The notes beneath the pieces are model-generated. The model worked only from the letters and a program-made list of their open reading frames with translations, searched no databases and was not told the DNA's origin. Positions 1 through 62,031 of a stretch of 62,031 nt of DNA are shown here, piece after piece (position 1 is the stretch's first letter; every line of letters begins with the position of its first letter). Source of the DNA: Rickettsiales bacterium (ex Bugula neritina AB1). GTDB lineage: Bacteria; Pseudomonadota; Alphaproteobacteria; CAJXXZ01; UBA1459. The stretch spans positions 1-62,031 of the forward strand of contig MDLE01000001.1 of the NCBI GenBank assembly GCA_001730065.1, in the 5' to 3' direction. The position numbers and the translations under genes were made by a program.

Positions 1-298
1 CTATATATTATATTAATATATATTTATATAATTTGTTCATTATTTATTTTATAAAAATAAAATAAATTCAGTAAATGAGATTATAGAATGAATGATAAAT
101 AAAAGCTAATAGAAAAGGAATTACAATTATTAAAGATATAATATAGATAAATTTATTACTATTTTTTATACCATTAATGATATAATACTTGATATAATAG
201 CCAAAACTTTTCTATAACCTAAAGATTGTTGTTTTGGTTCTGTTCTTTTTGTTTGGTTTGTTGATTTATTTTTGTTTGTTGATTTATTTATAAATCCC
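1..298. other. Gene-free left edge with an open but frameshifted coding tail
   Basis: No intact gene is visible. On the minus strand from about 330 down to a stop at 166-168 there is an open frame that is out of register with the gene ending at 299. Its start (KLTSFIKDVFKGF) repeats a phrase, TSFIKDVF, found inside that gene, and it ends with a hydrophobic stretch. It may be the original C-terminus of that gene, cut off by a one-base shift. The rest is AT-rich sequence in which I see nothing. Confidence 0.4.
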
Positions 299-1147
299 TT
301 AAATACATCTTTTATAAATGATGTAAGCTTCTTTTAAAGCATCTTTAAGATTTTCTGTATATTTTGCAATTGTATTATTTTTTATAAATATATAATAAAT
401 TAAATATACTACGACAATACCTATAACAAAATAATTTATATTGATATTTATATTGATATTTTTTCGTTCTATTTTTAATCCTTTTAATCCAATTATATTA
501 TCTTTTATAAATGTATTAAATACATCTTTGATAAATGATGTAATTTTATCATTATTTAAGTTATTTAATTCTTTTTCTTTTAAGATTATTTCTCCATTTT
601 TATATTCTAAGTATTGATGCTTTATTTTGTCTATTACTCTTTCTAGTGTTAATAATCTACTAAAAGTATCTAATTCTTTAATTGTTTCTTCATAATCTAA
701 GAAACTTAAATTTAATGCATATAGTGCTTTCAGAGTAATATCTTGATATTCTTCTTTATTAAAATCTTTAATAAAATTTAAATATACTTCTAAGTTATTT
801 AAGAATTCTTGTAAGTTTAAGTTTTTTTTTCCTAATAATTCATTTATTTCTTTTGTTTGTTCTATTATCAATCCCATTACGTATTCTGGTAAAGAATAAC
901 CATAACCACTTAAAGATTCTATTTTAGAGATTAATTCTGCAACTTCTTTTATTTTTTCTTTATCTGCTGTTTTTATTTCTTCTTCTGAAAAATCTTCTTT
1001 TAAAGCATTTGTAAGATTTTCTTTATTTCTTTCAATTATATTATCTTTTTTATCTTTTTCTTCTTCTGTAAGTGGTTGTTTTATTTCATGATCCATACAA
1101 TCAACCGTAAAAAAAGTAATAATAAGTAAAAAATTTTTAATATTCAT
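299..1147 (-). CDS. Orphan exported or membrane protein, possibly truncated by frameshift
   Basis: Function not recognised. The 282-residue protein starts with a short hydrophobic segment (about residues 5-16) that looks like a weak signal peptide or anchor. A Lys/Glu-rich, probably helical body follows, then a strong transmembrane segment near residues 241-257 after a small Asn-Ile repeat. Two phrases are internally repeated: ENLTNALKE near the N-terminus against ENLKDALKE at the C-terminus, and TSFIKDVF, whose second copy lies in another frame past the stop. This suggests the true C-terminus was longer and was lost by a single-base shift near 326-333. It runs divergently from the next orphan gene. 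Confidence 0.6.
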   Translation of the reverse strand: MNIKNFLLIITFFTVDCMDHEIKQPLTEEEKDKKDNIIERNKENLTNALKEDFSEEEIKTADKEKIKEVAELISKIESLSGYGYSLPEYVMGLIIEQTKEINELLGKKNLNLQEFLNNLEVYLNFIKDFNKEEYQDITLKALYALNLSFLDYEETIKELDTFSRLLTLERVIDKIKHQYLEYKNGEIILKEKELNNLNNDKITSFIKDVFNTFIKDNIIGLKGLKIERKNININININYFVIGIVVVYLIYYIFIKNNTIAKYTENLKDALKEAYIIYKRCI

Positions 1148-1175
1148 ATTATATAATAATACAACATATTATATT

Positions 1176-1210
1176 ATTATCATTTACTATACTATTATCA
1201 TTTACTATAC
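1176..1210. repeat. Short tandem repeat between divergent orphan genes
   Basis: An 18-base unit (attatcatttactatact) occurs twice head to tail, the second copy lacking its last base. It lies between two divergently oriented orphan genes. It could be replication slippage or a paired operator site; nothing in the sequence decides. Confidence 0.5.
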
Positions 1211-1261
1211 ATAAATATGAAATTAATAAAATTTTAATAAATGAATGATACATATTAAAAT

Positions 1262-2545
1262 ATGAAATATAATTTTTTTTTATTGTTATATATCAATATA
1301 ATATTTCAATTAAATAGTTTTAAAAACAATGAAAAATTTGTAGAGGTATGTGCCAAAATAAATTTAAAAGAACATTCATTTTATGATTTTAAACTTCCTT
1401 ATGAATTTTATATTTATGACAAAAAAATACCACAAAAAAAATTATATAATCTTACTAAGAATAAAGAGTTATTTCTACATTTAGTAATTATTATGCATCC
1501 TAAATTAAAACACACACAATATATTATAACTTTTTTGAAAGAAGTATTAGGTAATCGTATACCTATTAATCATTTATCAATAGAATTTTCTGAGGAAATG
1601 ACTAGTGATCGAGAACAATGGAAAAAAGTTACAAAAAGATTAAAAGATAACTTTAATAAATATAAAATATACTTTTTACAAGTATCTTATCCTTGGTTAG
1701 ACATAAAAAACAATAAAAGTAATATAAATTCTATGATAGAAGAAATGAAAAATAATATAAGATTAACATATAATCCAATAAATTATTTAGACGAAATTTC
1801 TTATCCTGTAAATGATCAAGAAAATAAAACTTCAGAGGATAACACTAATACGATAAAAAATAATACAATTAAAAATGAGGATGATAATGTTAGTACTAAT
1901 AGTAGTAATGAAATTAGTAACGAAACTATTCCATCTATAGAAAAATTAGATCATCCTAATGATGATTGTAAATCAATTAGTGATGTAACAGAAGAAAATA
2001 GAGAAGAAGAAAAATATTCACAAAAAAATAAAAATCCTTCACCAAAAAATGATTATAATGTAACAAATATATATATTTATCCTAAAAAAAAAAAGTTATA
2101 TGAAACTTTTCTTAATTTCTTAAGAGGATTTTTAGATACTCCAACACCAAATATTCAAATTCATAGTGAACATAAGTATATTAAAGAAAATACTATTGAA
2201 AATAAGAATAACGTAAATGTTTATTTTTTAGATAATATGGCAAAATATGCACAACCAGGAGATTTTTTCCACAATCGTAATAAAATTTTAGAGGAAATAG
2301 ATAAAGCTATAAAGAAAATAAATAAAAATCCAATACACATTACTATATATAATCCTCCTAATAATTCTTATCTAAATGGTATGAAAAATTTATTTAAAGA
2401 ATGTACTGAGTATGAATATACTTATGAAATTATAAAAAATAGACCTTATATGACTCCCTACTATACAACAAATTTGAATAATAATAAAGAAAATAATTCA
2501 CCATATAGGTGTTCTTATAATAAGAACTTAACATCCACCTATTGA
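1262..2545 (+). CDS. Orphan secreted protein with a disordered middle
   Basis: Function not recognised. The 427-residue protein opens with a short hydrophobic segment (about residues 4-18) resembling a signal peptide. A folded-looking N-terminal part runs to about residue 180 and includes aromatic stretches such as YFLQVSYPWLD. A polar region rich in Asn, Ser, Glu and Asp follows (about 185-270) and is probably disordered. A second folded-looking part runs to about 400, and the tail is again Asn-rich. No catalytic motif is visible. The layout suits a secreted or host-interface protein, but that is inference. The tRNA-Thr gene lies 59 bases downstream on the same strand. Confidence 0.6.
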   Translation: MKYNFFLLLYINIIFQLNSFKNNEKFVEVCAKINLKEHSFYDFKLPYEFYIYDKKIPQKKLYNLTKNKELFLHLVIIMHPKLKHTQYIITFLKEVLGNRIPINHLSIEFSEEMTSDREQWKKVTKRLKDNFNKYKIYFLQVSYPWLDIKNNKSNINSMIEEMKNNIRLTYNPINYLDEISYPVNDQENKTSEDNTNTIKNNTIKNEDDNVSTNSSNEISNETIPSIEKLDHPNDDCKSISDVTEENREEEKYSQKNKNPSPKNDYNVTNIYIYPKKKKLYETFLNFLRGFLDTPTPNIQIHSEHKYIKENTIENKNNVNVYFLDNMAKYAQPGDFFHNRNKILEEIDKAIKKINKNPIHITIYNPPNNSYLNGMKNLFKECTEYEYTYEIIKNRPYMTPYYTTNLNNNKENNSPYRCSYNKNLTSTY

Positions 2546-2604
2546 TAATAATATTGAGAAAATCTATTTGGAGAAAAAATAGAATTTGGTATACTTTTCA
2601 GAAA

Positions 2605-2675
2605 GCCCTTTTAGTTTAGTGGTAAAACATTTCTTTCGTAAAGAAAAAACAATAGTTCGATTCTGTTAAAGGGCA
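2605..2675 (+). tRNA. tRNA-Thr (anticodon CGT)
   Basis: A 71-base cloverleaf: acceptor GCCCTTT pairs with AAAGGGC, D stem GTTT/AAAC, anticodon stem TTTCT/AGAAA with loop TTCGTAA, T stem AATAG/CTGTT with loop TTCGATT, discriminator A. The variable loop has four bases. The anticodon CGT reads ACG only. CCA is not encoded. Confidence 0.9.
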
Positions 2676-2676
2676 T

Positions 2677-4467
2677 TCAACAAAAATAATCATCTATCTG
2701 AAAAAAATAATTACTTAGTTCATTAATTTTATTTTTGTTATAAGTTTTATTATAAATAATAGATTTAGCTTTATTAAATAAATCTTCTTCTATTTCTCCA
2801 AATTTAAATTGCTGAAATCCCCATTGTTGCTCCTTAAATATATTACCACTACCACGTATTTTTAGGTCCTCTTCTGCAATTTTCCAACCACATTCTGTTT
2901 TTGAAAAAAAATTAATACGTTCATTATCTTTATTATTGATTAAAAAACAAATGCTATCATTACCATGACGTCCTACACGTCCCCTAAGTTGATGAATAGT
3001 AGATAGTCCAAAATTTTCTGCATCTTCAATTACAATATAGTTTAAATTTTTAATATCTATACCTGTTTCTACACAAATAGTTGACACTAATATACCTTTA
3101 TGAAAATTATCAATAATCTGAAATTTTTCTTCATCTTTCATATCACCATGTATATAAGTACTGTCAATCCCTAACTCTTTAAAGTAATAATAACGTTCTA
3201 TTACACCTATTTTATTTTTGTAATTTTTAATGGATGAGGTAATCCATAAAATCTTTTCATCACTACTAACTTTCTTAACAAAATCTAAAATTTCTTCAAT
3301 TTTTTTTATTATTTTTGTTGTACGTTGACTTTTAAAAGGTTTAGTTTTCAAAACAGATAAATTAATATATCCATTTTTAATTAAATATAAACTACGGGGA
3401 ATAGGAGTAGCAGATAATAATAATAGATCACTTTTAGGATATTTATCTAATAATTTTTTTCTTTGTAATAATCCAAATTTATGTTGTTCATCAATAATAA
3501 GATATCCAATATTATCAATGTGTTTATCATTTATTAAAGCATGTGTACCAAAAAAAACTGTATTCTTTTCTGAATAATTATAATTTTGATTTTTATAACC
3601 ACCAATTATTAAATCACATCTTAAATTTGGAAACATTTCTTGAAAATTTTTAAAATGTTGACGGGCTAATATTGTAGTTGGTGCCATAAAAACTGCATTA
3701 AACCCACTTAATAATGTTTTCATAATACCTAAAAATGCCACTAATGTTTTACCAGTTCCCACATCTCCTTGTAAAAAACGAATTTTTCTTTTAGGACTTT
3801 TTAAATCTTCTACTAGGTCTTTTAAGACATTTTTTTGGCAATTTGTTAATGAAAACTTAAAACTACATAAAGTTTCTTTACTTATTCCTTCTAAAAAATT
3901 AATATTTTTAAACTTATGCCAAAAGCATGTATACTCATACAATTTTAGTACATTAATTGCCTCTTGAATTTCTAAAAAAGAAAATTTTTTTAAAACATGT
4001 ACTTTTAATAAAGATTCTTTTAATGATAAATTTACATTTTTTATGTATCCTGCATTTGGTAGTTTAAATAAAATATCTCGAATTTTTTCTTGATGTAATT
4101 TAAGGTTTTCAACACCTTTATATTTAATTACCACAAAAGATTTTATTTCTCCTAAATAGTATTTTGGATATAACATACAAAAATATCCATTATTATTATA
4201 AATTATTCCTGCAAAAGAATAGTTAATATTAGATTTAAGAAAAATTCTCATTTTTTTATGGAAATATCCTTTGAAAATTTTATTACTATTTACATCTTTT
4301 AAGGTAATAACTTTATAGTTATTTGAAATATCTGATTTTATAACTTGACAAAGAATAATAGGTATATAATTTGTATTTGATTTTAAAGAATTTAAGTCTG
4401 TTGTTTTATAAAATTTATAATTATTAGGAATATTAAAAAGAAGGTTATATTCCTCTTGTGTAATCAT
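2677..4467 (-). CDS. recG: ATP-dependent DNA helicase RecG
   Basis: RecG is a superfamily 2 helicase that remodels stalled replication forks and branched recombination intermediates. The 596-residue protein has an N-terminal OB-like region (about residues 35-105), a P-loop GDVGTGKT, a DEQH box (IIDEQHKFG), LSATPIPRSL (motif III), and in the C-terminal RecA fold ETGIDIKNL and QLRGRVGRHG. It is about 100 residues shorter than typical RecG, mostly at the N-terminal wedge. The reading frame ends in TGA, which shows TGA is a stop here. It is the last gene of the rseP-pth-tssL-tssM-recG run, 26 bases after tssM, and converges on tRNA-Thr. Confidence 0.93.
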   Translation of the reverse strand: MITQEEYNLLFNIPNNYKFYKTTDLNSLKSNTNYIPIILCQVIKSDISNNYKVITLKDVNSNKIFKGYFHKKMRIFLKSNINYSFAGIIYNNNGYFCMLYPKYYLGEIKSFVVIKYKGVENLKLHQEKIRDILFKLPNAGYIKNVNLSLKESLLKVHVLKKFSFLEIQEAINVLKLYEYTCFWHKFKNINFLEGISKETLCSFKFSLTNCQKNVLKDLVEDLKSPKRKIRFLQGDVGTGKTLVAFLGIMKTLLSGFNAVFMAPTTILARQHFKNFQEMFPNLRCDLIIGGYKNQNYNYSEKNTVFFGTHALINDKHIDNIGYLIIDEQHKFGLLQRKKLLDKYPKSDLLLLSATPIPRSLYLIKNGYINLSVLKTKPFKSQRTTKIIKKIEEILDFVKKVSSDEKILWITSSIKNYKNKIGVIERYYYFKELGIDSTYIHGDMKDEEKFQIIDNFHKGILVSTICVETGIDIKNLNYIVIEDAENFGLSTIHQLRGRVGRHGNDSICFLINNKDNERINFFSKTECGWKIAEEDLKIRGSGNIFKEQQWGFQQFKFGEIEEDLFNKAKSIIYNKTYNKNKINELSNYFFQIDDYFC

Positions 4468-4493
4468 TATTTGTAAATTATATAATAGTTGTA

Positions 4494-7400
4494 CTAAATA
4501 GGTAAACTAAAAAATAAATTTTTATCAAAAATAATATGAATGTGTAAATGAGAGTTTGATAAAGGTACGTGATATTTGAATATTACTTTGTCTTCTTCTA
4601 TTATATGTTTTTGTTTCATTAAAAATCTATAAAAACACCAAAAATTATTAAATTTCATTTCTAAATAATGACCTTTTCTTGTAATACTATAATGTTTGTT
4701 AATTATTTTATTAATTTTATAATTAATTTTATTATTATTAGATTTTAGAGGAATACGAATAATTAACTCATTGTGAAAATATAAACTAACATCTTTTTCT
4801 GAAAGTTTATTTATATCATATTTTATATCATCTATAATAATATTTTCAAGTGGTTTAAGGGTCTTATGATTAAAGGGTTCTTTCACTAAAATATTAAATT
4901 TTGTTTTTATATAATGTCCTTTGTAATTTTGAAATATATTATTTTTATAGAAATATAATTTATTAAGAATATTACTTTCATATAAATTCAAGTCTTTTAT
5001 ATTAATGTTTTTAAATATATTAATTTGTTCATTGTTTGTATCAAGAAATTGCATAAACATTTTAGTAGTTATTATAGATGAACTATTTCTATTAAAAGGA
5101 TAATAATTTAGAATATTTTTAAATTCTTTATGAAATTGTGAATAATTTTTTTCTAGATATTTTTGGATATTTTTATTACATAAATTTTTTAAATCTTCTT
5201 TAAATATATAAAGATTATTATCAATAATATTATTATTTATAACTTTTTTATCTGTTAAAATTTTATTATTTTTATAATAATCAAAATTTTCTAAACTCAT
5301 AATAAAATCTCTAAATCTATTAAAAGAATTATTTTTTCCTTGTTTATATTTTTCTATTTCTTGAAGGATATTTATATATTTGATAAAATTTTTACTTTTT
5401 AATACTCCTAAGTGTCTATTATTTAAAATCATCAATATTTCTCTTATAAAATTTTCATTAATAAAAATTATATTTTGTAAATCTTCTTCAATACTTGAAG
5501 TAACTGTATTTACATCATTAGTAAAAAAAAGATTTTCATAAATACTATTTTGTAATTTTAATTTATATTTGTTAATATTAAAAAAAATATTTTTATATAA
5601 CTCTCTTTCTATGTAATTATCAATACAATATAAATCATTTTTTATAATATTAATCATATTATTATAAGTTTCTATATCATTAGCACTTTGAAAAAAATCT
5701 AATAAAATTGTAATGTTTGATAAAGAATCATGGAAATTTTTAATATCATTTAATCCTTCAAATGGCTTTGTAATACGATATTGTAATACCTTATTAAAAA
5801 TAGATTTGGAACTATTTTTTTTACAGATAAATAATAAAGTATTTTTTACCTTTGGAGAATATTTTGTAAGAATATTATTAATTGTATTTTCACTAATATC
5901 TTGGTTAATAACATTTTGTAATTGTCCTAAATTCCAATAACTAAAATTTTTGTTATCATTAATATTTACAACACTATTTATGGGTATATAATTATTCATT
6001 ATAGGTTCATTAATAAAATTTTTTAGATCATCTATTACACTTGTAACTTCTTTATTAAATTCAATAATTTTTTTATTAATATCAAAAATAAATATAAAAC
6101 CAAGGTGTTGTTGTTTGAGGTGAGAAATTTCATACATAAAATTTTTTGTATATTCATCCAGTTCAGGTGTAATTTTATTACTAATATTATCACTAAAAAT
6201 TATACTATTTTTTAAATTTTTACTTAACTTTTCTATTTTTATAATATCTTTAATAATTATTTTATTAATTATAAATGATAATAGTTTTTTATGTAGATTA
6301 ATAATATTTTTAATACCTTCTATTGTATATATACCTTTTGACATAAAAATATTAAAACTATCATCAAACCTTTTAAAGGTTATTTTAATAGGATGATATT
6401 CTAGGGATTTAGCGAATCTATTATATAAAATTAACACATTTGTATGAATTTCTTTTAGAGTAGAGGAAAAAGATAACTTAGCATTTTCTATAGATTTTTC
6501 ACTACGTTTTGTATAAATACCAAATCTATAAGTTTTTTTATGACTAAATATATGGTTTTCCATTTCTACTACTCTTATAATATAATCATATAAATTCATA
6601 AGATCTTCTTCGTAGTTTTTATTTGTACTTTTACTAATGTGTTTAAAAGAAAAAAAACTTAAAAGATCTTCAATTTCACATAGATCTTCATAAATATTTT
6701 TTAACATATATTTATGAGGAAAAAAGTGAGAGTACATATTTGATAAATTAATTTCTCCAATACGATTTAAAATTTCATATGTAACATAATTTTTACGTTC
6801 TTCACTATTTTTATTATCTATATTTGAAGTAATATCTTGTATGTTTTCTATGAAATCGTTATATCTTATATAAAAAGATGCAATATTTTTATATTGAATT
6901 AATAAATAAAAAAAACCAAAAAACACTAAAAAAAACATTAGTAATTTATGTAGGCTTTTATATCGTGGTATGATAACTAATCCTTGTATTGGTGTTCCTA
7001 AAAATACCTCTTCTTCTACTATTTTATGCATATAGGAAATAAAAAATGTATTTGCTACATAATTATTATTATTTTCACCAATACTATATAAATAATCACT
7101 AGATAAAGAAAAAAAAACACCTCTAAATTTATAATCTTTAACTTGCATTAATGTTTCAGTTGTCATCACAAGATTATCAAAATGAGAATAATAATCACCA
7201 TTAAAATCAATAGAATATTTATCATTGTTTATTAATTTATAATTAATAACATTAAATAACGCATGATATTCTTCTCTTATATTTTTATTTTCTCTTATTA
7301 AAAAACCTAATATTTCATCCTCAATATTATTATGAAGATATATACTCCAATTTAAATTTTTAAATACTAAATAAATTGGTAAACAATACCCTACTGTTAA

Positions 7401-7898
7401 ACGAATATAATCTAATTTATTTTTAGGTATACTTTCTTCATAAGATAATTTTAATACTATAGAATTAACGCATCTATTACTTTTAATTGATTTAAGAAAA
7501 TTTATAATAAACTCTACTTGATTTAAATCCATAATATAAAAATAAATTTTTTTATTTATAAAATACCAACATAATTTATCATCACCTGTTTCAAATACAT
7601 AATTCTTTACTATATCTTTTTCTCCTAATATAACAATTATTGGCACATCATCCGAAAGAGAATTAAGAAGTTTTTCTAATTCCAATAGTATTTTTGTAGT
7701 TGAATTTCTATAAAATATTCCTAATATGTATAACCATATTCCCTGTACTAAGGGTGCAGGATTCCATATAAATTTAGATGTATTATAACGATATTTCCAT
7801 AATAACATCATTAATGCAAAAATTATAAGAACAGCTATCGTATATACAATCATTAATTTCCATATATAAAAAAATTCTACAATACTAGAGAGTGCCAT
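4494..7898 (-). CDS. tssM: TssM/IcmF-like T6SS membrane-complex protein
   Basis: TssM spans the inner membrane and, with TssL and TssJ, forms the channel that anchors the T6SS baseplate. The 1134-residue protein has two N-terminal membrane segments (about 12-34 and 52-62), a cytoplasmic loop, a third membrane segment (about 316-336) and a long periplasmic region ending in a beta-rich tail, as in TssM. The loop matches the TssM nucleotide-binding layout: VPIIVILGEKDIVKNY stands where the P-loop should be and WYFINKKIYFYIMD where the DTAG strand should be, but the GxxxxGKT and DTAG residues are lost. It overlaps the upstream DotU-family tssL by 14 bases, which supports the assignment. Similarity is by layout, not by strong identity. 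Confidence 0.75.
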   Translation of the reverse strand: MALSSIVEFFYIWKLMIVYTIAVLIIFALMMLLWKYRYNTSKFIWNPAPLVQGIWLYILGIFYRNSTTKILLELEKLLNSLSDDVPIIVILGEKDIVKNYVFETGDDKLCWYFINKKIYFYIMDLNQVEFIINFLKSIKSNRCVNSIVLKLSYEESIPKNKLDYIRLTVGYCLPIYLVFKNLNWSIYLHNNIEDEILGFLIRENKNIREEYHALFNVINYKLINNDKYSIDFNGDYYSHFDNLVMTTETLMQVKDYKFRGVFFSLSSDYLYSIGENNNNYVANTFFISYMHKIVEEEVFLGTPIQGLVIIPRYKSLHKLLMFFLVFFGFFYLLIQYKNIASFYIRYNDFIENIQDITSNIDNKNSEERKNYVTYEILNRIGEINLSNMYSHFFPHKYMLKNIYEDLCEIEDLLSFFSFKHISKSTNKNYEEDLMNLYDYIIRVVEMENHIFSHKKTYRFGIYTKRSEKSIENAKLSFSSTLKEIHTNVLILYNRFAKSLEYHPIKITFKRFDDSFNIFMSKGIYTIEGIKNIINLHKKLLSFIINKIIIKDIIKIEKLSKNLKNSIIFSDNISNKITPELDEYTKNFMYEISHLKQQHLGFIFIFDINKKIIEFNKEVTSVIDDLKNFINEPIMNNYIPINSVVNINDNKNFSYWNLGQLQNVINQDISENTINNILTKYSPKVKNTLLFICKKNSSKSIFNKVLQYRITKPFEGLNDIKNFHDSLSNITILLDFFQSANDIETYNNMINIIKNDLYCIDNYIERELYKNIFFNINKYKLKLQNSIYENLFFTNDVNTVTSSIEEDLQNIIFINENFIREILMILNNRHLGVLKSKNFIKYINILQEIEKYKQGKNNSFNRFRDFIMSLENFDYYKNNKILTDKKVINNNIIDNNLYIFKEDLKNLCNKNIQKYLEKNYSQFHKEFKNILNYYPFNRNSSSIITTKMFMQFLDTNNEQINIFKNINIKDLNLYESNILNKLYFYKNNIFQNYKGHYIKTKFNILVKEPFNHKTLKPLENIIIDDIKYDINKLSEKDVSLYFHNELIIRIPLKSNNNKINYKINKIINKHYSITRKGHYLEMKFNNFWCFYRFLMKQKHIIEEDKVIFKYHVPLSNSHLHIHIIFDKNLFFSLPI

Positions 7899-8499
7899 AT
7901 ATCTTCCTTATTTTTGAAACAATTATAGATGTATTTTTCATATGTTGTTTTATACTAAAATAATACATTCCTTCATTTAACAAAAAAAAAACTATTAAAA
8001 TACTTCCACATATTTTTTTAAAACTCCAATAAGATTTATTATTTATAATACGAAAAGTTTCATAAGGTACTAAATTTATATCATATAAAATATTTTCTTT
8101 ATAAATTTCCATTAATTCTTTTTTGCGGGAAGTATGTAAACCTATTTCTATTCCAATAGTAGCAATTTCTATAAACATAACATTAAAAATATTATTATCA
8201 ATAATTTCATCTACATATTTTTGAAAAATAGTTTCTCCCATATTAGTACCAAATAAATAAAGCTCACCTGTATTATTTATCCATTCTTCAGGATTATTCA
8301 TATTTTGAATAAGAATTTCATCTCCCATAATAATAATAATTTGTATTATTTTTTTTGTATAATAACTATCGATATTTTTGTTCTTTTCCAGAAATTCTTC
8401 TTTAAAAGCCCACATATAATCGTAAACTTTTTCTTTTTGAAATGGTTTATGAGAAATATTTTTTATTTCATATAAAAATTTATGTAATTCCGTCAACAT
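7885..8499 (-). CDS. tssL: TssL/DotU-family T6SS membrane-complex protein
   Basis: TssL is a tail-anchored inner-membrane protein that binds TssM and links the T6SS membrane complex to the baseplate. The 204-residue protein is almost all helical and cytoplasmic. It has the family's helix signature (IIIIMGDEILIQ, then LYLFGTNMGETIFQKYVDEI, in place of the usual ALCALLDE and GE.FF..L) and a single C-terminal membrane segment (about 167-183). There is no peptidoglycan-binding extension. It is co-directional and overlapping with tssM and lies 45 bases after pth, so transcription is probably shared with rseP-pth. Confidence 0.8.
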   Translation of the reverse strand: MLTELHKFLYEIKNISHKPFQKEKVYDYMWAFKEEFLEKNKNIDSYYTKKIIQIIIIMGDEILIQNMNNPEEWINNTGELYLFGTNMGETIFQKYVDEIIDNNIFNVMFIEIATIGIEIGLHTSRKKELMEIYKENILYDINLVPYETFRIINNKSYWSFKKICGSILIVFFLLNEGMYYFSIKQHMKNTSIIVSKIRKIYGTL

Positions 8500-8544
8500 T
8501 TATAATATGATAAATTTTTTTTTTTTAAAAAATCGTTAATTTTT

Positions 8545-9030
8545 TTATATTTCATATATATTTTTTAAAATACTTTCTTTCATATTTAAAATATTTTTAT
8601 AATCACTGTTTTCTATAGTACTTAATACAAATGTATTTAAATCTATATTAATGGGTTTTGGTCCTACACCAATACGAACTCTATAAAAATTATCACCTAT
8701 ATATTGTTGAATACTTTTTATACCATTATGTCCATAATTTTTATCATTTTTTTCAATCTTATATTTTCCTAATTTTGTACGAATATCATCAAAAATAACA
8801 AAAATATTTTTAAAATTTCTATATTTTATAAATTCATATATATTTTTTCCAGATATATTCATTATAGAAGGGTTATAATAGTAAAATATTCCATCTTTTT
8901 CATATAAGTTATTTTGAATTTTTTTTACATTTTCAAAAGATAATAAGTAATAAATTAAAATATCACCACCAATATTGTGAACTGTTTTATATAAATTTGG
9001 ATTACCAAGACCTATTATTAATGTTTTCAT
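8545..9030 (-). CDS. pth: Peptidyl-tRNA hydrolase
   Basis: Pth releases tRNA from peptides dropped by the ribosome. The 161-residue protein is shorter than the usual 185-195. It begins LIIGLGNPNLYKTVHNIGGD, with the catalytic His at about residue 19 and the usual T-R-H-N changed to T-V-H-N. It keeps the MNISG motif, FDDIRTKLGKYK and the GHNGIKSI loop with its substrate-binding Asn. The basic C-terminal helix is trimmed. It lies 6 bases after rseP. Confidence 0.92.
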   Translation of the reverse strand: MKTLIIGLGNPNLYKTVHNIGGDILIYYLLSFENVKKIQNNLYEKDGIFYYYNPSIMNISGKNIYEFIKYRNFKNIFVIFDDIRTKLGKYKIEKNDKNYGHNGIKSIQQYIGDNFYRVRIGVGPKPINIDLNTFVLSTIENSDYKNILNMKESILKNIYEI

Positions 9031-9036
9031 ATATAA

Positions 9037-9999
9037 CTATACTATATTAAATAAGCATAGTATTTCAATTATGATTTCATTAATTAATGGAATACTTAGA
9101 ATAATCATTCCTATGATTGTTAATATATTTAAGATAATCAATAATACTCTTTTGTTTTTTTGGGACATTTTTCCAAAAGATAAAAATATATCAAAAACAC
9201 TGAACAACACCCAAAAACCATCTAGTGGTACAAAAGGTATAAGATTAAATAATCCTAAACTTAAAGATAGATTAATCAAAAATTTCAAAAGTAATAAAAA
9301 AATTGCTTTTTTATTAGATTGAGAATCAATAGATTTTGAAATAATTTTATTTATACTAATAAAAGATTTTACGTTATTAAAACTTCTTTTACTAATTAAA
9401 TTATAAATACCAACTATATTTTTTTTAAATAAATACCAACTATAAAATATATTGTTATTAAAACCACGAAGAAAATATCTTTCTTCTTTAAGTTTTTTAA
9501 AATTTTGTTCATTTACAAATCTATGTCCATCAAAAGTTACATCTTTGTCTTTATATTTATGAATAACAAATCCATCTTTTGTAAAATAATATATATTTTG
9601 TTCTGCTTTGTATTTATATACATCAATACCTACAAAATATGTTAAACCAATTATACCTACAAAAAAAAATAATATATTGAATAAAGGTCCTCCCATTGCA
9701 TATATAATTCTTTTTATAGGAGATGTTAATAACATTGCATCAATTTCAGAAATATTATTATGGTTATCACTAAAACTTACATAACCACCTAAAGGAATTA
9801 GATTAAGGGACCATACAGTTTTATGTTTATCTTCAGATTGGAAAATATTAGGGCCAAAACCTACTGCAAATTCTTTTACATCAACACCTACATATCTTGC
9901 AGTAATTAAATGTCCAAGTTCATGAATAAATGTTAAAAATAATACAATAGAAATAAAAAAAAACATGTGTAAAATATTCATATATTTGCATACTACCAT
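9037..9999 (-). CDS. rseP: RseP-like site-2 zinc metalloprotease lacking a clear PDZ domain
   Basis: This family cuts substrates, such as anti-sigma factors or signal-peptide remnants, within the inner membrane. The zinc motif HELGH lies in the first membrane helix (FLTFIHELGHLITARYVGV, about residues 22-40). The second site NLIPFVPLDGFW is near residues 253-264, and several membrane segments are clear. At 320 residues it is about 100 shorter than E. coli RseP. The middle region is short and I cannot see a PDZ domain. Translation may start at the internal Met at 9981 instead. It heads the operon with pth, tssL, tssM and recG, and is divergent from dnaJ. Confidence 0.88.
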   Translation of the reverse strand: MVVCKYMNILHMFFFISIVLFLTFIHELGHLITARYVGVDVKEFAVGFGPNIFQSEDKHKTVWSLNLIPLGGYVSFSDNHNNISEIDAMLLTSPIKRIIYAMGGPLFNILFFFVGIIGLTYFVGIDVYKYKAEQNIYYFTKDGFVIHKYKDKDVTFDGHRFVNEQNFKKLKEERYFLRGFNNNIFYSWYLFKKNIVGIYNLISKRSFNNVKSFISINKIISKSIDSQSNKKAIFLLLLKFLINLSLSLGLFNLIPFVPLDGFWVLFSVFDIFLSFGKMSQKNKRVLLIILNILTIIGMIILSIPLINEIIIEILCLFNIV

Positions 10000-10038
10000 A
10001 GATTTATAAATAAAATAAACGTATAATAAAATAAATTA

Positions 10039-10075
10039 TTTTATAAAAATTTTTTGGATGTTTTTATAAAAATTT
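10039..10075. promoter_or_regulatory. Paired AT palindromes upstream of dnaJ
   Basis: The palindrome TTTTATAAAA, extended by ATTT on its right side, occurs twice with starts about 23 bases apart in the gap between rseP and dnaJ. A TATAAT hexamer follows just before the dnaJ start. The spacing of about two helical turns would suit a dimeric regulator, but such palindromes arise easily in DNA this AT-rich. Confidence 0.25.
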
Positions 10076-10093
10076 GTTATATAATTATTATAT

Positions 10094-11164
10094 ATGTCAA
10101 TGTCAAAAGATTATTATAGTGTTTTAGAAATAAATAAAAGTGCTAGTGATGAAGAAATACAAAAACAATATAGAAAACTAGTTTTTAAATATCACCCTGA
10201 TAAAAATCCTGGTAATAAAGAAGCGGAAGAAAAACTAAAAAAAATCAATGAAGCTTATGATGTATTATCTAACCCACAAAAACGTAAAAATTATGATACA
10301 ACTGGTAATCCAGAAGGTTCTCATGGATTTGGTGGTGATGGTGGTCATTATTACAGTAATATGGGTGGTTTTAATGTAGAAGATATTTTTGACATGTTTA
10401 CGGGTGGAGGAAAGAAAAACCATCAAGAAGTGAATCTTAATATTGAAAAACAATCTACTATTACCTTTAATGAATCTTATACGGGAAAAAATATTAATTT
10501 ATCTTTTGAAAAAAAATTAAAATGTGAAACCTGTAATGGTAGTGGTAGTAGATCAAATAGAAAAAGTAATTGTAGAATGTGTGCAGGTAGAGGTGTTGTA
10601 AATTCTTCTATTGGTGGTTTTTTTTCCGTAAATATTACCTGTAATAAATGTAATGGTGAAGGAAAAGAAAATATAGATCCCTGTAACAGTTGTAGAGGTA
10701 CAGGTGGTGTTTTAAAAAACGTCACTATTCAAGTAAAAATACCTGCAGGTATAGAAAATGGAAGTAAAATACGTGTAGTCGGTGAAGGACATGTGGGTGT
10801 TAATGGAGAACGTAATGGTGATTTATTTTTACATGTTTATGTTAAAAGTAGTGATAAATTTTATCGTGAAGGTCGTAATTTAATAATAAAATTACCAGTA
10901 GAACTAAGAAATATGTTATTAGGTGGTACTATTACAATTCCATTGCCAAATGGAGAAAATCATAATCTTACAATTAAAGAATGTCAAAATTTTAACAAAA
11001 ATATTATTGTAAAAAATCTTGGTTTTAAAGATATTAATAGATCTTTAACGGGAGATTTAATTATCATACCAGAAATTATAATACCTAAAAATTTAACGGA
11101 AAAACAAAAAGAAATTTTAAAACATTTTTTTGAAGAACAGGAAAAAAATAGTAGTTGGTGGTAA
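10094..11164 (+). CDS. dnaJ: Chaperone DnaJ (Hsp40)
   Basis: DnaJ delivers unfolded proteins to DnaK and stimulates its ATPase. The 356-residue protein has the full type I layout: a J domain (residues 1-70) with HPD in YHPDKNPG, a short Gly-rich linker, four zinc-binding repeats (CETCNGSG, CRMCAGRG, CNKCNGEG, CNSCRGTG, about 138-200) and the C-terminal substrate-binding barrels. Translation may start at either of two close ATG codons; MSKDYYSVL is the canonical beginning. It is followed after 8 bases by dnaB. dnaK and grpE are not in the window. Confidence 0.96.
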   Translation: MSMSKDYYSVLEINKSASDEEIQKQYRKLVFKYHPDKNPGNKEAEEKLKKINEAYDVLSNPQKRKNYDTTGNPEGSHGFGGDGGHYYSNMGGFNVEDIFDMFTGGGKKNHQEVNLNIEKQSTITFNESYTGKNINLSFEKKLKCETCNGSGSRSNRKSNCRMCAGRGVVNSSIGGFFSVNITCNKCNGEGKENIDPCNSCRGTGGVLKNVTIQVKIPAGIENGSKIRVVGEGHVGVNGERNGDLFLHVYVKSSDKFYREGRNLIIKLPVELRNMLLGGTITIPLPNGENHNLTIKECQNFNKNIIVKNLGFKDINRSLTGDLIIIPEIIIPKNLTEKQKEILKHFFEEQEKNSSWW

Positions 11165-11172
11165 TATAAAAG

Positions 11173-12498
11173 ATGGTAAATCTTTACAATTTACATTTAG
11201 AGCAAATTATTTTAGGAACAATATTAAATAATAATGACGTATACGGTATAATTTTAAATAAAATTAATAAAGAAGCCTTTTATGATTTAAATCATCAGAT
11301 CATTTTTCAAGAAATCATAAATAATTTACATAGAATTGGTGTAGCAGATTATATTATTATTCGTGATAATGTCATTAAAGAAAAAGTTAAAGATGAATAT
11401 TTAATAGAAATAACAAAACAAAACACTCATGAAAGTAACATAAATGAATATGTAGATATGTTGAATCATCTTCATAAACGTAGAAAAGCTATTATAATTG
11501 GAGAAGCCTTAAGTAAAAAAGCTTATAAAGAAAATTTTTCCATCGCAGATATTCATGAATTTGAGGAAGAAATATTTGAATTATTAACAAACAATCAAAA
11601 AAACCAAACATTATCTTTTGAGGATAGTGTCAATTTTACCTTTAAAAATTTAAATAAAATGTTAGAAGAAAAACGTCATATGTCAGGAATGACTACTGGA
11701 TTTCCTCAATTAGATAACTTACTAGGTGGTTTACAAAAAGGTTCTTTAATTGTTATTGCTGCAAGAACATCTATGGGAAAAACCGCCTTTGCTACTAATA
11801 TAGCCGTTAATACATCTATGAATAAAGAATATGGAGGTGCTGTTGTTATATTTTCCTTAGAAATGCCTCAAGAACAAATTACAACACGTATTATTAGTAG
11901 TTTAAGTGATATATCCGTAAGTGATCTTTTATATGCTCGTATTACAGAAAGAGAAGTGGCAAGATGTGTGTCAAGTATGAAAAAGTTTTCTTCAACTCCC
12001 TTATATATTCATGATGCAGCAGATATAACAATTGGTGAAATCTTAACTCTCTTAAGAAATTTAAAACGAAAATATCAAATTAAATTAGTAGTTATTGATT
12101 ATTTACAGTTAATAAATAGTGGTAATGATAATTTTAATGAAAATCGTGTGAATGAAATTGGACGTATAACACGTCGTTTAAAATTAATTGCAAAAGAATT
12201 AAATATTTGTGTAATAGTACTTTCTCAGTTATCACGTTCACCTGAAAAGCGTGAAGATCCAACTCCAAAATTATCGGATTTAAGAGAATCAGGAAATATT
12301 GAACAAGATGCAGATGTGGTATTATTTGTTCATCGTGATAAATATTATAATAATGATAAACAAGATGATAGTTCAAAAAATTTACAGGAAGATAACCTAC
12401 AAAATGCAAAAATTATTGTAGGTAAAAATCGAAATGGCCGTCTTGGTATTGTTAATTTAATATTTACAGAAGAATATACACGTTTTAATAATTCATAA
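11173..12498 (+). CDS. dnaB: Replicative DNA helicase DnaB
   Basis: DnaB is the hexameric helicase that unwinds the replication fork. The 441-residue protein has the N-terminal helical collar domain (1-105), a linker, and the RecA-type motor with P-loop AARTSMGKTAFA (about 196-207), Walker B LVVIDYLQL, and the SQLSR and LRESGNIEQDAD motifs. Length is normal and no intein is present. It follows dnaJ by 8 bases and its end overlaps the convergent gene by 14 bases. Confidence 0.96.
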   Translation: MVNLYNLHLEQIILGTILNNNDVYGIILNKINKEAFYDLNHQIIFQEIINNLHRIGVADYIIIRDNVIKEKVKDEYLIEITKQNTHESNINEYVDMLNHLHKRRKAIIIGEALSKKAYKENFSIADIHEFEEEIFELLTNNQKNQTLSFEDSVNFTFKNLNKMLEEKRHMSGMTTGFPQLDNLLGGLQKGSLIVIAARTSMGKTAFATNIAVNTSMNKEYGGAVVIFSLEMPQEQITTRIISSLSDISVSDLLYARITEREVARCVSSMKKFSSTPLYIHDAADITIGEILTLLRNLKRKYQIKLVVIDYLQLINSGNDNFNENRVNEIGRITRRLKLIAKELNICVIVLSQLSRSPEKREDPTPKLSDLRESGNIEQDADVVLFVHRDKYYNNDKQDDSSKNLQEDNLQNAKIIVGKNRNGRLGIVNLIFTEEYTRFNNS

Positions 12499-13090
12499 CT
12501 TTATCTAATATAAATGGAAACACAGCTATTTCTCCTATTTTAGGATTCCTAAAAGAATATACTTCTTCTAAGTAAAGTAAATAATTTAAAAAGAAAAAAT
12601 ATTTATTTTTATTATAAACACCTAATAATATATTGGTTTTTTTCCCTAAAATAGAATAGTATACTATATTTTCATAATATCTAAATGCCGTAACAGTATT
12701 TTGAATATTAATAATATTTTTTTTTGCAATAGGTATATTTTTATTAACAAATTTTATCATTAAAAAGTACACTTCTTCTTCGATAGGTTTTGGGAAATAT
12801 TTTAAAAATTCTTTTAAGTTAATATCTAAAAAATATTTTTTATGTAATTCTTCACAAACTTTTTCATATGTAAAATTAATTTTTTTTCTATCTTCTTCAA
12901 AATTTATTAATAAAATATGTGGTAAATCTAATAAATTAATATATTTTTCTTGTGGATTAATAATAATAAATTTTTTTTTTTCTAAAGGTATTGTAGTAAT
13001 TATTTTTATATCAATATCTTTATAAATTTCATACTTTATATCTAAAGTTTTTAAGAAAGAATAAAAATATTTTTCATCTAATGAAATCAT
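12485..13090 (-). CDS. Unknown soluble protein downstream of clpP
   Basis: Function not recognised. The 201-residue protein has no signal peptide or clear membrane segment and no motif I can name. It is rich in Lys, Ile and Phe and has the look of an alternating alpha/beta protein. It starts 3 bases after clpP ends, so the two are almost certainly co-transcribed. Its 3' end overlaps convergent dnaB by 14 bases. A ClpP-related role would be only guilt by association. Confidence 0.65.
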   Translation of the reverse strand: MISLDEKYFYSFLKTLDIKYEIYKDIDIKIITTIPLEKKKFIIINPQEKYINLLDLPHILLINFEEDRKKINFTYEKVCEELHKKYFLDINLKEFLKYFPKPIEEEVYFLMIKFVNKNIPIAKKNIINIQNTVTAFRYYENIVYYSILGKKTNILLGVYNKNKYFFFLNYLLYLEEVYSFRNPKIGEIAVFPFILDKVMNY

Positions 13091-13093
13091 ATA

Positions 13094-13720
13094 CTATAAT
13101 AGTCTATTAATTATACCGTCAATAAAACCTAATTCTATAGCTTCTGAGGGATTTAAAAACCAATCACGTTCATTTTTCAATGTATATTCTTCTAATGAAA
13201 TAGGTGTTGTTTTTTGTTTTTTTTTACGTACTAAAATAGTTTCATACATAATATTTGTTAATTGCTTTTTTAAGTAATTCATTTCTTCTGCTTGGATGGT
13301 AATGTCTGTTGTTTGTCCTTTAGCACCACCATGAGGTTGGTGGAGCATTATACGAGCATTAGGTAAACAATATACTTCTTTTCCTGCGGATAAAATCAAT
13401 GCACCAGCAGATGCAGCCATACCTACGCATATACATTTTGTAGGTGATTTAACATTTCTTATAGCATCAAAAATTGCAAGACCCGCATAAACATCTCCCC
13501 CATATGAGGTAATATATATATTTATTTCTGTCTTATTATCAATACTATCAAGATATAATAATTGTGCACTAATTTTTGCCGCTAAATTAATATCCACGTC
13601 ACCAAATATATACACAATACGTCCATTTGTTAATAGGTGTGAAAATATATCATGAGATACACGATATCCATCTGTGTTATCGGTTACAATAGGTACAACA
13701 TTTAAAACTTTTTTTTTCAT
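13094..13720 (-). CDS. clpP: ATP-dependent Clp protease proteolytic subunit
   Basis: ClpP forms the tetradecameric serine-protease chamber used with ClpX or ClpA. The 208-residue protein keeps the catalytic triad: Ser104 in GMAASAGALI, His127 in MLHQPHGG, and Asp in KNERDWF. The GGDVYAGLAIFD region and C-terminal LGFIDGI are also typical. Neither clpX nor clpA is in the window. The SspB-like protein at 55.7 kb would be a possible adaptor for the same machine. Confidence 0.95.
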   Translation of the reverse strand: MKKKVLNVVPIVTDNTDGYRVSHDIFSHLLTNGRIVYIFGDVDINLAAKISAQLLYLDSIDNKTEINIYITSYGGDVYAGLAIFDAIRNVKSPTKCICVGMAASAGALILSAGKEVYCLPNARIMLHQPHGGAKGQTTDITIQAEEMNYLKKQLTNIMYETILVRKKKQKTTPISLEEYTLKNERDWFLNPSEAIELGFIDGIINRLL

Positions 13721-13801
13721 TATCTATTATTATATAAAATAATTAATAAAAATTCTTTTAAATTTGACAAATTTACATTAATATTTTAAAATTATAACAA
13801 A

Positions 13802-14160
13802 ATGAGTGCTATTAAAAATTTAACAAAAATGGATAAAAATTCTATATCAATACCTAAAGAATTAATAAATAACTCTCCAAAAGAAGAAAATATATGGATA
13901 TTTTTGTTAAAAATATTAATTATTACATTAGGTTTTATATTATTTAAATATTTTTATGGAAATTATAAAAAAAAAGAAGAAGAAAAAGAAAATATTAAAA
14001 AATATCTTAAAGTTGGTAAAAATATTATTTATAATGGTATAGAAGCAACGATTGATAAAATTGATGAAAATAATATACGTCTTAAAATTAGTCAAGATAG
14101 TTGTATATATATAAATAAAGAATTTATGATGAATAATTTACACCTATTAAAAATTCATGA

Positions 14161-14164
<4 letters not shown>
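13802..14164 (+). CDS. yajC: YajC-like Sec translocon accessory protein
   Basis: YajC is a small inner-membrane partner of SecDF-YidC. The 120-residue protein has a polar N-terminus, one membrane helix (about 31-49, WIFLLKILIITLGFILFKY), a charged helix, and the compact domain typical of YajC: LKVGKNIIYNGIEATIDKID, where the usual text is LKVGD.VVT.GGI.G.V..I. No tgt or secD neighbour is present; it stands alone between clpP and the convergent ATP synthase operon, whose last gene it overlaps by 4 bases. Confidence 0.72.
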
Positions 14165-15841
<1,677 letters not shown>

Positions 15842-16549
15842 TTATCCTTTATCTTTTATATTTCTATTAATAATATCATTAGTTATATTCTCTTGTCTTA
15901 TAGAATTATAAGTAAGTTGTAGTTTTTCCCATAATTCTTCACTATTCTTTAAAGATCGAATAGTTACATCCATCCTTTGACGTGTATCCATTATTTGTGC
16001 CTTTAACAAACATTTTTCTAAATTATAATACATCCAACAATTATTAATGTATATATTTTCAGAGTTATATTTTTTAAAATCTAAACTATTAATAACCATT
16101 GCTTCTTTATAAGGGATATGTACTATTATATTCACATATTTATCTATAAAAATTTCTTTAAATATTTCACTATTATTTTGTAATTTACCTAAAAATTTAA
16201 TATTATCATATGATTTAATAATTTCTAAACTTTTATTTCCTAATACATATATAATATCTTTATTTTTTTCAATATATTCATATAAAATATTTTTAATATT
16301 CTTATTAAAACTTCCCACAAAACCCATATCTGAAAATATAAAAATATGAATATTCTTATATTCATTATTAGGTACTTCTTTAATATTATCTAAAAAAACT
16401 TCTTTTATTTCATTAATATGATTTTTAATAATATCATAATTCTTATACAAAGAACGTATACGTGTTATAGATATATTTTTTAGAGATTTTGACATTTTAT
16501 AAATACTTTTAATTTTATCTATTTTTTTTTTAAGATTTTGTAGTAACAT
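15842..16549 (-). CDS. atpG: ATP synthase F1 gamma subunit, shortened
   Basis: Gamma is the rotating central shaft. The 235-residue protein is about 55 shorter than usual. Both long helices that form the coiled coil are visible: KKIDKIKSIYKMSKSLKNIS at the N-terminus and TRQRMDVTIRSLKNSEEL near the C-terminus, the latter matching the family's ...M..A..NA..... helix. The globular middle part is trimmed. It overlaps atpA by 20 bases and precedes atpD by 3. Confidence 0.9.
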   Translation of the reverse strand: MLLQNLKKKIDKIKSIYKMSKSLKNISITRIRSLYKNYDIIKNHINEIKEVFLDNIKEVPNNEYKNIHIFIFSDMGFVGSFNKNIKNILYEYIEKNKDIIYVLGNKSLEIIKSYDNIKFLGKLQNNSEIFKEIFIDKYVNIIVHIPYKEAMVINSLDFKKYNSENIYINNCWMYYNLEKCLLKAQIMDTRQRMDVTIRSLKNSEELWEKLQLTYNSIRQENITNDIINRNIKDKG

Positions 16550-17999
16550 AATTTTGTAAAACCTTCTTTATTTCATTGATAATTTCTTTTGTATTATCTT
16601 CTTTATTAATCATATCAATAATTTCACTGTGAAAATCTTTAATATAATTTAACAAATCTCTAATATTTTCTAAACTAATAATATAATCATTAGTAACACC
16701 ATAAATTAAAATAACTTCTTCCCATAATTCATAAGGATTACCATAGTTTTGTTTTAATAAATTATTTAATAAACGTCCTTTTTCTAATATTTGTTTTGTT
16801 TTTTCATCTAAATCCGTTGAAAATTCATGAAAATTTTCTAACTCCTCTATAGAAGCTATTTGTATTTTCATTGTTTTACATACTTCTTTCATTATTTTTG
16901 GCTGTGCGTTACCACCAATACGACTTACGGACATACCTACATTAATAGCAGGTTTAATATTTTTATTAAACAAATTTTCTTCTAAAAATATTTGACCATC
17001 AGTGATAGAAATAATATTTGTGGAAATATAAGAAGAAATATCAAAAGTTTCTACAACAGGTATTATAGTAATACTTTTACCGTGACGAAAGTTTTTTGCA
17101 AATTTACCACCTCTTTCTAATAAACGTGAGTGTAAATAAAAAATATCTCCTGGATATGCTTCACGACCACCATTACAACCTAATAACAATGAAATTTCTC
17201 GATAAGCTACTGCGTGTTTTGTAAGATCATCAAAAATTAATAATACGTCTCTACCAAGTCTTGTAAATTCTTCTGCAACACTAATTCCTACATAAGGAGT
17301 AATATATTGTTTTGCGGAAGAGTCAGAAGCATTAGAGGTAATAATTACTGTATAATTCATAGCTTTTTTATCACGTAAAATATCTTCAACACGCTTAATA
17401 TGAGAATTTTTTTGACCTATACCCACATAAATACAAATAACATCAGAATGTTTTTGATTAATAATCATATCTAGTGCCATTATACTTTTTCCAGTAGTTT
17501 TATTACCAATGATTAATTGTCTTTGTCCTTTTCCTATAGGAATTAAAGAATCTACAGCAAGAATCCCCGTTAATAAAGATTCACTAACAAAATCTCTTTT
17601 TTTTAAATCTGGTATTTCTTTTTCTAATGTTAGTTCTTTAGTTTCTGTTTTATCAACTTCATTGTTATTTAAAGATTCTAATTTATAATCTACTACATGA
17701 CCTATAATATTTTCTGTAAAATTTACATAAAACAATTTTTTAGTTCTTGTTATTACTACACTTTCTTTAACATCTCCTTCAAAAACCAGCATATTAAAAT
17801 GATCTTCTTTAAGAGATAGTACAATACCAATAATACCATTATCGCCAATTACTTTTTCTCCTAGCATAACAGTTGTTAAGCCACTTACAATACATATATT
17901 ATTCAATACAGATATAACAATACCTATATCTTCTTTAGAATTATTATTATATCTTTCAATTTGTTTTTTTATAATATTTTTCATGGTATTATAGTTCAT
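16530..17999 (-). CDS. atpA: ATP synthase F1 alpha subunit
   Basis: Alpha forms the non-catalytic nucleotide sites and supplies an arginine to the catalytic site. The 489-residue protein has P-loop GNKTTGKS (usual GDRQTGKT), LLIFDDLTKHAVAYREISLLL, REAYPGDIFYLHSRLLER and VGMSVSRIGGNAQ with the conserved Arg. The changed first residues of the P-loop are unusual but keep the GxxxxGKS core. It starts one base after atpH ends. Confidence 0.97.
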   Translation of the reverse strand: MNYNTMKNIIKKQIERYNNNSKEDIGIVISVLNNICIVSGLTTVMLGEKVIGDNGIIGIVLSLKEDHFNMLVFEGDVKESVVITRTKKLFYVNFTENIIGHVVDYKLESLNNNEVDKTETKELTLEKEIPDLKKRDFVSESLLTGILAVDSLIPIGKGQRQLIIGNKTTGKSIMALDMIINQKHSDVICIYVGIGQKNSHIKRVEDILRDKKAMNYTVIITSNASDSSAKQYITPYVGISVAEEFTRLGRDVLLIFDDLTKHAVAYREISLLLGCNGGREAYPGDIFYLHSRLLERGGKFAKNFRHGKSITIIPVVETFDISSYISTNIISITDGQIFLEENLFNKNIKPAINVGMSVSRIGGNAQPKIMKEVCKTMKIQIASIEELENFHEFSTDLDEKTKQILEKGRLLNNLLKQNYGNPYELWEEVILIYGVTNDYIISLENIRDLLNYIKDFHSEIIDMINKEDNTKEIINEIKKVLQNYVTTKS

Positions 18000-18000
18000 T

Positions 18001-18375
18001 TCATTGCTCCTTTAAAATATCTTTCTTCATTTCTATCAAACGTTTTTTTAAAGATAAGTCCCACATAACAAAATTTTCTTTGTCTATAAAAATAAAGCCA
18101 TCTATGATATTTTTATATATTACTTCTATTCCTGAAGGGATTTTATTTTTCATATCCACCGCATGTATTGGTAATATTAATTTATATTTTTTAACTTTTA
18201 GTTTGTTTTCTAAATATTTTACAAAACCATATATTTTATTAACTTTACGATTTTTTATCATATATTTCATAAAAGATTTATTCTCTAATATATATGCTAA
18301 AATATTGTTTTTATCTATTTTTTCAGAAATAAAAAAATAATCATATATAATTCTGAAAAAGAATAAATCCTGCAT
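18001..18375 (-). CDS. atpH: ATP synthase delta subunit, truncated form
   Basis: Delta joins the F1 head to the peripheral stalk. At 124 residues it is well below the usual 175-185; the N-terminal six-helix domain that binds alpha is heavily reduced. The C-terminal part is recognisable: GIEVIYKNIIDGFIFIDKEN, then SLKKRLIEMKKDIL, matching the family's V...IGG..... and S....L..L... end. Its place as first gene of atpHAGDC confirms it. The alphaproteobacterial order separates these genes from the F0 genes. Confidence 0.85.
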   Translation of the reverse strand: MQDLFFFRIIYDYFFISEKIDKNNILAYILENKSFMKYMIKNRKVNKIYGFVKYLENKLKVKKYKLILPIHAVDMKNKIPSGIEVIYKNIIDGFIFIDKENFVMWDLSLKKRLIEMKKDILKEQ

Positions 18376-18423
18376 ATTTTATGAAATATTATAACATACA
18401 TTTAAGAAAAAATCTTATTATTT

Positions 18424-19125
18424 TTATATATTCTTTTTATTTTTATTTAAAATTTTTGTAATAGGTATTTTCATAAAATAACATAAATTTTTATTATGTA
18501 AATTTTCATTAAAAACATAGAAACCATTTTTTTCTAATACACGTTTTGAAGGAATATTATGTTTTAGTACAGTAGCTTTTATTTCAATAATTTTATTTTT
18601 TTTCATTTCTTCTACATATTTATCAATATAAATATTAATTGCTTTTGTGGCAATACCTTGTGACCACATACTGGGATGAATAGAATAGGCAATATATATT
18701 GAATTTGGATCTATAGAACGATAATATGAGTCTATATAACCAAGTAGTTTATCATTTCCTTTTTCAAAAATACCTATTATTCTTAAATATTTTTGAGGTA
18801 ATTTACACCTATTATTTAAAAAATAATATTTAATATTTTTAAAAGGAATATGATTATAATTAAAACTATGATATTTTCTTACGAGAGGATTTTGATAAAT
18901 ATATATAACTTCATTTATATTTTTATTGTTGATTTCTTTTAGATAAATATTATTTATATTTATTTTTTTTCTACAAGAAAATTGAGTATTACTATTATTG
19001 TTTTTATGAGAATTATTAGAATATTTATACTGATAACTTAATAATATTAATAAAAATAAACTTATTATAAATAAAAATTTTTTCCACATATTTCTTATTG
19101 TATATAATAATTCTTTTTTAAACAA
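18424..19125 (-). CDS. Membrane-anchored GNAT (RimJ/RimL-type) acetyltransferase
   Basis: The C-terminal 170 residues of this 233-residue protein form a GNAT domain: the acetyl-CoA loop is WSQGIATKAI (about residues 152-161), preceded by IYIAYSIHPSMW and followed by ATVLKHNIPSKRVLEKNGF, the typical N..S..V..K.GF end. This resembles the RimJ/RimL branch that acetylates N-terminal amines. The unusual part is the N-terminus, a membrane helix (about 16-31) and an Asn/Ser linker, which would tether the enzyme to the inner membrane. The substrate is unknown. Confidence 0.75.
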   Translation of the reverse strand: MFKKELLYTIRNMWKKFLFIISLFLLILLSYQYKYSNNSHKNNNSNTQFSCRKKININNIYLKEINNKNINEVIYIYQNPLVRKYHSFNYNHIPFKNIKYYFLNNRCKLPQKYLRIIGIFEKGNDKLLGYIDSYYRSIDPNSIYIAYSIHPSMWSQGIATKAINIYIDKYVEEMKKNKIIEIKATVLKHNIPSKRVLEKNGFYVFNENLHNKNLCYFMKIPITKILNKNKKNI

Positions 19126-19200
19126 TAAATATTAGACATATATTGAAATTACATATAATAAAATATATTATCATATTCGTATGGTAATATAATAATAAAA

Positions 19201-20421
19201 ATGATAAGTAGAAAAATATTAATAGAAAATTTTTCCAATATTTTAGAGGGATTAAAAAAACGTAATAAATACATAGATAATATTGAAAAACTTCCAATTT
19301 ATTTAAATAATTTACAAAACATTACAACAGAAATAGAAAAATTACAAAAAAACAAAAATTTATTAACAAAGGATCAAAAAAATAAAAAACAAGTTATTGT
19401 TATCAATCAAGAACTTAAACAATTAAAAAAAGATTATGAAAAGTTTAATAATCTTGCAAAAGTTATTGAAATTGAAATTCCTAATTTATTAATAAAAGAT
19501 GTACCTGTAGGAAAAGATGCTAATTATAATGTAGAAGTAATAAAAAAATCTAAAGAATACAAACACAATATACCTCATTATAATATGAATTTAGTGTCCT
19601 CTGCTGCTTCTATTGTTACTAGTAGATTTATATATCTACAGGGAAAAATAGCCTCTTTAGAAAGAGCTTTAGGAAATTTTTTAATTAATTTCTTAGTTAA
19701 TGAAAAAAATTTCATAGAAATATCTGTACCATTGATATTATCAGAAAACTCTCTTATAAAAACAGGTCATATTCCAAAAGAAAAAGATAATATGTTTAAG
19801 ATTGAAGATAAAGATTTATATCTTATTCCTACTTCCGAATGCAGTATTTTAAATGTATTATCTAATAATTTATTTAAGGAAGAGGAGCTTCCTAAAAAAT
19901 TCACAGCTTTTTCTCAAAATTTCCGTAAAGAAGCGGGAGCAAGTGGGAAAGATTTAAAGGGATTAATGCGACTACATCAATTTCAAAAAGTTGAAATGAT
20001 TTATCTTACAAAAGATGAAGTTGCTTCTTTAGATTCTCTAGAAGAAATGAAAAAAAATTGCTGTAATGTTCTTGATTTATTAGGTTTAGAATATCGAATC
20101 ATACTATTATGCAGTGGAGATACAGGTCATACTGCTAAAATTACATATGATGTAGAATTATGGATGCCAGGTATGAAAAAATATATTGAAATTTCAAGTC
20201 TATCTTATACGGGTGTATTTCAATCTTCAGAGTTACAAATAAAATATCAATTATCCAATAAAAATAAAAAATTTTGTGAAGTTTTAAATGGTACTTTTTT
20301 TGGTTTAGGACGATTACTGGCAGGAATATTAGAAACATATTATGATGAAAAAAATAATTCTATTAATATACCAAGTGTTTTAAAAAAATATTTAAATTTT
20401 GAAAAAATTTTTTTAAAATAG
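19201..20421 (+). CDS. serS: Seryl-tRNA synthetase
   Basis: SerRS charges tRNA-Ser, recognising its long variable arm with an N-terminal coiled coil, visible here as a Lys/Glu/Asn-rich helical hairpin (about residues 30-110). The class II core shows motif 2 (FRKEAGASGKDLKGLMRLHQF) in slightly varied form, TYDVELWMPG, EISSLSYTGVFQ and motif 3 (NGTFFGLGRLLAGILETY). At 406 residues it is slightly short. The usual S.CTDFQ.R phrase is changed to SYTGVFQSS, a divergence also seen in other enzymes of this genome. Confidence 0.93.
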   Translation: MISRKILIENFSNILEGLKKRNKYIDNIEKLPIYLNNLQNITTEIEKLQKNKNLLTKDQKNKKQVIVINQELKQLKKDYEKFNNLAKVIEIEIPNLLIKDVPVGKDANYNVEVIKKSKEYKHNIPHYNMNLVSSAASIVTSRFIYLQGKIASLERALGNFLINFLVNEKNFIEISVPLILSENSLIKTGHIPKEKDNMFKIEDKDLYLIPTSECSILNVLSNNLFKEEELPKKFTAFSQNFRKEAGASGKDLKGLMRLHQFQKVEMIYLTKDEVASLDSLEEMKKNCCNVLDLLGLEYRIILLCSGDTGHTAKITYDVELWMPGMKKYIEISSLSYTGVFQSSELQIKYQLSNKNKKFCEVLNGTFFGLGRLLAGILETYYDEKNNSINIPSVLKKYLNFEKIFLK

Positions 20422-20606
20422 ATAATTTATTAATAAAATTTTAATAAAATTATTAAAAAATAATAAATGTATGTATTTTAAGAAAACAGGGTATTATAAA
20501 TTCTTATTATACATCAAATAATTTAAATTTATTAATAATAATTATTGTAAAATTTTCTAAGAAATCTTGTTTTTATATTGTTTTTAATTTACAATTATAT
20601 TGTTAT
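20422..20606. other. Gap between serS and tRNA-Asn
   Basis: This 185-base AT-rich gap, together with the tRNA and 80 bases after it, separates serS from the convergent Lon-like gene. Apart from the tRNA I see no gene, convincing hairpin or repeat in it. Confidence 0.5.
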
Positions 20607-20679
20607 TCTTTGTTAGCTCAGCAGGTAGAGCATTTGACTGTTAATCAAAGGGTCAGTGGTTCGATCCCACTACAAAGAG
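20607..20679 (+). tRNA. tRNA-Asn (anticodon GTT)
   Basis: A 73-base cloverleaf: acceptor TCTTTGT/ACAAAGA, anticodon stem TTTGA/TCAAA with loop CTGTTAA, T stem AGTGG/CCACT, discriminator G, which is typical of tRNA-Asn. CCA is not encoded. Confidence 0.96.
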
Positions 20680-20759
20680 TATTTTTTTAGATTTATTTTT
20701 TCTTTAGTAATTAAATAAATAATTTGATGATTAATATTTTTTAATAAAAATCAAATAAA

Positions 20760-23396
20760 TTAAAAATATTGTTCTTTTTCTGGATTAAAGAAGTGATTTA
20801 ATACATCTGCTAGTGTTTTACAATACTTAATTTCCAAACCAAAATTTTTGTTAGTTTTAATATGTGAAGCAAATACAGGGTTATTTTTTACATTTTCAGG
20901 TAAAATAACTGTTTTAATTTTACCAGAACGTTTTGCAGACGATAACTTTGTAATTAAACTAGTTTCATCACAAAAAAACTGTCCTACTTCATTAATTTCT
21001 CCAATGACTAATGTATCTTGAGAAATTGGAATACGTCTAATAGAAGAAATACAAGATATTAAAGAAGATAATAAAATACGTCTATATTCTCTTTTTCCTG
21101 CATCATTTGGTAAACGAATTACTACATGATTACTATTTAGATGAGAAGATAACATTGAAAAACCTAAATCACCTACTACTTCTTTTGTTAAAATTGTCAC
21201 TAAATTACGTAAAATTGCCGACAAAAAAGTAGCATAACTATTATTTGCATTATATTTTTCGTTACCATCGATAATTTGTATATCTCCATAATTAGAACGC
21301 GTATTAACATTCATGGAATAAATTGGAAAAACTTCTGTATTACCATTTTCTTTTATATATATACACATCATTGCACCAATATATTTGTTTTTACCATTTG
21401 GTAAAATAGACACTACACCTTCATCAAAAGAAATAAACTCTTCAACATTATTATCATTCATTTCTAATTTAATATTATTATTTTTATTTTTCATTTCTGT
21501 TCTCATTTTTATTCCAAAACTTCTTACTATTTCCTCTACATAGCGTTTTAATACACGAGCACCATCTATATTAGAATGTATACTAATAATTTTTTCTAAG
21601 ATATCTTTTGAAATAAAAAATTTTTCACCCAATCCATAAAAAGGTTTATTATTTCTTGTAACTAATTTTACTTTATCATCGTATTGAATTAATCCTTTTT
21701 CATACATAGAATTAAAAATAGATTTTAAAAAAATTACACTTTTTTCTTCATTTAATAAACCTTTTACTGTAAATATTTTTATACGATTTAATAAAGTTTC
21801 ATCTATATTTTCTAGTACATTTGCAGTCATATACATGCATATATTCTTTGTACCTAACAGAATCTCAAGATATAAATCCATTAATGTACCATTGTCATCT
21901 GTAATTGTTAATAATGTCTCTTGAATAGAAGATTTTAAACGCATTTCATCTACACTAGTATGAGACTTGTGGACTTTATCAATTTCATCTATTAAAAGAA
22001 CCATTAAATCACTACATAATAATGCTTCTAATAATAAACCTGGTTTTGCACCTACGAATGTTTGTGTAGAACCCATTAACGTAGTAATCTCTTTGATAGT
22101 ATTAATAGAAATTTTAAACATATGTTTTGGGTAATGTTTATTTACATAATTTATCACTTCTCCAAATTTATTTTTATTATTTAAAACTGAAGAAGGTAAA
22201 GATTTTTCATCAGAACTTAAAATTGTAAATATTTTTGCTAATACAGTTGCCATGTGAGTTTTTCCTACACCTGGAGGTCCTATATATAAAATAGGCGGTG
22301 ATTGGAAAACACCCGTTTCCATTGCATCAAGACAAGTTTTTAAGAAGTATTCCTTTTCTTTTTTAAACCCTTCAATAAATTCATCAAGAACTTTTTCCAG
22401 AACTTCTTTATTAACTTTACGAATAGTTATTTTTTTTGGTAAACGAAATAAAATATCCATAACATTTTTAAAGTACCTTGCCTCATCACTCATACGAGGA
22501 CTGTTACACTCTCTTTGATATACGGGAAAAGAACGTTCATGTAGTTTTAAAATTGCTTCAATAGTTTCTGGTAAAATACGTGTTTTTTCCTTTAAAGCTT
22601 TTTTCACGGATTTAAGGCTGTACTTATTAGATTGATTTTGATTAGATGAAGAATTAGGTAGTCCTATACCAGGAATATCAAAAGGATAATTACTTTGAGA
22701 AGTATCATTATTATCATTTTGATTATTATTAATATTTATATTTTCTAAAGAAATACCATTATTCATAATATAAATGTTTAAATTATCCATTAATTCCTTA
22801 TTTTCTTCATAAGAACTATTGAAAAATACAGCTTTGTTAATATTTATATTATTTTTTTTAGTTTCTTCAATAAGATACTTGACTACTTCAATATTTTCAG
22901 AAGAGATCATATATTCTTTTAAAATAAATCTTTCTAATGTTGTAATTTTATTTTTTTTCAAAATACTAATAAGTGTATCTATAAATTCTTTTTTTATTTC
23001 TACTGAATCATTAATGATAATGCTATAGTTGTCATTATTATTAATACTAGGAAATAAATTTAAATTTTCTATATATTTATCTTTACTAATTAACATACTA
23101 TATCTATCACTTTTAGGTAATACAAATGTATCAGACAAAAATATTAAAATTAAAAAAATATTTTCTTCTGTTATTTTTATTAGTGATTCTTCAGTAATTT
23201 TTTTAGGATCTTGTAGCACTAAAATACCATTTTTATATTTATTTAAAATATTGTTATTGTTTATCCAATTTATATCTAATATTATACCTTTATATTTATC
23301 ATTACTTATATCATTGATATCATTGGTTCTACCAATTATTAATTCATAATTAAAGTATAAAAATAAATAAAAAAATTTAAAATTTCGTTTATTCAT
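20760..23396 (-). CDS. Lon-like AAA+ protein with degenerate protease domain
   Basis: The AAA+ module of this 878-residue protein is that of Lon: P-loop GPPGVGKT (373-380), Walker B MVLLIDEIDKVH, a sensor Asn in MTANVLENIDETLLNRIK. The C-terminal 200 residues align with the Lon protease domain (GAMMCIYIKENG, then DTLVIGEINEVGQFF, then GKIKTVILPEN). The Ser-containing DGPSAG loop is replaced by NDAGKREYRR, so Ser becomes about Glu770, while the catalytic-type Lys is kept near 817 in TSLITK. It is probably an unfoldase rather than a protease. The N-terminus lacks a recognisable LON domain; it has a hydrophobic segment at 7-21 and a second at 79-93, followed by an Asn/Ser-rich linker (about 215-260). 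It may be membrane-anchored. Confidence 0.8.
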   Translation of the reverse strand: MNKRNFKFFYLFLYFNYELIIGRTNDINDISNDKYKGIILDINWINNNNILNKYKNGILVLQDPKKITEESLIKITEENIFLILIFLSDTFVLPKSDRYSMLISKDKYIENLNLFPSINNNDNYSIIINDSVEIKKEFIDTLISILKKNKITTLERFILKEYMISSENIEVVKYLIEETKKNNININKAVFFNSSYEENKELMDNLNIYIMNNGISLENININNNQNDNNDTSQSNYPFDIPGIGLPNSSSNQNQSNKYSLKSVKKALKEKTRILPETIEAILKLHERSFPVYQRECNSPRMSDEARYFKNVMDILFRLPKKITIRKVNKEVLEKVLDEFIEGFKKEKEYFLKTCLDAMETGVFQSPPILYIGPPGVGKTHMATVLAKIFTILSSDEKSLPSSVLNNKNKFGEVINYVNKHYPKHMFKISINTIKEITTLMGSTQTFVGAKPGLLLEALLCSDLMVLLIDEIDKVHKSHTSVDEMRLKSSIQETLLTITDDNGTLMDLYLEILLGTKNICMYMTANVLENIDETLLNRIKIFTVKGLLNEEKSVIFLKSIFNSMYEKGLIQYDDKVKLVTRNNKPFYGLGEKFFISKDILEKIISIHSNIDGARVLKRYVEEIVRSFGIKMRTEMKNKNNNIKLEMNDNNVEEFISFDEGVVSILPNGKNKYIGAMMCIYIKENGNTEVFPIYSMNVNTRSNYGDIQIIDGNEKYNANNSYATFLSAILRNLVTILTKEVVGDLGFSMLSSHLNSNHVVIRLPNDAGKREYRRILLSSLISCISSIRRIPISQDTLVIGEINEVGQFFCDETSLITKLSSAKRSGKIKTVILPENVKNNPVFASHIKTNKNFGLEIKYCKTLADVLNHFFNPEKEQYF

Positions 23397-23551
23397 AATG
23401 AATTAATTATAAGTTATTTTAGAATTTATATCAATATTTCTTATAATAATTACAAAAAAAATAAGTATATTCATTAACATAATATAAATTAAATTTACAT
23501 TATATTGATAAAATAAATATTTTTTGTTATAATGCTCATTTAGAAAAGTAT

Positions 23552-23815
23552 ATGAGTTTAAAAAATAATAACTGTGGGACAGATTTAAATCCCTCCCACA
23601 AAGAATATCTCTTAAAAATAAAAGAAATTATTATAGATTTATTAGGATCATGTGAAGATTTAAATATTTATTCTAATATTTTAGATGTTTTAGAAGGAAA
23701 TGATATTTTTTTTTTTGAAATAGTTACAGAAAAGTTTCAAATTAAATTACAGGATAAAAATATAGAAAATATAAAAACTTTTTTAGATCTATATAATGTA
23801 ATATATTGTTTTTAG
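23552..23815 (+). CDS. Acyl-carrier-protein-like protein without the attachment serine
   Basis: The 87-residue protein has the size and helix pattern of an acyl carrier protein: YLLKIKEIIIDLLGSCEDLN matches helix I, and FEIVTEKFQIKLQDKNIENI followed by FLDLYNVI matches helices II-III (usual pattern VMALEEEFGIEIPDEDAEKI...D...YI). The DSL motif that carries phosphopantetheine is absent; the aligned residues read LEGND. It could be an ACP paralogue reduced to a structural role, or an unrelated helical protein. It lies 41 bases before greA on the same strand. Confidence 0.4.
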   Translation: MSLKNNNCGTDLNPSHKEYLLKIKEIIIDLLGSCEDLNIYSNILDVLEGNDIFFFEIVTEKFQIKLQDKNIENIKTFLDLYNVIYCF

Positions 23816-23856
23816 TTTGCTTTTTTACTCATGAATATTATTGTATAATCACTTGG

Positions 23857-24321
23857 ATGACAAATATAATGAGCAAAGAACTTTACTTAAAATTAAAAAA
23901 TCAATTATTTCTTTTAGAAAAAGAAATATCTTCTAATATTGAAGATATTTCAGATGCAAGATCTAAAGGAGATTTAAAAGAAAACTCCGAATATAGTGCT
24001 GCTAAATCAAAAGAACATATATTAAAAAAAGAAATGCAACGACTTCAACAAATTATAAAAACTGCTAAAGTAGTTGATATCTCTTTAAAGGATACTGTTT
24101 CTTTTGGTGTAACTGTTTTATTAGAGGATATGGATAAAAATGAATCTTTAGAATATACAATTGTTAATGAAGAAGAAGTAAATATAAAAGAAGGTAAAAT
24201 TGCTTATACATCTATTATAGCCCGTAATATAATTAATAAAAAAAAAGGTGATATATGTATTTTTAAAGTACCTATTGGTGAAAAAAAATATCTCATAAAA
24301 GATTTTTATATTAAGGAATAA
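23857..24321 (+). CDS. greA: Transcription elongation factor GreA
   Basis: GreA rescues backtracked RNA polymerase by stimulating transcript cleavage. From the ATG at 23857 the protein has 154 residues; a TTG-started extension to 23806 adds residues unlike GreA, and a start at 23869 (MSKELY) is the alternative. The N-terminal coiled coil carries the tip motif DARSKGDLKENSEY(SAAK) with the acidic catalytic residues. The C-terminal FKBP-like domain is present but lacks the usual GD...Y.IVG wording. One base separates it from the next gene. Confidence 0.93.
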   Translation: MTNIMSKELYLKLKNQLFLLEKEISSNIEDISDARSKGDLKENSEYSAAKSKEHILKKEMQRLQQIIKTAKVVDISLKDTVSFGVTVLLEDMDKNESLEYTIVNEEEVNIKEGKIAYTSIIARNIINKKKGDICIFKVPIGEKKYLIKDFYIKE

Positions 24322-24322
24322 T

Positions 24323-24997
24323 ATGTATATTATGTGGCAAATAATATTCTTGATTATTAATTTACAAGCTTTTGAAGATAATTTAATTAATAATTACATT
24401 AAGAGAAAATATGATTTTATATCTTTAGAATACATACAAAAAATACATGAAAAAACAAAAAAATTTTTACAAAATAAAGATCCTTTAATTTTAGAAAATA
24501 ATTATTTTCTAAAATTAGATGATATAATTATTTATAACAACATAGATAATAAAATTCCAAAAGATATAATAAAAAAAAAATATAATATTTCATTTGACAT
24601 GTATCAATATCATCAAATACTTCAAAAACCTTCTGTTTTTTTAGATGTTACTTTTAATAATTTTAATTTTTTAAGAGATATTTTTCATATTAATTTAAAA
24701 AATCACAATACTTATTGTATAAATGAAACATTAGTTTTTATAGAACCATTTATTAATATTTCTTTAAATATTGATTATGAAAAAGAAATTAATATTTTAA
24801 ATAAGTATGATTTAAGTATTAAATTAATTATTTTAAAAAATATTTATTTATTAAAACAAATAAAAGAAAATATAGAAAAGTTATATTTTTATTCTCCTTA
24901 TGATGGTAAATTATTCTTAAAATCTCAAATATTTATAATTATTGATTTTTTAATTTTCATATTTATAAATAAATTTGTTTATGAATCTTTATATTAA
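24323..24997 (+). CDS. Orphan protein with hydrophobic ends
   Basis: Function not recognised. The 224-residue protein begins with a hydrophobic segment (about residues 3-15) that could be a signal peptide or anchor, then a soluble, Asn/Lys/Ile-rich body, and ends with a membrane segment (about 203-217). A Shine-Dalgarno-like AAGGA lies just before the ATG, inside the end of greA. It sits one base after greA and one base before the convergent tRNA-Trp, so it is likely co-transcribed with greA. Nothing indicates function. Confidence 0.6.
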   Translation: MYIMWQIIFLIINLQAFEDNLINNYIKRKYDFISLEYIQKIHEKTKKFLQNKDPLILENNYFLKLDDIIIYNNIDNKIPKDIIKKKYNISFDMYQYHQILQKPSVFLDVTFNNFNFLRDIFHINLKNHNTYCINETLVFIEPFINISLNIDYEKEINILNKYDLSIKLIILKNIYLLKQIKENIEKLYFYSPYDGKLFLKSQIFIIIDFLIFIFINKFVYESLY

Positions 24998-24998
24998 A

Positions 24999-25069
24999 CA
25001 GGAATAGAAGGAATCGAACCTACATCAATAGTTTTGGAGACTATTACTCTACCATTGAGCTATATTCCT
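24999..25069 (-). tRNA. tRNA-Trp (anticodon CCA)
   Basis: A 71-base cloverleaf: acceptor AGGAATA/TATTCCT, anticodon stem ATAGT/ACTAT with loop CTCCAAA, discriminator G as required for Trp. The T stem GTAGG/CCTTC has one U-U mismatch. CCA as anticodon means only TGG is read as Trp, consistent with TGA as stop. CCA tail not encoded. Confidence 0.95.
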
Positions 25070-25097
25070 ATTAATTTAATGATAACATATTTATTTT

Positions 25098-27656
25098 TTA
25101 ATTTAACATATTCATGAATTTTTTACGTAACTCTTCTAAATCTATGGATTGATTATCTTTATCTTTGGAAGAATTATTTATTATATATTCTATAAATAAT
25201 TTTCTAAAAGATAAAATTGCCACCTGAAATAAATAAAAAGCTTGAATCTTATACTCCTGATAAGGATCTTTTTGGGCATAAGATATTAAATAAGAACCTT
25301 TAAGCATATCTTCCATACGTTGATTATGTTCTTTCCATACTTCATCCAAGGTATGTAAAATTAATAATCTTAATTCTTCTTCTTGGAAATCATCAATTTT
25401 GTCTTGAATAGTTATTGAAAGTTCTTCTTTTGTTTCAATAGATAATATATCTTTCATTTTATTAAAATAATCTATATCCATATCAAAATTTACAAATACT
25501 TTAAAAATTTTTTTAGCTATTTCTTTACTATTTTCACTAAGTACATAATTTCTATAATCAAAAAACTCTTGTTTTTGAGCTTCTTTTACAATATCATACT
25601 TTTGTACATCTTTTCTAACACGAAAATGTTGTGAACTAATCATTTTCCAAAATCTTTTAATTAAACCTTCTACTACATTACCATTTATATATTTTTCATT
25701 ATCGCTAAAAGCTTGTCTAAAGATATATTCATTCCAACTTCCCTTTAAAGTAGTTGCTAAAATATCATCTTCTAAAGAATATAAAGTATATGATGTACCT
25801 GGATCTCCTTGACGAGCAGATCTACCGATAGATTGACGACGAATTTTTTCTGCTTCTTTCATACCAAAATCAATCACTAATAAACCACCTAAATCAATTA
25901 CTTTTTTTTTTTTTACATTATACTCTTCAAGAATTTGTTTAATTTTTAATTTCTGTTTATTTGTGAGATTCATTTCATTAAATTGTAAATCTCCTAATAG
26001 TACTACTTCTTCTTCGGAAATAATTTCTTCTTGATTAGATTCATTTATTTCATCTGAAGAAAGAAGAATCTTATCAATTGCATAATCTACGTTACCACCT
26101 AATTTAATATCTGTACCTCTACCCGCCATGTTTGTAGCTACTGTTACAGCTCCTAAATTACCAGCATTAGCTATTACTTCACCTTCTTGTTTGTGGTGTT
26201 TAGCATTTAAAACATTATGTTTAACATTTAAAAATTTTAAAGTATTACTTACAACTTCTGAATCTTGAACACTATTTGTAACAATAAGTATTGGTTGTTG
26301 TTTATCATAAGCTTCTTTTATGATTTTTTGCATATCTTCTAATTGAAATTTACGGTTTTTATATAAACGAATAGAATGATCTTTACGAATATTTGGTTTA
26401 TTTGTAGGTAAAGTAATAATTTCTAATTCATAAATTTCTAAAAATTCTTCTTTTTCCGTAGAAGCAGTACCCGTCATACCACATAAGTTTTTATATTGTT
26501 TAAAAAATGATGTATAAGTAGTAGATAATAACGTACTATTTTCATCTTTAATGTGTACATTTTCTTTTGCTTCAAGTGCTTGGTGAAGACCGGAAGAAAA
26601 ACGACGTCCTTCACTTAATCTTCCTGTAAATTCATCAATAATTACTATTTCACTTTTATAAACAATATAATCTATCTCATTTCTAAATAAATAAAAAGCC
26701 TTTAAAAGATTACGAAGAATATGTAAAATTTCGATATTTTTTGAAGACCATTCATATAAACCACCTTCTAAATATCTTAATTGTTGTAATTGTTCTTCTA
26801 AATGTTTATCACCTTCATCCGTTAATAGTACTAAATGATTTTTAAAATCCACCGTATAATGTATATTTTCTTGTAAATTTCTTATTAAATTTGATAGCTT
26901 TGCATAATAATTAGAGGTGTTTTCGCCAGGTCCAGATATAATAAATGGTGTACGCGCTTCGTCTATCAATATATTATCTATTTCATCAATAATTGCGTAT
27001 TCCATATTAAATTTACGATTTATAAAATTACCATTATAACTAACACTATTTGAGGATCTTAACAACTCTTTTAAATAACGGAATACAATTTGATTATTAC
27101 TAATATATACAATATCTTTTGTAGAGAATATATTTATTTCTTCATTTTCAGATGTTTTTTCTGTTACAAATGCCACATCTAAACCTAAATACTTATATAT
27201 CTTACCCATAATTGTACAACCAATTTCCGCTAGATAATCATTTACGGTTACTATATGTACTTGGTTTTCAAGAGCTTTTAGTACTGCTGGAAGAGTTGCT
27301 ACTAATGTTTTTCCTTCTCCCGTTTGCATTTCACATATATAATTTTTATATAGGGCAATACCACCTAAAATTTGTACATCATAATGACGATGACCAATTG
27401 TACGTTTTGCGGCTTCACGAGTAAGTGCAAATACTTCTGGTAAATAATAGGAAGATTTTTTATTATTAATTCTTATATCATTACGTATTTCTTGAATTTT
27501 TTCACGTATTTGTAAACCCGTTAAAGAAATATAAGTACTTTCTAATTGATTAATTTTTTCTAATATATTTTTATGTTTTTTGATAAAATTATCACTCTTA
27601 GTTCCAAATACTTTATCTACTATACTTGATATCATTACTATAAAGTATAATATCAT
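25098..27656 (-). CDS. secA: Preprotein translocase ATPase SecA
   Basis: SecA drives Sec-dependent export. The 852-residue protein has IGHRHYDVQILGGIALY, P-loop MQTGEGKTLVA, DEIDNILIDEARTPFIISG, GMTGTA, TNMAGRGTDIKLGG and RIRRQSIGRSARQGDPG-type wording (EAEKIRRQSIGRSARQGDPG). The C-terminal zinc-binding SecB/phospholipid tail is absent; it stops shortly after the helical scaffold. There is an Asn/Glu-rich insertion near residues 540-575 between the GTDIKLGG and GGLLVI motifs. It is next to tRNA-Trp on the same strand. Confidence 0.97.
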   Translation of the reverse strand: MILYFIVMISSIVDKVFGTKSDNFIKKHKNILEKINQLESTYISLTGLQIREKIQEIRNDIRINNKKSSYYLPEVFALTREAAKRTIGHRHYDVQILGGIALYKNYICEMQTGEGKTLVATLPAVLKALENQVHIVTVNDYLAEIGCTIMGKIYKYLGLDVAFVTEKTSENEEINIFSTKDIVYISNNQIVFRYLKELLRSSNSVSYNGNFINRKFNMEYAIIDEIDNILIDEARTPFIISGPGENTSNYYAKLSNLIRNLQENIHYTVDFKNHLVLLTDEGDKHLEEQLQQLRYLEGGLYEWSSKNIEILHILRNLLKAFYLFRNEIDYIVYKSEIVIIDEFTGRLSEGRRFSSGLHQALEAKENVHIKDENSTLLSTTYTSFFKQYKNLCGMTGTASTEKEEFLEIYELEIITLPTNKPNIRKDHSIRLYKNRKFQLEDMQKIIKEAYDKQQPILIVTNSVQDSEVVSNTLKFLNVKHNVLNAKHHKQEGEVIANAGNLGAVTVATNMAGRGTDIKLGGNVDYAIDKILLSSDEINESNQEEIISEEEVVLLGDLQFNEMNLTNKQKLKIKQILEEYNVKKKKVIDLGGLLVIDFGMKEAEKIRRQSIGRSARQGDPGTSYTLYSLEDDILATTLKGSWNEYIFRQAFSDNEKYINGNVVEGLIKRFWKMISSQHFRVRKDVQKYDIVKEAQKQEFFDYRNYVLSENSKEIAKKIFKVFVNFDMDIDYFNKMKDILSIETKEELSITIQDKIDDFQEEELRLLILHTLDEVWKEHNQRMEDMLKGSYLISYAQKDPYQEYKIQAFYLFQVAILSFRKLFIEYIINNSSKDKDNQSIDLEELRKKFMNMLN

Positions 27657-27754
27657 ATTTTTATTCTAATTATTTTAATGTTTATAAAAAACCCATATTT
27701 ATTCATGAAAAATATTACTATTTTTTTATATTAATTGTATGATATAATTTTTTT

Positions 27755-28630
27755 ATGTATGATGTTGTTATAATTGGAGGAGGTCCTGCAGGACTATATT
27801 TTAGTTATAAAATAAATAATGAATTTAATTATCTTCTAGTGGAGAAATCTAGTTTTTTAGGAGGACAGTGTAATTTTTACAAACATAAGTCTATGTACGA
27901 TGTAATGGGTATAGGGGTAATTACAGGTGAGCAATATATAGATTTATTACAAAAAAACATAGATAAAAAAAATATAATATTAAAAAATAGTTTTATTAAA
28001 TTTCAGGAAGAAGAGAATCATGTTTGTGTTTATACATGTAATCAAAAATATACTAGTAAATTTCTTGTAATAAGTGAAGGACATGGAACTGTAAAGTTTC
28101 GTAAACCTATTATAAAAGATTTGGAAAAATACGAAAACAAACAAATTTTTTATTTTCCTGAAGATCCATCGATACTAGTAAATAAAAAAATATTAATTTT
28201 TGGAGGAGGTGATAGTGCATTAGACGCGGTAGATTTGTTACTACCTTTCACTCCTTATATTACATTAATACATAGACGTAATATCTTTAATGCTCAAGAA
28301 GGAAAATTAAAATTATTAAAAAAAATCAAAACGTATATAGGATATTTCTTAAAAAGTTTAAATGGAAATGATATATCCTTAAATTCCATAACTATTAAGA
28401 ATAATAATGAAGAAATATCAATACCTGTTGATTATGTTTTTTTTTGTTATGGTTATGATATTAGTGATCATAATTCTCCTTATGATGTAGATATAGATAC
28501 TATGCTTGTAAAAAACTATAGTCGTGTGTTTGCTATAGGTGCCTGTAGTCAATATGAAAATAAAAGAGATTTAATTAGTAGTAATATTTTTGAAACAGAA
28601 ATTGTATTATCACAAATTAAAAAAAAATAA
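27755..28630 (+). CDS. Ferredoxin/flavodoxin-NADP+ reductase, thioredoxin-reductase type
   Basis: The 291-residue flavoprotein begins YDVVIIGGGPAGLYFSYKI, the FAD-binding GxGxxG fold. It has KHKSMYDVMGIGVITGEQYI, matching the KPIYDIPG...G phrase of type 2 ferredoxin-NADP reductases, and a second dinucleotide fold ILIFGGGDSALDAVDLL with FCYGYDIS near the end. There is no CxxC, so it is not thioredoxin reductase. It would pass electrons between NADPH and ferredoxin, for example for Fe-S or quinone-linked reactions. At 291 residues it is about 40 shorter than usual. It is followed by tRNA-Ser and rnhA on the same strand. Confidence 0.85.
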   Translation: MYDVVIIGGGPAGLYFSYKINNEFNYLLVEKSSFLGGQCNFYKHKSMYDVMGIGVITGEQYIDLLQKNIDKKNIILKNSFIKFQEEENHVCVYTCNQKYTSKFLVISEGHGTVKFRKPIIKDLEKYENKQIFYFPEDPSILVNKKILIFGGGDSALDAVDLLLPFTPYITLIHRRNIFNAQEGKLKLLKKIKTYIGYFLKSLNGNDISLNSITIKNNNEEISIPVDYVFFCYGYDISDHNSPYDVDIDTMLVKNYSRVFAIGACSQYENKRDLISSNIFETEIVLSQIKKK

Positions 28631-28683
28631 AAAACTAAAAATTATTTATTTAATATTTTTTATTGTATAATTAAATAAAGAAA

Positions 28684-28770
28684 GGAAAGGTGCCAGAGTG
28701 GTTGAATGGGGCAGTCTCGAAAACTGTTATATGAAAAAACATATCAAGGGTTCAAATCCCTTTCTTTCCG
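28684..28770 (+). tRNA. tRNA-Ser (anticodon CGA)
   Basis: An 87-base class II tRNA: acceptor GGAAAGG/TCTTTCC, anticodon stem GCAGT/ACTGT with loop CTCGAAA, a long variable arm with ATATG/CATAT pairing, T stem AAGGG/CCCTT, discriminator G. It reads TCG. It lies only 14 bases before rnhA. Confidence 0.94.
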
Positions 28771-28784
28771 GGAAAATATAATAT

Positions 28785-29234
28785 ATGAATGAACTAAAAT
28801 TTTATACGGATGGTGCTTGTAGTGGAAATCCAGGAAAAGGTAGTTTTGGTGTTATTGGATTAAAAAACAACTTAGAGTTTTTAAAATTTTCCCAATATGA
28901 AGAATATACAACTTCTAATCGTATGGAAATGAAAGCAGTAATTTGGGTTTTAAAGAATTATTATAAAAAAAAAATATATATCTTCTCAGATAGTCAATAT
29001 GTAGTAAACGGTTTAAAGGTATGGAGTAAATCTTGGAGGTTAAATAATTGGAAAACCACTAAAGGATCTTTAATGAATTTAGAACTATGGAAAGAAATGC
29101 TAGAATATTTTGATGAAAATTATGTAAATATTGAATGGGTTAAAGGTCATGATACTAATATTTATAATATAAAAGTTGATAAACTCGTGAGAAATACTAT
29201 ATTATTACAAACAGGAACAGAAAATGAACTTTGA
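28785..29234 (+). CDS. rnhA: Ribonuclease HI
   Basis: RNase HI cuts the RNA strand of RNA-DNA hybrids, for example R-loops and primers. The 149-residue protein keeps the active-site acids: Asp in FYTDGACSGNPGKG, Glu in NRMEMKAVIWVL, Asp in IFSDSQYVVNGL and Asp in VDKLVR, plus the WVKGHDTN loop with its catalytic His. Length is normal. The frame ends in TGA and overlaps atpB by 11 bases. Confidence 0.95.
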   Translation: MNELKFYTDGACSGNPGKGSFGVIGLKNNLEFLKFSQYEEYTTSNRMEMKAVIWVLKNYYKKKIYIFSDSQYVVNGLKVWSKSWRLNNWKTTKGSLMNLELWKEMLEYFDENYVNIEWVKGHDTNIYNIKVDKLVRNTILLQTGTENEL

Positions 29235-29904
29235 AGATTTTATTATAAAAGAATGGATAAACATAGGTATTTCTATTACAAATTTAGATATATCTTTATT
29301 CATTATATTTGGATTATTTACAATAATATTATATCTATCTCGTAAAATAAATATTTTTGATAATATCATATATAAAATTTGGGAGATGGTAGATTCATTA
29401 TTATTAGAGGATGCTTCTATAGAAAATAACACTTTTTTTTTCAGTATATTTGTAATAATATTTTTAGGAAATTTTATTGGTACAGTACCAGGATTATTAC
29501 CTATAAATGGTTTAATAATAGTCTCTATGCCTATCACAATTTCTACTATTATATATAGCCTTTTTAAAAATATTCAACATAATAGTTGGAATTTTTTTAA
29601 AGTATTTTTTTCTCCAAAAATACCTTTGTTAATATCAATATTTATTGGTTTTGTAGAAATAATGCTACTTTTATCAAAAGTTTTTATTTTTTCTTTACGT
29701 CTTAGTGCGAATATAACTGCTGGGCATATAATTGTACATATTATAAGTGAATTTGTAAGTCAAAGTCCTTTATATTTTAAAATAATACCATTTTGTTTTT
29801 TAATAGTTATGTATATATTAGAAATACTTATAGGTTTTTTACAGGCGTATATTTACTTATTATTATCCATAAATTTATTTAAAAATCTTATACATATTCA
29901 TTAG
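29224..29904 (+). CDS. atpB: ATP synthase F0 subunit a
   Basis: Subunit a forms the proton half-channels against the c ring. The 226-residue protein has about five or six membrane helices. The essential Arg lies in LRLSANITAGHIIVHII (about 158-174), and FIGTVPGLLPI matches the family's N..G..P motif. It overlaps rnhA by 11 bases. The genes for c, b and b' do not follow, although they usually do; the next gene is convergent. It is physically separate from F1, as in alphaproteobacteria. Confidence 0.93.
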   Translation: MNFEDFIIKEWINIGISITNLDISLFIIFGLFTIILYLSRKINIFDNIIYKIWEMVDSLLLEDASIENNTFFFSIFVIIFLGNFIGTVPGLLPINGLIIVSMPITISTIIYSLFKNIQHNSWNFFKVFFSPKIPLLISIFIGFVEIMLLLSKVFIFSLRLSANITAGHIIVHIISEFVSQSPLYFKIIPFCFLIVMYILEILIGFLQAYIYLLLSINLFKNLIHIH

Positions 29905-29907
29905 TTT

Positions 29908-30558
29908 TTAAGAAAAAATGATTATTTTAGAAGATAAAGAAGCACAAGAATTAAGAATAAACAAATTGTTATTATGAAAAAAAAATGGAGAAGAAAATGT
30001 ATTATTATCATTTTCTTTTTCTATTTTTGAAGTAAACAAAGGAATATTATCAATAGAAAATACTAGTAATTTTGTAAAAACCTTGTTATATTCAAATAAA
30101 AAATGTACTTGAAGTATCTCATATTTTTTTTCATCAAAAAAAAAACAATTACCAGGTACAAAATGATTATCATAATAATTTAGAATAATTTCTAATTTTA
30201 GAGAAAAATGCTGAATATATAGATATTTACATATTTTATATAATTCATTTATTAAATTTTCTTCAAAATTATGATGTGTTATAAATTTTTCAAAAAAAGA
30301 TGAATCATGGTAATAAAAGAATTTATCATTAAAATTAATGTTTGTATCTATAGAGTTATAGGAAAAATATACTTGATACTCTTTATAGATATATTCCGTA
30401 AATGATAAGTGTATTTGATTATTAATATATTTTACATTTTTAATGTTATTATTTATTAATAATTGTAAAATATTTTTATCTATTTCATTAATGTCAAATA
30501 TATTATGTATTATATTCTCTATTGGAGGTGTTGTTAATATAAAAACTATTTTACACAC
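29908..30558 (-). CDS. Unknown protein
   Basis: Function not recognised. The 216-residue protein is rich in Phe, Tyr, Asn and Ile, with no clear signal peptide (a mildly hydrophobic start, CKIVFILTT) and no predicted membrane segment. A phrase such as FVPGNCFFFDEKKYEILQVHFLFEYN suggests a beta-rich domain. It ends 3 bases from convergent atpB. The preceding orphan gene on the same strand is about 115 bases away. Confidence 0.55.
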   Translation of the reverse strand: MCKIVFILTTPPIENIIHNIFDINEIDKNILQLLINNNIKNVKYINNQIHLSFTEYIYKEYQVYFSYNSIDTNINFNDKFFYYHDSSFFEKFITHHNFEENLINELYKICKYLYIQHFSLKLEIILNYYDNHFVPGNCFFFDEKKYEILQVHFLFEYNKVFTKLLVFSIDNIPLFTSKIEKENDNNTFSSPFFFHNNNLFILNSCASLSSKIIIFS

Positions 30559-30636
30559 AATTTAAATTATAAAAATTTAAATGATAAATATTAATTTAAA
30601 TTAGGCTTAAGTTTATATTTATAATTAAAAAAATAA

Positions 30637-30665
30637 AAGAAAAAATGAATTTCTTCTTTTTTCTT
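30637..30665. terminator. Possible weak hairpin terminator
   Basis: An A-rich arm (aagaaaaaa) is followed by a complementary T-rich arm (ttttttctt) just beyond the 3' end of the minus-strand gene that ends at 30674. With no G-C pairs in the core it would be weak; the call rests on position and symmetry. Confidence 0.25.
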
Positions 30666-30673
30666 ATTTGTTT

Positions 30674-31516
30674 TTATTTAATTCCATCCATAAATGGCAT
30701 AATGAATTGAATGAACATCATCATCCATTGATCATTAGAAATATTTTTCATTATTAATTCAAGAATCATATCAAATGAATATAATTTTCCATTAATAATA
30801 ACACAAGCTTTATCTAAAGGTGTATTATTTAAATGAACACCTAAAATATTTTTTGTATTTAATAACATTTTTTTTTCATTTTTCTTTAATTCTGAAATTA
30901 AATTATTTAATTCTGTACGAATTAAACGAATTACTTTTTGCATATCATTATTCATATTTAACATATCTTCACTTTTTATGTTTCCAAAAATTTGATTATT
31001 AGAATTTTGTTCTGTATTAGACATATTGTTTCTAAACATTATAAGCATCATATTAACACTCAAAGTGAAAAATAATTCATAAGTTTTTTTTAAGTGTTCA
31101 TTGATTTTATTGTTATTAAGTAATTGAAGTGTAATAACAAAAAACATTGCTTGAATAGCTATAGAATTACTTAAAAAACGTTCTTTTTCTTGTTTCATAA
31201 GATCATCTAAATTAGAAGGTTGGTTTTTGTCACTTCCAGAACTTGCAGTAGCAGTTATAGCATTATTTAATATAGATTCAATATCAAAACCAGGTGGGAA
31301 ATTTAAACCAGATTGTTTAAAAACTTCTTTAATAATCTTTAAAAAGTTATTTTTAATTCTTTCAGAAACAAAATTATTTAATTTTGAATTTGTTATTATA
31401 TTATTATCAAATTTTAAATCAATAACACATAATTTTTGTTCTTGTGAAGAAGAAGGTATATCTTTTGTTTCTACAGCAAACAAAGTTAATAGATAAAATA
31501 AATTTTTCATTTTCAT
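30674..31516 (-). CDS. Orphan exported protein with methionine-rich helices
   Basis: Function not recognised. I choose the ATG at 31516 (MKMKNLFYLLTLFAVETKD), because it gives a short signal-peptide-like start; the frame stays open to 31564. The mature part is helical, with a Ser/Asn/Gly-rich linker (about residues 75-90), a hydrophobic helix pair (about 107-150) rich in Leu and Met (SVNMMLIMFRNNM), and a Met/Ile-rich C-terminus. It could be a membrane-associated or secreted protein. It is alone between gaps and divergent from lysS. Confidence 0.6.
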   Translation of the reverse strand: MKMKNLFYLLTLFAVETKDIPSSSQEQKLCVIDLKFDNNIITNSKLNNFVSERIKNNFLKIIKEVFKQSGLNFPPGFDIESILNNAITATASSGSDKNQPSNLDDLMKQEKERFLSNSIAIQAMFFVITLQLLNNNKINEHLKKTYELFFTLSVNMMLIMFRNNMSNTEQNSNNQIFGNIKSEDMLNMNNDMQKVIRLIRTELNNLISELKKNEKKMLLNTKNILGVHLNNTPLDKACVIINGKLYSFDMILELIMKNISNDQWMMMFIQFIMPFMDGIK

Positions 31517-31601
31517 ACAATATAATAATACATAATATAGAATATTTCTGCAAGTAAAATACATTTGAAATTATAATAAATATTTAATATAATTCAATAA
31601 A

Positions 31602-33041
31602 ATGACTTTTGAAAATAATATAAAAAATAAATTAGAAATACTAAAGAGTTATGATAATGCTTATCAAGGATCTTTTGAAATTAATTATCCTTTAGATGAA
31701 ATACTTAAATTAGAAATTGGTACTTTTGTTAAAACCGCAGGTCGAGTAATTTCAAAAAGAAAATTTGGATCTATTACTTTCATTAATATAAATAATTTTA
31801 AAGGAAAAATACAAATTTTAATTATTAATTCAAATTTTGAAAAAACCTTAGGGGAAGAAAATATTGTAAACTTAATAGATATTGGAGATTTTATTGGTGT
31901 TCAAGGTGAGTTAAGTTTAAGTAAAACAAGTGAAAAAACAATTAATTGTGAATATATTACAATTCTTACAAAATCTTTAAAACAAATACCTGAAAAATAT
32001 CATGGCTTAAAAGATGAAGAAATAAAAATTCGTGAAAGATATATTGATCTTATTAATAATGATGAATTAAAAATAATTTTTAAAAATCGTCATTTATTAA
32101 TAAATAATATACGTAATTTCTTACAAAATGATGCTTTTATTGAAGTAGAAACACCTATGTTACATACAACACCATCTGGTGCATCTGCAAAACCTTTTAA
32201 GACTTTTTATGAAGCCTTAAATAGCGACTTTTATCTTAGAGTTGCACCTGAATTATTTTTAAAACGTCTTTTAGTGGCAGGTTTCGAAAAAGTTTTCGAA
32301 ATTAATCGTAATTTTAGAAACGAAGGTATTGATACAACACATTTACAAGAATTTACAATGATTGAAATTTATATAGCATATATGGATTATGAAAATTTAC
32401 AAAAATTTACTATTAATTTTTTACAAAATATTATCAAAAACACTCTTGGAACTCTTAAAATTCCTTTGAAAGAATCTATTTTAGATTTTGAGAATATAGA
32501 AAGGTTATCTTATAATGAATTTCTTGTAAAATATGCGGGTTTTGACATAACAAAAATGTCTAATGAAGAAATAACAGATAAAGCTAAAGTCATTGGTTTA
32601 GATACTAAAATTTACAGATCCATAGATGCAATAAAGGATGCAATTTATAAAAAACTATGTGTACAAAAGGTTCATAATCCTATTCTTGTTTATGATTATC
32701 CTTCTACACCTTTATCAATGCCACATCCTAAAAAACCTGGTTACAATCAACAATTTCAAATAATTGTAAAAGGTTGTGAATTAATTAGAGCTTGTTTAGA
32801 GCTAACGGATCCTTATAAACAAGAAAAAAATTTTGATGATCAATTAAATCTTCAAAAAAATACTAAAGAAGATGAAATTGTTCGTAAAGATATAGATTTT
32901 ATAAAAGCTCTTAAATATGGTATGCCACCTGCTGCTGGAATTGGTCTAGGTTTGGATAGATTAATGATGGTTTTATTTGATACTTCAATTCGAAATGTAA
33001 TACTTTTTCCTTCTGTGATAGATACAAATATTAATGAGTAA
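31602..33041 (+). CDS. lysS: Lysyl-tRNA synthetase, class II
   Basis: LysRS charges tRNA-Lys. The 479-residue protein has the N-terminal OB fold (about 35-115, VKTAGRVISKRKFGSITFIN), motif 1 near VETPMLHTTPSG, motif 2 FRNEGIDTTHLQEFTMIE (usual ATHNPEF) and motif 3 GIGLGLDRLMMVLF. Many alphaproteobacteria use the unrelated class I LysRS instead, so the class II enzyme may be informative for placement. Its end overlaps rnpA by 8 bases. Confidence 0.94.
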   Translation: MTFENNIKNKLEILKSYDNAYQGSFEINYPLDEILKLEIGTFVKTAGRVISKRKFGSITFININNFKGKIQILIINSNFEKTLGEENIVNLIDIGDFIGVQGELSLSKTSEKTINCEYITILTKSLKQIPEKYHGLKDEEIKIRERYIDLINNDELKIIFKNRHLLINNIRNFLQNDAFIEVETPMLHTTPSGASAKPFKTFYEALNSDFYLRVAPELFLKRLLVAGFEKVFEINRNFRNEGIDTTHLQEFTMIEIYIAYMDYENLQKFTINFLQNIIKNTLGTLKIPLKESILDFENIERLSYNEFLVKYAGFDITKMSNEEITDKAKVIGLDTKIYRSIDAIKDAIYKKLCVQKVHNPILVYDYPSTPLSMPHPKKPGYNQQFQIIVKGCELIRACLELTDPYKQEKNFDDQLNLQKNTKEDEIVRKDIDFIKALKYGMPPAAGIGLGLDRLMMVLFDTSIRNVILFPSVIDTNINE

Positions 33042-33333
33042 AATATTTCCTATAAAAAAAAAAAAAGATATTTTTATGTTAAGATACATAAAAAATATTA
33101 AAGAAAATAATATTTTTATTTTAAAAAAAAACTCTTCTTTTATAAAAGAATATATTATAATAATTTCTAAAAAAATTGTCCCTAAAAGTTATCAACGTAA
33201 TAAAATTCGCAGACAAATCAAGGAAATTTTGAGAGCATCAAATTTTAAGAATAAATTATATATAATTCTTAAAAAATCTGTTATTAAAAATAGTTATCAA
33301 GAAATCAAAAATTCTTTGCAAGTTTTATTATAA
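33034..33333 (+). CDS. rnpA: Ribonuclease P protein component
   Basis: RnpA assists the RNA subunit of RNase P in making tRNA 5' ends. The 99-residue protein has the signature RNKIRRQIKEILR (about 54-66) and an N-terminal KKKKDIFMLRY matching the usual L...F..V. The N-terminus is encoded across a run of 13 A (33053-33066 area) that stays in frame. The gene overlaps lysS by 8 bases and has lost its usual neighbours rpmH and yidC. Confidence 0.85.
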   Translation: MSKIFPIKKKKDIFMLRYIKNIKENNIFILKKNSSFIKEYIIIISKKIVPKSYQRNKIRRQIKEILRASNFKNKLYIILKKSVIKNSYQEIKNSLQVLL

Positions 33334-33345
33334 ATTTTATTTAAT

Positions 33346-35865
33346 TTATAAACCTTCTAAATTATTATTTATATTATTAATATCATTATTTTGTTTAAAT
33401 ATACTTATAAAAAAATCTATTATTTTTTCTTTAAAAGAATATAATAAATATCCTATAACTGTAGTTGAACCTAACAAAATAATTACATTAAAGAAATTAA
33501 AATTGTTCTGTTTATAAACAATATATTTGTTTTCAACTTCATTATTTTCAACTTCATTATTAGATGTATTGTTTTGTGTATTATTCTGCAATTTATACCA
33601 CGGAGAATATAACATAAAAACGATACGAATAAATAATCCAACAGGTAATGAATACAAGACAAACAAGAATAGTATTTCATGTATGTTAGTTGGATTATTA
33701 TTATCTGTATAAGGTGTATTGTTATTTTTTGAATTGTCTATCGATACATCTTTTGTTGTATTATAATAATAATTAATAGAATAATTAATCATAAAAAGAA
33801 AATAAATTAAAGTTATTAATATTTTCATTGTTAAAATTATGAAATTATCTTGTTTATATAACAAAAAACTTAAAAAGCATAAGACTACAAACATAATAAA
33901 AATTATTTCTGAATTACTAGTAAAAAAACTAATAAAATCAATAATAACAAAAAAACTATACAATACAAATTGTGTCATAAAAACTGTTTTCAAATTTAGG
34001 GATAAATTAATATAGTGGATAAGATTTATTACGAAAATTGAAATGGAAAATAAAAAAAACAACAATAAATCTGGGAGAAATGGGATAAAAAAAATTAACA
34101 AAGCAATTAAATATAATAAATTTATTGTGTTATTTTTGCCATTTTGTTTCTCTTTGTTTATTCTATACATAATTCCCATGAAAACTAATATAATAATACA
34201 ACAAGTAACAGAAGTAACAGAAATATATTTTTCAATCCATTGATTTTTATTTATATATTTATATGGTAAAACCTTCCAAAGATCACATATATGTATAAAA
34301 TTATTAAAATCATTAATAACATCAATAATAAAATTATGAATAACATCAATAATAAAATTCTTAATACCATTAACAAGAAAAAAGATTACAAAGGTTCTTA
34401 TTATTATAAACATTATTATAAACGCTATTAATTCTTTATTTATTAAGTTGTTATCAAAAAAAACCATAAAATGTTGTTTTATGGGTTGTATATTATTCAA
34501 AATATTATTATCATAAAGAATTTTAAGTGTGTTTATTGTCCACATTATTTCTTCCCAAATATCATTAGGAGGATTAGGATTAGCAGGAGGATTAGGATTA
34601 GCAGGAGGATTAGGAATTTCATAAATATCTTCACTATAATTATAATATACTATTTCAACATTATCATTTTTATCGAGTTTTTCTATTTCTAATTCTAAAT
34701 TTATATTTTCTTTTACAAATAAAACTTCATCTGAATTAACATCAATTGTTTGTGAATTGTCTAAAAGTGTGTTGTTTTTATATAATTCATGTTTTTTTTT
34801 ATTGTGATATTTTTTATCTATATTTATTTTTACGGAATTAGAAAATAAATACTTACCTTTAGAAATTTTTAATTTAATCTTGTCATTGTTGATATCTTTT
34901 TTTTTAGTTTGTACGAAAAACAACTTAAGAGAGTTGATACTGAAAAAGACAATTAATACAATTAAAATTATCTGATATTGGTCTTCGAAAAATACAAGAA
35001 TGCTGGAAAAATCATTTTTATATATGTTATATATATGCATTTTAGAATTTGAATTTTCAATGTCTAGATAAAGATAATCACCGTATAGGTAAAAATAAGA
35101 TAACACAACAAATGTTAATAAAAATGCAATACAAATGAAATTCATAACAGAAAAGCGAAAAAATGCTACAAGTTCCAGTACCGAGAGAGTAAGTATAATT
35201 ATAATTAAAATAAATTTATGTTCCAAAATAATTTTATCTTCTAAAATAATTGGTTTTAAGATAAAAATATTGATAATTAAAATAATTATTTTAATTATTT
35301 TTTCAATCGAAATAAAAGAAGAAATTACAAAACATCTTCTCCTGAGTATTTCATATCCTATATAACAGAAGAAACCAAAAAAAACAACAAGCAATATCCA
35401 AAATAACACAAAAGGCACAGGTTTTAATTTATCATGCATAATATAACCAAAATAAATTCCTGAAAAGATGAACAAAATTTCAGGAAGAAATAAAAAAAAC
35501 ATCTTTATACTAAAATAACAAGTATTCACAATACAGTAATAATTAAAATTTAAACAATATTCCCACAATAATAATAATAATATCGATAAGAAAAATACAC
35601 TAGCAAAACCAGTAAAATAATATTTTTGTATAGGAGAATTATCATTATATAAATCATAAATACAAATAAAAGTTGTGATATATGTGATATATGAACAAAT
35701 AACAACAATTATAAAAAACCACCATTTATCATGTTCATTTTTTATAATTGTTGTTTGTTTTGTTTTATTTTTTAATGAATGTGTAGGTACCTGTGCTGCA
35801 TTTATGTAATTAACACAATTAAAAAGACATATAAAAAAAAATAAATTTTTGCTAATATATTTCAT
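33346..35865 (-). CDS. Giant orphan polytopic membrane protein
   Basis: Function not recognised. The 839-residue protein starts with a signal peptide (about 1-23, cleavage plausible after INA in NYINAAQVP). A block of about eight membrane helices runs to residue 320, followed by a soluble segment (about 325-440) containing a small beta-like domain and the Pro-rich repeat NPPANPNPPANPNPP. A second block of about nine or ten helices runs to residue 820. Asn-rich linkers separate parts of it. It is longer than any transporter family I can match by eye, and no transporter motif is visible. It is convergent with rnpA and shares no strand with neighbours except tRNA-Leu. Confidence 0.65.
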   Translation of the reverse strand: MKYISKNLFFFICLFNCVNYINAAQVPTHSLKNKTKQTTIIKNEHDKWWFFIIVVICSYITYITTFICIYDLYNDNSPIQKYYFTGFASVFFLSILLLLLWEYCLNFNYYCIVNTCYFSIKMFFLFLPEILFIFSGIYFGYIMHDKLKPVPFVLFWILLVVFFGFFCYIGYEILRRRCFVISSFISIEKIIKIIILIINIFILKPIILEDKIILEHKFILIIIILTLSVLELVAFFRFSVMNFICIAFLLTFVVLSYFYLYGDYLYLDIENSNSKMHIYNIYKNDFSSILVFFEDQYQIILIVLIVFFSINSLKLFFVQTKKKDINNDKIKLKISKGKYLFSNSVKINIDKKYHNKKKHELYKNNTLLDNSQTIDVNSDEVLFVKENINLELEIEKLDKNDNVEIVYYNYSEDIYEIPNPPANPNPPANPNPPNDIWEEIMWTINTLKILYDNNILNNIQPIKQHFMVFFDNNLINKELIAFIIMFIIIRTFVIFFLVNGIKNFIIDVIHNFIIDVINDFNNFIHICDLWKVLPYKYINKNQWIEKYISVTSVTCCIIILVFMGIMYRINKEKQNGKNNTINLLYLIALLIFFIPFLPDLLLFFLFSISIFVINLIHYINLSLNLKTVFMTQFVLYSFFVIIDFISFFTSNSEIIFIMFVVLCFLSFLLYKQDNFIILTMKILITLIYFLFMINYSINYYYNTTKDVSIDNSKNNNTPYTDNNNPTNIHEILFLFVLYSLPVGLFIRIVFMLYSPWYKLQNNTQNNTSNNEVENNEVENKYIVYKQNNFNFFNVIILLGSTTVIGYLLYSFKEKIIDFFISIFKQNNDINNINNNLEGL
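34568..34614. repeat. 18-base tandem repeat encoding NPPANP units
   Basis: The unit ggaggattaggattagca occurs twice in full, followed by a partial third copy (ggaggattagga). Read on the minus strand it encodes the Pro-Asn repeat in the giant membrane protein. Slippage in such units would change linker length in steps of six residues without breaking the frame. Confidence 0.8.
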
Positions 35866-35896
35866 GTCTTTATTCTTTCCTCAATTTCATATTGAG
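35866..35896 (-). promoter_or_regulatory. Hairpin overlapping the ribosome-binding site of the giant membrane protein
   Basis: On the minus strand CTCAAT and ATTGAG pair around a five-base loop. The second arm runs straight into GGAAAG, giving a Shine-Dalgarno-like GAGG that is partly inside the stem, 13 bases before the ATG. Such an arrangement could limit translation, for example with temperature. The stem is only six pairs. Confidence 0.3.
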
Positions 35897-36023
35897 ATTC
35901 TTTTTATAATTATAAAAAAAAACCAATACAATTACAATAATATGCATATACAAAAATAATTATATATTATTTTCTACATATAAACAAATACATAACATAT
36001 TCTTTTAATTAATAAATGAAAAA

Positions 36024-36097
36024 TACCTCTAAAGAGACTTGAACTCTTAAAGGGCAGATTTTGAGTCTGCTGTGTCTACCGATTCCACCATAGAGGC
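36024..36097 (-). tRNA. tRNA-Leu (anticodon CAA) lacking the long variable arm
   Basis: Acceptor GCCTCTA/TAGAGGT (with G-U at the end), D arm GTG...CAC with the tRNA-Leu-like loop GAATCGGTAGA, anticodon stem GCAGA/TCTGC with loop CTCAAAA, T stem AAGAG/CTCTT, discriminator A. Between the anticodon and T stems there are only five bases (CCTTT), so the class II variable arm is gone and the tRNA is 74 bases. The other tRNA-Leu in the window (TAA) has a normal long arm. Confidence 0.88.
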
Positions 36098-36211
36098 TTG
36101 TAATTTATATTTTTTAAATATACCATATTATTTTAAATAAAAAAATTTTAAATAAAAAAAATTTATAAATTTTCATATACTTATATAAAAAATAGTTTAT
36201 AATGATTTTAT

Positions 36212-36216
36212 GGAGG
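36212..36216 (+). promoter_or_regulatory. Strong Shine-Dalgarno of hppA
   Basis: GGAGG lies four bases before the hppA ATG. Most genes in this window have no clear Shine-Dalgarno, so this one stands out and fixes the start. Confidence 0.7.
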
Positions 36217-36220
36217 TGTT

Positions 36221-38413
36221 ATGCGTATAAAAAATTTTTTAAGAATTATACAAATAATATCAATTATTATTAGTGTTATGTTATCATTTTTTAGTTGTTA
36301 TTATTCATTAGTATATCTTAAATGTTTTCCAGTAGGTATTATTTTTTTTTTATTTGTTGCTATTTTATTTTTCTTTCTATCAATAGTTATAAAAAATTTA
36401 GTAGAAATAATTACTTTTAGAGAAAATAATAATCAAGAATTAGAGGCAGAAAGAATTAGTAATATTATTCAAGAAGGTGCCTTTTCTTATTTAAAAAATC
36501 AATATAAAATTGTTTTAATCATATCATCTGGAATAGCAATTATATTATATAAGTTTTCTTTAAGTCTATGTATAGGTTTTTTATTATCTATTTTTTTTAT
36601 GATAATAAGTAGTTTATATAGTACTTTTATTTCTACTACTACTAATGTTGTATTGACAGTTGCTGCGAAAACTTCCTCTTCATTGGCTTTTGATAAAGGC
36701 TTTAAAGGAGCATCTAGTGGTAGTAATTTCACAGTTATTATGATTTTGTCAGAAATAATAATTATTATTTTTTTATCATCTATTAAGATATATGTTGGTC
36801 TTTTTTCATTGTTCGATTTAATTATTGGTGCTGTACTTGGTGCTTCTACTATGTGTATATTTAATCGTCTTGGTGGTGGTGTATTTACAAAAGCTGCAGA
36901 CGTAGCAGGTGATATAGTAGGTAAAATAGAAAAATCTTTACCGGAAGATAGTCCTAAAAACCCAGCAGTAATAGCCGACAATGTAGGTGATAACGTAGGT
37001 GACTGTATAGGTGCAAATTCAGATATCTTTGAAAGTTATTTAAGTACATTTTTAGTAGGAATGTTTTTACATATATCTAGTGGCAATGAATTTATAATAG
37101 TATTCAGTGTATATATAATAATATCTATTTCTGGATTAATAAGTTCTTTGATTAGTGATTTTATTTTAGGTTTTACAAAAGATATATGGCAAAAAATAAA
37201 ACTATATTTTTTTAGTAGTATTATCATAAATTTTATTATTTCTTCAGTGCTTATATTTTTTTTACGTAGTAGTGTTGGTGTAAATATAAGTTTTTGTATG
37301 TACAGAAGAATTGTTCTTTGTATATTCATTGGAATGATGGGTATTTTAAGTATTATAAAAATAATAGAATATTTTACATCCGATGAAAATGCACCTATTA
37401 AGGAATTAGCAAATGCTTCACAATTTGGTGATGGTAATAATATTATATATGGTTTTGCATTAGGTTTTTTTAGTACAAGTAGTATTTTATCGGTAATTAT
37501 TGTAATGTTTTTATTAGCAGATCTTTTATTAGGAGTCAATGGTATTGCATTTATGACAATTTCTATTATTTCTCTTTCATCCACAATAATTAAACTAGAT
37601 TTATTAGGGCCTACTATTGATAATGGAGGTGGTATTGCAGAAATGAGTAATATGCATGAGTCTGTTAGAAAAAATACAGATTTTTTAGATGTTATTGGTA
37701 ATACAACAAAAGCTGTTACAAAAGGATTTTCTTCTAGTGTAGCTACTTTAACTAGTATATTATTATTAATGTTGTATAATAATTTAAAATTAAACAATAA
37801 TATACCTTTCAATAATACATGTTTATCATCACCTATGATTTTTCTAGGATTATTATTAGGATCAGTGATTGTATTGATTTTTTCTGGTTTGGGAATGAAA
37901 TCTGTAGGAGATGCTGCACAAAAAGTAGTAGAAAAAATTCGTTTACAATTTCATAATAATCCAAAAATTTTAGAGGGAGAAGAATTACCAGATTACAATG
38001 AAACAATTACTTATTTAACAAATGTATCTTGTAAAAAAATGTATACACAAATTATATACCCAATACTTATATTGATAATGAGTGTATTAATTAATATAAC
38101 TATAAATAGATTTATTATAAAGATAATTTCCACAAAAGATTTTCTTGCAGCAATAAGTATTGGTGTCACTATAGTGAGTACTTGTTATGGTTTATTTATG
38201 ACTATTACAGGTGCTGCTTGGGATAATTGTAAAAAATATATTGAAAAAGGTCATTACGGAGGAAAAAAATCTTCTACTCATAAGGCGGCTATAACTGGAG
38301 ATACGGTAGGTGATCCCTTTAAAGATACGGTAGGACCATCTTTAGGAAGTTTAGGTAAGTTTATTAACATCTTTGCAATTATTTTAATAATTCTTTTTAG
38401 AAATATTTTGTAA
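36221..38413 (+). CDS. hppA: Membrane-bound proton-pumping pyrophosphatase
   Basis: It hydrolyses pyrophosphate and pumps protons across the inner membrane. The 730-residue protein has about 15-16 membrane helices and the catalytic signatures GDIVGKIEKSLPEDSPKNPA and ADNVGDNVGDCIGANSDIFE, with the acidic cluster near the C-terminus in AAITGDTVGDPFKDTVGPSL. GNTTKAVTKG (about 493-502) has Lys at the position that makes this family independent of potassium, so the H+-pumping, K+-independent type is expected. It can energise the membrane from biosynthetic pyrophosphate and so support ATP synthase or transport. A strong Shine-Dalgarno precedes it; the TssG-like gene follows after 53 bases. Confidence 0.96.
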   Translation: MRIKNFLRIIQIISIIISVMLSFFSCYYSLVYLKCFPVGIIFFLFVAILFFFLSIVIKNLVEIITFRENNNQELEAERISNIIQEGAFSYLKNQYKIVLIISSGIAIILYKFSLSLCIGFLLSIFFMIISSLYSTFISTTTNVVLTVAAKTSSSLAFDKGFKGASSGSNFTVIMILSEIIIIIFLSSIKIYVGLFSLFDLIIGAVLGASTMCIFNRLGGGVFTKAADVAGDIVGKIEKSLPEDSPKNPAVIADNVGDNVGDCIGANSDIFESYLSTFLVGMFLHISSGNEFIIVFSVYIIISISGLISSLISDFILGFTKDIWQKIKLYFFSSIIINFIISSVLIFFLRSSVGVNISFCMYRRIVLCIFIGMMGILSIIKIIEYFTSDENAPIKELANASQFGDGNNIIYGFALGFFSTSSILSVIIVMFLLADLLLGVNGIAFMTISIISLSSTIIKLDLLGPTIDNGGGIAEMSNMHESVRKNTDFLDVIGNTTKAVTKGFSSSVATLTSILLLMLYNNLKLNNNIPFNNTCLSSPMIFLGLLLGSVIVLIFSGLGMKSVGDAAQKVVEKIRLQFHNNPKILEGEELPDYNETITYLTNVSCKKMYTQIIYPILILIMSVLINITINRFIIKIISTKDFLAAISIGVTIVSTCYGLFMTITGAAWDNCKKYIEKGHYGGKKSSTHKAAITGDTVGDPFKDTVGPSLGSLGKFINIFAIILIILFRNIL

Positions 38414-38466
38414 TATATATATCTATAATTACATATTTTTAATAAATATTTTTTTATAATTTTTTC

Positions 38467-39180
38467 ATGGATAACAAAATAAATAAAAATATTAATCCTT
38501 ATTTTTTATTAAAATATTCTTCAAATGTACATATAATAGAAGATTGTAATTTTTTTTCTACATCTATAGTAGTCAAAAATAATAATATTTATCTTGGTAG
38601 GTATGGATTTACGGGTGTAGGTGGTAGTTTACCTTTAAAATTTTCTGAACATATTAATAGTATTAATTCTTCAAAAAAATTTCTTCAATTTCTAAGTTTT
38701 TTATCTAGTTATATACTTCAATTAAGATTTAAATACATATCAAAACTTCTACCCAGTAATAATGGATTAATAGGAATGTTTGTGGATAAGTTAATTGGAT
38801 TAAATATTAGTAAAAAAGGAAAAAGACATTTATGTATAAGTAAAAATATAAACAATTTTAATTTAAGATATATTCTAAAAAAACAATATAAAATATCTAT
38901 AGAAATAAAAAAATTTTCTCTTATATTTATTCCTCAAAGTACAATAAAATTAACAAATAAAACCCCTTGGTATAGATATTTAGGAAAAAGAATACCTATT
39001 ATTGCTAATAAAATTATTATTCAATGTAATTCTTATAATCATTTACGAGAAATTTATAGACAACAAAAGGAAATAAAAAAAATAATTCATCAATTTTATA
39101 ATTTTTATCAACTTGTATTTAAAACTAGTGAGAAAAAAATATCTAATCAGTATATTATTTCTTCAAAAATTATTCATTAA
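38467..39180 (+). CDS. tssG: TssG-like T6SS baseplate protein
   Basis: TssG joins TssE, TssF and TssK in the baseplate wedge of the T6SS. The 237-residue protein starts with LLKYSSNVHIIE and the hallmark YGFTGVGGSLPLKFSEHI (about 46-63), which matches the TssG pattern F.GL.G..GPLP.HY.E. It then has FLQFLSFLSSYILQLRFKYI, where TssG has the FLD.F.HR helix, and a late LGKRIPIIANKIIIQC, where TssG has LG..A.LG..V......F. It is shorter than the usual 300-350 residues. It is not beside other T6SS genes but between hppA and ftsH. TssL and TssM in the same window support the call. Confidence 0.6.
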   Translation: MDNKINKNINPYFLLKYSSNVHIIEDCNFFSTSIVVKNNNIYLGRYGFTGVGGSLPLKFSEHINSINSSKKFLQFLSFLSSYILQLRFKYISKLLPSNNGLIGMFVDKLIGLNISKKGKRHLCISKNINNFNLRYILKKQYKISIEIKKFSLIFIPQSTIKLTNKTPWYRYLGKRIPIIANKIIIQCNSYNHLREIYRQQKEIKKIIHQFYNFYQLVFKTSEKKISNQYIISSKIIH

Positions 39181-39222
39181 AGTATATATGAATAAACATA
39201 TTTTATAATATACTTTCTATAT

Positions 39223-41088
39223 ATGAATGATAATTTTATAAAAATTTTAAAATATATTTTATTTCTTTTTTGTTTTATGTCAATATTAAGTTTTTTTTAT
39301 TATTTAAATCATAAAATGGTTAAAAATGAATATCAGGAAGAAATACTATCTAAGTTCTATGACTATTCAAAACAATATAAACTTAACAATGTAAATATAT
39401 ACAACAATGGTCGTGTAGAATTTGAAAAAGTTAGTGGACAAAAAAGTTTTACAACTATACCTGATTCTTTAGAAGGTAATATTATTGATATGTTATTAAA
39501 AAAGAGTATTAATGTACGTTATATTAGAGGTAATCAAAAATCAGGTTTATTTCAAATGATAAATAATTTTGTAAAAGAATTTTTATTTATTATTTTAATA
39601 ATGTTAATTTTTTCTTATTATGGTAGAAATAGCGGTATTGGAAATATTATGAAGTATAATACCAATAAAGCTACTAGTTTAAGTGTTAAAACACGTTTTA
39701 GTGACGTTGCAGGTATTGATAATTTTAGAAGAGAATTAGAGGAGATTGTAGATTTTTTAAAAAATGGTAGTAAATATACAAGTGTAGGTTGTAATATTCC
39801 TAAAGGTGTACTTTTATGTGGATCTCCTGGTGTAGGAAAAACTTTATTAGCAAAAGCTGTAGCGGGAGAAGCACAGGCGTCATTTTTTTTTGCATCTGGA
39901 TCAGAATTTGTAGAAATGTTTGTAGGATTAGGAGCCTCTCGTGTAAGAGATTTATTTACAAAAGCACGTAATTCCAAACCTTCAATTATTTTTATTGATG
40001 AAATTGATGCAATAGGTAGAAAAAGAAAAAATACTATGCATAGTAATCAAGAACAAGAAAGCACCTTAAATGAATTATTAAATCAAATGGATGGATTTGG
40101 CGATTCTACAGGTATTATTGTAATTGGTGCTACAAATTTACCTAGTGTTTTAGATGATGCTTTATTACGTCCAGGACGTTTTGATCGTATTATTCAAATT
40201 CCTAAACCTGATATAAAAGGAAGATCTGCTATCTTATCTTTAGTTCTTAAACGTATAAAAGTACCTTATAATATTGATATTCATAAAATTGCTTCTATGA
40301 CTTTTGGTTTTTCAGGAGCAGACATTACAAATTTAATTAATGAAGCATTATTTATTTTAGTAAGGGAAAAAAAACATTTTTTAACAAATCAAGAAATAGA
40401 AAAAGCCTTTGAAAAAATTGCTTTTGGTATTAGTTCTCATAAAAAATATGATAAATTAGATAAATTAAGAATTGCAAGACATGAAGTTTGTCATGCTTTT
40501 ATGACTTATTATTATCGTAGTATACTTGATGAGGAATTTTATAAAGTTACAATTCTTAGTTATGGGGATGCTCTTGGTTTTTCTTCTCATTTTGCAAATA
40601 AAGAAAGAGTTTCTCTCACAAAAGAACAAATATATGCAACTATTGATATGTTATTAGCAGGTAGATGTGGAGAAGAATTATTTTTTGGAGAAAAAAAAAT
40701 CACAACAGGTGCTTCTAATGACTTTGAAAAAGCTACCCGTTATGCACTAGCTATGATATATAAATATGGTATGACAGAAACAAATGATAAATTTGTATTA
40801 TTAGAGGAAAATTTTAAAGATTTATATTCGGATAAAATGAAAAATGATTCTTATATAACCGCAAAAGAGATTTTAAACGAATCCTATAAACGTGTTATGA
40901 AAATAATAAAAAAAAATATTAAAATTATTAATAAAATTACTTATTTTCTATTACAAAAAGAAACACTTTATAAACATGATATAGAAGCTATTATAAATGG
41001 ATCCTTTAATATAGGTTATGGAAGTTGTATTTCTATAAAAGTTAAGGATTTATCACCATTTGATACAACCGTTTTAAATATAAGATAA
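39223..41088 (+). CDS. ftsH: ATP-dependent zinc metalloprotease FtsH
   Basis: FtsH is a membrane-anchored hexamer that unfolds and degrades membrane and regulatory proteins. The 621-residue protein has two membrane helices (about 10-28 and 114-129) around a short periplasmic domain, then an AAA+ module with P-loop GSPGVGKT (201-208), pore motif FVEMFVG, Walker B IIFIDEIDAIG and second region of homology RPGRFDR. The zinc site is HEVCH (420-424). The third-ligand region TTGASNDFEKAT is intact. It lies 42 bases after the TssG-like gene and 43 before tatD. Confidence 0.96.
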   Translation: MNDNFIKILKYILFLFCFMSILSFFYYLNHKMVKNEYQEEILSKFYDYSKQYKLNNVNIYNNGRVEFEKVSGQKSFTTIPDSLEGNIIDMLLKKSINVRYIRGNQKSGLFQMINNFVKEFLFIILIMLIFSYYGRNSGIGNIMKYNTNKATSLSVKTRFSDVAGIDNFRRELEEIVDFLKNGSKYTSVGCNIPKGVLLCGSPGVGKTLLAKAVAGEAQASFFFASGSEFVEMFVGLGASRVRDLFTKARNSKPSIIFIDEIDAIGRKRKNTMHSNQEQESTLNELLNQMDGFGDSTGIIVIGATNLPSVLDDALLRPGRFDRIIQIPKPDIKGRSAILSLVLKRIKVPYNIDIHKIASMTFGFSGADITNLINEALFILVREKKHFLTNQEIEKAFEKIAFGISSHKKYDKLDKLRIARHEVCHAFMTYYYRSILDEEFYKVTILSYGDALGFSSHFANKERVSLTKEQIYATIDMLLAGRCGEELFFGEKKITTGASNDFEKATRYALAMIYKYGMTETNDKFVLLEENFKDLYSDKMKNDSYITAKEILNESYKRVMKIIKKNIKIINKITYFLLQKETLYKHDIEAIINGSFNIGYGSCISIKVKDLSPFDTTVLNIR

Positions 41089-41131
41089 AATTTTTATTTT
41101 TTTTATATATATTGTATTATAAAATTATTAT

Positions 41132-41881
41132 ATGCTAGCAGATTCACATACGCATTTTCAGTTTATAGAAGAAGATGTTGATAATATTTTACAAAAATAT
41201 CCTATGTTAAAATTAATTATAAATGTGGGTACTAAATTAGAGGATGATTTTCGTGTATACAATAAATACCCACAAATATATAATACTTATGGTATACATC
41301 CAAAAGAAAAAATTTCCATTCCTATTTATAAATTATTAGAAATTTTAGAAAATAAAATAAATAATGATAAAAAATCTGTAGGTGTAGGTGAAATAGGTTT
41401 GGATTTTAGTGTTGATAACTCTAAGGAAGAAATTATTAGACAATATGAGCTATTTGAAAGTCAAGTTTATTTATCTCGTAAAATGAATAAACCTATTTGT
41501 ATTCATTCCCGTAGTTGTGATATTGATTATTTGTTGAAAACCCTTAAAGGAACAAAATTTGTTCTTCATTGTTTTACTCATAATTATGATATTGCCATTA
41601 AAGCTTTAAATGCTAATGGATTTATATCTTTTTCAGGTATTGTTACTTTTCAAAAAAACGTTGAAGAAATTGTTAAAACTGCTGCTTTAATCCCAAAAGA
41701 AAGAATTTTAATAGAAACAGACGCACCATATTTAACACCAGTACCTTATAGGGGTAAAAAAAATCATCCTGGTTTTTTAGAAGAAATAGCTAAAAAAATA
41801 TCAGAAATTCGTAAAGAAAACTTAGAAGAGGTTATGAAATATACATTTTCTAATACAAAACAACTATATAATATAATATGA
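41132..41881 (+). CDS. tatD: TatD-family metal-dependent deoxyribonuclease
   Basis: TatD proteins are 3'-5' exonucleases of the amidohydrolase fold, involved in DNA repair and turnover. The 249-residue protein has the metal ligands in DSHTHF, VGVGEIGLD, CIHSR, FVLHCFTH and IETDAPYLTP, all in family order. Length is normal. Its stop overlaps the start of the next gene in ATGA, so the two are translationally coupled. Confidence 0.94.
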   Translation: MLADSHTHFQFIEEDVDNILQKYPMLKLIINVGTKLEDDFRVYNKYPQIYNTYGIHPKEKISIPIYKLLEILENKINNDKKSVGVGEIGLDFSVDNSKEEIIRQYELFESQVYLSRKMNKPICIHSRSCDIDYLLKTLKGTKFVLHCFTHNYDIAIKALNANGFISFSGIVTFQKNVEEIVKTAALIPKERILIETDAPYLTPVPYRGKKNHPGFLEEIAKKISEIRKENLEEVMKYTFSNTKQLYNII

Positions 41882-44283
41882 AATCTATAAAGCATTTATT
41901 CTACTTAAATATAATAATTTTTGGTATTAATGATATATCTAATATTAAAAATACATATATAAAATATTTATTTACACTTTCTATCTGTATATTTACATAT
42001 AAAATAATTACAAGAAAAACTAAACCTTTATCTTCTTTAGAAAATATCGATAATTATAATTCTTTAGAAAATATCGATAATTATAATTCTTTAGATAAAA
42101 ATAATTATTTTTTATTTTTTTTTGTAATTTTTGTTTTTATAATAATCTCAAATATTTTATATAAATATGTCAATTATAAATATAAAAATATACTAATTAC
42201 TAATGAGGAAAATCCTAAAAATGATAAAAATATTAGTAAAATTTCTTCTCAAAAAAATGAAGAAAATACAAATGTAAGTGATACATCTAAAAAGATATCC
42301 CTTGATAAGACTGATCATCAAAAAAATGATAAAAATATTAGTAAAATTTCTTCTCAAAACAATGAAGAAAATAATCATACAATATCCTATCAAAATATTA
42401 ACTATACAATTTATTCTATAATAATAATATTGATTATAATGTTTTGTGCTTTTCATATAATATTTTGTGCTTTTCATATAATATTTTGTGCTTTTCAAAA
42501 TAATAATGAAGACCAAAAACCTAAGAAAAAAACAGAAGATAATAAAACAGATAATCAAGAAATTGATAAATTTTTAAAATATTTGATTAAAAATTATGAT
42601 GTTTGTGATCCAACAATTATTGATATTGAAAATAATGAACAAGCATTATGTTTTAATATACAAAATATAGATGAAAAAAATTTGAAACTTTTTAATAATG
42701 AAGAAGAACCAGAAGATATTAATCCATCTTTAACTCTAAAAAAAAACCAAAACAAAATATGTGAGTTTAATTTATCCTCCTTAAAAGATTTTAGACAATC
42801 TAAAGATAAATATTATATTAATGGATATAAAGAAATTGATTATTACATAATTCCTCCTATTTATGATAAAAATAGAAAAATAAATGTAAAAGAAGAGTAT
42901 CCCTTATTAATCATAAAAGAGATTTTGAATCGTATAAAAATTCAAACAGATCCAAAACATTCTAAACAAAAGATTGATAATATTGTAGAAACTAGTATGG
43001 GAAAATACAAAATAGAAACAACAAATGAGACTAAAAAAAATTATCAATTTGAAGAAAAGGATAATAAGTCTTTTTATGAGTTAGTAAAAAAAATAATTTC
43101 TTGTAAATCTTATAATGCATTAAGCTCGGAGTATACAAAACTATCTGAAGATATCAAAAATAAAATTAAATATCATGAATATGATTATATACCAGATAAA
43201 TACTTGTTAGTTATAAAACTACCATCATCCTATAAAAATTACTTGCAAAATATAACAAAACATATAGATAATGACGGTAAAAACGATATTTTAATAGGAA
43301 AAAATAACTGTCAAATTATTGCTACTATTGATTGTTTGAAATATTTCTTAAAAGAATATAAAAAAATTTTTAATAATGATGATTTTGAAAAAAAAATAAT
43401 TGAAATGTATAATATTTTACAATTCATTTTTAGTAAAATTGAAAATGAAAAAGAAATATTTTGGAATTTATTACATTATTTTTTTACTATTAATGAACAC
43501 AAGCCCAATAATCAATGCGAGGATAAAGTAGAAATTAATGAAAATTTTAAAAAATACTTAAACCAAGCAGAACATAAATGGGATATATATACAATATATA
43601 AAGAATATAATGATAATAATAATAATAATAAATTTATTATGACATTATATAATTATAATTTTATGGAAGATAGTGTATTTCATAAAAATAAAAAAGAAAA
43701 TCCAAATATAAATGAAATAATAGAATACATTTCTGCTAGTATGATAATTTTAGTAAAAAAAGATATAGATAAAGAACAAAATATAGATGGTATAGATAAT
43801 TTCTTTAAAATTTTTGGAAATTTTTATTCTAGTGATAAAGTTGTATCTGTTTCTTCTATGAAATTTGAAAAAAATGAAAATATTTATAATTTATTAATGA
43901 AGTATTTAGAGACTTTGATTAATTTTAAAAAAAAAATTTTATCTATGAATATTATTCATGATGATAATCATTATTATGTCAAATACTTAGAAAATGAAAA
44001 TAATAAAAATGAGGATACAACAAATACATCAAAAAAATCAAATTCAAGTTTAAATAAAGAATCACAAATAAATTTCAGAAAAATAATTCATTCAAATGAA
44101 TTTATTAAAAAATATCAAAATCAAAAAAATCAAAAAGAACTAAAAAAAAAAGTAAATGATTATATTTGGGATTTTAAGAAATTAATACAAACAGAAAATG
44201 ACAACGAAATATTTCCACAAAATATTAATAAGAAACAATTTATATGGAATTTATTTTTTTATTATCAAGATAATGAAGAATAA
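41878..44283 (+). CDS. Repeat-rich orphan membrane protein
   Basis: Function not recognised. The 801-residue protein has four hydrophobic stretches: a signal-like N-terminus (about 5-16), about 27-43, about 75-98 and about 178-203. A large Lys/Asn/Glu-rich soluble part follows, probably on one face of the membrane. The N-terminal 220 residues hold three different tandem or spaced repeats (SLENIDNYN; NDKNISKISSQ; FCAFHII). The soluble part has no motif I can name. It overlaps tatD by four bases, so it is translated from the hppA-tssG-ftsH-tatD strand and possibly the same transcript. Confidence 0.65.
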   Translation: MKSIKHLFYLNIIIFGINDISNIKNTYIKYLFTLSICIFTYKIITRKTKPLSSLENIDNYNSLENIDNYNSLDKNNYFLFFFVIFVFIIISNILYKYVNYKYKNILITNEENPKNDKNISKISSQKNEENTNVSDTSKKISLDKTDHQKNDKNISKISSQNNEENNHTISYQNINYTIYSIIIILIIMFCAFHIIFCAFHIIFCAFQNNNEDQKPKKKTEDNKTDNQEIDKFLKYLIKNYDVCDPTIIDIENNEQALCFNIQNIDEKNLKLFNNEEEPEDINPSLTLKKNQNKICEFNLSSLKDFRQSKDKYYINGYKEIDYYIIPPIYDKNRKINVKEEYPLLIIKEILNRIKIQTDPKHSKQKIDNIVETSMGKYKIETTNETKKNYQFEEKDNKSFYELVKKIISCKSYNALSSEYTKLSEDIKNKIKYHEYDYIPDKYLLVIKLPSSYKNYLQNITKHIDNDGKNDILIGKNNCQIIATIDCLKYFLKEYKKIFNNDDFEKKIIEMYNILQFIFSKIENEKEIFWNLLHYFFTINEHKPNNQCEDKVEINENFKKYLNQAEHKWDIYTIYKEYNDNNNNNKFIMTLYNYNFMEDSVFHKNKKENPNINEIIEYISASMIILVKKDIDKEQNIDGIDNFFKIFGNFYSSDKVVSVSSMKFEKNENIYNLLMKYLETLINFKKKILSMNIIHDDNHYYVKYLENENNKNEDTTNTSKKSNSSLNKESQINFRKIIHSNEFIKKYQNQKNQKELKKKVNDYIWDFKKLIQTENDNEIFPQNINKKQFIWNLFFYYQDNEE
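42034..42093 (+). repeat. 27-base tandem repeat in the orphan membrane protein
   Basis: The unit beginning tctttagaaaatatcgataa occurs twice in succession, followed by the first bases of a third copy. It encodes SLENIDNYN and keeps the frame. It is nearly identical at DNA level, so it is recent. Confidence 0.85.
42214..42372 (+). repeat. Spaced direct repeat encoding NDKNISKISSQ
   Basis: About 40 bases starting aaaaatgataaaaatatta recur after a gap of about 60 bases, with only one or two differences near the end (caaaaaaatgaag against caaaacaatgaag). Both copies are in the same frame of the orphan membrane protein. Confidence 0.8.
42438..42497 (+). repeat. 21-base tandem repeat inside a membrane helix
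   Basis: The unit ttttgtgcttttcatataat(a) occurs two and a half times and encodes FCAFHII, lengthening a hydrophobic segment by two turns per copy. A cysteine-bearing repeat inside a membrane helix is unusual. Confidence 0.8.
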
Positions 44284-44304
44284 TATAATATATGATTTTT
44301 TATA

Positions 44305-45232
44305 TTAGAATATATTTTTATTATTATATAAATCTCTAAGATCTTGGCATTTTTCTAATAACATACATAACCTTTCTATTCCTAATCCTATAGCAAAACC
44401 ATAAGTAGGTTTTTTTTGATTATTTTTAAAAACATTTTCATGAATAATTCCACAACCTAATAGTTCTACCCAATTTCCTTTTAAATTAACATCAACTTCA
44501 TAAGAAGGAGTTGTAAAAGGAAAATAACTTAGTCTCATTCTATATGTAATATTGTTATTGAATATTTTTTCTAAAAAAACATCAATAAATCCCTTAAGGG
44601 TACTTATATTCGCATCACTATTCACATATATTACATCCATTTGATGAAACATAGGAACATGTGTTCTATCGCTATCATATCTATATACTCTACCTATAGA
44701 ATATTTTTTTATTATATCTTTATTATTCCAATTACTAAAAATTTTTGATTGCACATTAGTGGCTTGAGTTCTTGGTTGTAATTTTGAGTTTAAAAAGAAA
44801 AAAGATTGTTGTTCATTACGACAAGCATGAAATTCATGAATATTTAATTTGTCAAAAATATTTTCTGCTGTATCAATTTCTTTTGCGTATTCATAAGTAA
44901 AACCAAAGCCGCTCATGATTTTTTCTATTTTATGGATTATTTGTGAAATAGGATGTAATTTACCCATAAATTTACAGGAAGGTAAATATTTTTGTGTTTG
45001 TTTTTTAGATACAACTTTTTCGTATTTTTTTAAAGCATTTTTAAAAATTTCATTGATTTTTTTTTTTTTGATTATTTATATCAATCAATAATTCTTTATT
45101 ATTTTTATCAACATTTTTAATATAATCATTAATATTTCTAATATATATGTTTTTTAATTGTTGTAGTTTTTTAAAATTTGATATTTCTTTAATTTCTTTG
45201 TTTATATTGTCTATATCAAATAACATTTTCAA
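44305..45232 (-). CDS. pheS: Phenylalanyl-tRNA synthetase alpha subunit, frameshifted at poly-A
   Basis: PheS pairs with PheT to charge tRNA-Phe. The gene is in two frames: residues 1-60 end at a TGA (45050-45052) just after a run of 13 A on the coding strand (45057-45069). Removing one A joins it to an open frame that reads INEIFKNALKKYEKVV, then CKFMGKLHPISQIIHKIEKI and the class II core with NEQQSFFFLN, the MFHQMD loop of motif 2 and GLGIERLCMLL of motif 3. The joined protein of about 308 residues has normal PheS layout. Both parts are otherwise intact, so the gene is probably expressed through polymerase or ribosome slippage rather than dead. A sequencing error in the homopolymer is the other explanation. 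pheT is not adjacent. Confidence 0.85.
45057..45069 (-). other. Slippery A13 tract in pheS
   Basis: Thirteen T on the plus strand (13 A in the mRNA) lie exactly where the reading frame must change by one base. Runs this long cause RNA polymerase slippage, which yields a mixed pool of transcripts including the frame-restored one. Confidence 0.75.
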
Positions 45233-45310
45233 TATTATACTATATTTTATTGCTATTTTACAAATAAAAATCTTGATTACAAATTATCTAGATGATACTA
45301 TTGTAATAGT

Positions 45311-45583
45311 ATGAACAAAAAAATTTTATTAATCATTGTAGCCACAATAGGTGTGTTAGTATATTTAAACTTCTTTAATTGTAATAAAAACTCCTGTAAA
45401 AGTAGTATAAAAGAAGAAGATTCTAAGAGAAAAAAAGAAACTACACAAAAGACTCTGACAGAAAAGAAAGAAGAAATGTGTATTGTATGTGAAGATACAA
45501 AAGATAATAAAAATACACAAAAAACAAATAATACACAAAAAACAATCGAAAAAAATAAGAATAGTAAAATTAATAATAAATAG
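45311..45583 (+). CDS. Small single-span protein with a Lys/Thr-rich tail
   Basis: Function not recognised. The 90-residue protein has one N-terminal membrane helix (about 4-19) ending in FFNCNKNSCKSS, then a low-complexity Lys/Glu/Thr/Asn tail that is probably disordered and repeats the phrase NTQKT. The Cys is not in a clear lipobox. It lies 14 bases before another small gene. It could be a periplasmic-facing linker or spacer protein, which is a guess. Confidence 0.5.
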   Translation: MNKKILLIIVATIGVLVYLNFFNCNKNSCKSSIKEEDSKRKKETTQKTLTEKKEEMCIVCEDTKDNKNTQKTNNTQKTIEKNKNSKINNK

Positions 45584-45597
45584 ATTTATTAAAATTT

Positions 45598-45852
45598 ATG
45601 AATTTTCTTTTTTATTATAATGATAAAGAATTACCATATATTGATAAAGAAGAATTGGTATTAGTAACTAAACTAGATAAATTTTATAAAAAAATTTATT
45701 TTTATTTTCCTGAGAAAAGATTTAGTAATTTTTTTGAGAAAAAAATTTTTTTTATTAAAAGTATTAAAGGTAAAGAAAAAGAAGACTGTATTCTTGCAAA
45801 AAATATAAATAGTTATAAAATTATTGAAAATTTTTATGATATTTTTTACTAA
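45598..45852 (+). CDS. Small unknown protein
   Basis: Function not recognised. The 84-residue protein has no signal peptide or membrane segment; it is rich in Lys, Phe and Tyr and looks like a compact alpha/beta domain. It lies between the small single-span gene and recA on the same strand, 55 bases before recA. Confidence 0.5.
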   Translation: MNFLFYYNDKELPYIDKEELVLVTKLDKFYKKIYFYFPEKRFSNFFEKKIFFIKSIKGKEKEDCILAKNINSYKIIENFYDIFY

Positions 45853-45907
45853 AAATAATTATAATATTTAATCATTTCCTTTGTGGAATATGATACTCTT
45901 ATAAGTA

Positions 45908-46924
45908 ATGACTAAAGACAAAAAAAACACTATTGATGCTGATAATTTAGATAATTTGGAAAGTATAAAAAAACATATTAATACTAGTTTTGGAAATGGA
46001 AGTATATGGACTTCTGAAGAAAAAAACAAAGAAAATATTCCTTTTGTTTCTACAGGTTCTATGTTACTGAATGAGGCTATAGGTGTAGGAGGTTTACCAT
46101 TAGGTAGAATAGTAGAAATTTATGGTCCTGAAAGTTCTGGAAAAACTACTTTGGCTTTAGAAGTAATTAAAAATGCTCAAAAAAATGGGAAAATTTGTGG
46201 TTTTATTGATACGGAACATGCTTTAGATATAAATTATTGTAATCGTATAGGTATTGACACCAAAAATCTTTTGATATCACAACCAGATTATGGCGAACAG
46301 GCATTAGAAATATTACAAAATATTATAGAAAGAATCTCTTATCAAAAGGGAGGTGTTGTAGTCTTAGATAGTGTTGCAGCACTTGTAACAAAAAATGAAA
46401 TTGATGGTGATATGGGAGATGTACATATAGGTCAACTAGCACGTTTAATGAGTCAATCCTTAAAAAAACTTGTGTCAGTAATTGCTAAAAATAATGTACT
46501 AGTAATTTTTACAAATCAATTAAGGTCTAAAATTGGTGTAATGTTTGGTAGTTCTGAAACTACTTGTGGTGGAAATGCTTTAAAATTTTATTCATCAGTT
46601 CGTCTTGATATTCGTAGAAGTGAATATATGAAAAAAGATGACAAAGTATTAGGTATAAAATCTAGAGTAAAAGTTGTTAAAAACAAAGTAGGATCTCCTT
46701 TCCAGGAATCTATTATAGAAATAAGATATAATCATGGTATATGCATAGAAAATGAAATTTTAGATATAGGAACAAATAAAAATATTATAGAGAAAAATGG
46801 TCATTATTATTACTATAATAATCAAAAATTAGGACAAGGTAAAGAATCTGCTTGTGAATTTTTACGTAGTAATCTTGATATAAAAAATGAAATATTAGAA
46901 AAACTTATTTCTATAAAAATATAA
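45908..46924 (+). CDS. recA: Recombinase RecA
   Basis: RecA forms filaments on single-stranded DNA for strand exchange. The 338-residue protein has P-loop GPESSGKTTLALEV, GFIDTEHALD, VVLDSVAALVTKNEI, the L2 loop FTNQLRSKIGVMFGSSETT and GGNALKFYSSVRLDIRR. Length is normal and no intein is present. Together with RecG and the UDG it shows that recombination and repair are kept. Confidence 0.97.
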   Translation: MTKDKKNTIDADNLDNLESIKKHINTSFGNGSIWTSEEKNKENIPFVSTGSMLLNEAIGVGGLPLGRIVEIYGPESSGKTTLALEVIKNAQKNGKICGFIDTEHALDINYCNRIGIDTKNLLISQPDYGEQALEILQNIIERISYQKGGVVVLDSVAALVTKNEIDGDMGDVHIGQLARLMSQSLKKLVSVIAKNNVLVIFTNQLRSKIGVMFGSSETTCGGNALKFYSSVRLDIRRSEYMKKDDKVLGIKSRVKVVKNKVGSPFQESIIEIRYNHGICIENEILDIGTNKNIIEKNGHYYYYNNQKLGQGKESACEFLRSNLDIKNEILEKLISIKI

Positions 46925-46981
46925 AATACCATTAATATTAAAATAATATCTATAAAGATATGTTATTATTATATTAGTTCT

Positions 46982-48871
46982 ATGAAATTAAATAAAAAAT
47001 ATCTCTTATTATTAATTTTTCAAGTATGTGAACTAGTTCAATTAGAAAATATTAATAATAATTTAAAACAGCAACCTCAAAATATTTTTAAAAAAATTTA
47101 CGATGAAAAATCTACAAAAAAAGATGATCTAAAAATGATTTTTAAATATTATGAACCTATGTATAAAACAACTAGAGTATTTTGTGTTTCTTTTGCAAAA
47201 ATATTTTTATTATTACAAATTTTTAGTTTTATTTCTTATATAAAAAATTTTTTATTTCCATTCCAAATAGAAATATTTGATTCATTTTCAAGATTATATA
47301 TAGATAATATTATAACTACAATGCTATTAGTAACTATTATAAATATGTTATGGGAGTGTGTTAAATATTATATTAATCATTATACTAATTATTCATTAGA
47401 AAAAAAATTTAAAAAATTTATATCAGAAGATTATATCTTAAAATTTTTATACAATGCATTAAAAAAAAGTAATTTCATAAATGGGATATCTATGGGGTAT
47501 GCAGGTATTATCTTACAATTTTTCCAGATTTCGATAAAATTATTCTTGTCTTATTTTATCTATTATTTTATACCTTTTACTTATCTCAAATCAATATTAA
47601 AAAACAATATAGAATTTTTAACAAGTTATATCCTATTTTTAGCAATTTTATCTATTATATTATTATTTATTAAAAATTATAACTCCTTAAAAAATCCTGA
47701 AACAACAAATAAAACATTTATAGGAAAGTGGGTTTATTTTTTATCAACTATTAATTTAACACATATAGTAATCAGAAATATACCATATGTATTGTTATCT
47801 ATACCAATTGACATTGTATTACAAATTCTTCCTTCTTGGGTGAGTGCAATTTTAAGTTTTTCAAGAGTATTTATAATATCCTTTTTCATAAACATAGAAG
47901 TTGTAAAAAAAGTTATCAATTATGTTATAAAATTTATATCTAGTATTTTTTATAAAATATCATGTTTAAATATATGGAAATGGAAATATTTTTATTACTT
48001 TAACTACAAAGAAGAATTTTTAGAGGAATACGATATTGTTAAAAAAAATTTTGATAATGAATGTTATGGACAAATGTTACGCTATATTAATAATAATAAA
48101 GACGATCTAAAAAAATCTAGTGAAATAGAAGAGATATTAAGTTTAATAGGAATTTATAACACAAATAATAATAATTATTCTTCCTTGAAAAAAGAAATAC
48201 AACAAATTTTTTTTCCAAAAATGTCTTTTGATGCATTGTGTAATATTGAAAAATATTATAAAACAAAACAAATTGATAATATTTCTTTACAGGAATTGAT
48301 AATATTTATTCATAATGTAATTGATAATTATCTTGTTATGATGCCAAAATATTATTTAAATGAAAAAAATTTGAAAAATTTTTTTGAGGAATTTAAAAAA
48401 ATTAGTATGCCAGATGGTGTTTATTTTACAGAAATTCAAGATATAAATTTATATGTAGAAAACTCTATAAGATCTTTAAATGAAATAAAAAAAATTGATG
48501 CAATGTTTTTAGATTATAATATATACAAGGAAGAACTTACTAAAATGGTTAACGATAAAAAACGTGTAAAAGAAATAAAAAAAACCATAAGTTATTTTGA
48601 TAATTTAAAAATATTAATAGAAAATAAAAGTAATAAATTTTATTGGCGTGATTATGTTTTAGGTTTAAATAGTATAGAAGTTAATAAAGAAGATAAAATT
48701 AAAATATCTAATAATGAAGTAAAACTTACAAGAATTACTAAAAAAAAAATTATTACTTTTACTATTTTTTTAGCTTTTATACATAACATTATCCCTTATG
48801 GAAAAAGAAAATATTTAGATTATAAAATTCAAAAAAAAATATTAGAAATGTCTATAAAAAAAAATAAATAA
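46982..48871 (+). CDS. Orphan multi-span membrane protein with a long soluble tail
   Basis: Function not recognised. The 629-residue protein begins with a short hydrophobic segment (about 7-18) like the other orphan exported proteins. About five or six membrane helices lie between residues 65 and 320, followed by a helical soluble region (about 330-580) and a final membrane helix (about 595-610) before a Lys-rich tail. No transporter or channel motif is visible. It lies 57 bases after recA and 30 before trpS on the same strand. Confidence 0.6.
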   Translation: MKLNKKYLLLLIFQVCELVQLENINNNLKQQPQNIFKKIYDEKSTKKDDLKMIFKYYEPMYKTTRVFCVSFAKIFLLLQIFSFISYIKNFLFPFQIEIFDSFSRLYIDNIITTMLLVTIINMLWECVKYYINHYTNYSLEKKFKKFISEDYILKFLYNALKKSNFINGISMGYAGIILQFFQISIKLFLSYFIYYFIPFTYLKSILKNNIEFLTSYILFLAILSIILLFIKNYNSLKNPETTNKTFIGKWVYFLSTINLTHIVIRNIPYVLLSIPIDIVLQILPSWVSAILSFSRVFIISFFINIEVVKKVINYVIKFISSIFYKISCLNIWKWKYFYYFNYKEEFLEEYDIVKKNFDNECYGQMLRYINNNKDDLKKSSEIEEILSLIGIYNTNNNNYSSLKKEIQQIFFPKMSFDALCNIEKYYKTKQIDNISLQELIIFIHNVIDNYLVMMPKYYLNEKNLKNFFEEFKKISMPDGVYFTEIQDINLYVENSIRSLNEIKKIDAMFLDYNIYKEELTKMVNDKKRVKEIKKTISYFDNLKILIENKSNKFYWRDYVLGLNSIEVNKEDKIKISNNEVKLTRITKKKIITFTIFLAFIHNIIPYGKRKYLDYKIQKKILEMSIKKNK

Positions 48872-48901
48872 ATAGTAAAAAAACTATGTTAAAATACCAT
48901 T

Positions 48902-49885
48902 ATGGGTAATTCAAATTCAATAATTAGTGGTATTCAACCTACAGGAGATCTACATATTGGTAATTATATAGGTATTTTTCATAATCTATACGAAATAATT
49001 AAAGATCCTTTATATAAAAAAAATGATATATTTATTTTTTTAGCGGATTTACATGCAATGACTATTCCTAATAAGAATTTAAAATCAAAGGGGATAGAAA
49101 TTATAAAATGGATTTTATCTACTAAAATAAATGGTAATCTTAAAATTTATTTTCAATCTGATATTACTAATATTACAAAAGGATATTGGTTTCTTTCCAC
49201 ATTTACACATATGGGGGAAATGAATAGAATGACACAGTTTAAAGAAAAAAGTGAATTAGGTAATAGTAATGTAGGGTTATATACTTATCCAATTCTTATG
49301 GCGGCGGATATTTTATATGTTAATGCTAGATTTTTAGGAGTTGGAGAAGATCAAAAACAACACTTAGAAATTACCCGTGATATTTCTATACGTATTAATA
49401 ATTATTTTTCAAGAAGTATTTTTACAATACCAGAGTTATTACCTCTACAGACTTTTCGTATTAAATCCTTAAATAATATAAATAAAAAAATGAGTAAATC
49501 AAATCCTGATGGTTGTTTATTTCTTAAAGATGATCCCAAAACAATTTATAATAAAATAAAAAAAGCTATAACTGATAAAGATACTTTTCCTACTAATTTA
49601 GAAGATTTAAAAAAACGTCCTGAAGCCTATAATTTAGGATTGATTTATAGTGTTATTGCTAATATAAGCTTACAAAATGTTATAAACAAATTTAGTGGTT
49701 ATAAATGGTCAGTGTTTAAAGAAGAACTATCAGGTGTAGTGATTCATACTCTAACAAATTTACAAAAAAATTATAAAGAAATTAGTGATGAATTTGTTTT
49801 ACAACGTACCCAGAAAGATATTCAATATATTAATTCTATTGTAGATGATAATATAAAAAAAACCTATAATTTAATGTTTCAATAA
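48902..49885 (+). CDS. trpS: Tryptophanyl-tRNA synthetase
   Basis: TrpRS charges tRNA-Trp. The 327-residue class I enzyme has SGIQPTGDLHIGNYIG (HIGH-type motif), GVGEDQKQHLEITRDI and the KMSKS motif in NKKMSKSNPDG (about 200-206). Length is normal. Together with the CCA-anticodon tRNA in this window it provides only TGG decoding. Confidence 0.96.
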   Translation: MGNSNSIISGIQPTGDLHIGNYIGIFHNLYEIIKDPLYKKNDIFIFLADLHAMTIPNKNLKSKGIEIIKWILSTKINGNLKIYFQSDITNITKGYWFLSTFTHMGEMNRMTQFKEKSELGNSNVGLYTYPILMAADILYVNARFLGVGEDQKQHLEITRDISIRINNYFSRSIFTIPELLPLQTFRIKSLNNINKKMSKSNPDGCLFLKDDPKTIYNKIKKAITDKDTFPTNLEDLKKRPEAYNLGLIYSVIANISLQNVINKFSGYKWSVFKEELSGVVIHTLTNLQKNYKEISDEFVLQRTQKDIQYINSIVDDNIKKTYNLMFQ

Positions 49886-49889
49886 AAAA

Positions 49890-49962
49890 TGAATGTTCTG
49901 GGACTCGAACCCAGGACCGCCTGATTAAGAGTCAGAAGCTCTACCAACTGAGCTAAACATCC
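49890..49962 (-). tRNA. tRNA-Lys (anticodon CTT)
   Basis: A 73-base cloverleaf: acceptor GGATGTT/AACATTC, D stem GCTC/GAGC, anticodon stem TCTGA/TCAGG with loop CTCTTAA, T stem CTGGG/CCCAG, discriminator A. It reads AAG only. CCA not encoded. Confidence 0.94.
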
Positions 49963-50023
49963 ATATTTATTATTATAGAATATTTACTTCATTAATGCAA
50001 AAATTTTAAATATTAAATTGAAA

Positions 50024-50086
50024 GATTAAAATAAATATAATTATGATTAAAATAAATATAATTATGATTAAAATAAATATAATTAT
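50024..50086. repeat. Three perfect 21-base tandem copies
   Basis: The unit gattaaaataaatataatta(t) occurs three times without change between tRNA-Lys and tRNA-Asp. The period of 21 bases is two helical turns. It is intergenic; the gap from 49963 to 50093 holds nothing else that I can see. Confidence 0.9.
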
Positions 50087-50093
50087 AAAAAAA

Positions 50094-50165
50094 CGAGAAT
50101 GACGGGAATCGAACCCGCGACCTCTTGCGTGACAGGCAAGCGCTCTACTACTGAGCTACATCCTC
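50094..50165 (-). tRNA. tRNA-Asp (anticodon GTC)
   Basis: A 72-base cloverleaf: acceptor GAGGATG/CATTCTC, anticodon stem CTTGC/GCAAG with loop CTGTCAC, T stem GCGGG/CCCGT, discriminator G, which is an Asp identity element. CCA not encoded. Confidence 0.96.
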
Positions 50166-50296
50166 AAAATAGTATTTTTTCTAATAAGTAAATACTATAT
50201 GTTTTTAATTCTACTATATATATTTGTAAATTTCAATTTAAAAAATAAAATATTTTAATAATACATAAAATATATATTAATTGATATAATATACTC

Positions 50297-52231
50297 ATGT
50301 TATATTGGAATATATTACGAATAATTTTTATCACTATAATGATGTTATATATATCTATTACTTTATTTATATGTAAGAAAAATAAAATTTTAGAGTGGGT
50401 GTTTTTTCATATTTTTATTATCATTTCATTCATAATTATTATTCATATATCTCTTATACAAAAGATTAAAACTATTAAGAATTATATTCCACAATTTGCT
50501 TCTACTACTATTGTAAAGGATAGAAATAATATTATTATGGGAAAATTAGGACATGAATGGAGAGATTATGTAACAATAGAAAATATTCCTATAAAAATCA
50601 CAAAAACATTAATTGCTACAGAAGATACAAGTTTTTATAATAATATAGGTATTCATCCTCTAAGTATTATATATAGGATAATCAAATTTTTTCTTTATAA
50701 AGAAAAAACTATTCGTGGTACATCTACTATTACTCAACAAATGGTTAGAAATGTATTCTTATCCCATGAAAAATCTATTACAAGAAAAATTAAAGAAATA
50801 TATTTATCTTTTTATGTGACAAAATATTTTAAAAAATGGCAAATATTAGAAATATATTTTAATCATAGTGCTTTTGGTAAAAATGTATATGGTATAAAAA
50901 TGGCTGCTAAATACTATTTTGATAAAACTTTACAGGAACTTAATAATGAAGAAATTGCTTTTATTATAGGTGTAGTACAAGGTCCATCCTTTTATGATGG
51001 TAATCGAAAATCTGCTCTTGTACGTAAAAATTATGTACTTTTAAAAATGAAGGAATATCATATTATTAGCGATGAAGAGTATGAAATGTCTAAAAAAAAA
51101 ACTTTAAATTTTAAGAATTTTACAAAAATAACTTCTAGTGAATATATATTAGAAGAAGTAAAAGAAATACTATTATCTAATGACATGGATATTAATGATG
51201 GTATTATAGTAGAAACAACTATCAATGATAAATTACAAAAAATATCTAAAACTTCTTTAAATAACGTAATAAATGAATGGAAAAGACAAAATAATTCTTC
51301 CGTAAAAATTAATGGTGTTGTAATGATTATTGATCCTAAAACAGGAGAAATATTAACATCCGTAGGAGGGATAGGTTTTTCCACATCTTTTGTGGATGGT
51401 ACAAGACATATTTTACGTTCACCTGGTTCAATTATGAAAATTTTTTCAGTACTAACAGCATTAGAAAATGGTTATAATTTAGAAGATAATCTATATGGTA
51501 AAGGTGTTATATTTGATAATAAACAACAAAAAATTATTTATATAGATGATCAAGAATTATTAGAAGAATATGAAAATAATAGTAATTATAAAATTATTAA
51601 AAACTGCCCCAATAAATATTATGAACCTATTGTATTTCAAGATGTACTTTGTCAAGGATATAATACAAGTATTTTTTATCTTACATACATTTTATACGAA
51701 CAATTTTATGATAATCTTATAAAATTTCAAATTATTGAACCTTATCAGACCTGTTATTTATCAATGTGTTTAGGTAGTATTTTTATACCTATTCGTCATA
51801 TTGTAAAATGTTTTGCTCCTTTTGCAAATGGTGGTTATAAAATTCAAGATTTATTTTTAATAAAAAAAGTCCTAAAAAAAAATAAAGTAATTTATGAACA
51901 AACAGAAGATAAAAGAAAAGAAAAATTAATAGAAGAAGATATACTAAATAAAATATTATTTATGTTAAGACGTGTCATTGATATAGGAAGTGGAAGACGT
52001 TTAAAATCTTACAAATATATTATAGGAAAAACAGGTACAGGTCAAAATAATCGTGAAGGGTCTTTAATTTGTTGGAATCAGGATATGGATTATCTCATAT
52101 ATGTAAGTGTTTATAGGGAAGATTATGAAGAAATTCCAGGATTATTTGGGGCAACATTACCTTTATTTGTTACAAAAAAAATTTTAGAAAATATAGAAAA
52201 ATATAATTTTTTTTCAAAAAATAATAATTAG
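50297..52231 (+). CDS. Class A penicillin-binding protein (transglycosylase/transpeptidase)
   Basis: This PBP1-type enzyme polymerises and cross-links peptidoglycan in the periplasm. The 644-residue protein has N-terminal hydrophobic segments (about 8-24 and 35-54), a GT51 transglycosylase with Glu109 in ATEDTSFY, TITQQMVRN and a second Glu in EIYFNHSAFG, then a transpeptidase with SxxK at 378-381 (SPGSIMK) and KTGTG at about 578. It is smaller than typical PBP1a, with loops trimmed and no visible OB insert. Its presence implies a peptidoglycan layer, which is not kept in all intracellular lineages. Confidence 0.93.
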   Translation: MLYWNILRIIFITIMMLYISITLFICKKNKILEWVFFHIFIIISFIIIIHISLIQKIKTIKNYIPQFASTTIVKDRNNIIMGKLGHEWRDYVTIENIPIKITKTLIATEDTSFYNNIGIHPLSIIYRIIKFFLYKEKTIRGTSTITQQMVRNVFLSHEKSITRKIKEIYLSFYVTKYFKKWQILEIYFNHSAFGKNVYGIKMAAKYYFDKTLQELNNEEIAFIIGVVQGPSFYDGNRKSALVRKNYVLLKMKEYHIISDEEYEMSKKKTLNFKNFTKITSSEYILEEVKEILLSNDMDINDGIIVETTINDKLQKISKTSLNNVINEWKRQNNSSVKINGVVMIIDPKTGEILTSVGGIGFSTSFVDGTRHILRSPGSIMKIFSVLTALENGYNLEDNLYGKGVIFDNKQQKIIYIDDQELLEEYENNSNYKIIKNCPNKYYEPIVFQDVLCQGYNTSIFYLTYILYEQFYDNLIKFQIIEPYQTCYLSMCLGSIFIPIRHIVKCFAPFANGGYKIQDLFLIKKVLKKNKVIYEQTEDKRKEKLIEEDILNKILFMLRRVIDIGSGRRLKSYKYIIGKTGTGQNNREGSLICWNQDMDYLIYVSVYREDYEEIPGLFGATLPLFVTKKILENIEKYNFFSKNNN

Positions 52232-52240
52232 TTTTATTAA

Positions 52241-52262
52241 ATAAATAAAAATTTTTATTTAT
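52241..52262. terminator. Perfect 22-base palindrome after the PBP gene
   Basis: ATAAATAAAAA is followed directly by its exact complement TTTTTATTTAT, ten bases after the PBP stop and before tRNA-fMet. It may act as a weak terminator or as a processing or binding site; with only A-T pairs it is not a strong hairpin. Confidence 0.35.
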
Positions 52263-52300
52263 AAACTTGATTTATAATAAATTATTTTATAAAATTTAAA

Positions 52301-52374
52301 TGTGGTGTAGAGCAGTTTGGTAGCTCGCCAGGCTCATAACCTGGAGGTCGTTGGTTCAAATCCTTCCGCCGCAA
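52301..52374 (+). tRNA. Initiator tRNA-fMet (anticodon CAT)
   Basis: A 74-base tRNA whose D arm (GAGCAGTTTGGTAGCTCG) and anticodon arm (CCAGG/CCTGG, loop CTCATAA) match bacterial initiator tRNA. Position 1-72 is U-A, a weak pair in place of the usual mismatch. The T stem, GTTGG against CCTTC, has two adjacent U-U mismatches (50-64 and 51-63) where E. coli has T-G and C-G. CCA not encoded. Confidence 0.92.
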
Positions 52375-52518
52375 CATTTCTATTCTACTTTATTTTTATA
52401 TTTTATATTTTAATAATAATTCATTGTAAATATAAGAAATTATTTTAAATTTTAATTTTTTAATCTTATTTTTATTTCAAAGAATAATAAAAAGCATGAA
52501 TAAAATTTTAATATAAAA
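52375..52518. other. Gap between two tRNA genes
   Basis: An AT-rich gap of 144 bases between tRNA-fMet and the opposite-strand tRNA-Leu. I see no gene or convincing structure. Confidence 0.5.
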
Positions 52519-52600
52519 TACCTTTAATGGGACTTGAACCCACACATCAAAATGATATTAGATTTTAAGTCTAACGCGTCTACCATTCCGCCATAAAGGC
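52519..52600 (-). tRNA. tRNA-Leu (anticodon TAA)
   Basis: An 82-base class II tRNA: acceptor GCCTTTA/TAAAGGT with a terminal G-U, D arm GCG...CGC, anticodon stem TTAGA/TCTAA with loop CTTAAAA, a 14-base variable arm with ATCA/TGAT pairing, T stem GTGGG/CCCAT, discriminator A. It is the normal reference for the arm-less tRNA-Leu(CAA) at 36 kb. Confidence 0.95.
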
Positions 52601-52652
52601 AATGTTTAAATCATAACAGAATTTTTTATTTTTAACAATATTAAATAAAATT

Positions 52653-54815
52653 TTATTTTTGTATTTTTGTATTTTTATTAAATAAATTTACATATTTCTT
52701 GTTATTAAAAAACTCTGATAGATCTCCTTTGAAGGAAGACATTTTATCAAAACTTAATTTAGAAACGGATTTAATTGATTTACTAATAACTTGACGAATT
52801 CTTTCACGTGTTACTTCAAATCTTGCCCCCATATTACCAAGTGTATGGACGGTATTTTTATTATCTTTACCTTCTTCCATATTAATATCATAACTATCAA
52901 ATTTTTTAAAATTAAAACCATATCTTAAACGAATAATATATTCTTCTCTTGTAGGTAGACAAAATGTAAGTGTTTCCGTTAAATAAATAATTTCTTCCAA
53001 TGAGCGTAAATTTTCTTCAGGAGAATATTTTTTATTCATTTCTACAGAGTCCTGTAGTGTATGTTTTTCATCTTCATCACTTATAGATTTATCAAGACTA
53101 ATAACAGGTTTTGCAGCTTTTAAATTACGAGCTACTTTTTCCACAGAAACATTAAGTTTTTCAGAAATTTCTTCATAAGTAGGTTCACGACCAAGTTTTG
53201 TAGATAGTTCTCGGTATGTACGTAATAATTTATTTATTGTTTCCGTTACATGAACAGGTAAACGTAAAATACGAGACTGATCTGCTATAGCACGAGTAAT
53301 AGATTGACGTACCCACCAACTAGCATATGTGGAAAACTTATATCCTTTATGATAATCAAATTTATCAATAGCTTTAATAAGACCTGTATTACCTTCTTGA
53401 ATAAGGTCTAAAAAACTTAATCCTTTATTTGTATATCTTTTTGAATTAGAAATTACTAAACGTAAATTAGAATGCACCATATGACTTTTTGTAGTACTTG
53501 TTTTATTATATACATCATCTATTTCTTTATAATCAATAATAAATTTTTCATAATCAATAAATAAAGTTTCATATATATAATCTTTTATTTTTTTTATATC
53601 TTCTGAGATTTTATTACTTTTTTCTTGAGAAGCATTTTGTAAATCATTTTCTAATTTTGTAACAACTTTAATAGTTTTATTATAAAAAGACTGTATATTA
53701 TTATTAAAAAATGAATTCATTTTACTTTTTTGTATTCGTAAAAAAGTAATTTTATTTTTTACAATTTCTACTACACTATTAAAAGTGTTATTTTTTGTTT
53801 TTAAATTAATCATATTTGTTAAGTTTTCAATAATAGTATCTAAATTATCAAACACTTCTGGAAGTAAATTATATTCAACTTCATTTGTAATATTATCATC
53901 ATTTGTAAAACTTTTTTGTCTTTTATTAATATTAGCAATAAAAATATCAAGATCTATAAAATTTCTTAATAATAATTTCTTATTTATAAGTTGAAATTTC
54001 CATTCCGTTAATTTTTCCTTTAATAAAGGAAAAAACGTATTTACAATAATATGTAAAAAGTTCTTTTGACATTCTTCAATTGTTGTAAATATTTTTACTT
54101 CTTCTTTTTTTGTAAGTAATGGAAATTTATAAACTAATTGTAAATATATACGTGTTGTATCTTCAAAATTATGAGTAGTTTTTTTATTGTCATACTCTTC
54201 TTCTATATCATCATTACCATCATCATTTAAATCTTCATTATTACTACCATTATTTAATAAATCTTCATCTTTGTCTCCATAAATACTAATATTTAAAGTA
54301 TTTAAAGTATTAGTAATAATATCATATGCATTATCATATATTTCATTTTTATTATGTGTTAGTTCTAATAAGAAATCTTGAATATTTTTTTCATTAACAA
54401 GTTTACTTTGTAATGTATTATGTATAAATTCAATAATTTCTTCCTTATATTCTTTATAAAAATCTGTTTCTAAAAACTCTTCATTGATATTTTTAAAAAT
54501 ATTTTCCAAATCAATTCTATTATTTTTTTTTTTAGATGTTTTTATAGATTCATATAGTTGTTGTAATTTGTGTATAATATTTAAAATATTATTAAGATAA
54601 TTATCATAATTTTTTTTATTATTTATTTCTTTAAGATTATTTATAATATCTTTATGATTAATAAGTGTTTGTTTACTCATTTTTATAATTAAATTATCAA
54701 TAATTTGATGATTGTTATTATAAAATTTATCTTTTTTAAAAGGAAAATCATTTTCCATTTTAATATTTGTTAATAATTTATTTAGGGAAGATATAGATGC
54801 TTTTTTTATAGACAT
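52653..54815 (-). CDS. rpoD: Primary sigma factor RpoD (sigma-70)
   Basis: RpoD directs RNA polymerase to housekeeping promoters. The 720-residue protein has a long Asn/Asp/Lys-rich non-conserved N-terminal half including an acidic run (about 188-210), then region 2 ([36 protein letters not shown]), region 3 and region 4. Region 4.2 reads [16 protein letters not shown]; the usual IEAKAL is changed. Between 4.1 (RLRYGF) and HTLGNMG there is an extra stretch of about 17 residues (about 633-655). It is divergent from the BamD-like gene. Confidence 0.95.
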
Positions 54816-54899
54816 TAATATTAATAATACAATATATTTTTTTTAAAATAATATAATCTATTGTATTATGAAAAAAATTTTTTATAATTTTAATAGTCA

Positions 54900-55688
54900 A
54901 TGGTGATATACATCATAATATTATTATTAAATTCTTATTATATCATAGGAAAAAGAAAAATTATATTTTACGAAACTATTTCTTCACCGGTTGTAGTAAT
55001 AAAAAATATAAAAAATAAAACTTTAAAAAAAATATTAGAAGGAAATATAGTTTATTTATCAATGTATAATAAATCTTTATCAGATGAGGAAGTTTTTAAT
55101 AGAGTAATTTATATATTAGATAATTATTTTTATTTAGATGTAGGAGAAAAATCAATAATTTTAGGATTATTAAAATTATCTAAAAATCCTAATAATGAAA
55201 CTTATATTCATAAATTAATTTCTTTATTAGAAAAATATTATCCAAATTCTTCTTATAAATGGTTGGGGTATTTTATTTTAACGATCATATTAATACAAAA
55301 AATTGATTCTAATATTACAAATAGCTATTATACATTACAGGAATGTACAAATAATCTATTCCCTTATAGGAAAAAAAACTATTTTTATAATAATCTATTT
55401 TTGTATATTACTAATTATTATCTAAGTGAATATTATTTAAAAATTGCTAGTGATTTTTTTGTTATGAATAAGTTTGTGGAAGCTATTAGTAATTTAGAAA
55501 AAATTTTTGTAAGATCACATATTAATCCTAATAGCGCTAAAAAAGGTTTGTTAATAGCTATGGAAATTTTTGCAATTTTAGATAATAAATTACTAGTTAA
55601 TCATTATTTTAAATATTTATTAGAAACAAAAGATGAAAATTATATTCAATCAGGAAGGAAAATTTTAAAAAAGTATTATAATGATTAA
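54900..55688 (+). CDS. bamD: BamD-like outer-membrane assembly protein
   Basis: BamD is a TPR protein that works with BamA to insert outer-membrane proteins. The 262-residue protein has an N-terminal hydrophobic segment (about 2-17), without the usual lipobox Cys, and helical repeats. The region ASDFFVMNKFVEAISNLEKI followed by KKGLLIAMEIFAILDNK matches the BamD pattern in which .A.YY...G...AAI.R...V is followed by EAL.RL...Y..LG. Length is right. Lack of the lipid-bearing Cys is atypical, and identity is low, so another TPR protein is possible. It lies 3 bases before the SspB-like gene. Confidence 0.5.
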   Translation: MVIYIIILLLNSYYIIGKRKIIFYETISSPVVVIKNIKNKTLKKILEGNIVYLSMYNKSLSDEEVFNRVIYILDNYFYLDVGEKSIILGLLKLSKNPNNETYIHKLISLLEKYYPNSSYKWLGYFILTIILIQKIDSNITNSYYTLQECTNNLFPYRKKNYFYNNLFLYITNYYLSEYYLKIASDFFVMNKFVEAISNLEKIFVRSHINPNSAKKGLLIAMEIFAILDNKLLVNHYFKYLLETKDENYIQSGRKILKKYYND

Positions 55689-55691
55689 TAA

Positions 55692-56492
55692 ATGAACTTG
55701 GATAGTAAACATGATATATTAATTAATCTATTAAAAAAATTTGTTTATAAAAAACATAAAGATAATGATACATTAGAAATATTTTTTAAAAATACAAATA
55801 ATGAAGATGTGCGAATAATTATTAGTGAAGAATATGGTTTTAATAATTTGATTTTAAATAAAGAAGATTTTACAGTATCATTATTTGACAATAATAATCA
55901 AAAATTTTCTTTAACAATAGCTTTTAAAAAAATATCAATATTTTCCTTTAATGATGTTATTTTAATTAAAAATTTACAGATTAATTCCGCCTACAATAGT
56001 AGTTTAAATTTAGAAGAAATAATGCAAATAAAAATGTATGAACATTTAATTAATTTACAGAATAAAAATGAACATGTTTTTTTAAAAATTACTTTTGAAA
56101 TGGAAGAGATAATACAAAATTTGTCTAAAAATATAAAAAAATTATCGGTAATTATTATAGAAAAAAGTATAAAAAACCTAGATATCCAATTAGAGGGTGT
56201 TAGTTTATTTTTAGATAACACCAAAGAAAATATATTTATACCTTTTGAAAATATTTTAATTTTTCTTGATTTTCAAAATAAAGTAATATTTAATAAATTT
56301 ATTAAAATACCCATCAAAGATTTAGAATTATTTGAATCATTTTTTCAGACAACTATTAAGAATCATATTACTTATTTAAACTTTAAAGAAATAGCAGAAT
56401 TAAAATCTATATCCAATGAAAATAAAGAAAAACCAAAAATATATTATGTAGATTTTAAAAACTATTTAAAAGATAAAAATGAGGATATTTAA
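55692..56492 (+). CDS. Tandem SspB-like protein (possible ClpXP adaptor)
   Basis: SspB delivers tagged proteins to ClpXP. The second half of this 266-residue protein (about 110-215) follows the alphaproteobacterial SspB layout: HVFLKITFEM (usual HHFYITFRT), then LSVIIIEKSIKNLDIQLEGV (usual MTIVLQHQFWDLEVDEDGF), then IFIPFENILIFLDFQNKVIF (usual LRVPFAALTAFADPSVEFGL). The first half (about 28-85) repeats a similar pattern: TLEIFFKNTNN, DVRIIISEEYGFNNLILNKE, DFTVSLFDNN. So it looks like two SspB folds in a row. The C-terminal tail does not show a clear ClpX-binding LRVV motif. It is in a bamD-sspB-udg run and overlaps udg by one base. Confidence 0.45.
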   Translation: MNLDSKHDILINLLKKFVYKKHKDNDTLEIFFKNTNNEDVRIIISEEYGFNNLILNKEDFTVSLFDNNNQKFSLTIAFKKISIFSFNDVILIKNLQINSAYNSSLNLEEIMQIKMYEHLINLQNKNEHVFLKITFEMEEIIQNLSKNIKKLSVIIIEKSIKNLDIQLEGVSLFLDNTKENIFIPFENILIFLDFQNKVIFNKFIKIPIKDLELFESFFQTTIKNHITYLNFKEIAELKSISNENKEKPKIYYVDFKNYLKDKNEDI

Positions 56493-57154
56493 TGTTTTTT
56501 ATTAGAAATTGGCGAGAATATTTAAAAAATTTTTCTTATTCAAAAATTTTTCATAATGATAAAGAAATTTATTTTAATAATATATGTGATTCTATAAATA
56601 ATTTATCTTGTAGCTTAAAAACAAATGCAAATACAGTTATAGGACGAGGAAGTATAAATACTTCTTTATTATTTATAGGTGAAGCACCTGGGGAAGAAGA
56701 AGATAAATTAGGTGTTCCCTTTGTAGGAGCTAGTGGTGTCTTATTAAAAGAAATGATTAATAGTATAAATATAGATATTAATAAAGTATACATAACCAAC
56801 ATATGTTTTTGGCGTCCACCTTTGAATCGTCCTCCTACAGAAGAGGAAATTAATATTTGTTTACCAATGGTAAAGGAAATTATCAAACTAATAAATCCTA
56901 AACTTATTGTAACATTAGGATCAACGGCTACAAAAGTATTACATAACAAAATTACAAATATTAGTAAAGTACGTGGTATTTTTAGTAAAATATCCATAAA
57001 AGATAATATTTATGAATCAATTCCTACATTTCATCCCTCTTATATTTTAAGAATTCGTTCCCACAAATCTTTGTATATGAAAGATTTTTTAACAATACAA
57101 CAGTTTATAAAAGATAATAATTTATATGAAGAACTTATAATTTCTTCAAAATAA
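56492..57154 (+). CDS. Family 4 uracil-DNA glycosylase
   Basis: It removes uracil from DNA arising from cytosine deamination. The 220-residue protein has GEAPGEEEDKLGVPFVGASG (about 62-81), NICFWRPPLNRPPTEEEI, LIVTLGSTATKVL and the C-terminal PTFHPSYILR with its catalytic-loop His. The four Cys that bind an Fe-S cluster in most family 4 enzymes are not all evident; only Cys at about 30, 36 and 95 are seen. The gene starts at the last base of the upstream stop (TAATG). Confidence 0.87.
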   Translation: MFFIRNWREYLKNFSYSKIFHNDKEIYFNNICDSINNLSCSLKTNANTVIGRGSINTSLLFIGEAPGEEEDKLGVPFVGASGVLLKEMINSINIDINKVYITNICFWRPPLNRPPTEEEINICLPMVKEIIKLINPKLIVTLGSTATKVLHNKITNISKVRGIFSKISIKDNIYESIPTFHPSYILRIRSHKSLYMKDFLTIQQFIKDNNLYEELIISSK

Positions 57155-57198
57155 AATAATATGAACATGAAATAAAAATATGGTATCATATTTTAGTA

Positions 57199-58815
57199 AT
57201 GATTGAAAAAAAACAAGTGAATTATTTTGTTTTATTTATGATTATATTTAATAATAAACATACAAATTGTTTTAAAAAAAATTATTTTTTACCTTATATA
57301 TCAAAAAATAATTTGTTATTAAAAAATGATTTTTTTTATTTTTTTAAAAGAAGAAAATTAATTCATCAAAAAGCAAAATTTTTTGTACAAAGTTTAGTAG
57401 AAGATATTTTAAAGGATAATAAAAATTTTTACATACATGCAAATAATATAAAAAAAATAAAAAAAATTCGTTATAATATTTCTAATAATATCTCTTATAT
57501 ATATTTTTATTTAGATGAAAGTATGGATAATATAGTTATTTCTTATAATATATATGATATTCATTCCGCCTATAAAATTTATAATATTTTGCAATATTAT
57601 GATGTTCCTATGTATAATGTAGAAGAACAAATTAAATTTTTTCAAATAGGAATTATGTTCTTTACACTTTTAGTAACAATATATAGTGTATATAAAATGA
57701 AATTTGCTCAAAATCTTCATTTAAATAATTTTTCTAAAAAATTATTAGATGACAAAGAGTATGAAAATTTAAAATTAGATAATTTATTATCCTGTTATAT
57801 GCCTACTACAATGGAAAAAATAAATGATTTTGTAAATTTATGTATTTCTACAAATATGCAAAATAATAATAAATTTTTTTTTATAGAAATATTCAATAAA
57901 TTATTTAAAAAAAATACTATAAATAATATAAAACCTATTCATAAAAATATTATTTTATATGGAAATGCAGGTACTGGTAAAACAACTTTTGCCTCTTGTT
58001 TAAGAGATTATTTAGAAAATAATATGAAAAATTTTAAAAAAATATATTATATAGATATTTCCGCTACAGAGTGTTTAGGATCCGTATTTGTAAACTCAGG
58101 TATAGAGTACGTAAAAAATCTTTTTGAGGATATAAAGAAGCACTTAAAAAATTATAAAAATCATATGATAATTTTAAATATAAATGAAATAGAACAAATC
58201 TTTATAGAACATACGGTTTCAGGAGATTTTAACACTTACAAGGATGATGTACGTAATGAATTTAAATACCAACTAGATCTTTTAAGTAAAATAAAGGAAA
58301 AAAATTTTATTTTAGTGGCAACTTCTAATATAGAAATGAATAAAAAAAATACAAGTTTATTTTTAAATTCTGCATTGATGTCAAGATTCTTTATTGTAAA
58401 AGTTGAATTAGATCCTGAAAAAATTCAAAATATTATTAAAAATATTGTAGAACAGTATTTAAAATTTGATGATTATAATGAAGAAGAAAATTTCTTAAAA
58501 AAAAAATTAATTAATGATATTACAGAATTTTTAAAGGAAAAATGTTATATATATAATATTTCTAAATCAGAAAATACACTAAATTTTATAAAAAAATCTT
58601 TGTATATTATATTTGTAAAAATTAAACTTTATTTTTTAAAATTATTTTATTATGATATATATACTAAAAATATAGAAGAAGCAATTATGCCTAGAAAAAT
58701 AGAAGGAGCTTTTATTCATATAATTGCTAATCAAAATTCAAATTCTGTTATTAATAAAAATAATCTAGAAGAATTTATAATAAAATTTAAAAAATATTAT
58801 GATTTATGGTTTTAA
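57199..58815 (+). CDS. Membrane AAA+ ATPase with FtsH-like topology and degenerate Walker B
   Basis: Function not assigned. The 538-residue protein has an N-terminal hydrophobic segment (about 8-18), a periplasm-sized domain (about 20-145), a clear membrane helix (147-165), and an AAA+ module: P-loop GNAGTGKT (255-262), a Walker B IILNINEIE in which the metal-binding Asp is Asn329, sensor ATSN, and Arg finger in SALMSRF (Arg396). The layout is that of FtsH, but there is no HEXXH zinc site and no protease domain; the C-terminal 140 residues are unlike FtsH. It is 30 bases before a second AAA+ gene of the same design with an intact Walker B, so the two may form a mixed ring. Confidence 0.8.
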   Translation: MIEKKQVNYFVLFMIIFNNKHTNCFKKNYFLPYISKNNLLLKNDFFYFFKRRKLIHQKAKFFVQSLVEDILKDNKNFYIHANNIKKIKKIRYNISNNISYIYFYLDESMDNIVISYNIYDIHSAYKIYNILQYYDVPMYNVEEQIKFFQIGIMFFTLLVTIYSVYKMKFAQNLHLNNFSKKLLDDKEYENLKLDNLLSCYMPTTMEKINDFVNLCISTNMQNNNKFFFIEIFNKLFKKNTINNIKPIHKNIILYGNAGTGKTTFASCLRDYLENNMKNFKKIYYIDISATECLGSVFVNSGIEYVKNLFEDIKKHLKNYKNHMIILNINEIEQIFIEHTVSGDFNTYKDDVRNEFKYQLDLLSKIKEKNFILVATSNIEMNKKNTSLFLNSALMSRFFIVKVELDPEKIQNIIKNIVEQYLKFDDYNEEENFLKKKLINDITEFLKEKCYIYNISKSENTLNFIKKSLYIIFVKIKLYFLKLFYYDIYTKNIEEAIMPRKIEGAFIHIIANQNSNSVINKNNLEEFIIKFKKYYDLWF

Positions 58816-58845
58816 ATTTAAATTATGATATAATTAAAATCAAAA

Positions 58846-60438
58846 ATGATGTTTTTAATTAGGTATTTATGTTTTTTAACTTTTGTGGTTTATTCCCTAG
58901 ATAAACATACATCTCAAGATCAAGAAAATAATATTTTTGATGAGATTGGTAAAGATCAAAAAGAAAGAGAAGATTATACTAATTATCTTTTAGGGGCGTT
59001 TGGAGAGGGTAATAACAGTCCTTTAATTTCTTTCCTAGATTACAGAGATCCTATTAATAATAAACCTTTTATAGTTAAGTTTTTAATTAAAAAGGATAAT
59101 TATGGTTATACTATATATTTATATTGGTATGATAAAAAAAAAACTAAATATAAAATTTTTGATAGTAATATTCTAAATGAATTATCACAAATTTTAGTTT
59201 ATAATAATATTCGTGATGGAAGTACAAGTAATTCTTTTATTAATTTTATTAAATATATTCTAGGTTTTATAATAAGTGTAGTTTTATTTGTTTTTACAGG
59301 AAAATATATATATTATGAATATACACGTTTATCAGGTTTAGTTTCTTTAAAATCATTTATGGAAAATAAAAAAAGTGAATTAAGTTTTAAAGATTTATTA
59401 TTAGGATTTGACGAAACTACTCACAATACTATTAAAGAATCTTTTATCACTCCTTTAATAACACAAGAAGAGGAAGAAAATATAAGTTTTTTTCCTTCCT
59501 TGTTATTATATGGACCGGGTGGTACTGGTAAAACAACTTTATCAATTATAATAAGTGAATTTATAAAAAATATTAGTCAAAAATTTCATCAATGTAATGT
59601 ATATATGTTGCGTCCTGCTAATTTAACTCCAATAATACCAGGTATCTCTAAAACAAAAGTTATAGGGCATATGTTTAAACAATTAATTAAAACTGGACAA
59701 AATGATCAAGATACATTCCATATATTATTTTTTGACGAATGTGAAATGTTAATTTTATCGTCTGAGCCTGAGCTTGTTTCTGCATTTAAAGCAGGATATA
59801 CGGATGCTAAAACTTCTAATTTAGATAATATATGTGTTATAATTACTACAAATATACCTATAGATATTGAACCAGATTCTAAATTTGCATATAATATAGA
59901 TTCCGCCGCTTTATCAAGATTAATACCTATAGAAGTAATATCAAATACTTCTCTTAAAGGTATAAAAAGTATTACTGAAAATTTGATAAAAGATAATTTA
60001 AAAAATACTTATTTTGGAAACATGTTAGAAAATGATCCTGAAATGAAGAAAAAATTAGTCCATCAAATTTCTAAAAATTTACATGACTTATCAAATAAAT
60101 TTATAAATCGTAATGAGTATCAAAAAAAGCTTCGTAATGATCCTAATACTAAACAATTAAGTTTTGCACCTACGGATATGATTACACCAAGAACAATATC
60201 TTCAATTATAAATACAACTAATTCAAAAGTATTATCACATTGCTTTAAAAATTACATTAAAGAAGTAGAAGAAAATATTGAAAAAGAAGATTCAGAAAAA
60301 GAAGATTCAGAAAAAGTTAACTTTGAAACAAATAAAAATGATATTACAAATGCTGAAATATTGAAATTCACTAATGCAGCATTAGATAAATTTGGTGAAA
60401 AACTCACACAACAATATCAATCTTCTCTAAAACCATAA
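58846..60438 (+). CDS. Membrane AAA+ ATPase with FtsH-like topology, intact active site
   Basis: Function not assigned. The 530-residue protein has a hydrophobic N-terminus (about 3-17), a domain of about 115 residues, a membrane helix (about 135-152) and an AAA+ module: P-loop GPGGTGKT (223-230), Walker B ILFFDECEML (Asp297, Glu298), sensor TTNIP and Arg in SAALSRL (358). No zinc protease motif follows. The C-terminus is helical and carries the repeat EKEDSEKEDSEK. It would be a membrane-bound remodelling ATPase, paired with the preceding gene. Confidence 0.8.
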   Translation: MMFLIRYLCFLTFVVYSLDKHTSQDQENNIFDEIGKDQKEREDYTNYLLGAFGEGNNSPLISFLDYRDPINNKPFIVKFLIKKDNYGYTIYLYWYDKKKTKYKIFDSNILNELSQILVYNNIRDGSTSNSFINFIKYILGFIISVVLFVFTGKYIYYEYTRLSGLVSLKSFMENKKSELSFKDLLLGFDETTHNTIKESFITPLITQEEEENISFFPSLLLYGPGGTGKTTLSIIISEFIKNISQKFHQCNVYMLRPANLTPIIPGISKTKVIGHMFKQLIKTGQNDQDTFHILFFDECEMLILSSEPELVSAFKAGYTDAKTSNLDNICVIITTNIPIDIEPDSKFAYNIDSAALSRLIPIEVISNTSLKGIKSITENLIKDNLKNTYFGNMLENDPEMKKKLVHQISKNLHDLSNKFINRNEYQKKLRNDPNTKQLSFAPTDMITPRTISSIINTTNSKVLSHCFKNYIKEVEENIEKEDSEKEDSEKVNFETNKNDITNAEILKFTNAALDKFGEKLTQQYQSSLKP

Positions 60439-60449
60439 AGGTAGTAATA

Positions 60450-60719
60450 TTGAAAAATTTTAGAAAAATATATTTACAAGAATTACTAGAAATTAATAAT
60501 CTTTTATCATTATACAATTATGAAGAACAGTTTGCTATTATGAAAATTACTACTATCAAAAATCATAAATATATTTATTTTTTAGTGAACATAGAGCATA
60601 TGGTATATTTTTACTCTTTAAAAAATAATATTATAAATATAATTAGTTTATATTATTGTAATAATTTTATTATCTATATATATGCGATGCAAAATAATAT
60701 ATGGGAAGAAATAAAATAA
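60450..60719 (+). CDS. Small unknown protein with TTG start
   Basis: Function not recognised. The 89-residue protein starts at TTG preceded by a Shine-Dalgarno-like AAAGGT, 11 bases after the second AAA+ gene, so it is probably co-translated with it. It is rich in Tyr, Ile and Asn, without a signal peptide; two segments (LYYCNNFIIYIYAM and others) are mildly hydrophobic. It may be a small partner of the ATPases, from position only. Confidence 0.5.
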   Translation: MKNFRKIYLQELLEINNLLSLYNYEEQFAIMKITTIKNHKYIYFLVNIEHMVYFYSLKNNIINIISLYYCNNFIIYIYAMQNNIWEEIK

Positions 60720-60772
60720 ATTTTTTGTATAAATTAGTTGTATTATAAAAAAATTTGATAGAATAAAAATAT

Positions 60773-61960
60773 ATGAAATATACATTATATTATTTATTTT
60801 TATTAAATTATCTTACAGCAGATGTAAAAAAAACAAGTTATGTACCTAATAATAGTAATTCAATGTTTGATTTTTTACCATTGAATTTTAAAGGTGATAT
60901 GTCTTTTAAGAGCGAAAGAGTACCAGATAATAGAAGTTATATTGTACCTAGTGCAACAATAGAGTATATATATAATACCGCTAAGAATGACATAATTATC
61001 AAAATATTTCCTCCAGGTTTTTTTTATAGTGAAAATAATGCATCAGATTCTTATTTTTTAAAGAAAAAAAATGACTATACTTCTTCACCTTATATATCAA
61101 GTTTTACAGGAAGTTTATGGGATAAAATAAATTTTTCATGTTTATTAGAAAATTTAATAGGTTTAGACATGACAAGTTCTAGATCATTATTACCTAATTT
61201 AACTAATAAAGATATTAAATTTGAGGATCTATCTATTAAATTAAATCGTATGTTAAATAATAATAAACTAAACATTTATTTTTTACGTCATAATAAAAAA
61301 ATAACTTATATGGGAGGTATGGTTTTTTTTCCATTTTATTTTAATTTGATGCAAAAAAGCTTTATAAATGTTTTATCATTATGGCTTCATAATACTTGGA
61401 AATATAAAAATTTAAATATATCTTTAACAGGTCTTATGGATAATAAAGAAGAAAATAGTATGGAAATAATGATATTTTTGTCTATTAATATATTAGAAAG
61501 ATTGAAAATAACTTTTAAAAATAATTTAAATAAAAAAAATTTAGATATGGTATTTTTATTTATTATTTTTAAAAAATGGAAAAATATAGAAAATTTTAGT
61601 GTTATGTTAAATACTACTTCAAAAAATCCTCAGCAGGATTTTATAGATACTTTTTACAACTTATATACATTAATAAATAGATTTCATTTTGGTTTTAAAT
61701 TAGTTTATAACATAACAAATATATATAATTTAGAATTATTATTTATATTACCAAAAATTTTCACACAAAATACAGGAGTTTTAAAATATTATTCCTTTAA
61801 CCCTTTTGTCAATGATGTATTTTCACCAATCAATAATAATGTATTTTCACCATTAGAAAAAACAGTAAATGTTCTTAAATTTACTGTAAAGATTACTGGT
61901 GAATCCAAAAAAACAAAACCTGTTATTGCAAAAAATGAAACAAATTTATTATTATATTAA
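60773..61960 (+). CDS. Orphan exported protein, possibly outer-membrane beta-barrel
   Basis: Function not recognised. The 395-residue protein begins with a signal peptide (MKYTLYYLFLLNYLTAD, likely cleavage near residue 16). A Ser/Asn/Pro-rich N-terminal domain is followed from about residue 165 by a series of short segments with alternating hydrophobic and polar residues and aromatic ends (for example LNIYFLRHNKKITYMGG, NISLTGLMDN, FGFKLVYNITN), which could be barrel strands. The tail repeats a NNVFSP-like phrase. It lies last in the AAA+ cluster, 53 bases after the small gene. Confidence 0.55.
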   Translation: MKYTLYYLFLLNYLTADVKKTSYVPNNSNSMFDFLPLNFKGDMSFKSERVPDNRSYIVPSATIEYIYNTAKNDIIIKIFPPGFFYSENNASDSYFLKKKNDYTSSPYISSFTGSLWDKINFSCLLENLIGLDMTSSRSLLPNLTNKDIKFEDLSIKLNRMLNNNKLNIYFLRHNKKITYMGGMVFFPFYFNLMQKSFINVLSLWLHNTWKYKNLNISLTGLMDNKEENSMEIMIFLSINILERLKITFKNNLNKKNLDMVFLFIIFKKWKNIENFSVMLNTTSKNPQQDFIDTFYNLYTLINRFHFGFKLVYNITNIYNLELLFILPKIFTQNTGVLKYYSFNPFVNDVFSPINNNVFSPLEKTVNVLKFTVKITGESKKTKPVIAKNETNLLLY

Positions 61961-61973
61961 ATTATTGAAAAGA

Positions 61974-62031
61974 ATGAAGAATATCAATATAATAATGATT
62001 AAAAAACAAGCTTCCCAAAAAGTTTTTTGTG
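61974..62031 (+). CDS. Possible start of a gene cut by the window edge
   Basis: An ATG at 61974 opens a frame that continues to the last base (MKNINIIMIKKQASQKVFC). Nineteen codons are too few to judge. The segment also contains AAAAAAC and GTTTTTT arms that could pair as a terminator for the preceding gene. Confidence 0.2.
   Translation, partial: MKNINIIMIKKQASQKVFC

Follow-up and report, generated by a model that had tools for sequence, protein, structure and literature searches.

Among the AAA motors that lack a protease, Msp1/ATAD1 and Bcs1 are anchored in the membrane and have membrane proteins as substrates, while TRIP13/Pch2 (bacterial Cap6) is soluble and acts on HORMA proteins. A further group, the FtsHi pseudoproteases of plants, either carry a substituted M41 zinc motif or lack it, while kinship with FtsH can still be recognised, and a presumably inactive FtsH has been reported for Prochlorococcus SS120, which has a reduced genome (PMC8197885). 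The two ATPases described here, AAA1 and AAA2, have a membrane anchor, a presumed non-cytoplasmic domain and a classic AAA core in common with FtsH and FtsHi, and they resemble plant FtsHi in lacking a working protease and putatively in forming heteromers. Unlike FtsHi, however, they have no M41 domain whatsoever, and their kinship with FtsH is not demonstrable from sequence. TRIP13/Pch2 is likewise a protease-less remodeller, and is the nearest PADLOC profile for both cores and the nearest structure for AAA1, but AAA1 and AAA2 are membrane-anchored and have no HORMA partner. Msp1/ATAD1 and Bcs1 are similar in being anchored and protease-less, and Msp1 is among the fold matches of AAA2, yet these motors are organellar, have other N-terminal regions and were compared in the AAA core only.

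The window, i.e. the whole stretch of DNA that was analysed, is an entire contig (C1) of 62,031 bp that ends 71 nt past its last gene, and belongs to a genome of 435.5 kb in 8 contigs, which is 71% complete and has a GC content of about 20-22%. Beyond this contig, the analysis covered selected stretches of the genome and the ends of its contigs. At its 3′ end lie four plus-strand open reading frames (ORFs) separated by 30, 11 and 53 nt; coordinates, shared strand, gaps and the TTG start of the third ORF were all recovered as originally predicted. The features of this stretch, with the basis for each, are:

57181..57189, plus strand: extended -10-like box TGGTATCAT, 18 nt 5′ of the AAA1 start (promoter-motif inspection)
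57199..58815, plus strand: AAA1, membrane-anchored classic-AAA ATPase without protease, 538 aa (Pfam AAA, E 7.8e-11)
57340..57636, plus strand: presumed periplasmic domain of AAA1 (low-confidence model, in the order helix, three strands, helix)
57637..57693, plus strand: AAA1 transmembrane (TM) segment, residues 147-165 (flank charges -2 before, +2 after)
58826..58834, plus strand: extended -10-like box TGATATAAT, 20 nt 5′ of the AAA2 start (promoter-motif inspection)
58846..60438, plus strand: AAA2, paralog of AAA1, 530 aa, acidic C-terminal tail (25% identity, whole-length alignment)
58846..58902, plus strand: AAA2 signal peptide or first TM segment, residues 1-19 (clear, unlike in AAA1)
59236..59292, plus strand: AAA2 TM segment, residues 131-149 (precedes the AAA core; positive charge on the AAA side)
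60450..60719, plus strand: candidate small ORF, 89 aa, TTG start (SD-like AAAGGTAG 5′, own -10 box absent)
60756..60764, plus strand: extended -10-like box TGATAGAAT, 17 nt 5′ of the 395-aa gene (promoter-motif inspection)
60773..61960, plus strand: 395-aa protein with signal-peptide-like N-terminus, no family (family and structure searches)

AAA1 and AAA2 are genuine, mutually paralogous classic-AAA ATPases, each with its AAA core behind a TM helix and without M41. Both exceed the gathering cut-off of Pfam AAA (43 bits for AAA1, 35 bits for AAA2), and neither an M41 domain nor an HExxH motif is present in either by Pfam and motif check, so that the original prediction of two ATPases without a protease holds. 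The two are mutual nearest kin in hhalign comparisons (probability 94-95% across 174-221 columns) and sisters in a tree of the AAA core with a support of 96/97, although both branches are long and long-branch effects call for caution. The FtsH-like topology that had been proposed is borne out in part, by a TM segment before the AAA core in both proteins, whereas the first TM segment is clear only in AAA2, AAA1 having just a short hydrophobic stretch that falls under the threshold. The C-terminal AAA domain of both proteins is likely cytoplasmic, since the positive charge lies on the AAA side of the TM segment.

The catalytic motifs of the two proteins differ in a reciprocal manner. AAA1 has the Walker A motif GNAGTGKT (residue 255) and a pore loop, VFVNSG, that retains its aromatic Phe (residue 296), but in its Walker B motif, IILNINE, Asp is replaced by Asn and only Glu is retained; AAA2 has the Walker A motif GPGGTGKT (residue 223) and an intact Asp-Glu in Walker B (ILFFDE), but its pore loop, IIPGIS, is missing the aromatic residue. 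The sensor-1 Asn and one Arg finger (SALMSRF 391 in AAA1, SAALSRL 353 in AAA2) are found in both. These complementary defects, with the pore Phe but no Walker B Asp on one side and Asp-Glu but no pore aromatic on the other, hint at an obligate heteromer, as such a loss would be expected for subunits that function only together, although in a single genome drift could produce the same pattern.

The same contig encodes a canonical FtsH with HEVCH (39223-41088), to which AAA1 and AAA2 are additional rather than replacements, and Lon and ClpX are also retained in the genome. In trees of the AAA core, AAA1 and AAA2 sit on terminal branches of 5.0-7.0 changes per column, whereas that of the FtsH of the same genome measures 0.7-0.8; because the latter branch is short, the divergence is particular to the pair and not a matter of genome-wide speed alone, and it leaves kinship of the cores with FtsH or TRIP13/Pch2 not demonstrable either way. 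No relatives of the pair were found across 60 whole genomes of the family, order and class, and a two-row profile of AAA1 and AAA2 gave matches no larger than the P-loop in the order mates. Pattern-seeded scans, which detect close relatives only, gave no relative of either protein in GTDB genome contigs and none of AAA2 in viral contigs. Matches of AAA2 in plasmids, and the matches in PADLOC and PHROGs, were to generic AAA only. The composition of the locus had been said to fit no named system, and none matched.

AAA1 and AAA2 may form a duplicated, fast-evolving inner-membrane AAA motor pair without a protease that extracts or remodels membrane proteins, a reading that we hold at about even. 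For each subunit, we infer a periplasmic N-terminal domain of ~100 residues, followed by the TM helix and a cytoplasmic AAA ring. Powered by ATP, a heteromeric ring of both would draw membrane proteins, or proteins associated with the membrane, through its pore, so that substrates would be extracted, unfolded or re-folded rather than degraded, as by an FtsH-like or Msp1-like motor minus the protease. AAA1 would contribute the gripping pore aromatic, with hydrolysis presumably weakened by the Asp-to-Asn change in Walker B, and AAA2 would contribute the competent ATPase site. Of the membrane machine that had been proposed for this locus, the pair of protease-less membrane AAA+ ATPases is supported, but the four-gene system is not. 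Structure prediction, suggested as a check on all members, gave a poor full-length model of AAA2 (pLDDT 38.6, with AAA1 as the only relative used), for which a search of PDB folds nevertheless placed classic-AAA rings first (Vps4, p97, Pch2 and Msp1; best E 5e-3, prob 1.00), and a model of the AAA1 periplasmic domain alone (pLDDT 53) that matched no PDB fold, FtsH included. Several observations weigh against the motor pair: the full-length model is too poor (pLDDT 38.6) to prove the ring or the periplasmic fold, the first TM segment of AAA1 is weak, the pair was found in one genome only, the separate promoter boxes described below oppose tightly coupled expression, and the degeneration of motifs also fits relaxed constraint.

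A more specific version of the motor reading holds that, in a highly reduced alphaproteobacterial symbiont, a membrane AAA+ motor arose that is non-proteolytic and obligately heteromeric, with grip and hydrolysis split between its subunits, as an independent parallel to the Ycf2-FtsHi import motor of chloroplasts. This version is unlikely. Although it measures about 0.4-0.6 Mb and has lost the majority of its genes, the genome keeps two membrane motors beyond FtsH, Lon and ClpX. Should these constitute a functional heteromeric unfoldase, they would illustrate how AAA motors without a protease originate in host-dwelling bacteria, as in chloroplasts, and would make the order of events testable.

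As to descent, AAA1 and AAA2 could be FtsH paralogs that have lost M41, i.e. FtsHi-like pseudoproteases, which would either join the intact FtsH in modified hexamers or constitute a motor of their own. This is a serious candidate, placed somewhat short of an even chance, and it is compatible with a non-proteolytic motor, as both can hold. The lean toward FtsH is due to the architecture, since the order of TM segment, about 100 aa, TM segment and AAA core is the same, with the first of these segments clear only in AAA2; in addition, FtsH is the top family of AAA1 in profile comparison (score 76.7), and both N-terminal domains are predicted to run helix, three strands, helix. FtsH periplasmic domains consist of two helices and five strands (PMC13097134), and the low-confidence models of the N-terminal domains are compatible with such an alpha+beta domain. 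A clade of AAA1 and AAA2 with FtsH is left unrejected by the AU test (p-AU 0.205), but it is without tree support. Against FtsH descent, the N-terminal domains do no better than shuffles when scored with the profile of the FtsH extracellular domain (Z 0.03 and 0.15), the modelled domain has no FtsH fold match, AAA2, the nearest family of which is ambiguous, fits TRIP13- or DnaX-type sequences equally well or better, and the finger position holds a single Arg instead of RPGRFDR. Homology of the N-terminal domains to FtsH_ext was accordingly dismissed, the profile and shuffle test having found none; PF06480 (FtsH extracellular) has no Pfam match in AAA1 or AAA2, though this weighs little, as the FtsH of the same genome itself reaches only 24.5 bits against a cut-off of 25.5.

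It is unlikely that the pair goes back to a classic-AAA remodeller, of the TRIP13/Pch2 type or another, which acquired an anchor, and that it remodels one particular partner, perhaps the exported or the small protein. Among PADLOC profiles, TRIP13 scores best with both proteins (E 8.8e-10 and 8.8e-6), Pch2 (4xgu) is the best solved structure for AAA1 (E 1.3e-7), and there is ungapped similarity near the pore loop and Walker B. The TRIP13 profile is promiscuous, however, in that it also matches many p97- and FtsH-type proteins, and the grouping with TRIP13 in the tree is unsupported (27/0). Moreover, there is no nucleotidyltransferase nearby, and no HORMA partner was matched among the neighbours in the window, a search bounded by the contig end.

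The original prediction had joined all four genes into one operon for a single envelope machine, which is improbable. The common strand, the short gaps and the membrane and exported products speak for it, but a separate TG-extended -10 box precedes AAA1 (at -18), AAA2 (at -20) and the 395-aa gene (at -17), the barrel signal is absent, and the order of the four genes was not found in the relatives searched. The UDG gene and two more genes 5′ of AAA1 are also equally close, as the co-directional genes starting at 54900, 55692 and 56492 (UDG) are followed by gaps of 3, -1 and 44 nt. The simplest prediction is three transcripts, namely AAA1, AAA2 with the small ORF, and the 395-aa gene. Separate transcripts and a lack of conserved order had been named beforehand as grounds for abandoning the proposal, and both are seen here in part, by prediction only.

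The promoter boxes belong to a broader pattern, in which a -10-like hexamer was defined by a match of at least 5/6 beginning 12-24 nt before the start codon. Such a hexamer precedes 25/30 window genes without an SD-like motif, compared with 29% of other ATGs, and 3/10 of the window genes with an SD motif; a perfect TATAAT is found in 13/30 of the non-SD genes versus 3.8%. The same enrichment is seen elsewhere in the genome, where the remaining contigs give 64% vs 24%, and in the family mate G001, with 61% vs 26%; Holosporaceae show a weaker one (37% vs 15%). A generic sigma-70 scan was uninformative (75 sites vs 82 in shuffles). Bacterial genes without a leader are on record (PMC3160421). Leaderless or near-leaderless transcription is predicted to be widespread in the window, with -10 boxes e.g. 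ahead of the genes at 10094, 27755, 31602, 50297, 57199, 58846 and 60773.

The small TTG-started protein is supported by its length of 89 codons, against a maximum of 79 when its gap was dinucleotide-shuffled 2,000 times, and by the SD-like AAAGGTAG, but the GC content at its three codon positions (0.20, 0.11, 0.16) is atypical and not clearly coding; if real, the ORF would probably be read off the AAA2 transcript. For the exported protein, the signal-peptide-like start was confirmed and the barrel-like strands were not, as there are 6 amphipathic strand windows versus 5.9 in shuffles. Searches of Pfam, NCBIfam, PADLOC, PHROGs and PDB sequences gave no match for the 395-aa protein, and it has no relative among seven order mates or, by pattern-seeded scan, in viral contigs. 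An unnamed exported neighbour is unremarkable here, since many window proteins have hydrophobic N-termini and no family, and on present evidence the 395-aa protein is a mere neighbour of AAA1 and AAA2, adjacency being the sole link. A fifth gene past 61960 was rejected, since the final 55 nt include 52 that repeat the end of contig C8, the minus strand of which encodes an RND-type pump; the 52 nt before the final 3 bases of the contig (61977-62028) are identical to the C8 end and represent an assembly-break repeat.

Both AAA frames are full length with normal GC1 > GC2 > GC3, and selection presumably acts on them, since frames of 538 and 530 codons are intact at about 20% GC. That they are currently functionless genes degenerating toward loss from a reduced genome is highly improbable: the very long branches and the substitutions in Walker B and the pore loop would fit, but two complete frames of >500 codons in 20% GC DNA with normal codon-position GC, and Walker A, sensor-1 and Arg finger intact in both, argue against it.

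This bacterial family may tend to carry additional AAA+ genes that lack a protease. In G001, contig L012 (G001:C51) carries four additional, unusual AAA+ genes close together (6535-16038), namely a 631-aa signal/TM-anchored, a 438-aa, a TM-bearing Lon-like and a Lon-like gene without the Lon serine motif; two AAA+ genes of this cluster have a TM segment and two Lon-like ones lack the catalytic serine motif. Gene order is not common to L012 and the window, and kinship of the membrane AAA+ genes with AAA1 and AAA2 was not demonstrated: L012:6535-8430 and L012:8508-9824 group with the pair at 92/96 in the tree, but kinship is not claimed because all branches are long. On the minus strand, window 20760-23396 is homologous to L012:13714-16038 (minus strand), both being Lon-like AAA+ genes without the catalytic serine motif (GPSAG). 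The genome of the window has a normal Lon elsewhere, and the serine-less protein is a Lon pseudoprotease common to the family. A protein of another alphaproteobacterium (L066/L083) was considered as a bridge in the form of a protease-less FtsH and rejected, as an M41-like domain with HEILGH is still present in it, which makes it an FtsH paralog with an altered motif. Such paralogs share one conserved neighbourhood in a different genus of Alphaproteobacteria (L083:7270-9438 and L084:6987-9221), where HEILGH replaces HEAGH, making the zinc motif one residue longer, and where they adjoin a conserved gene of 475-499 aa.
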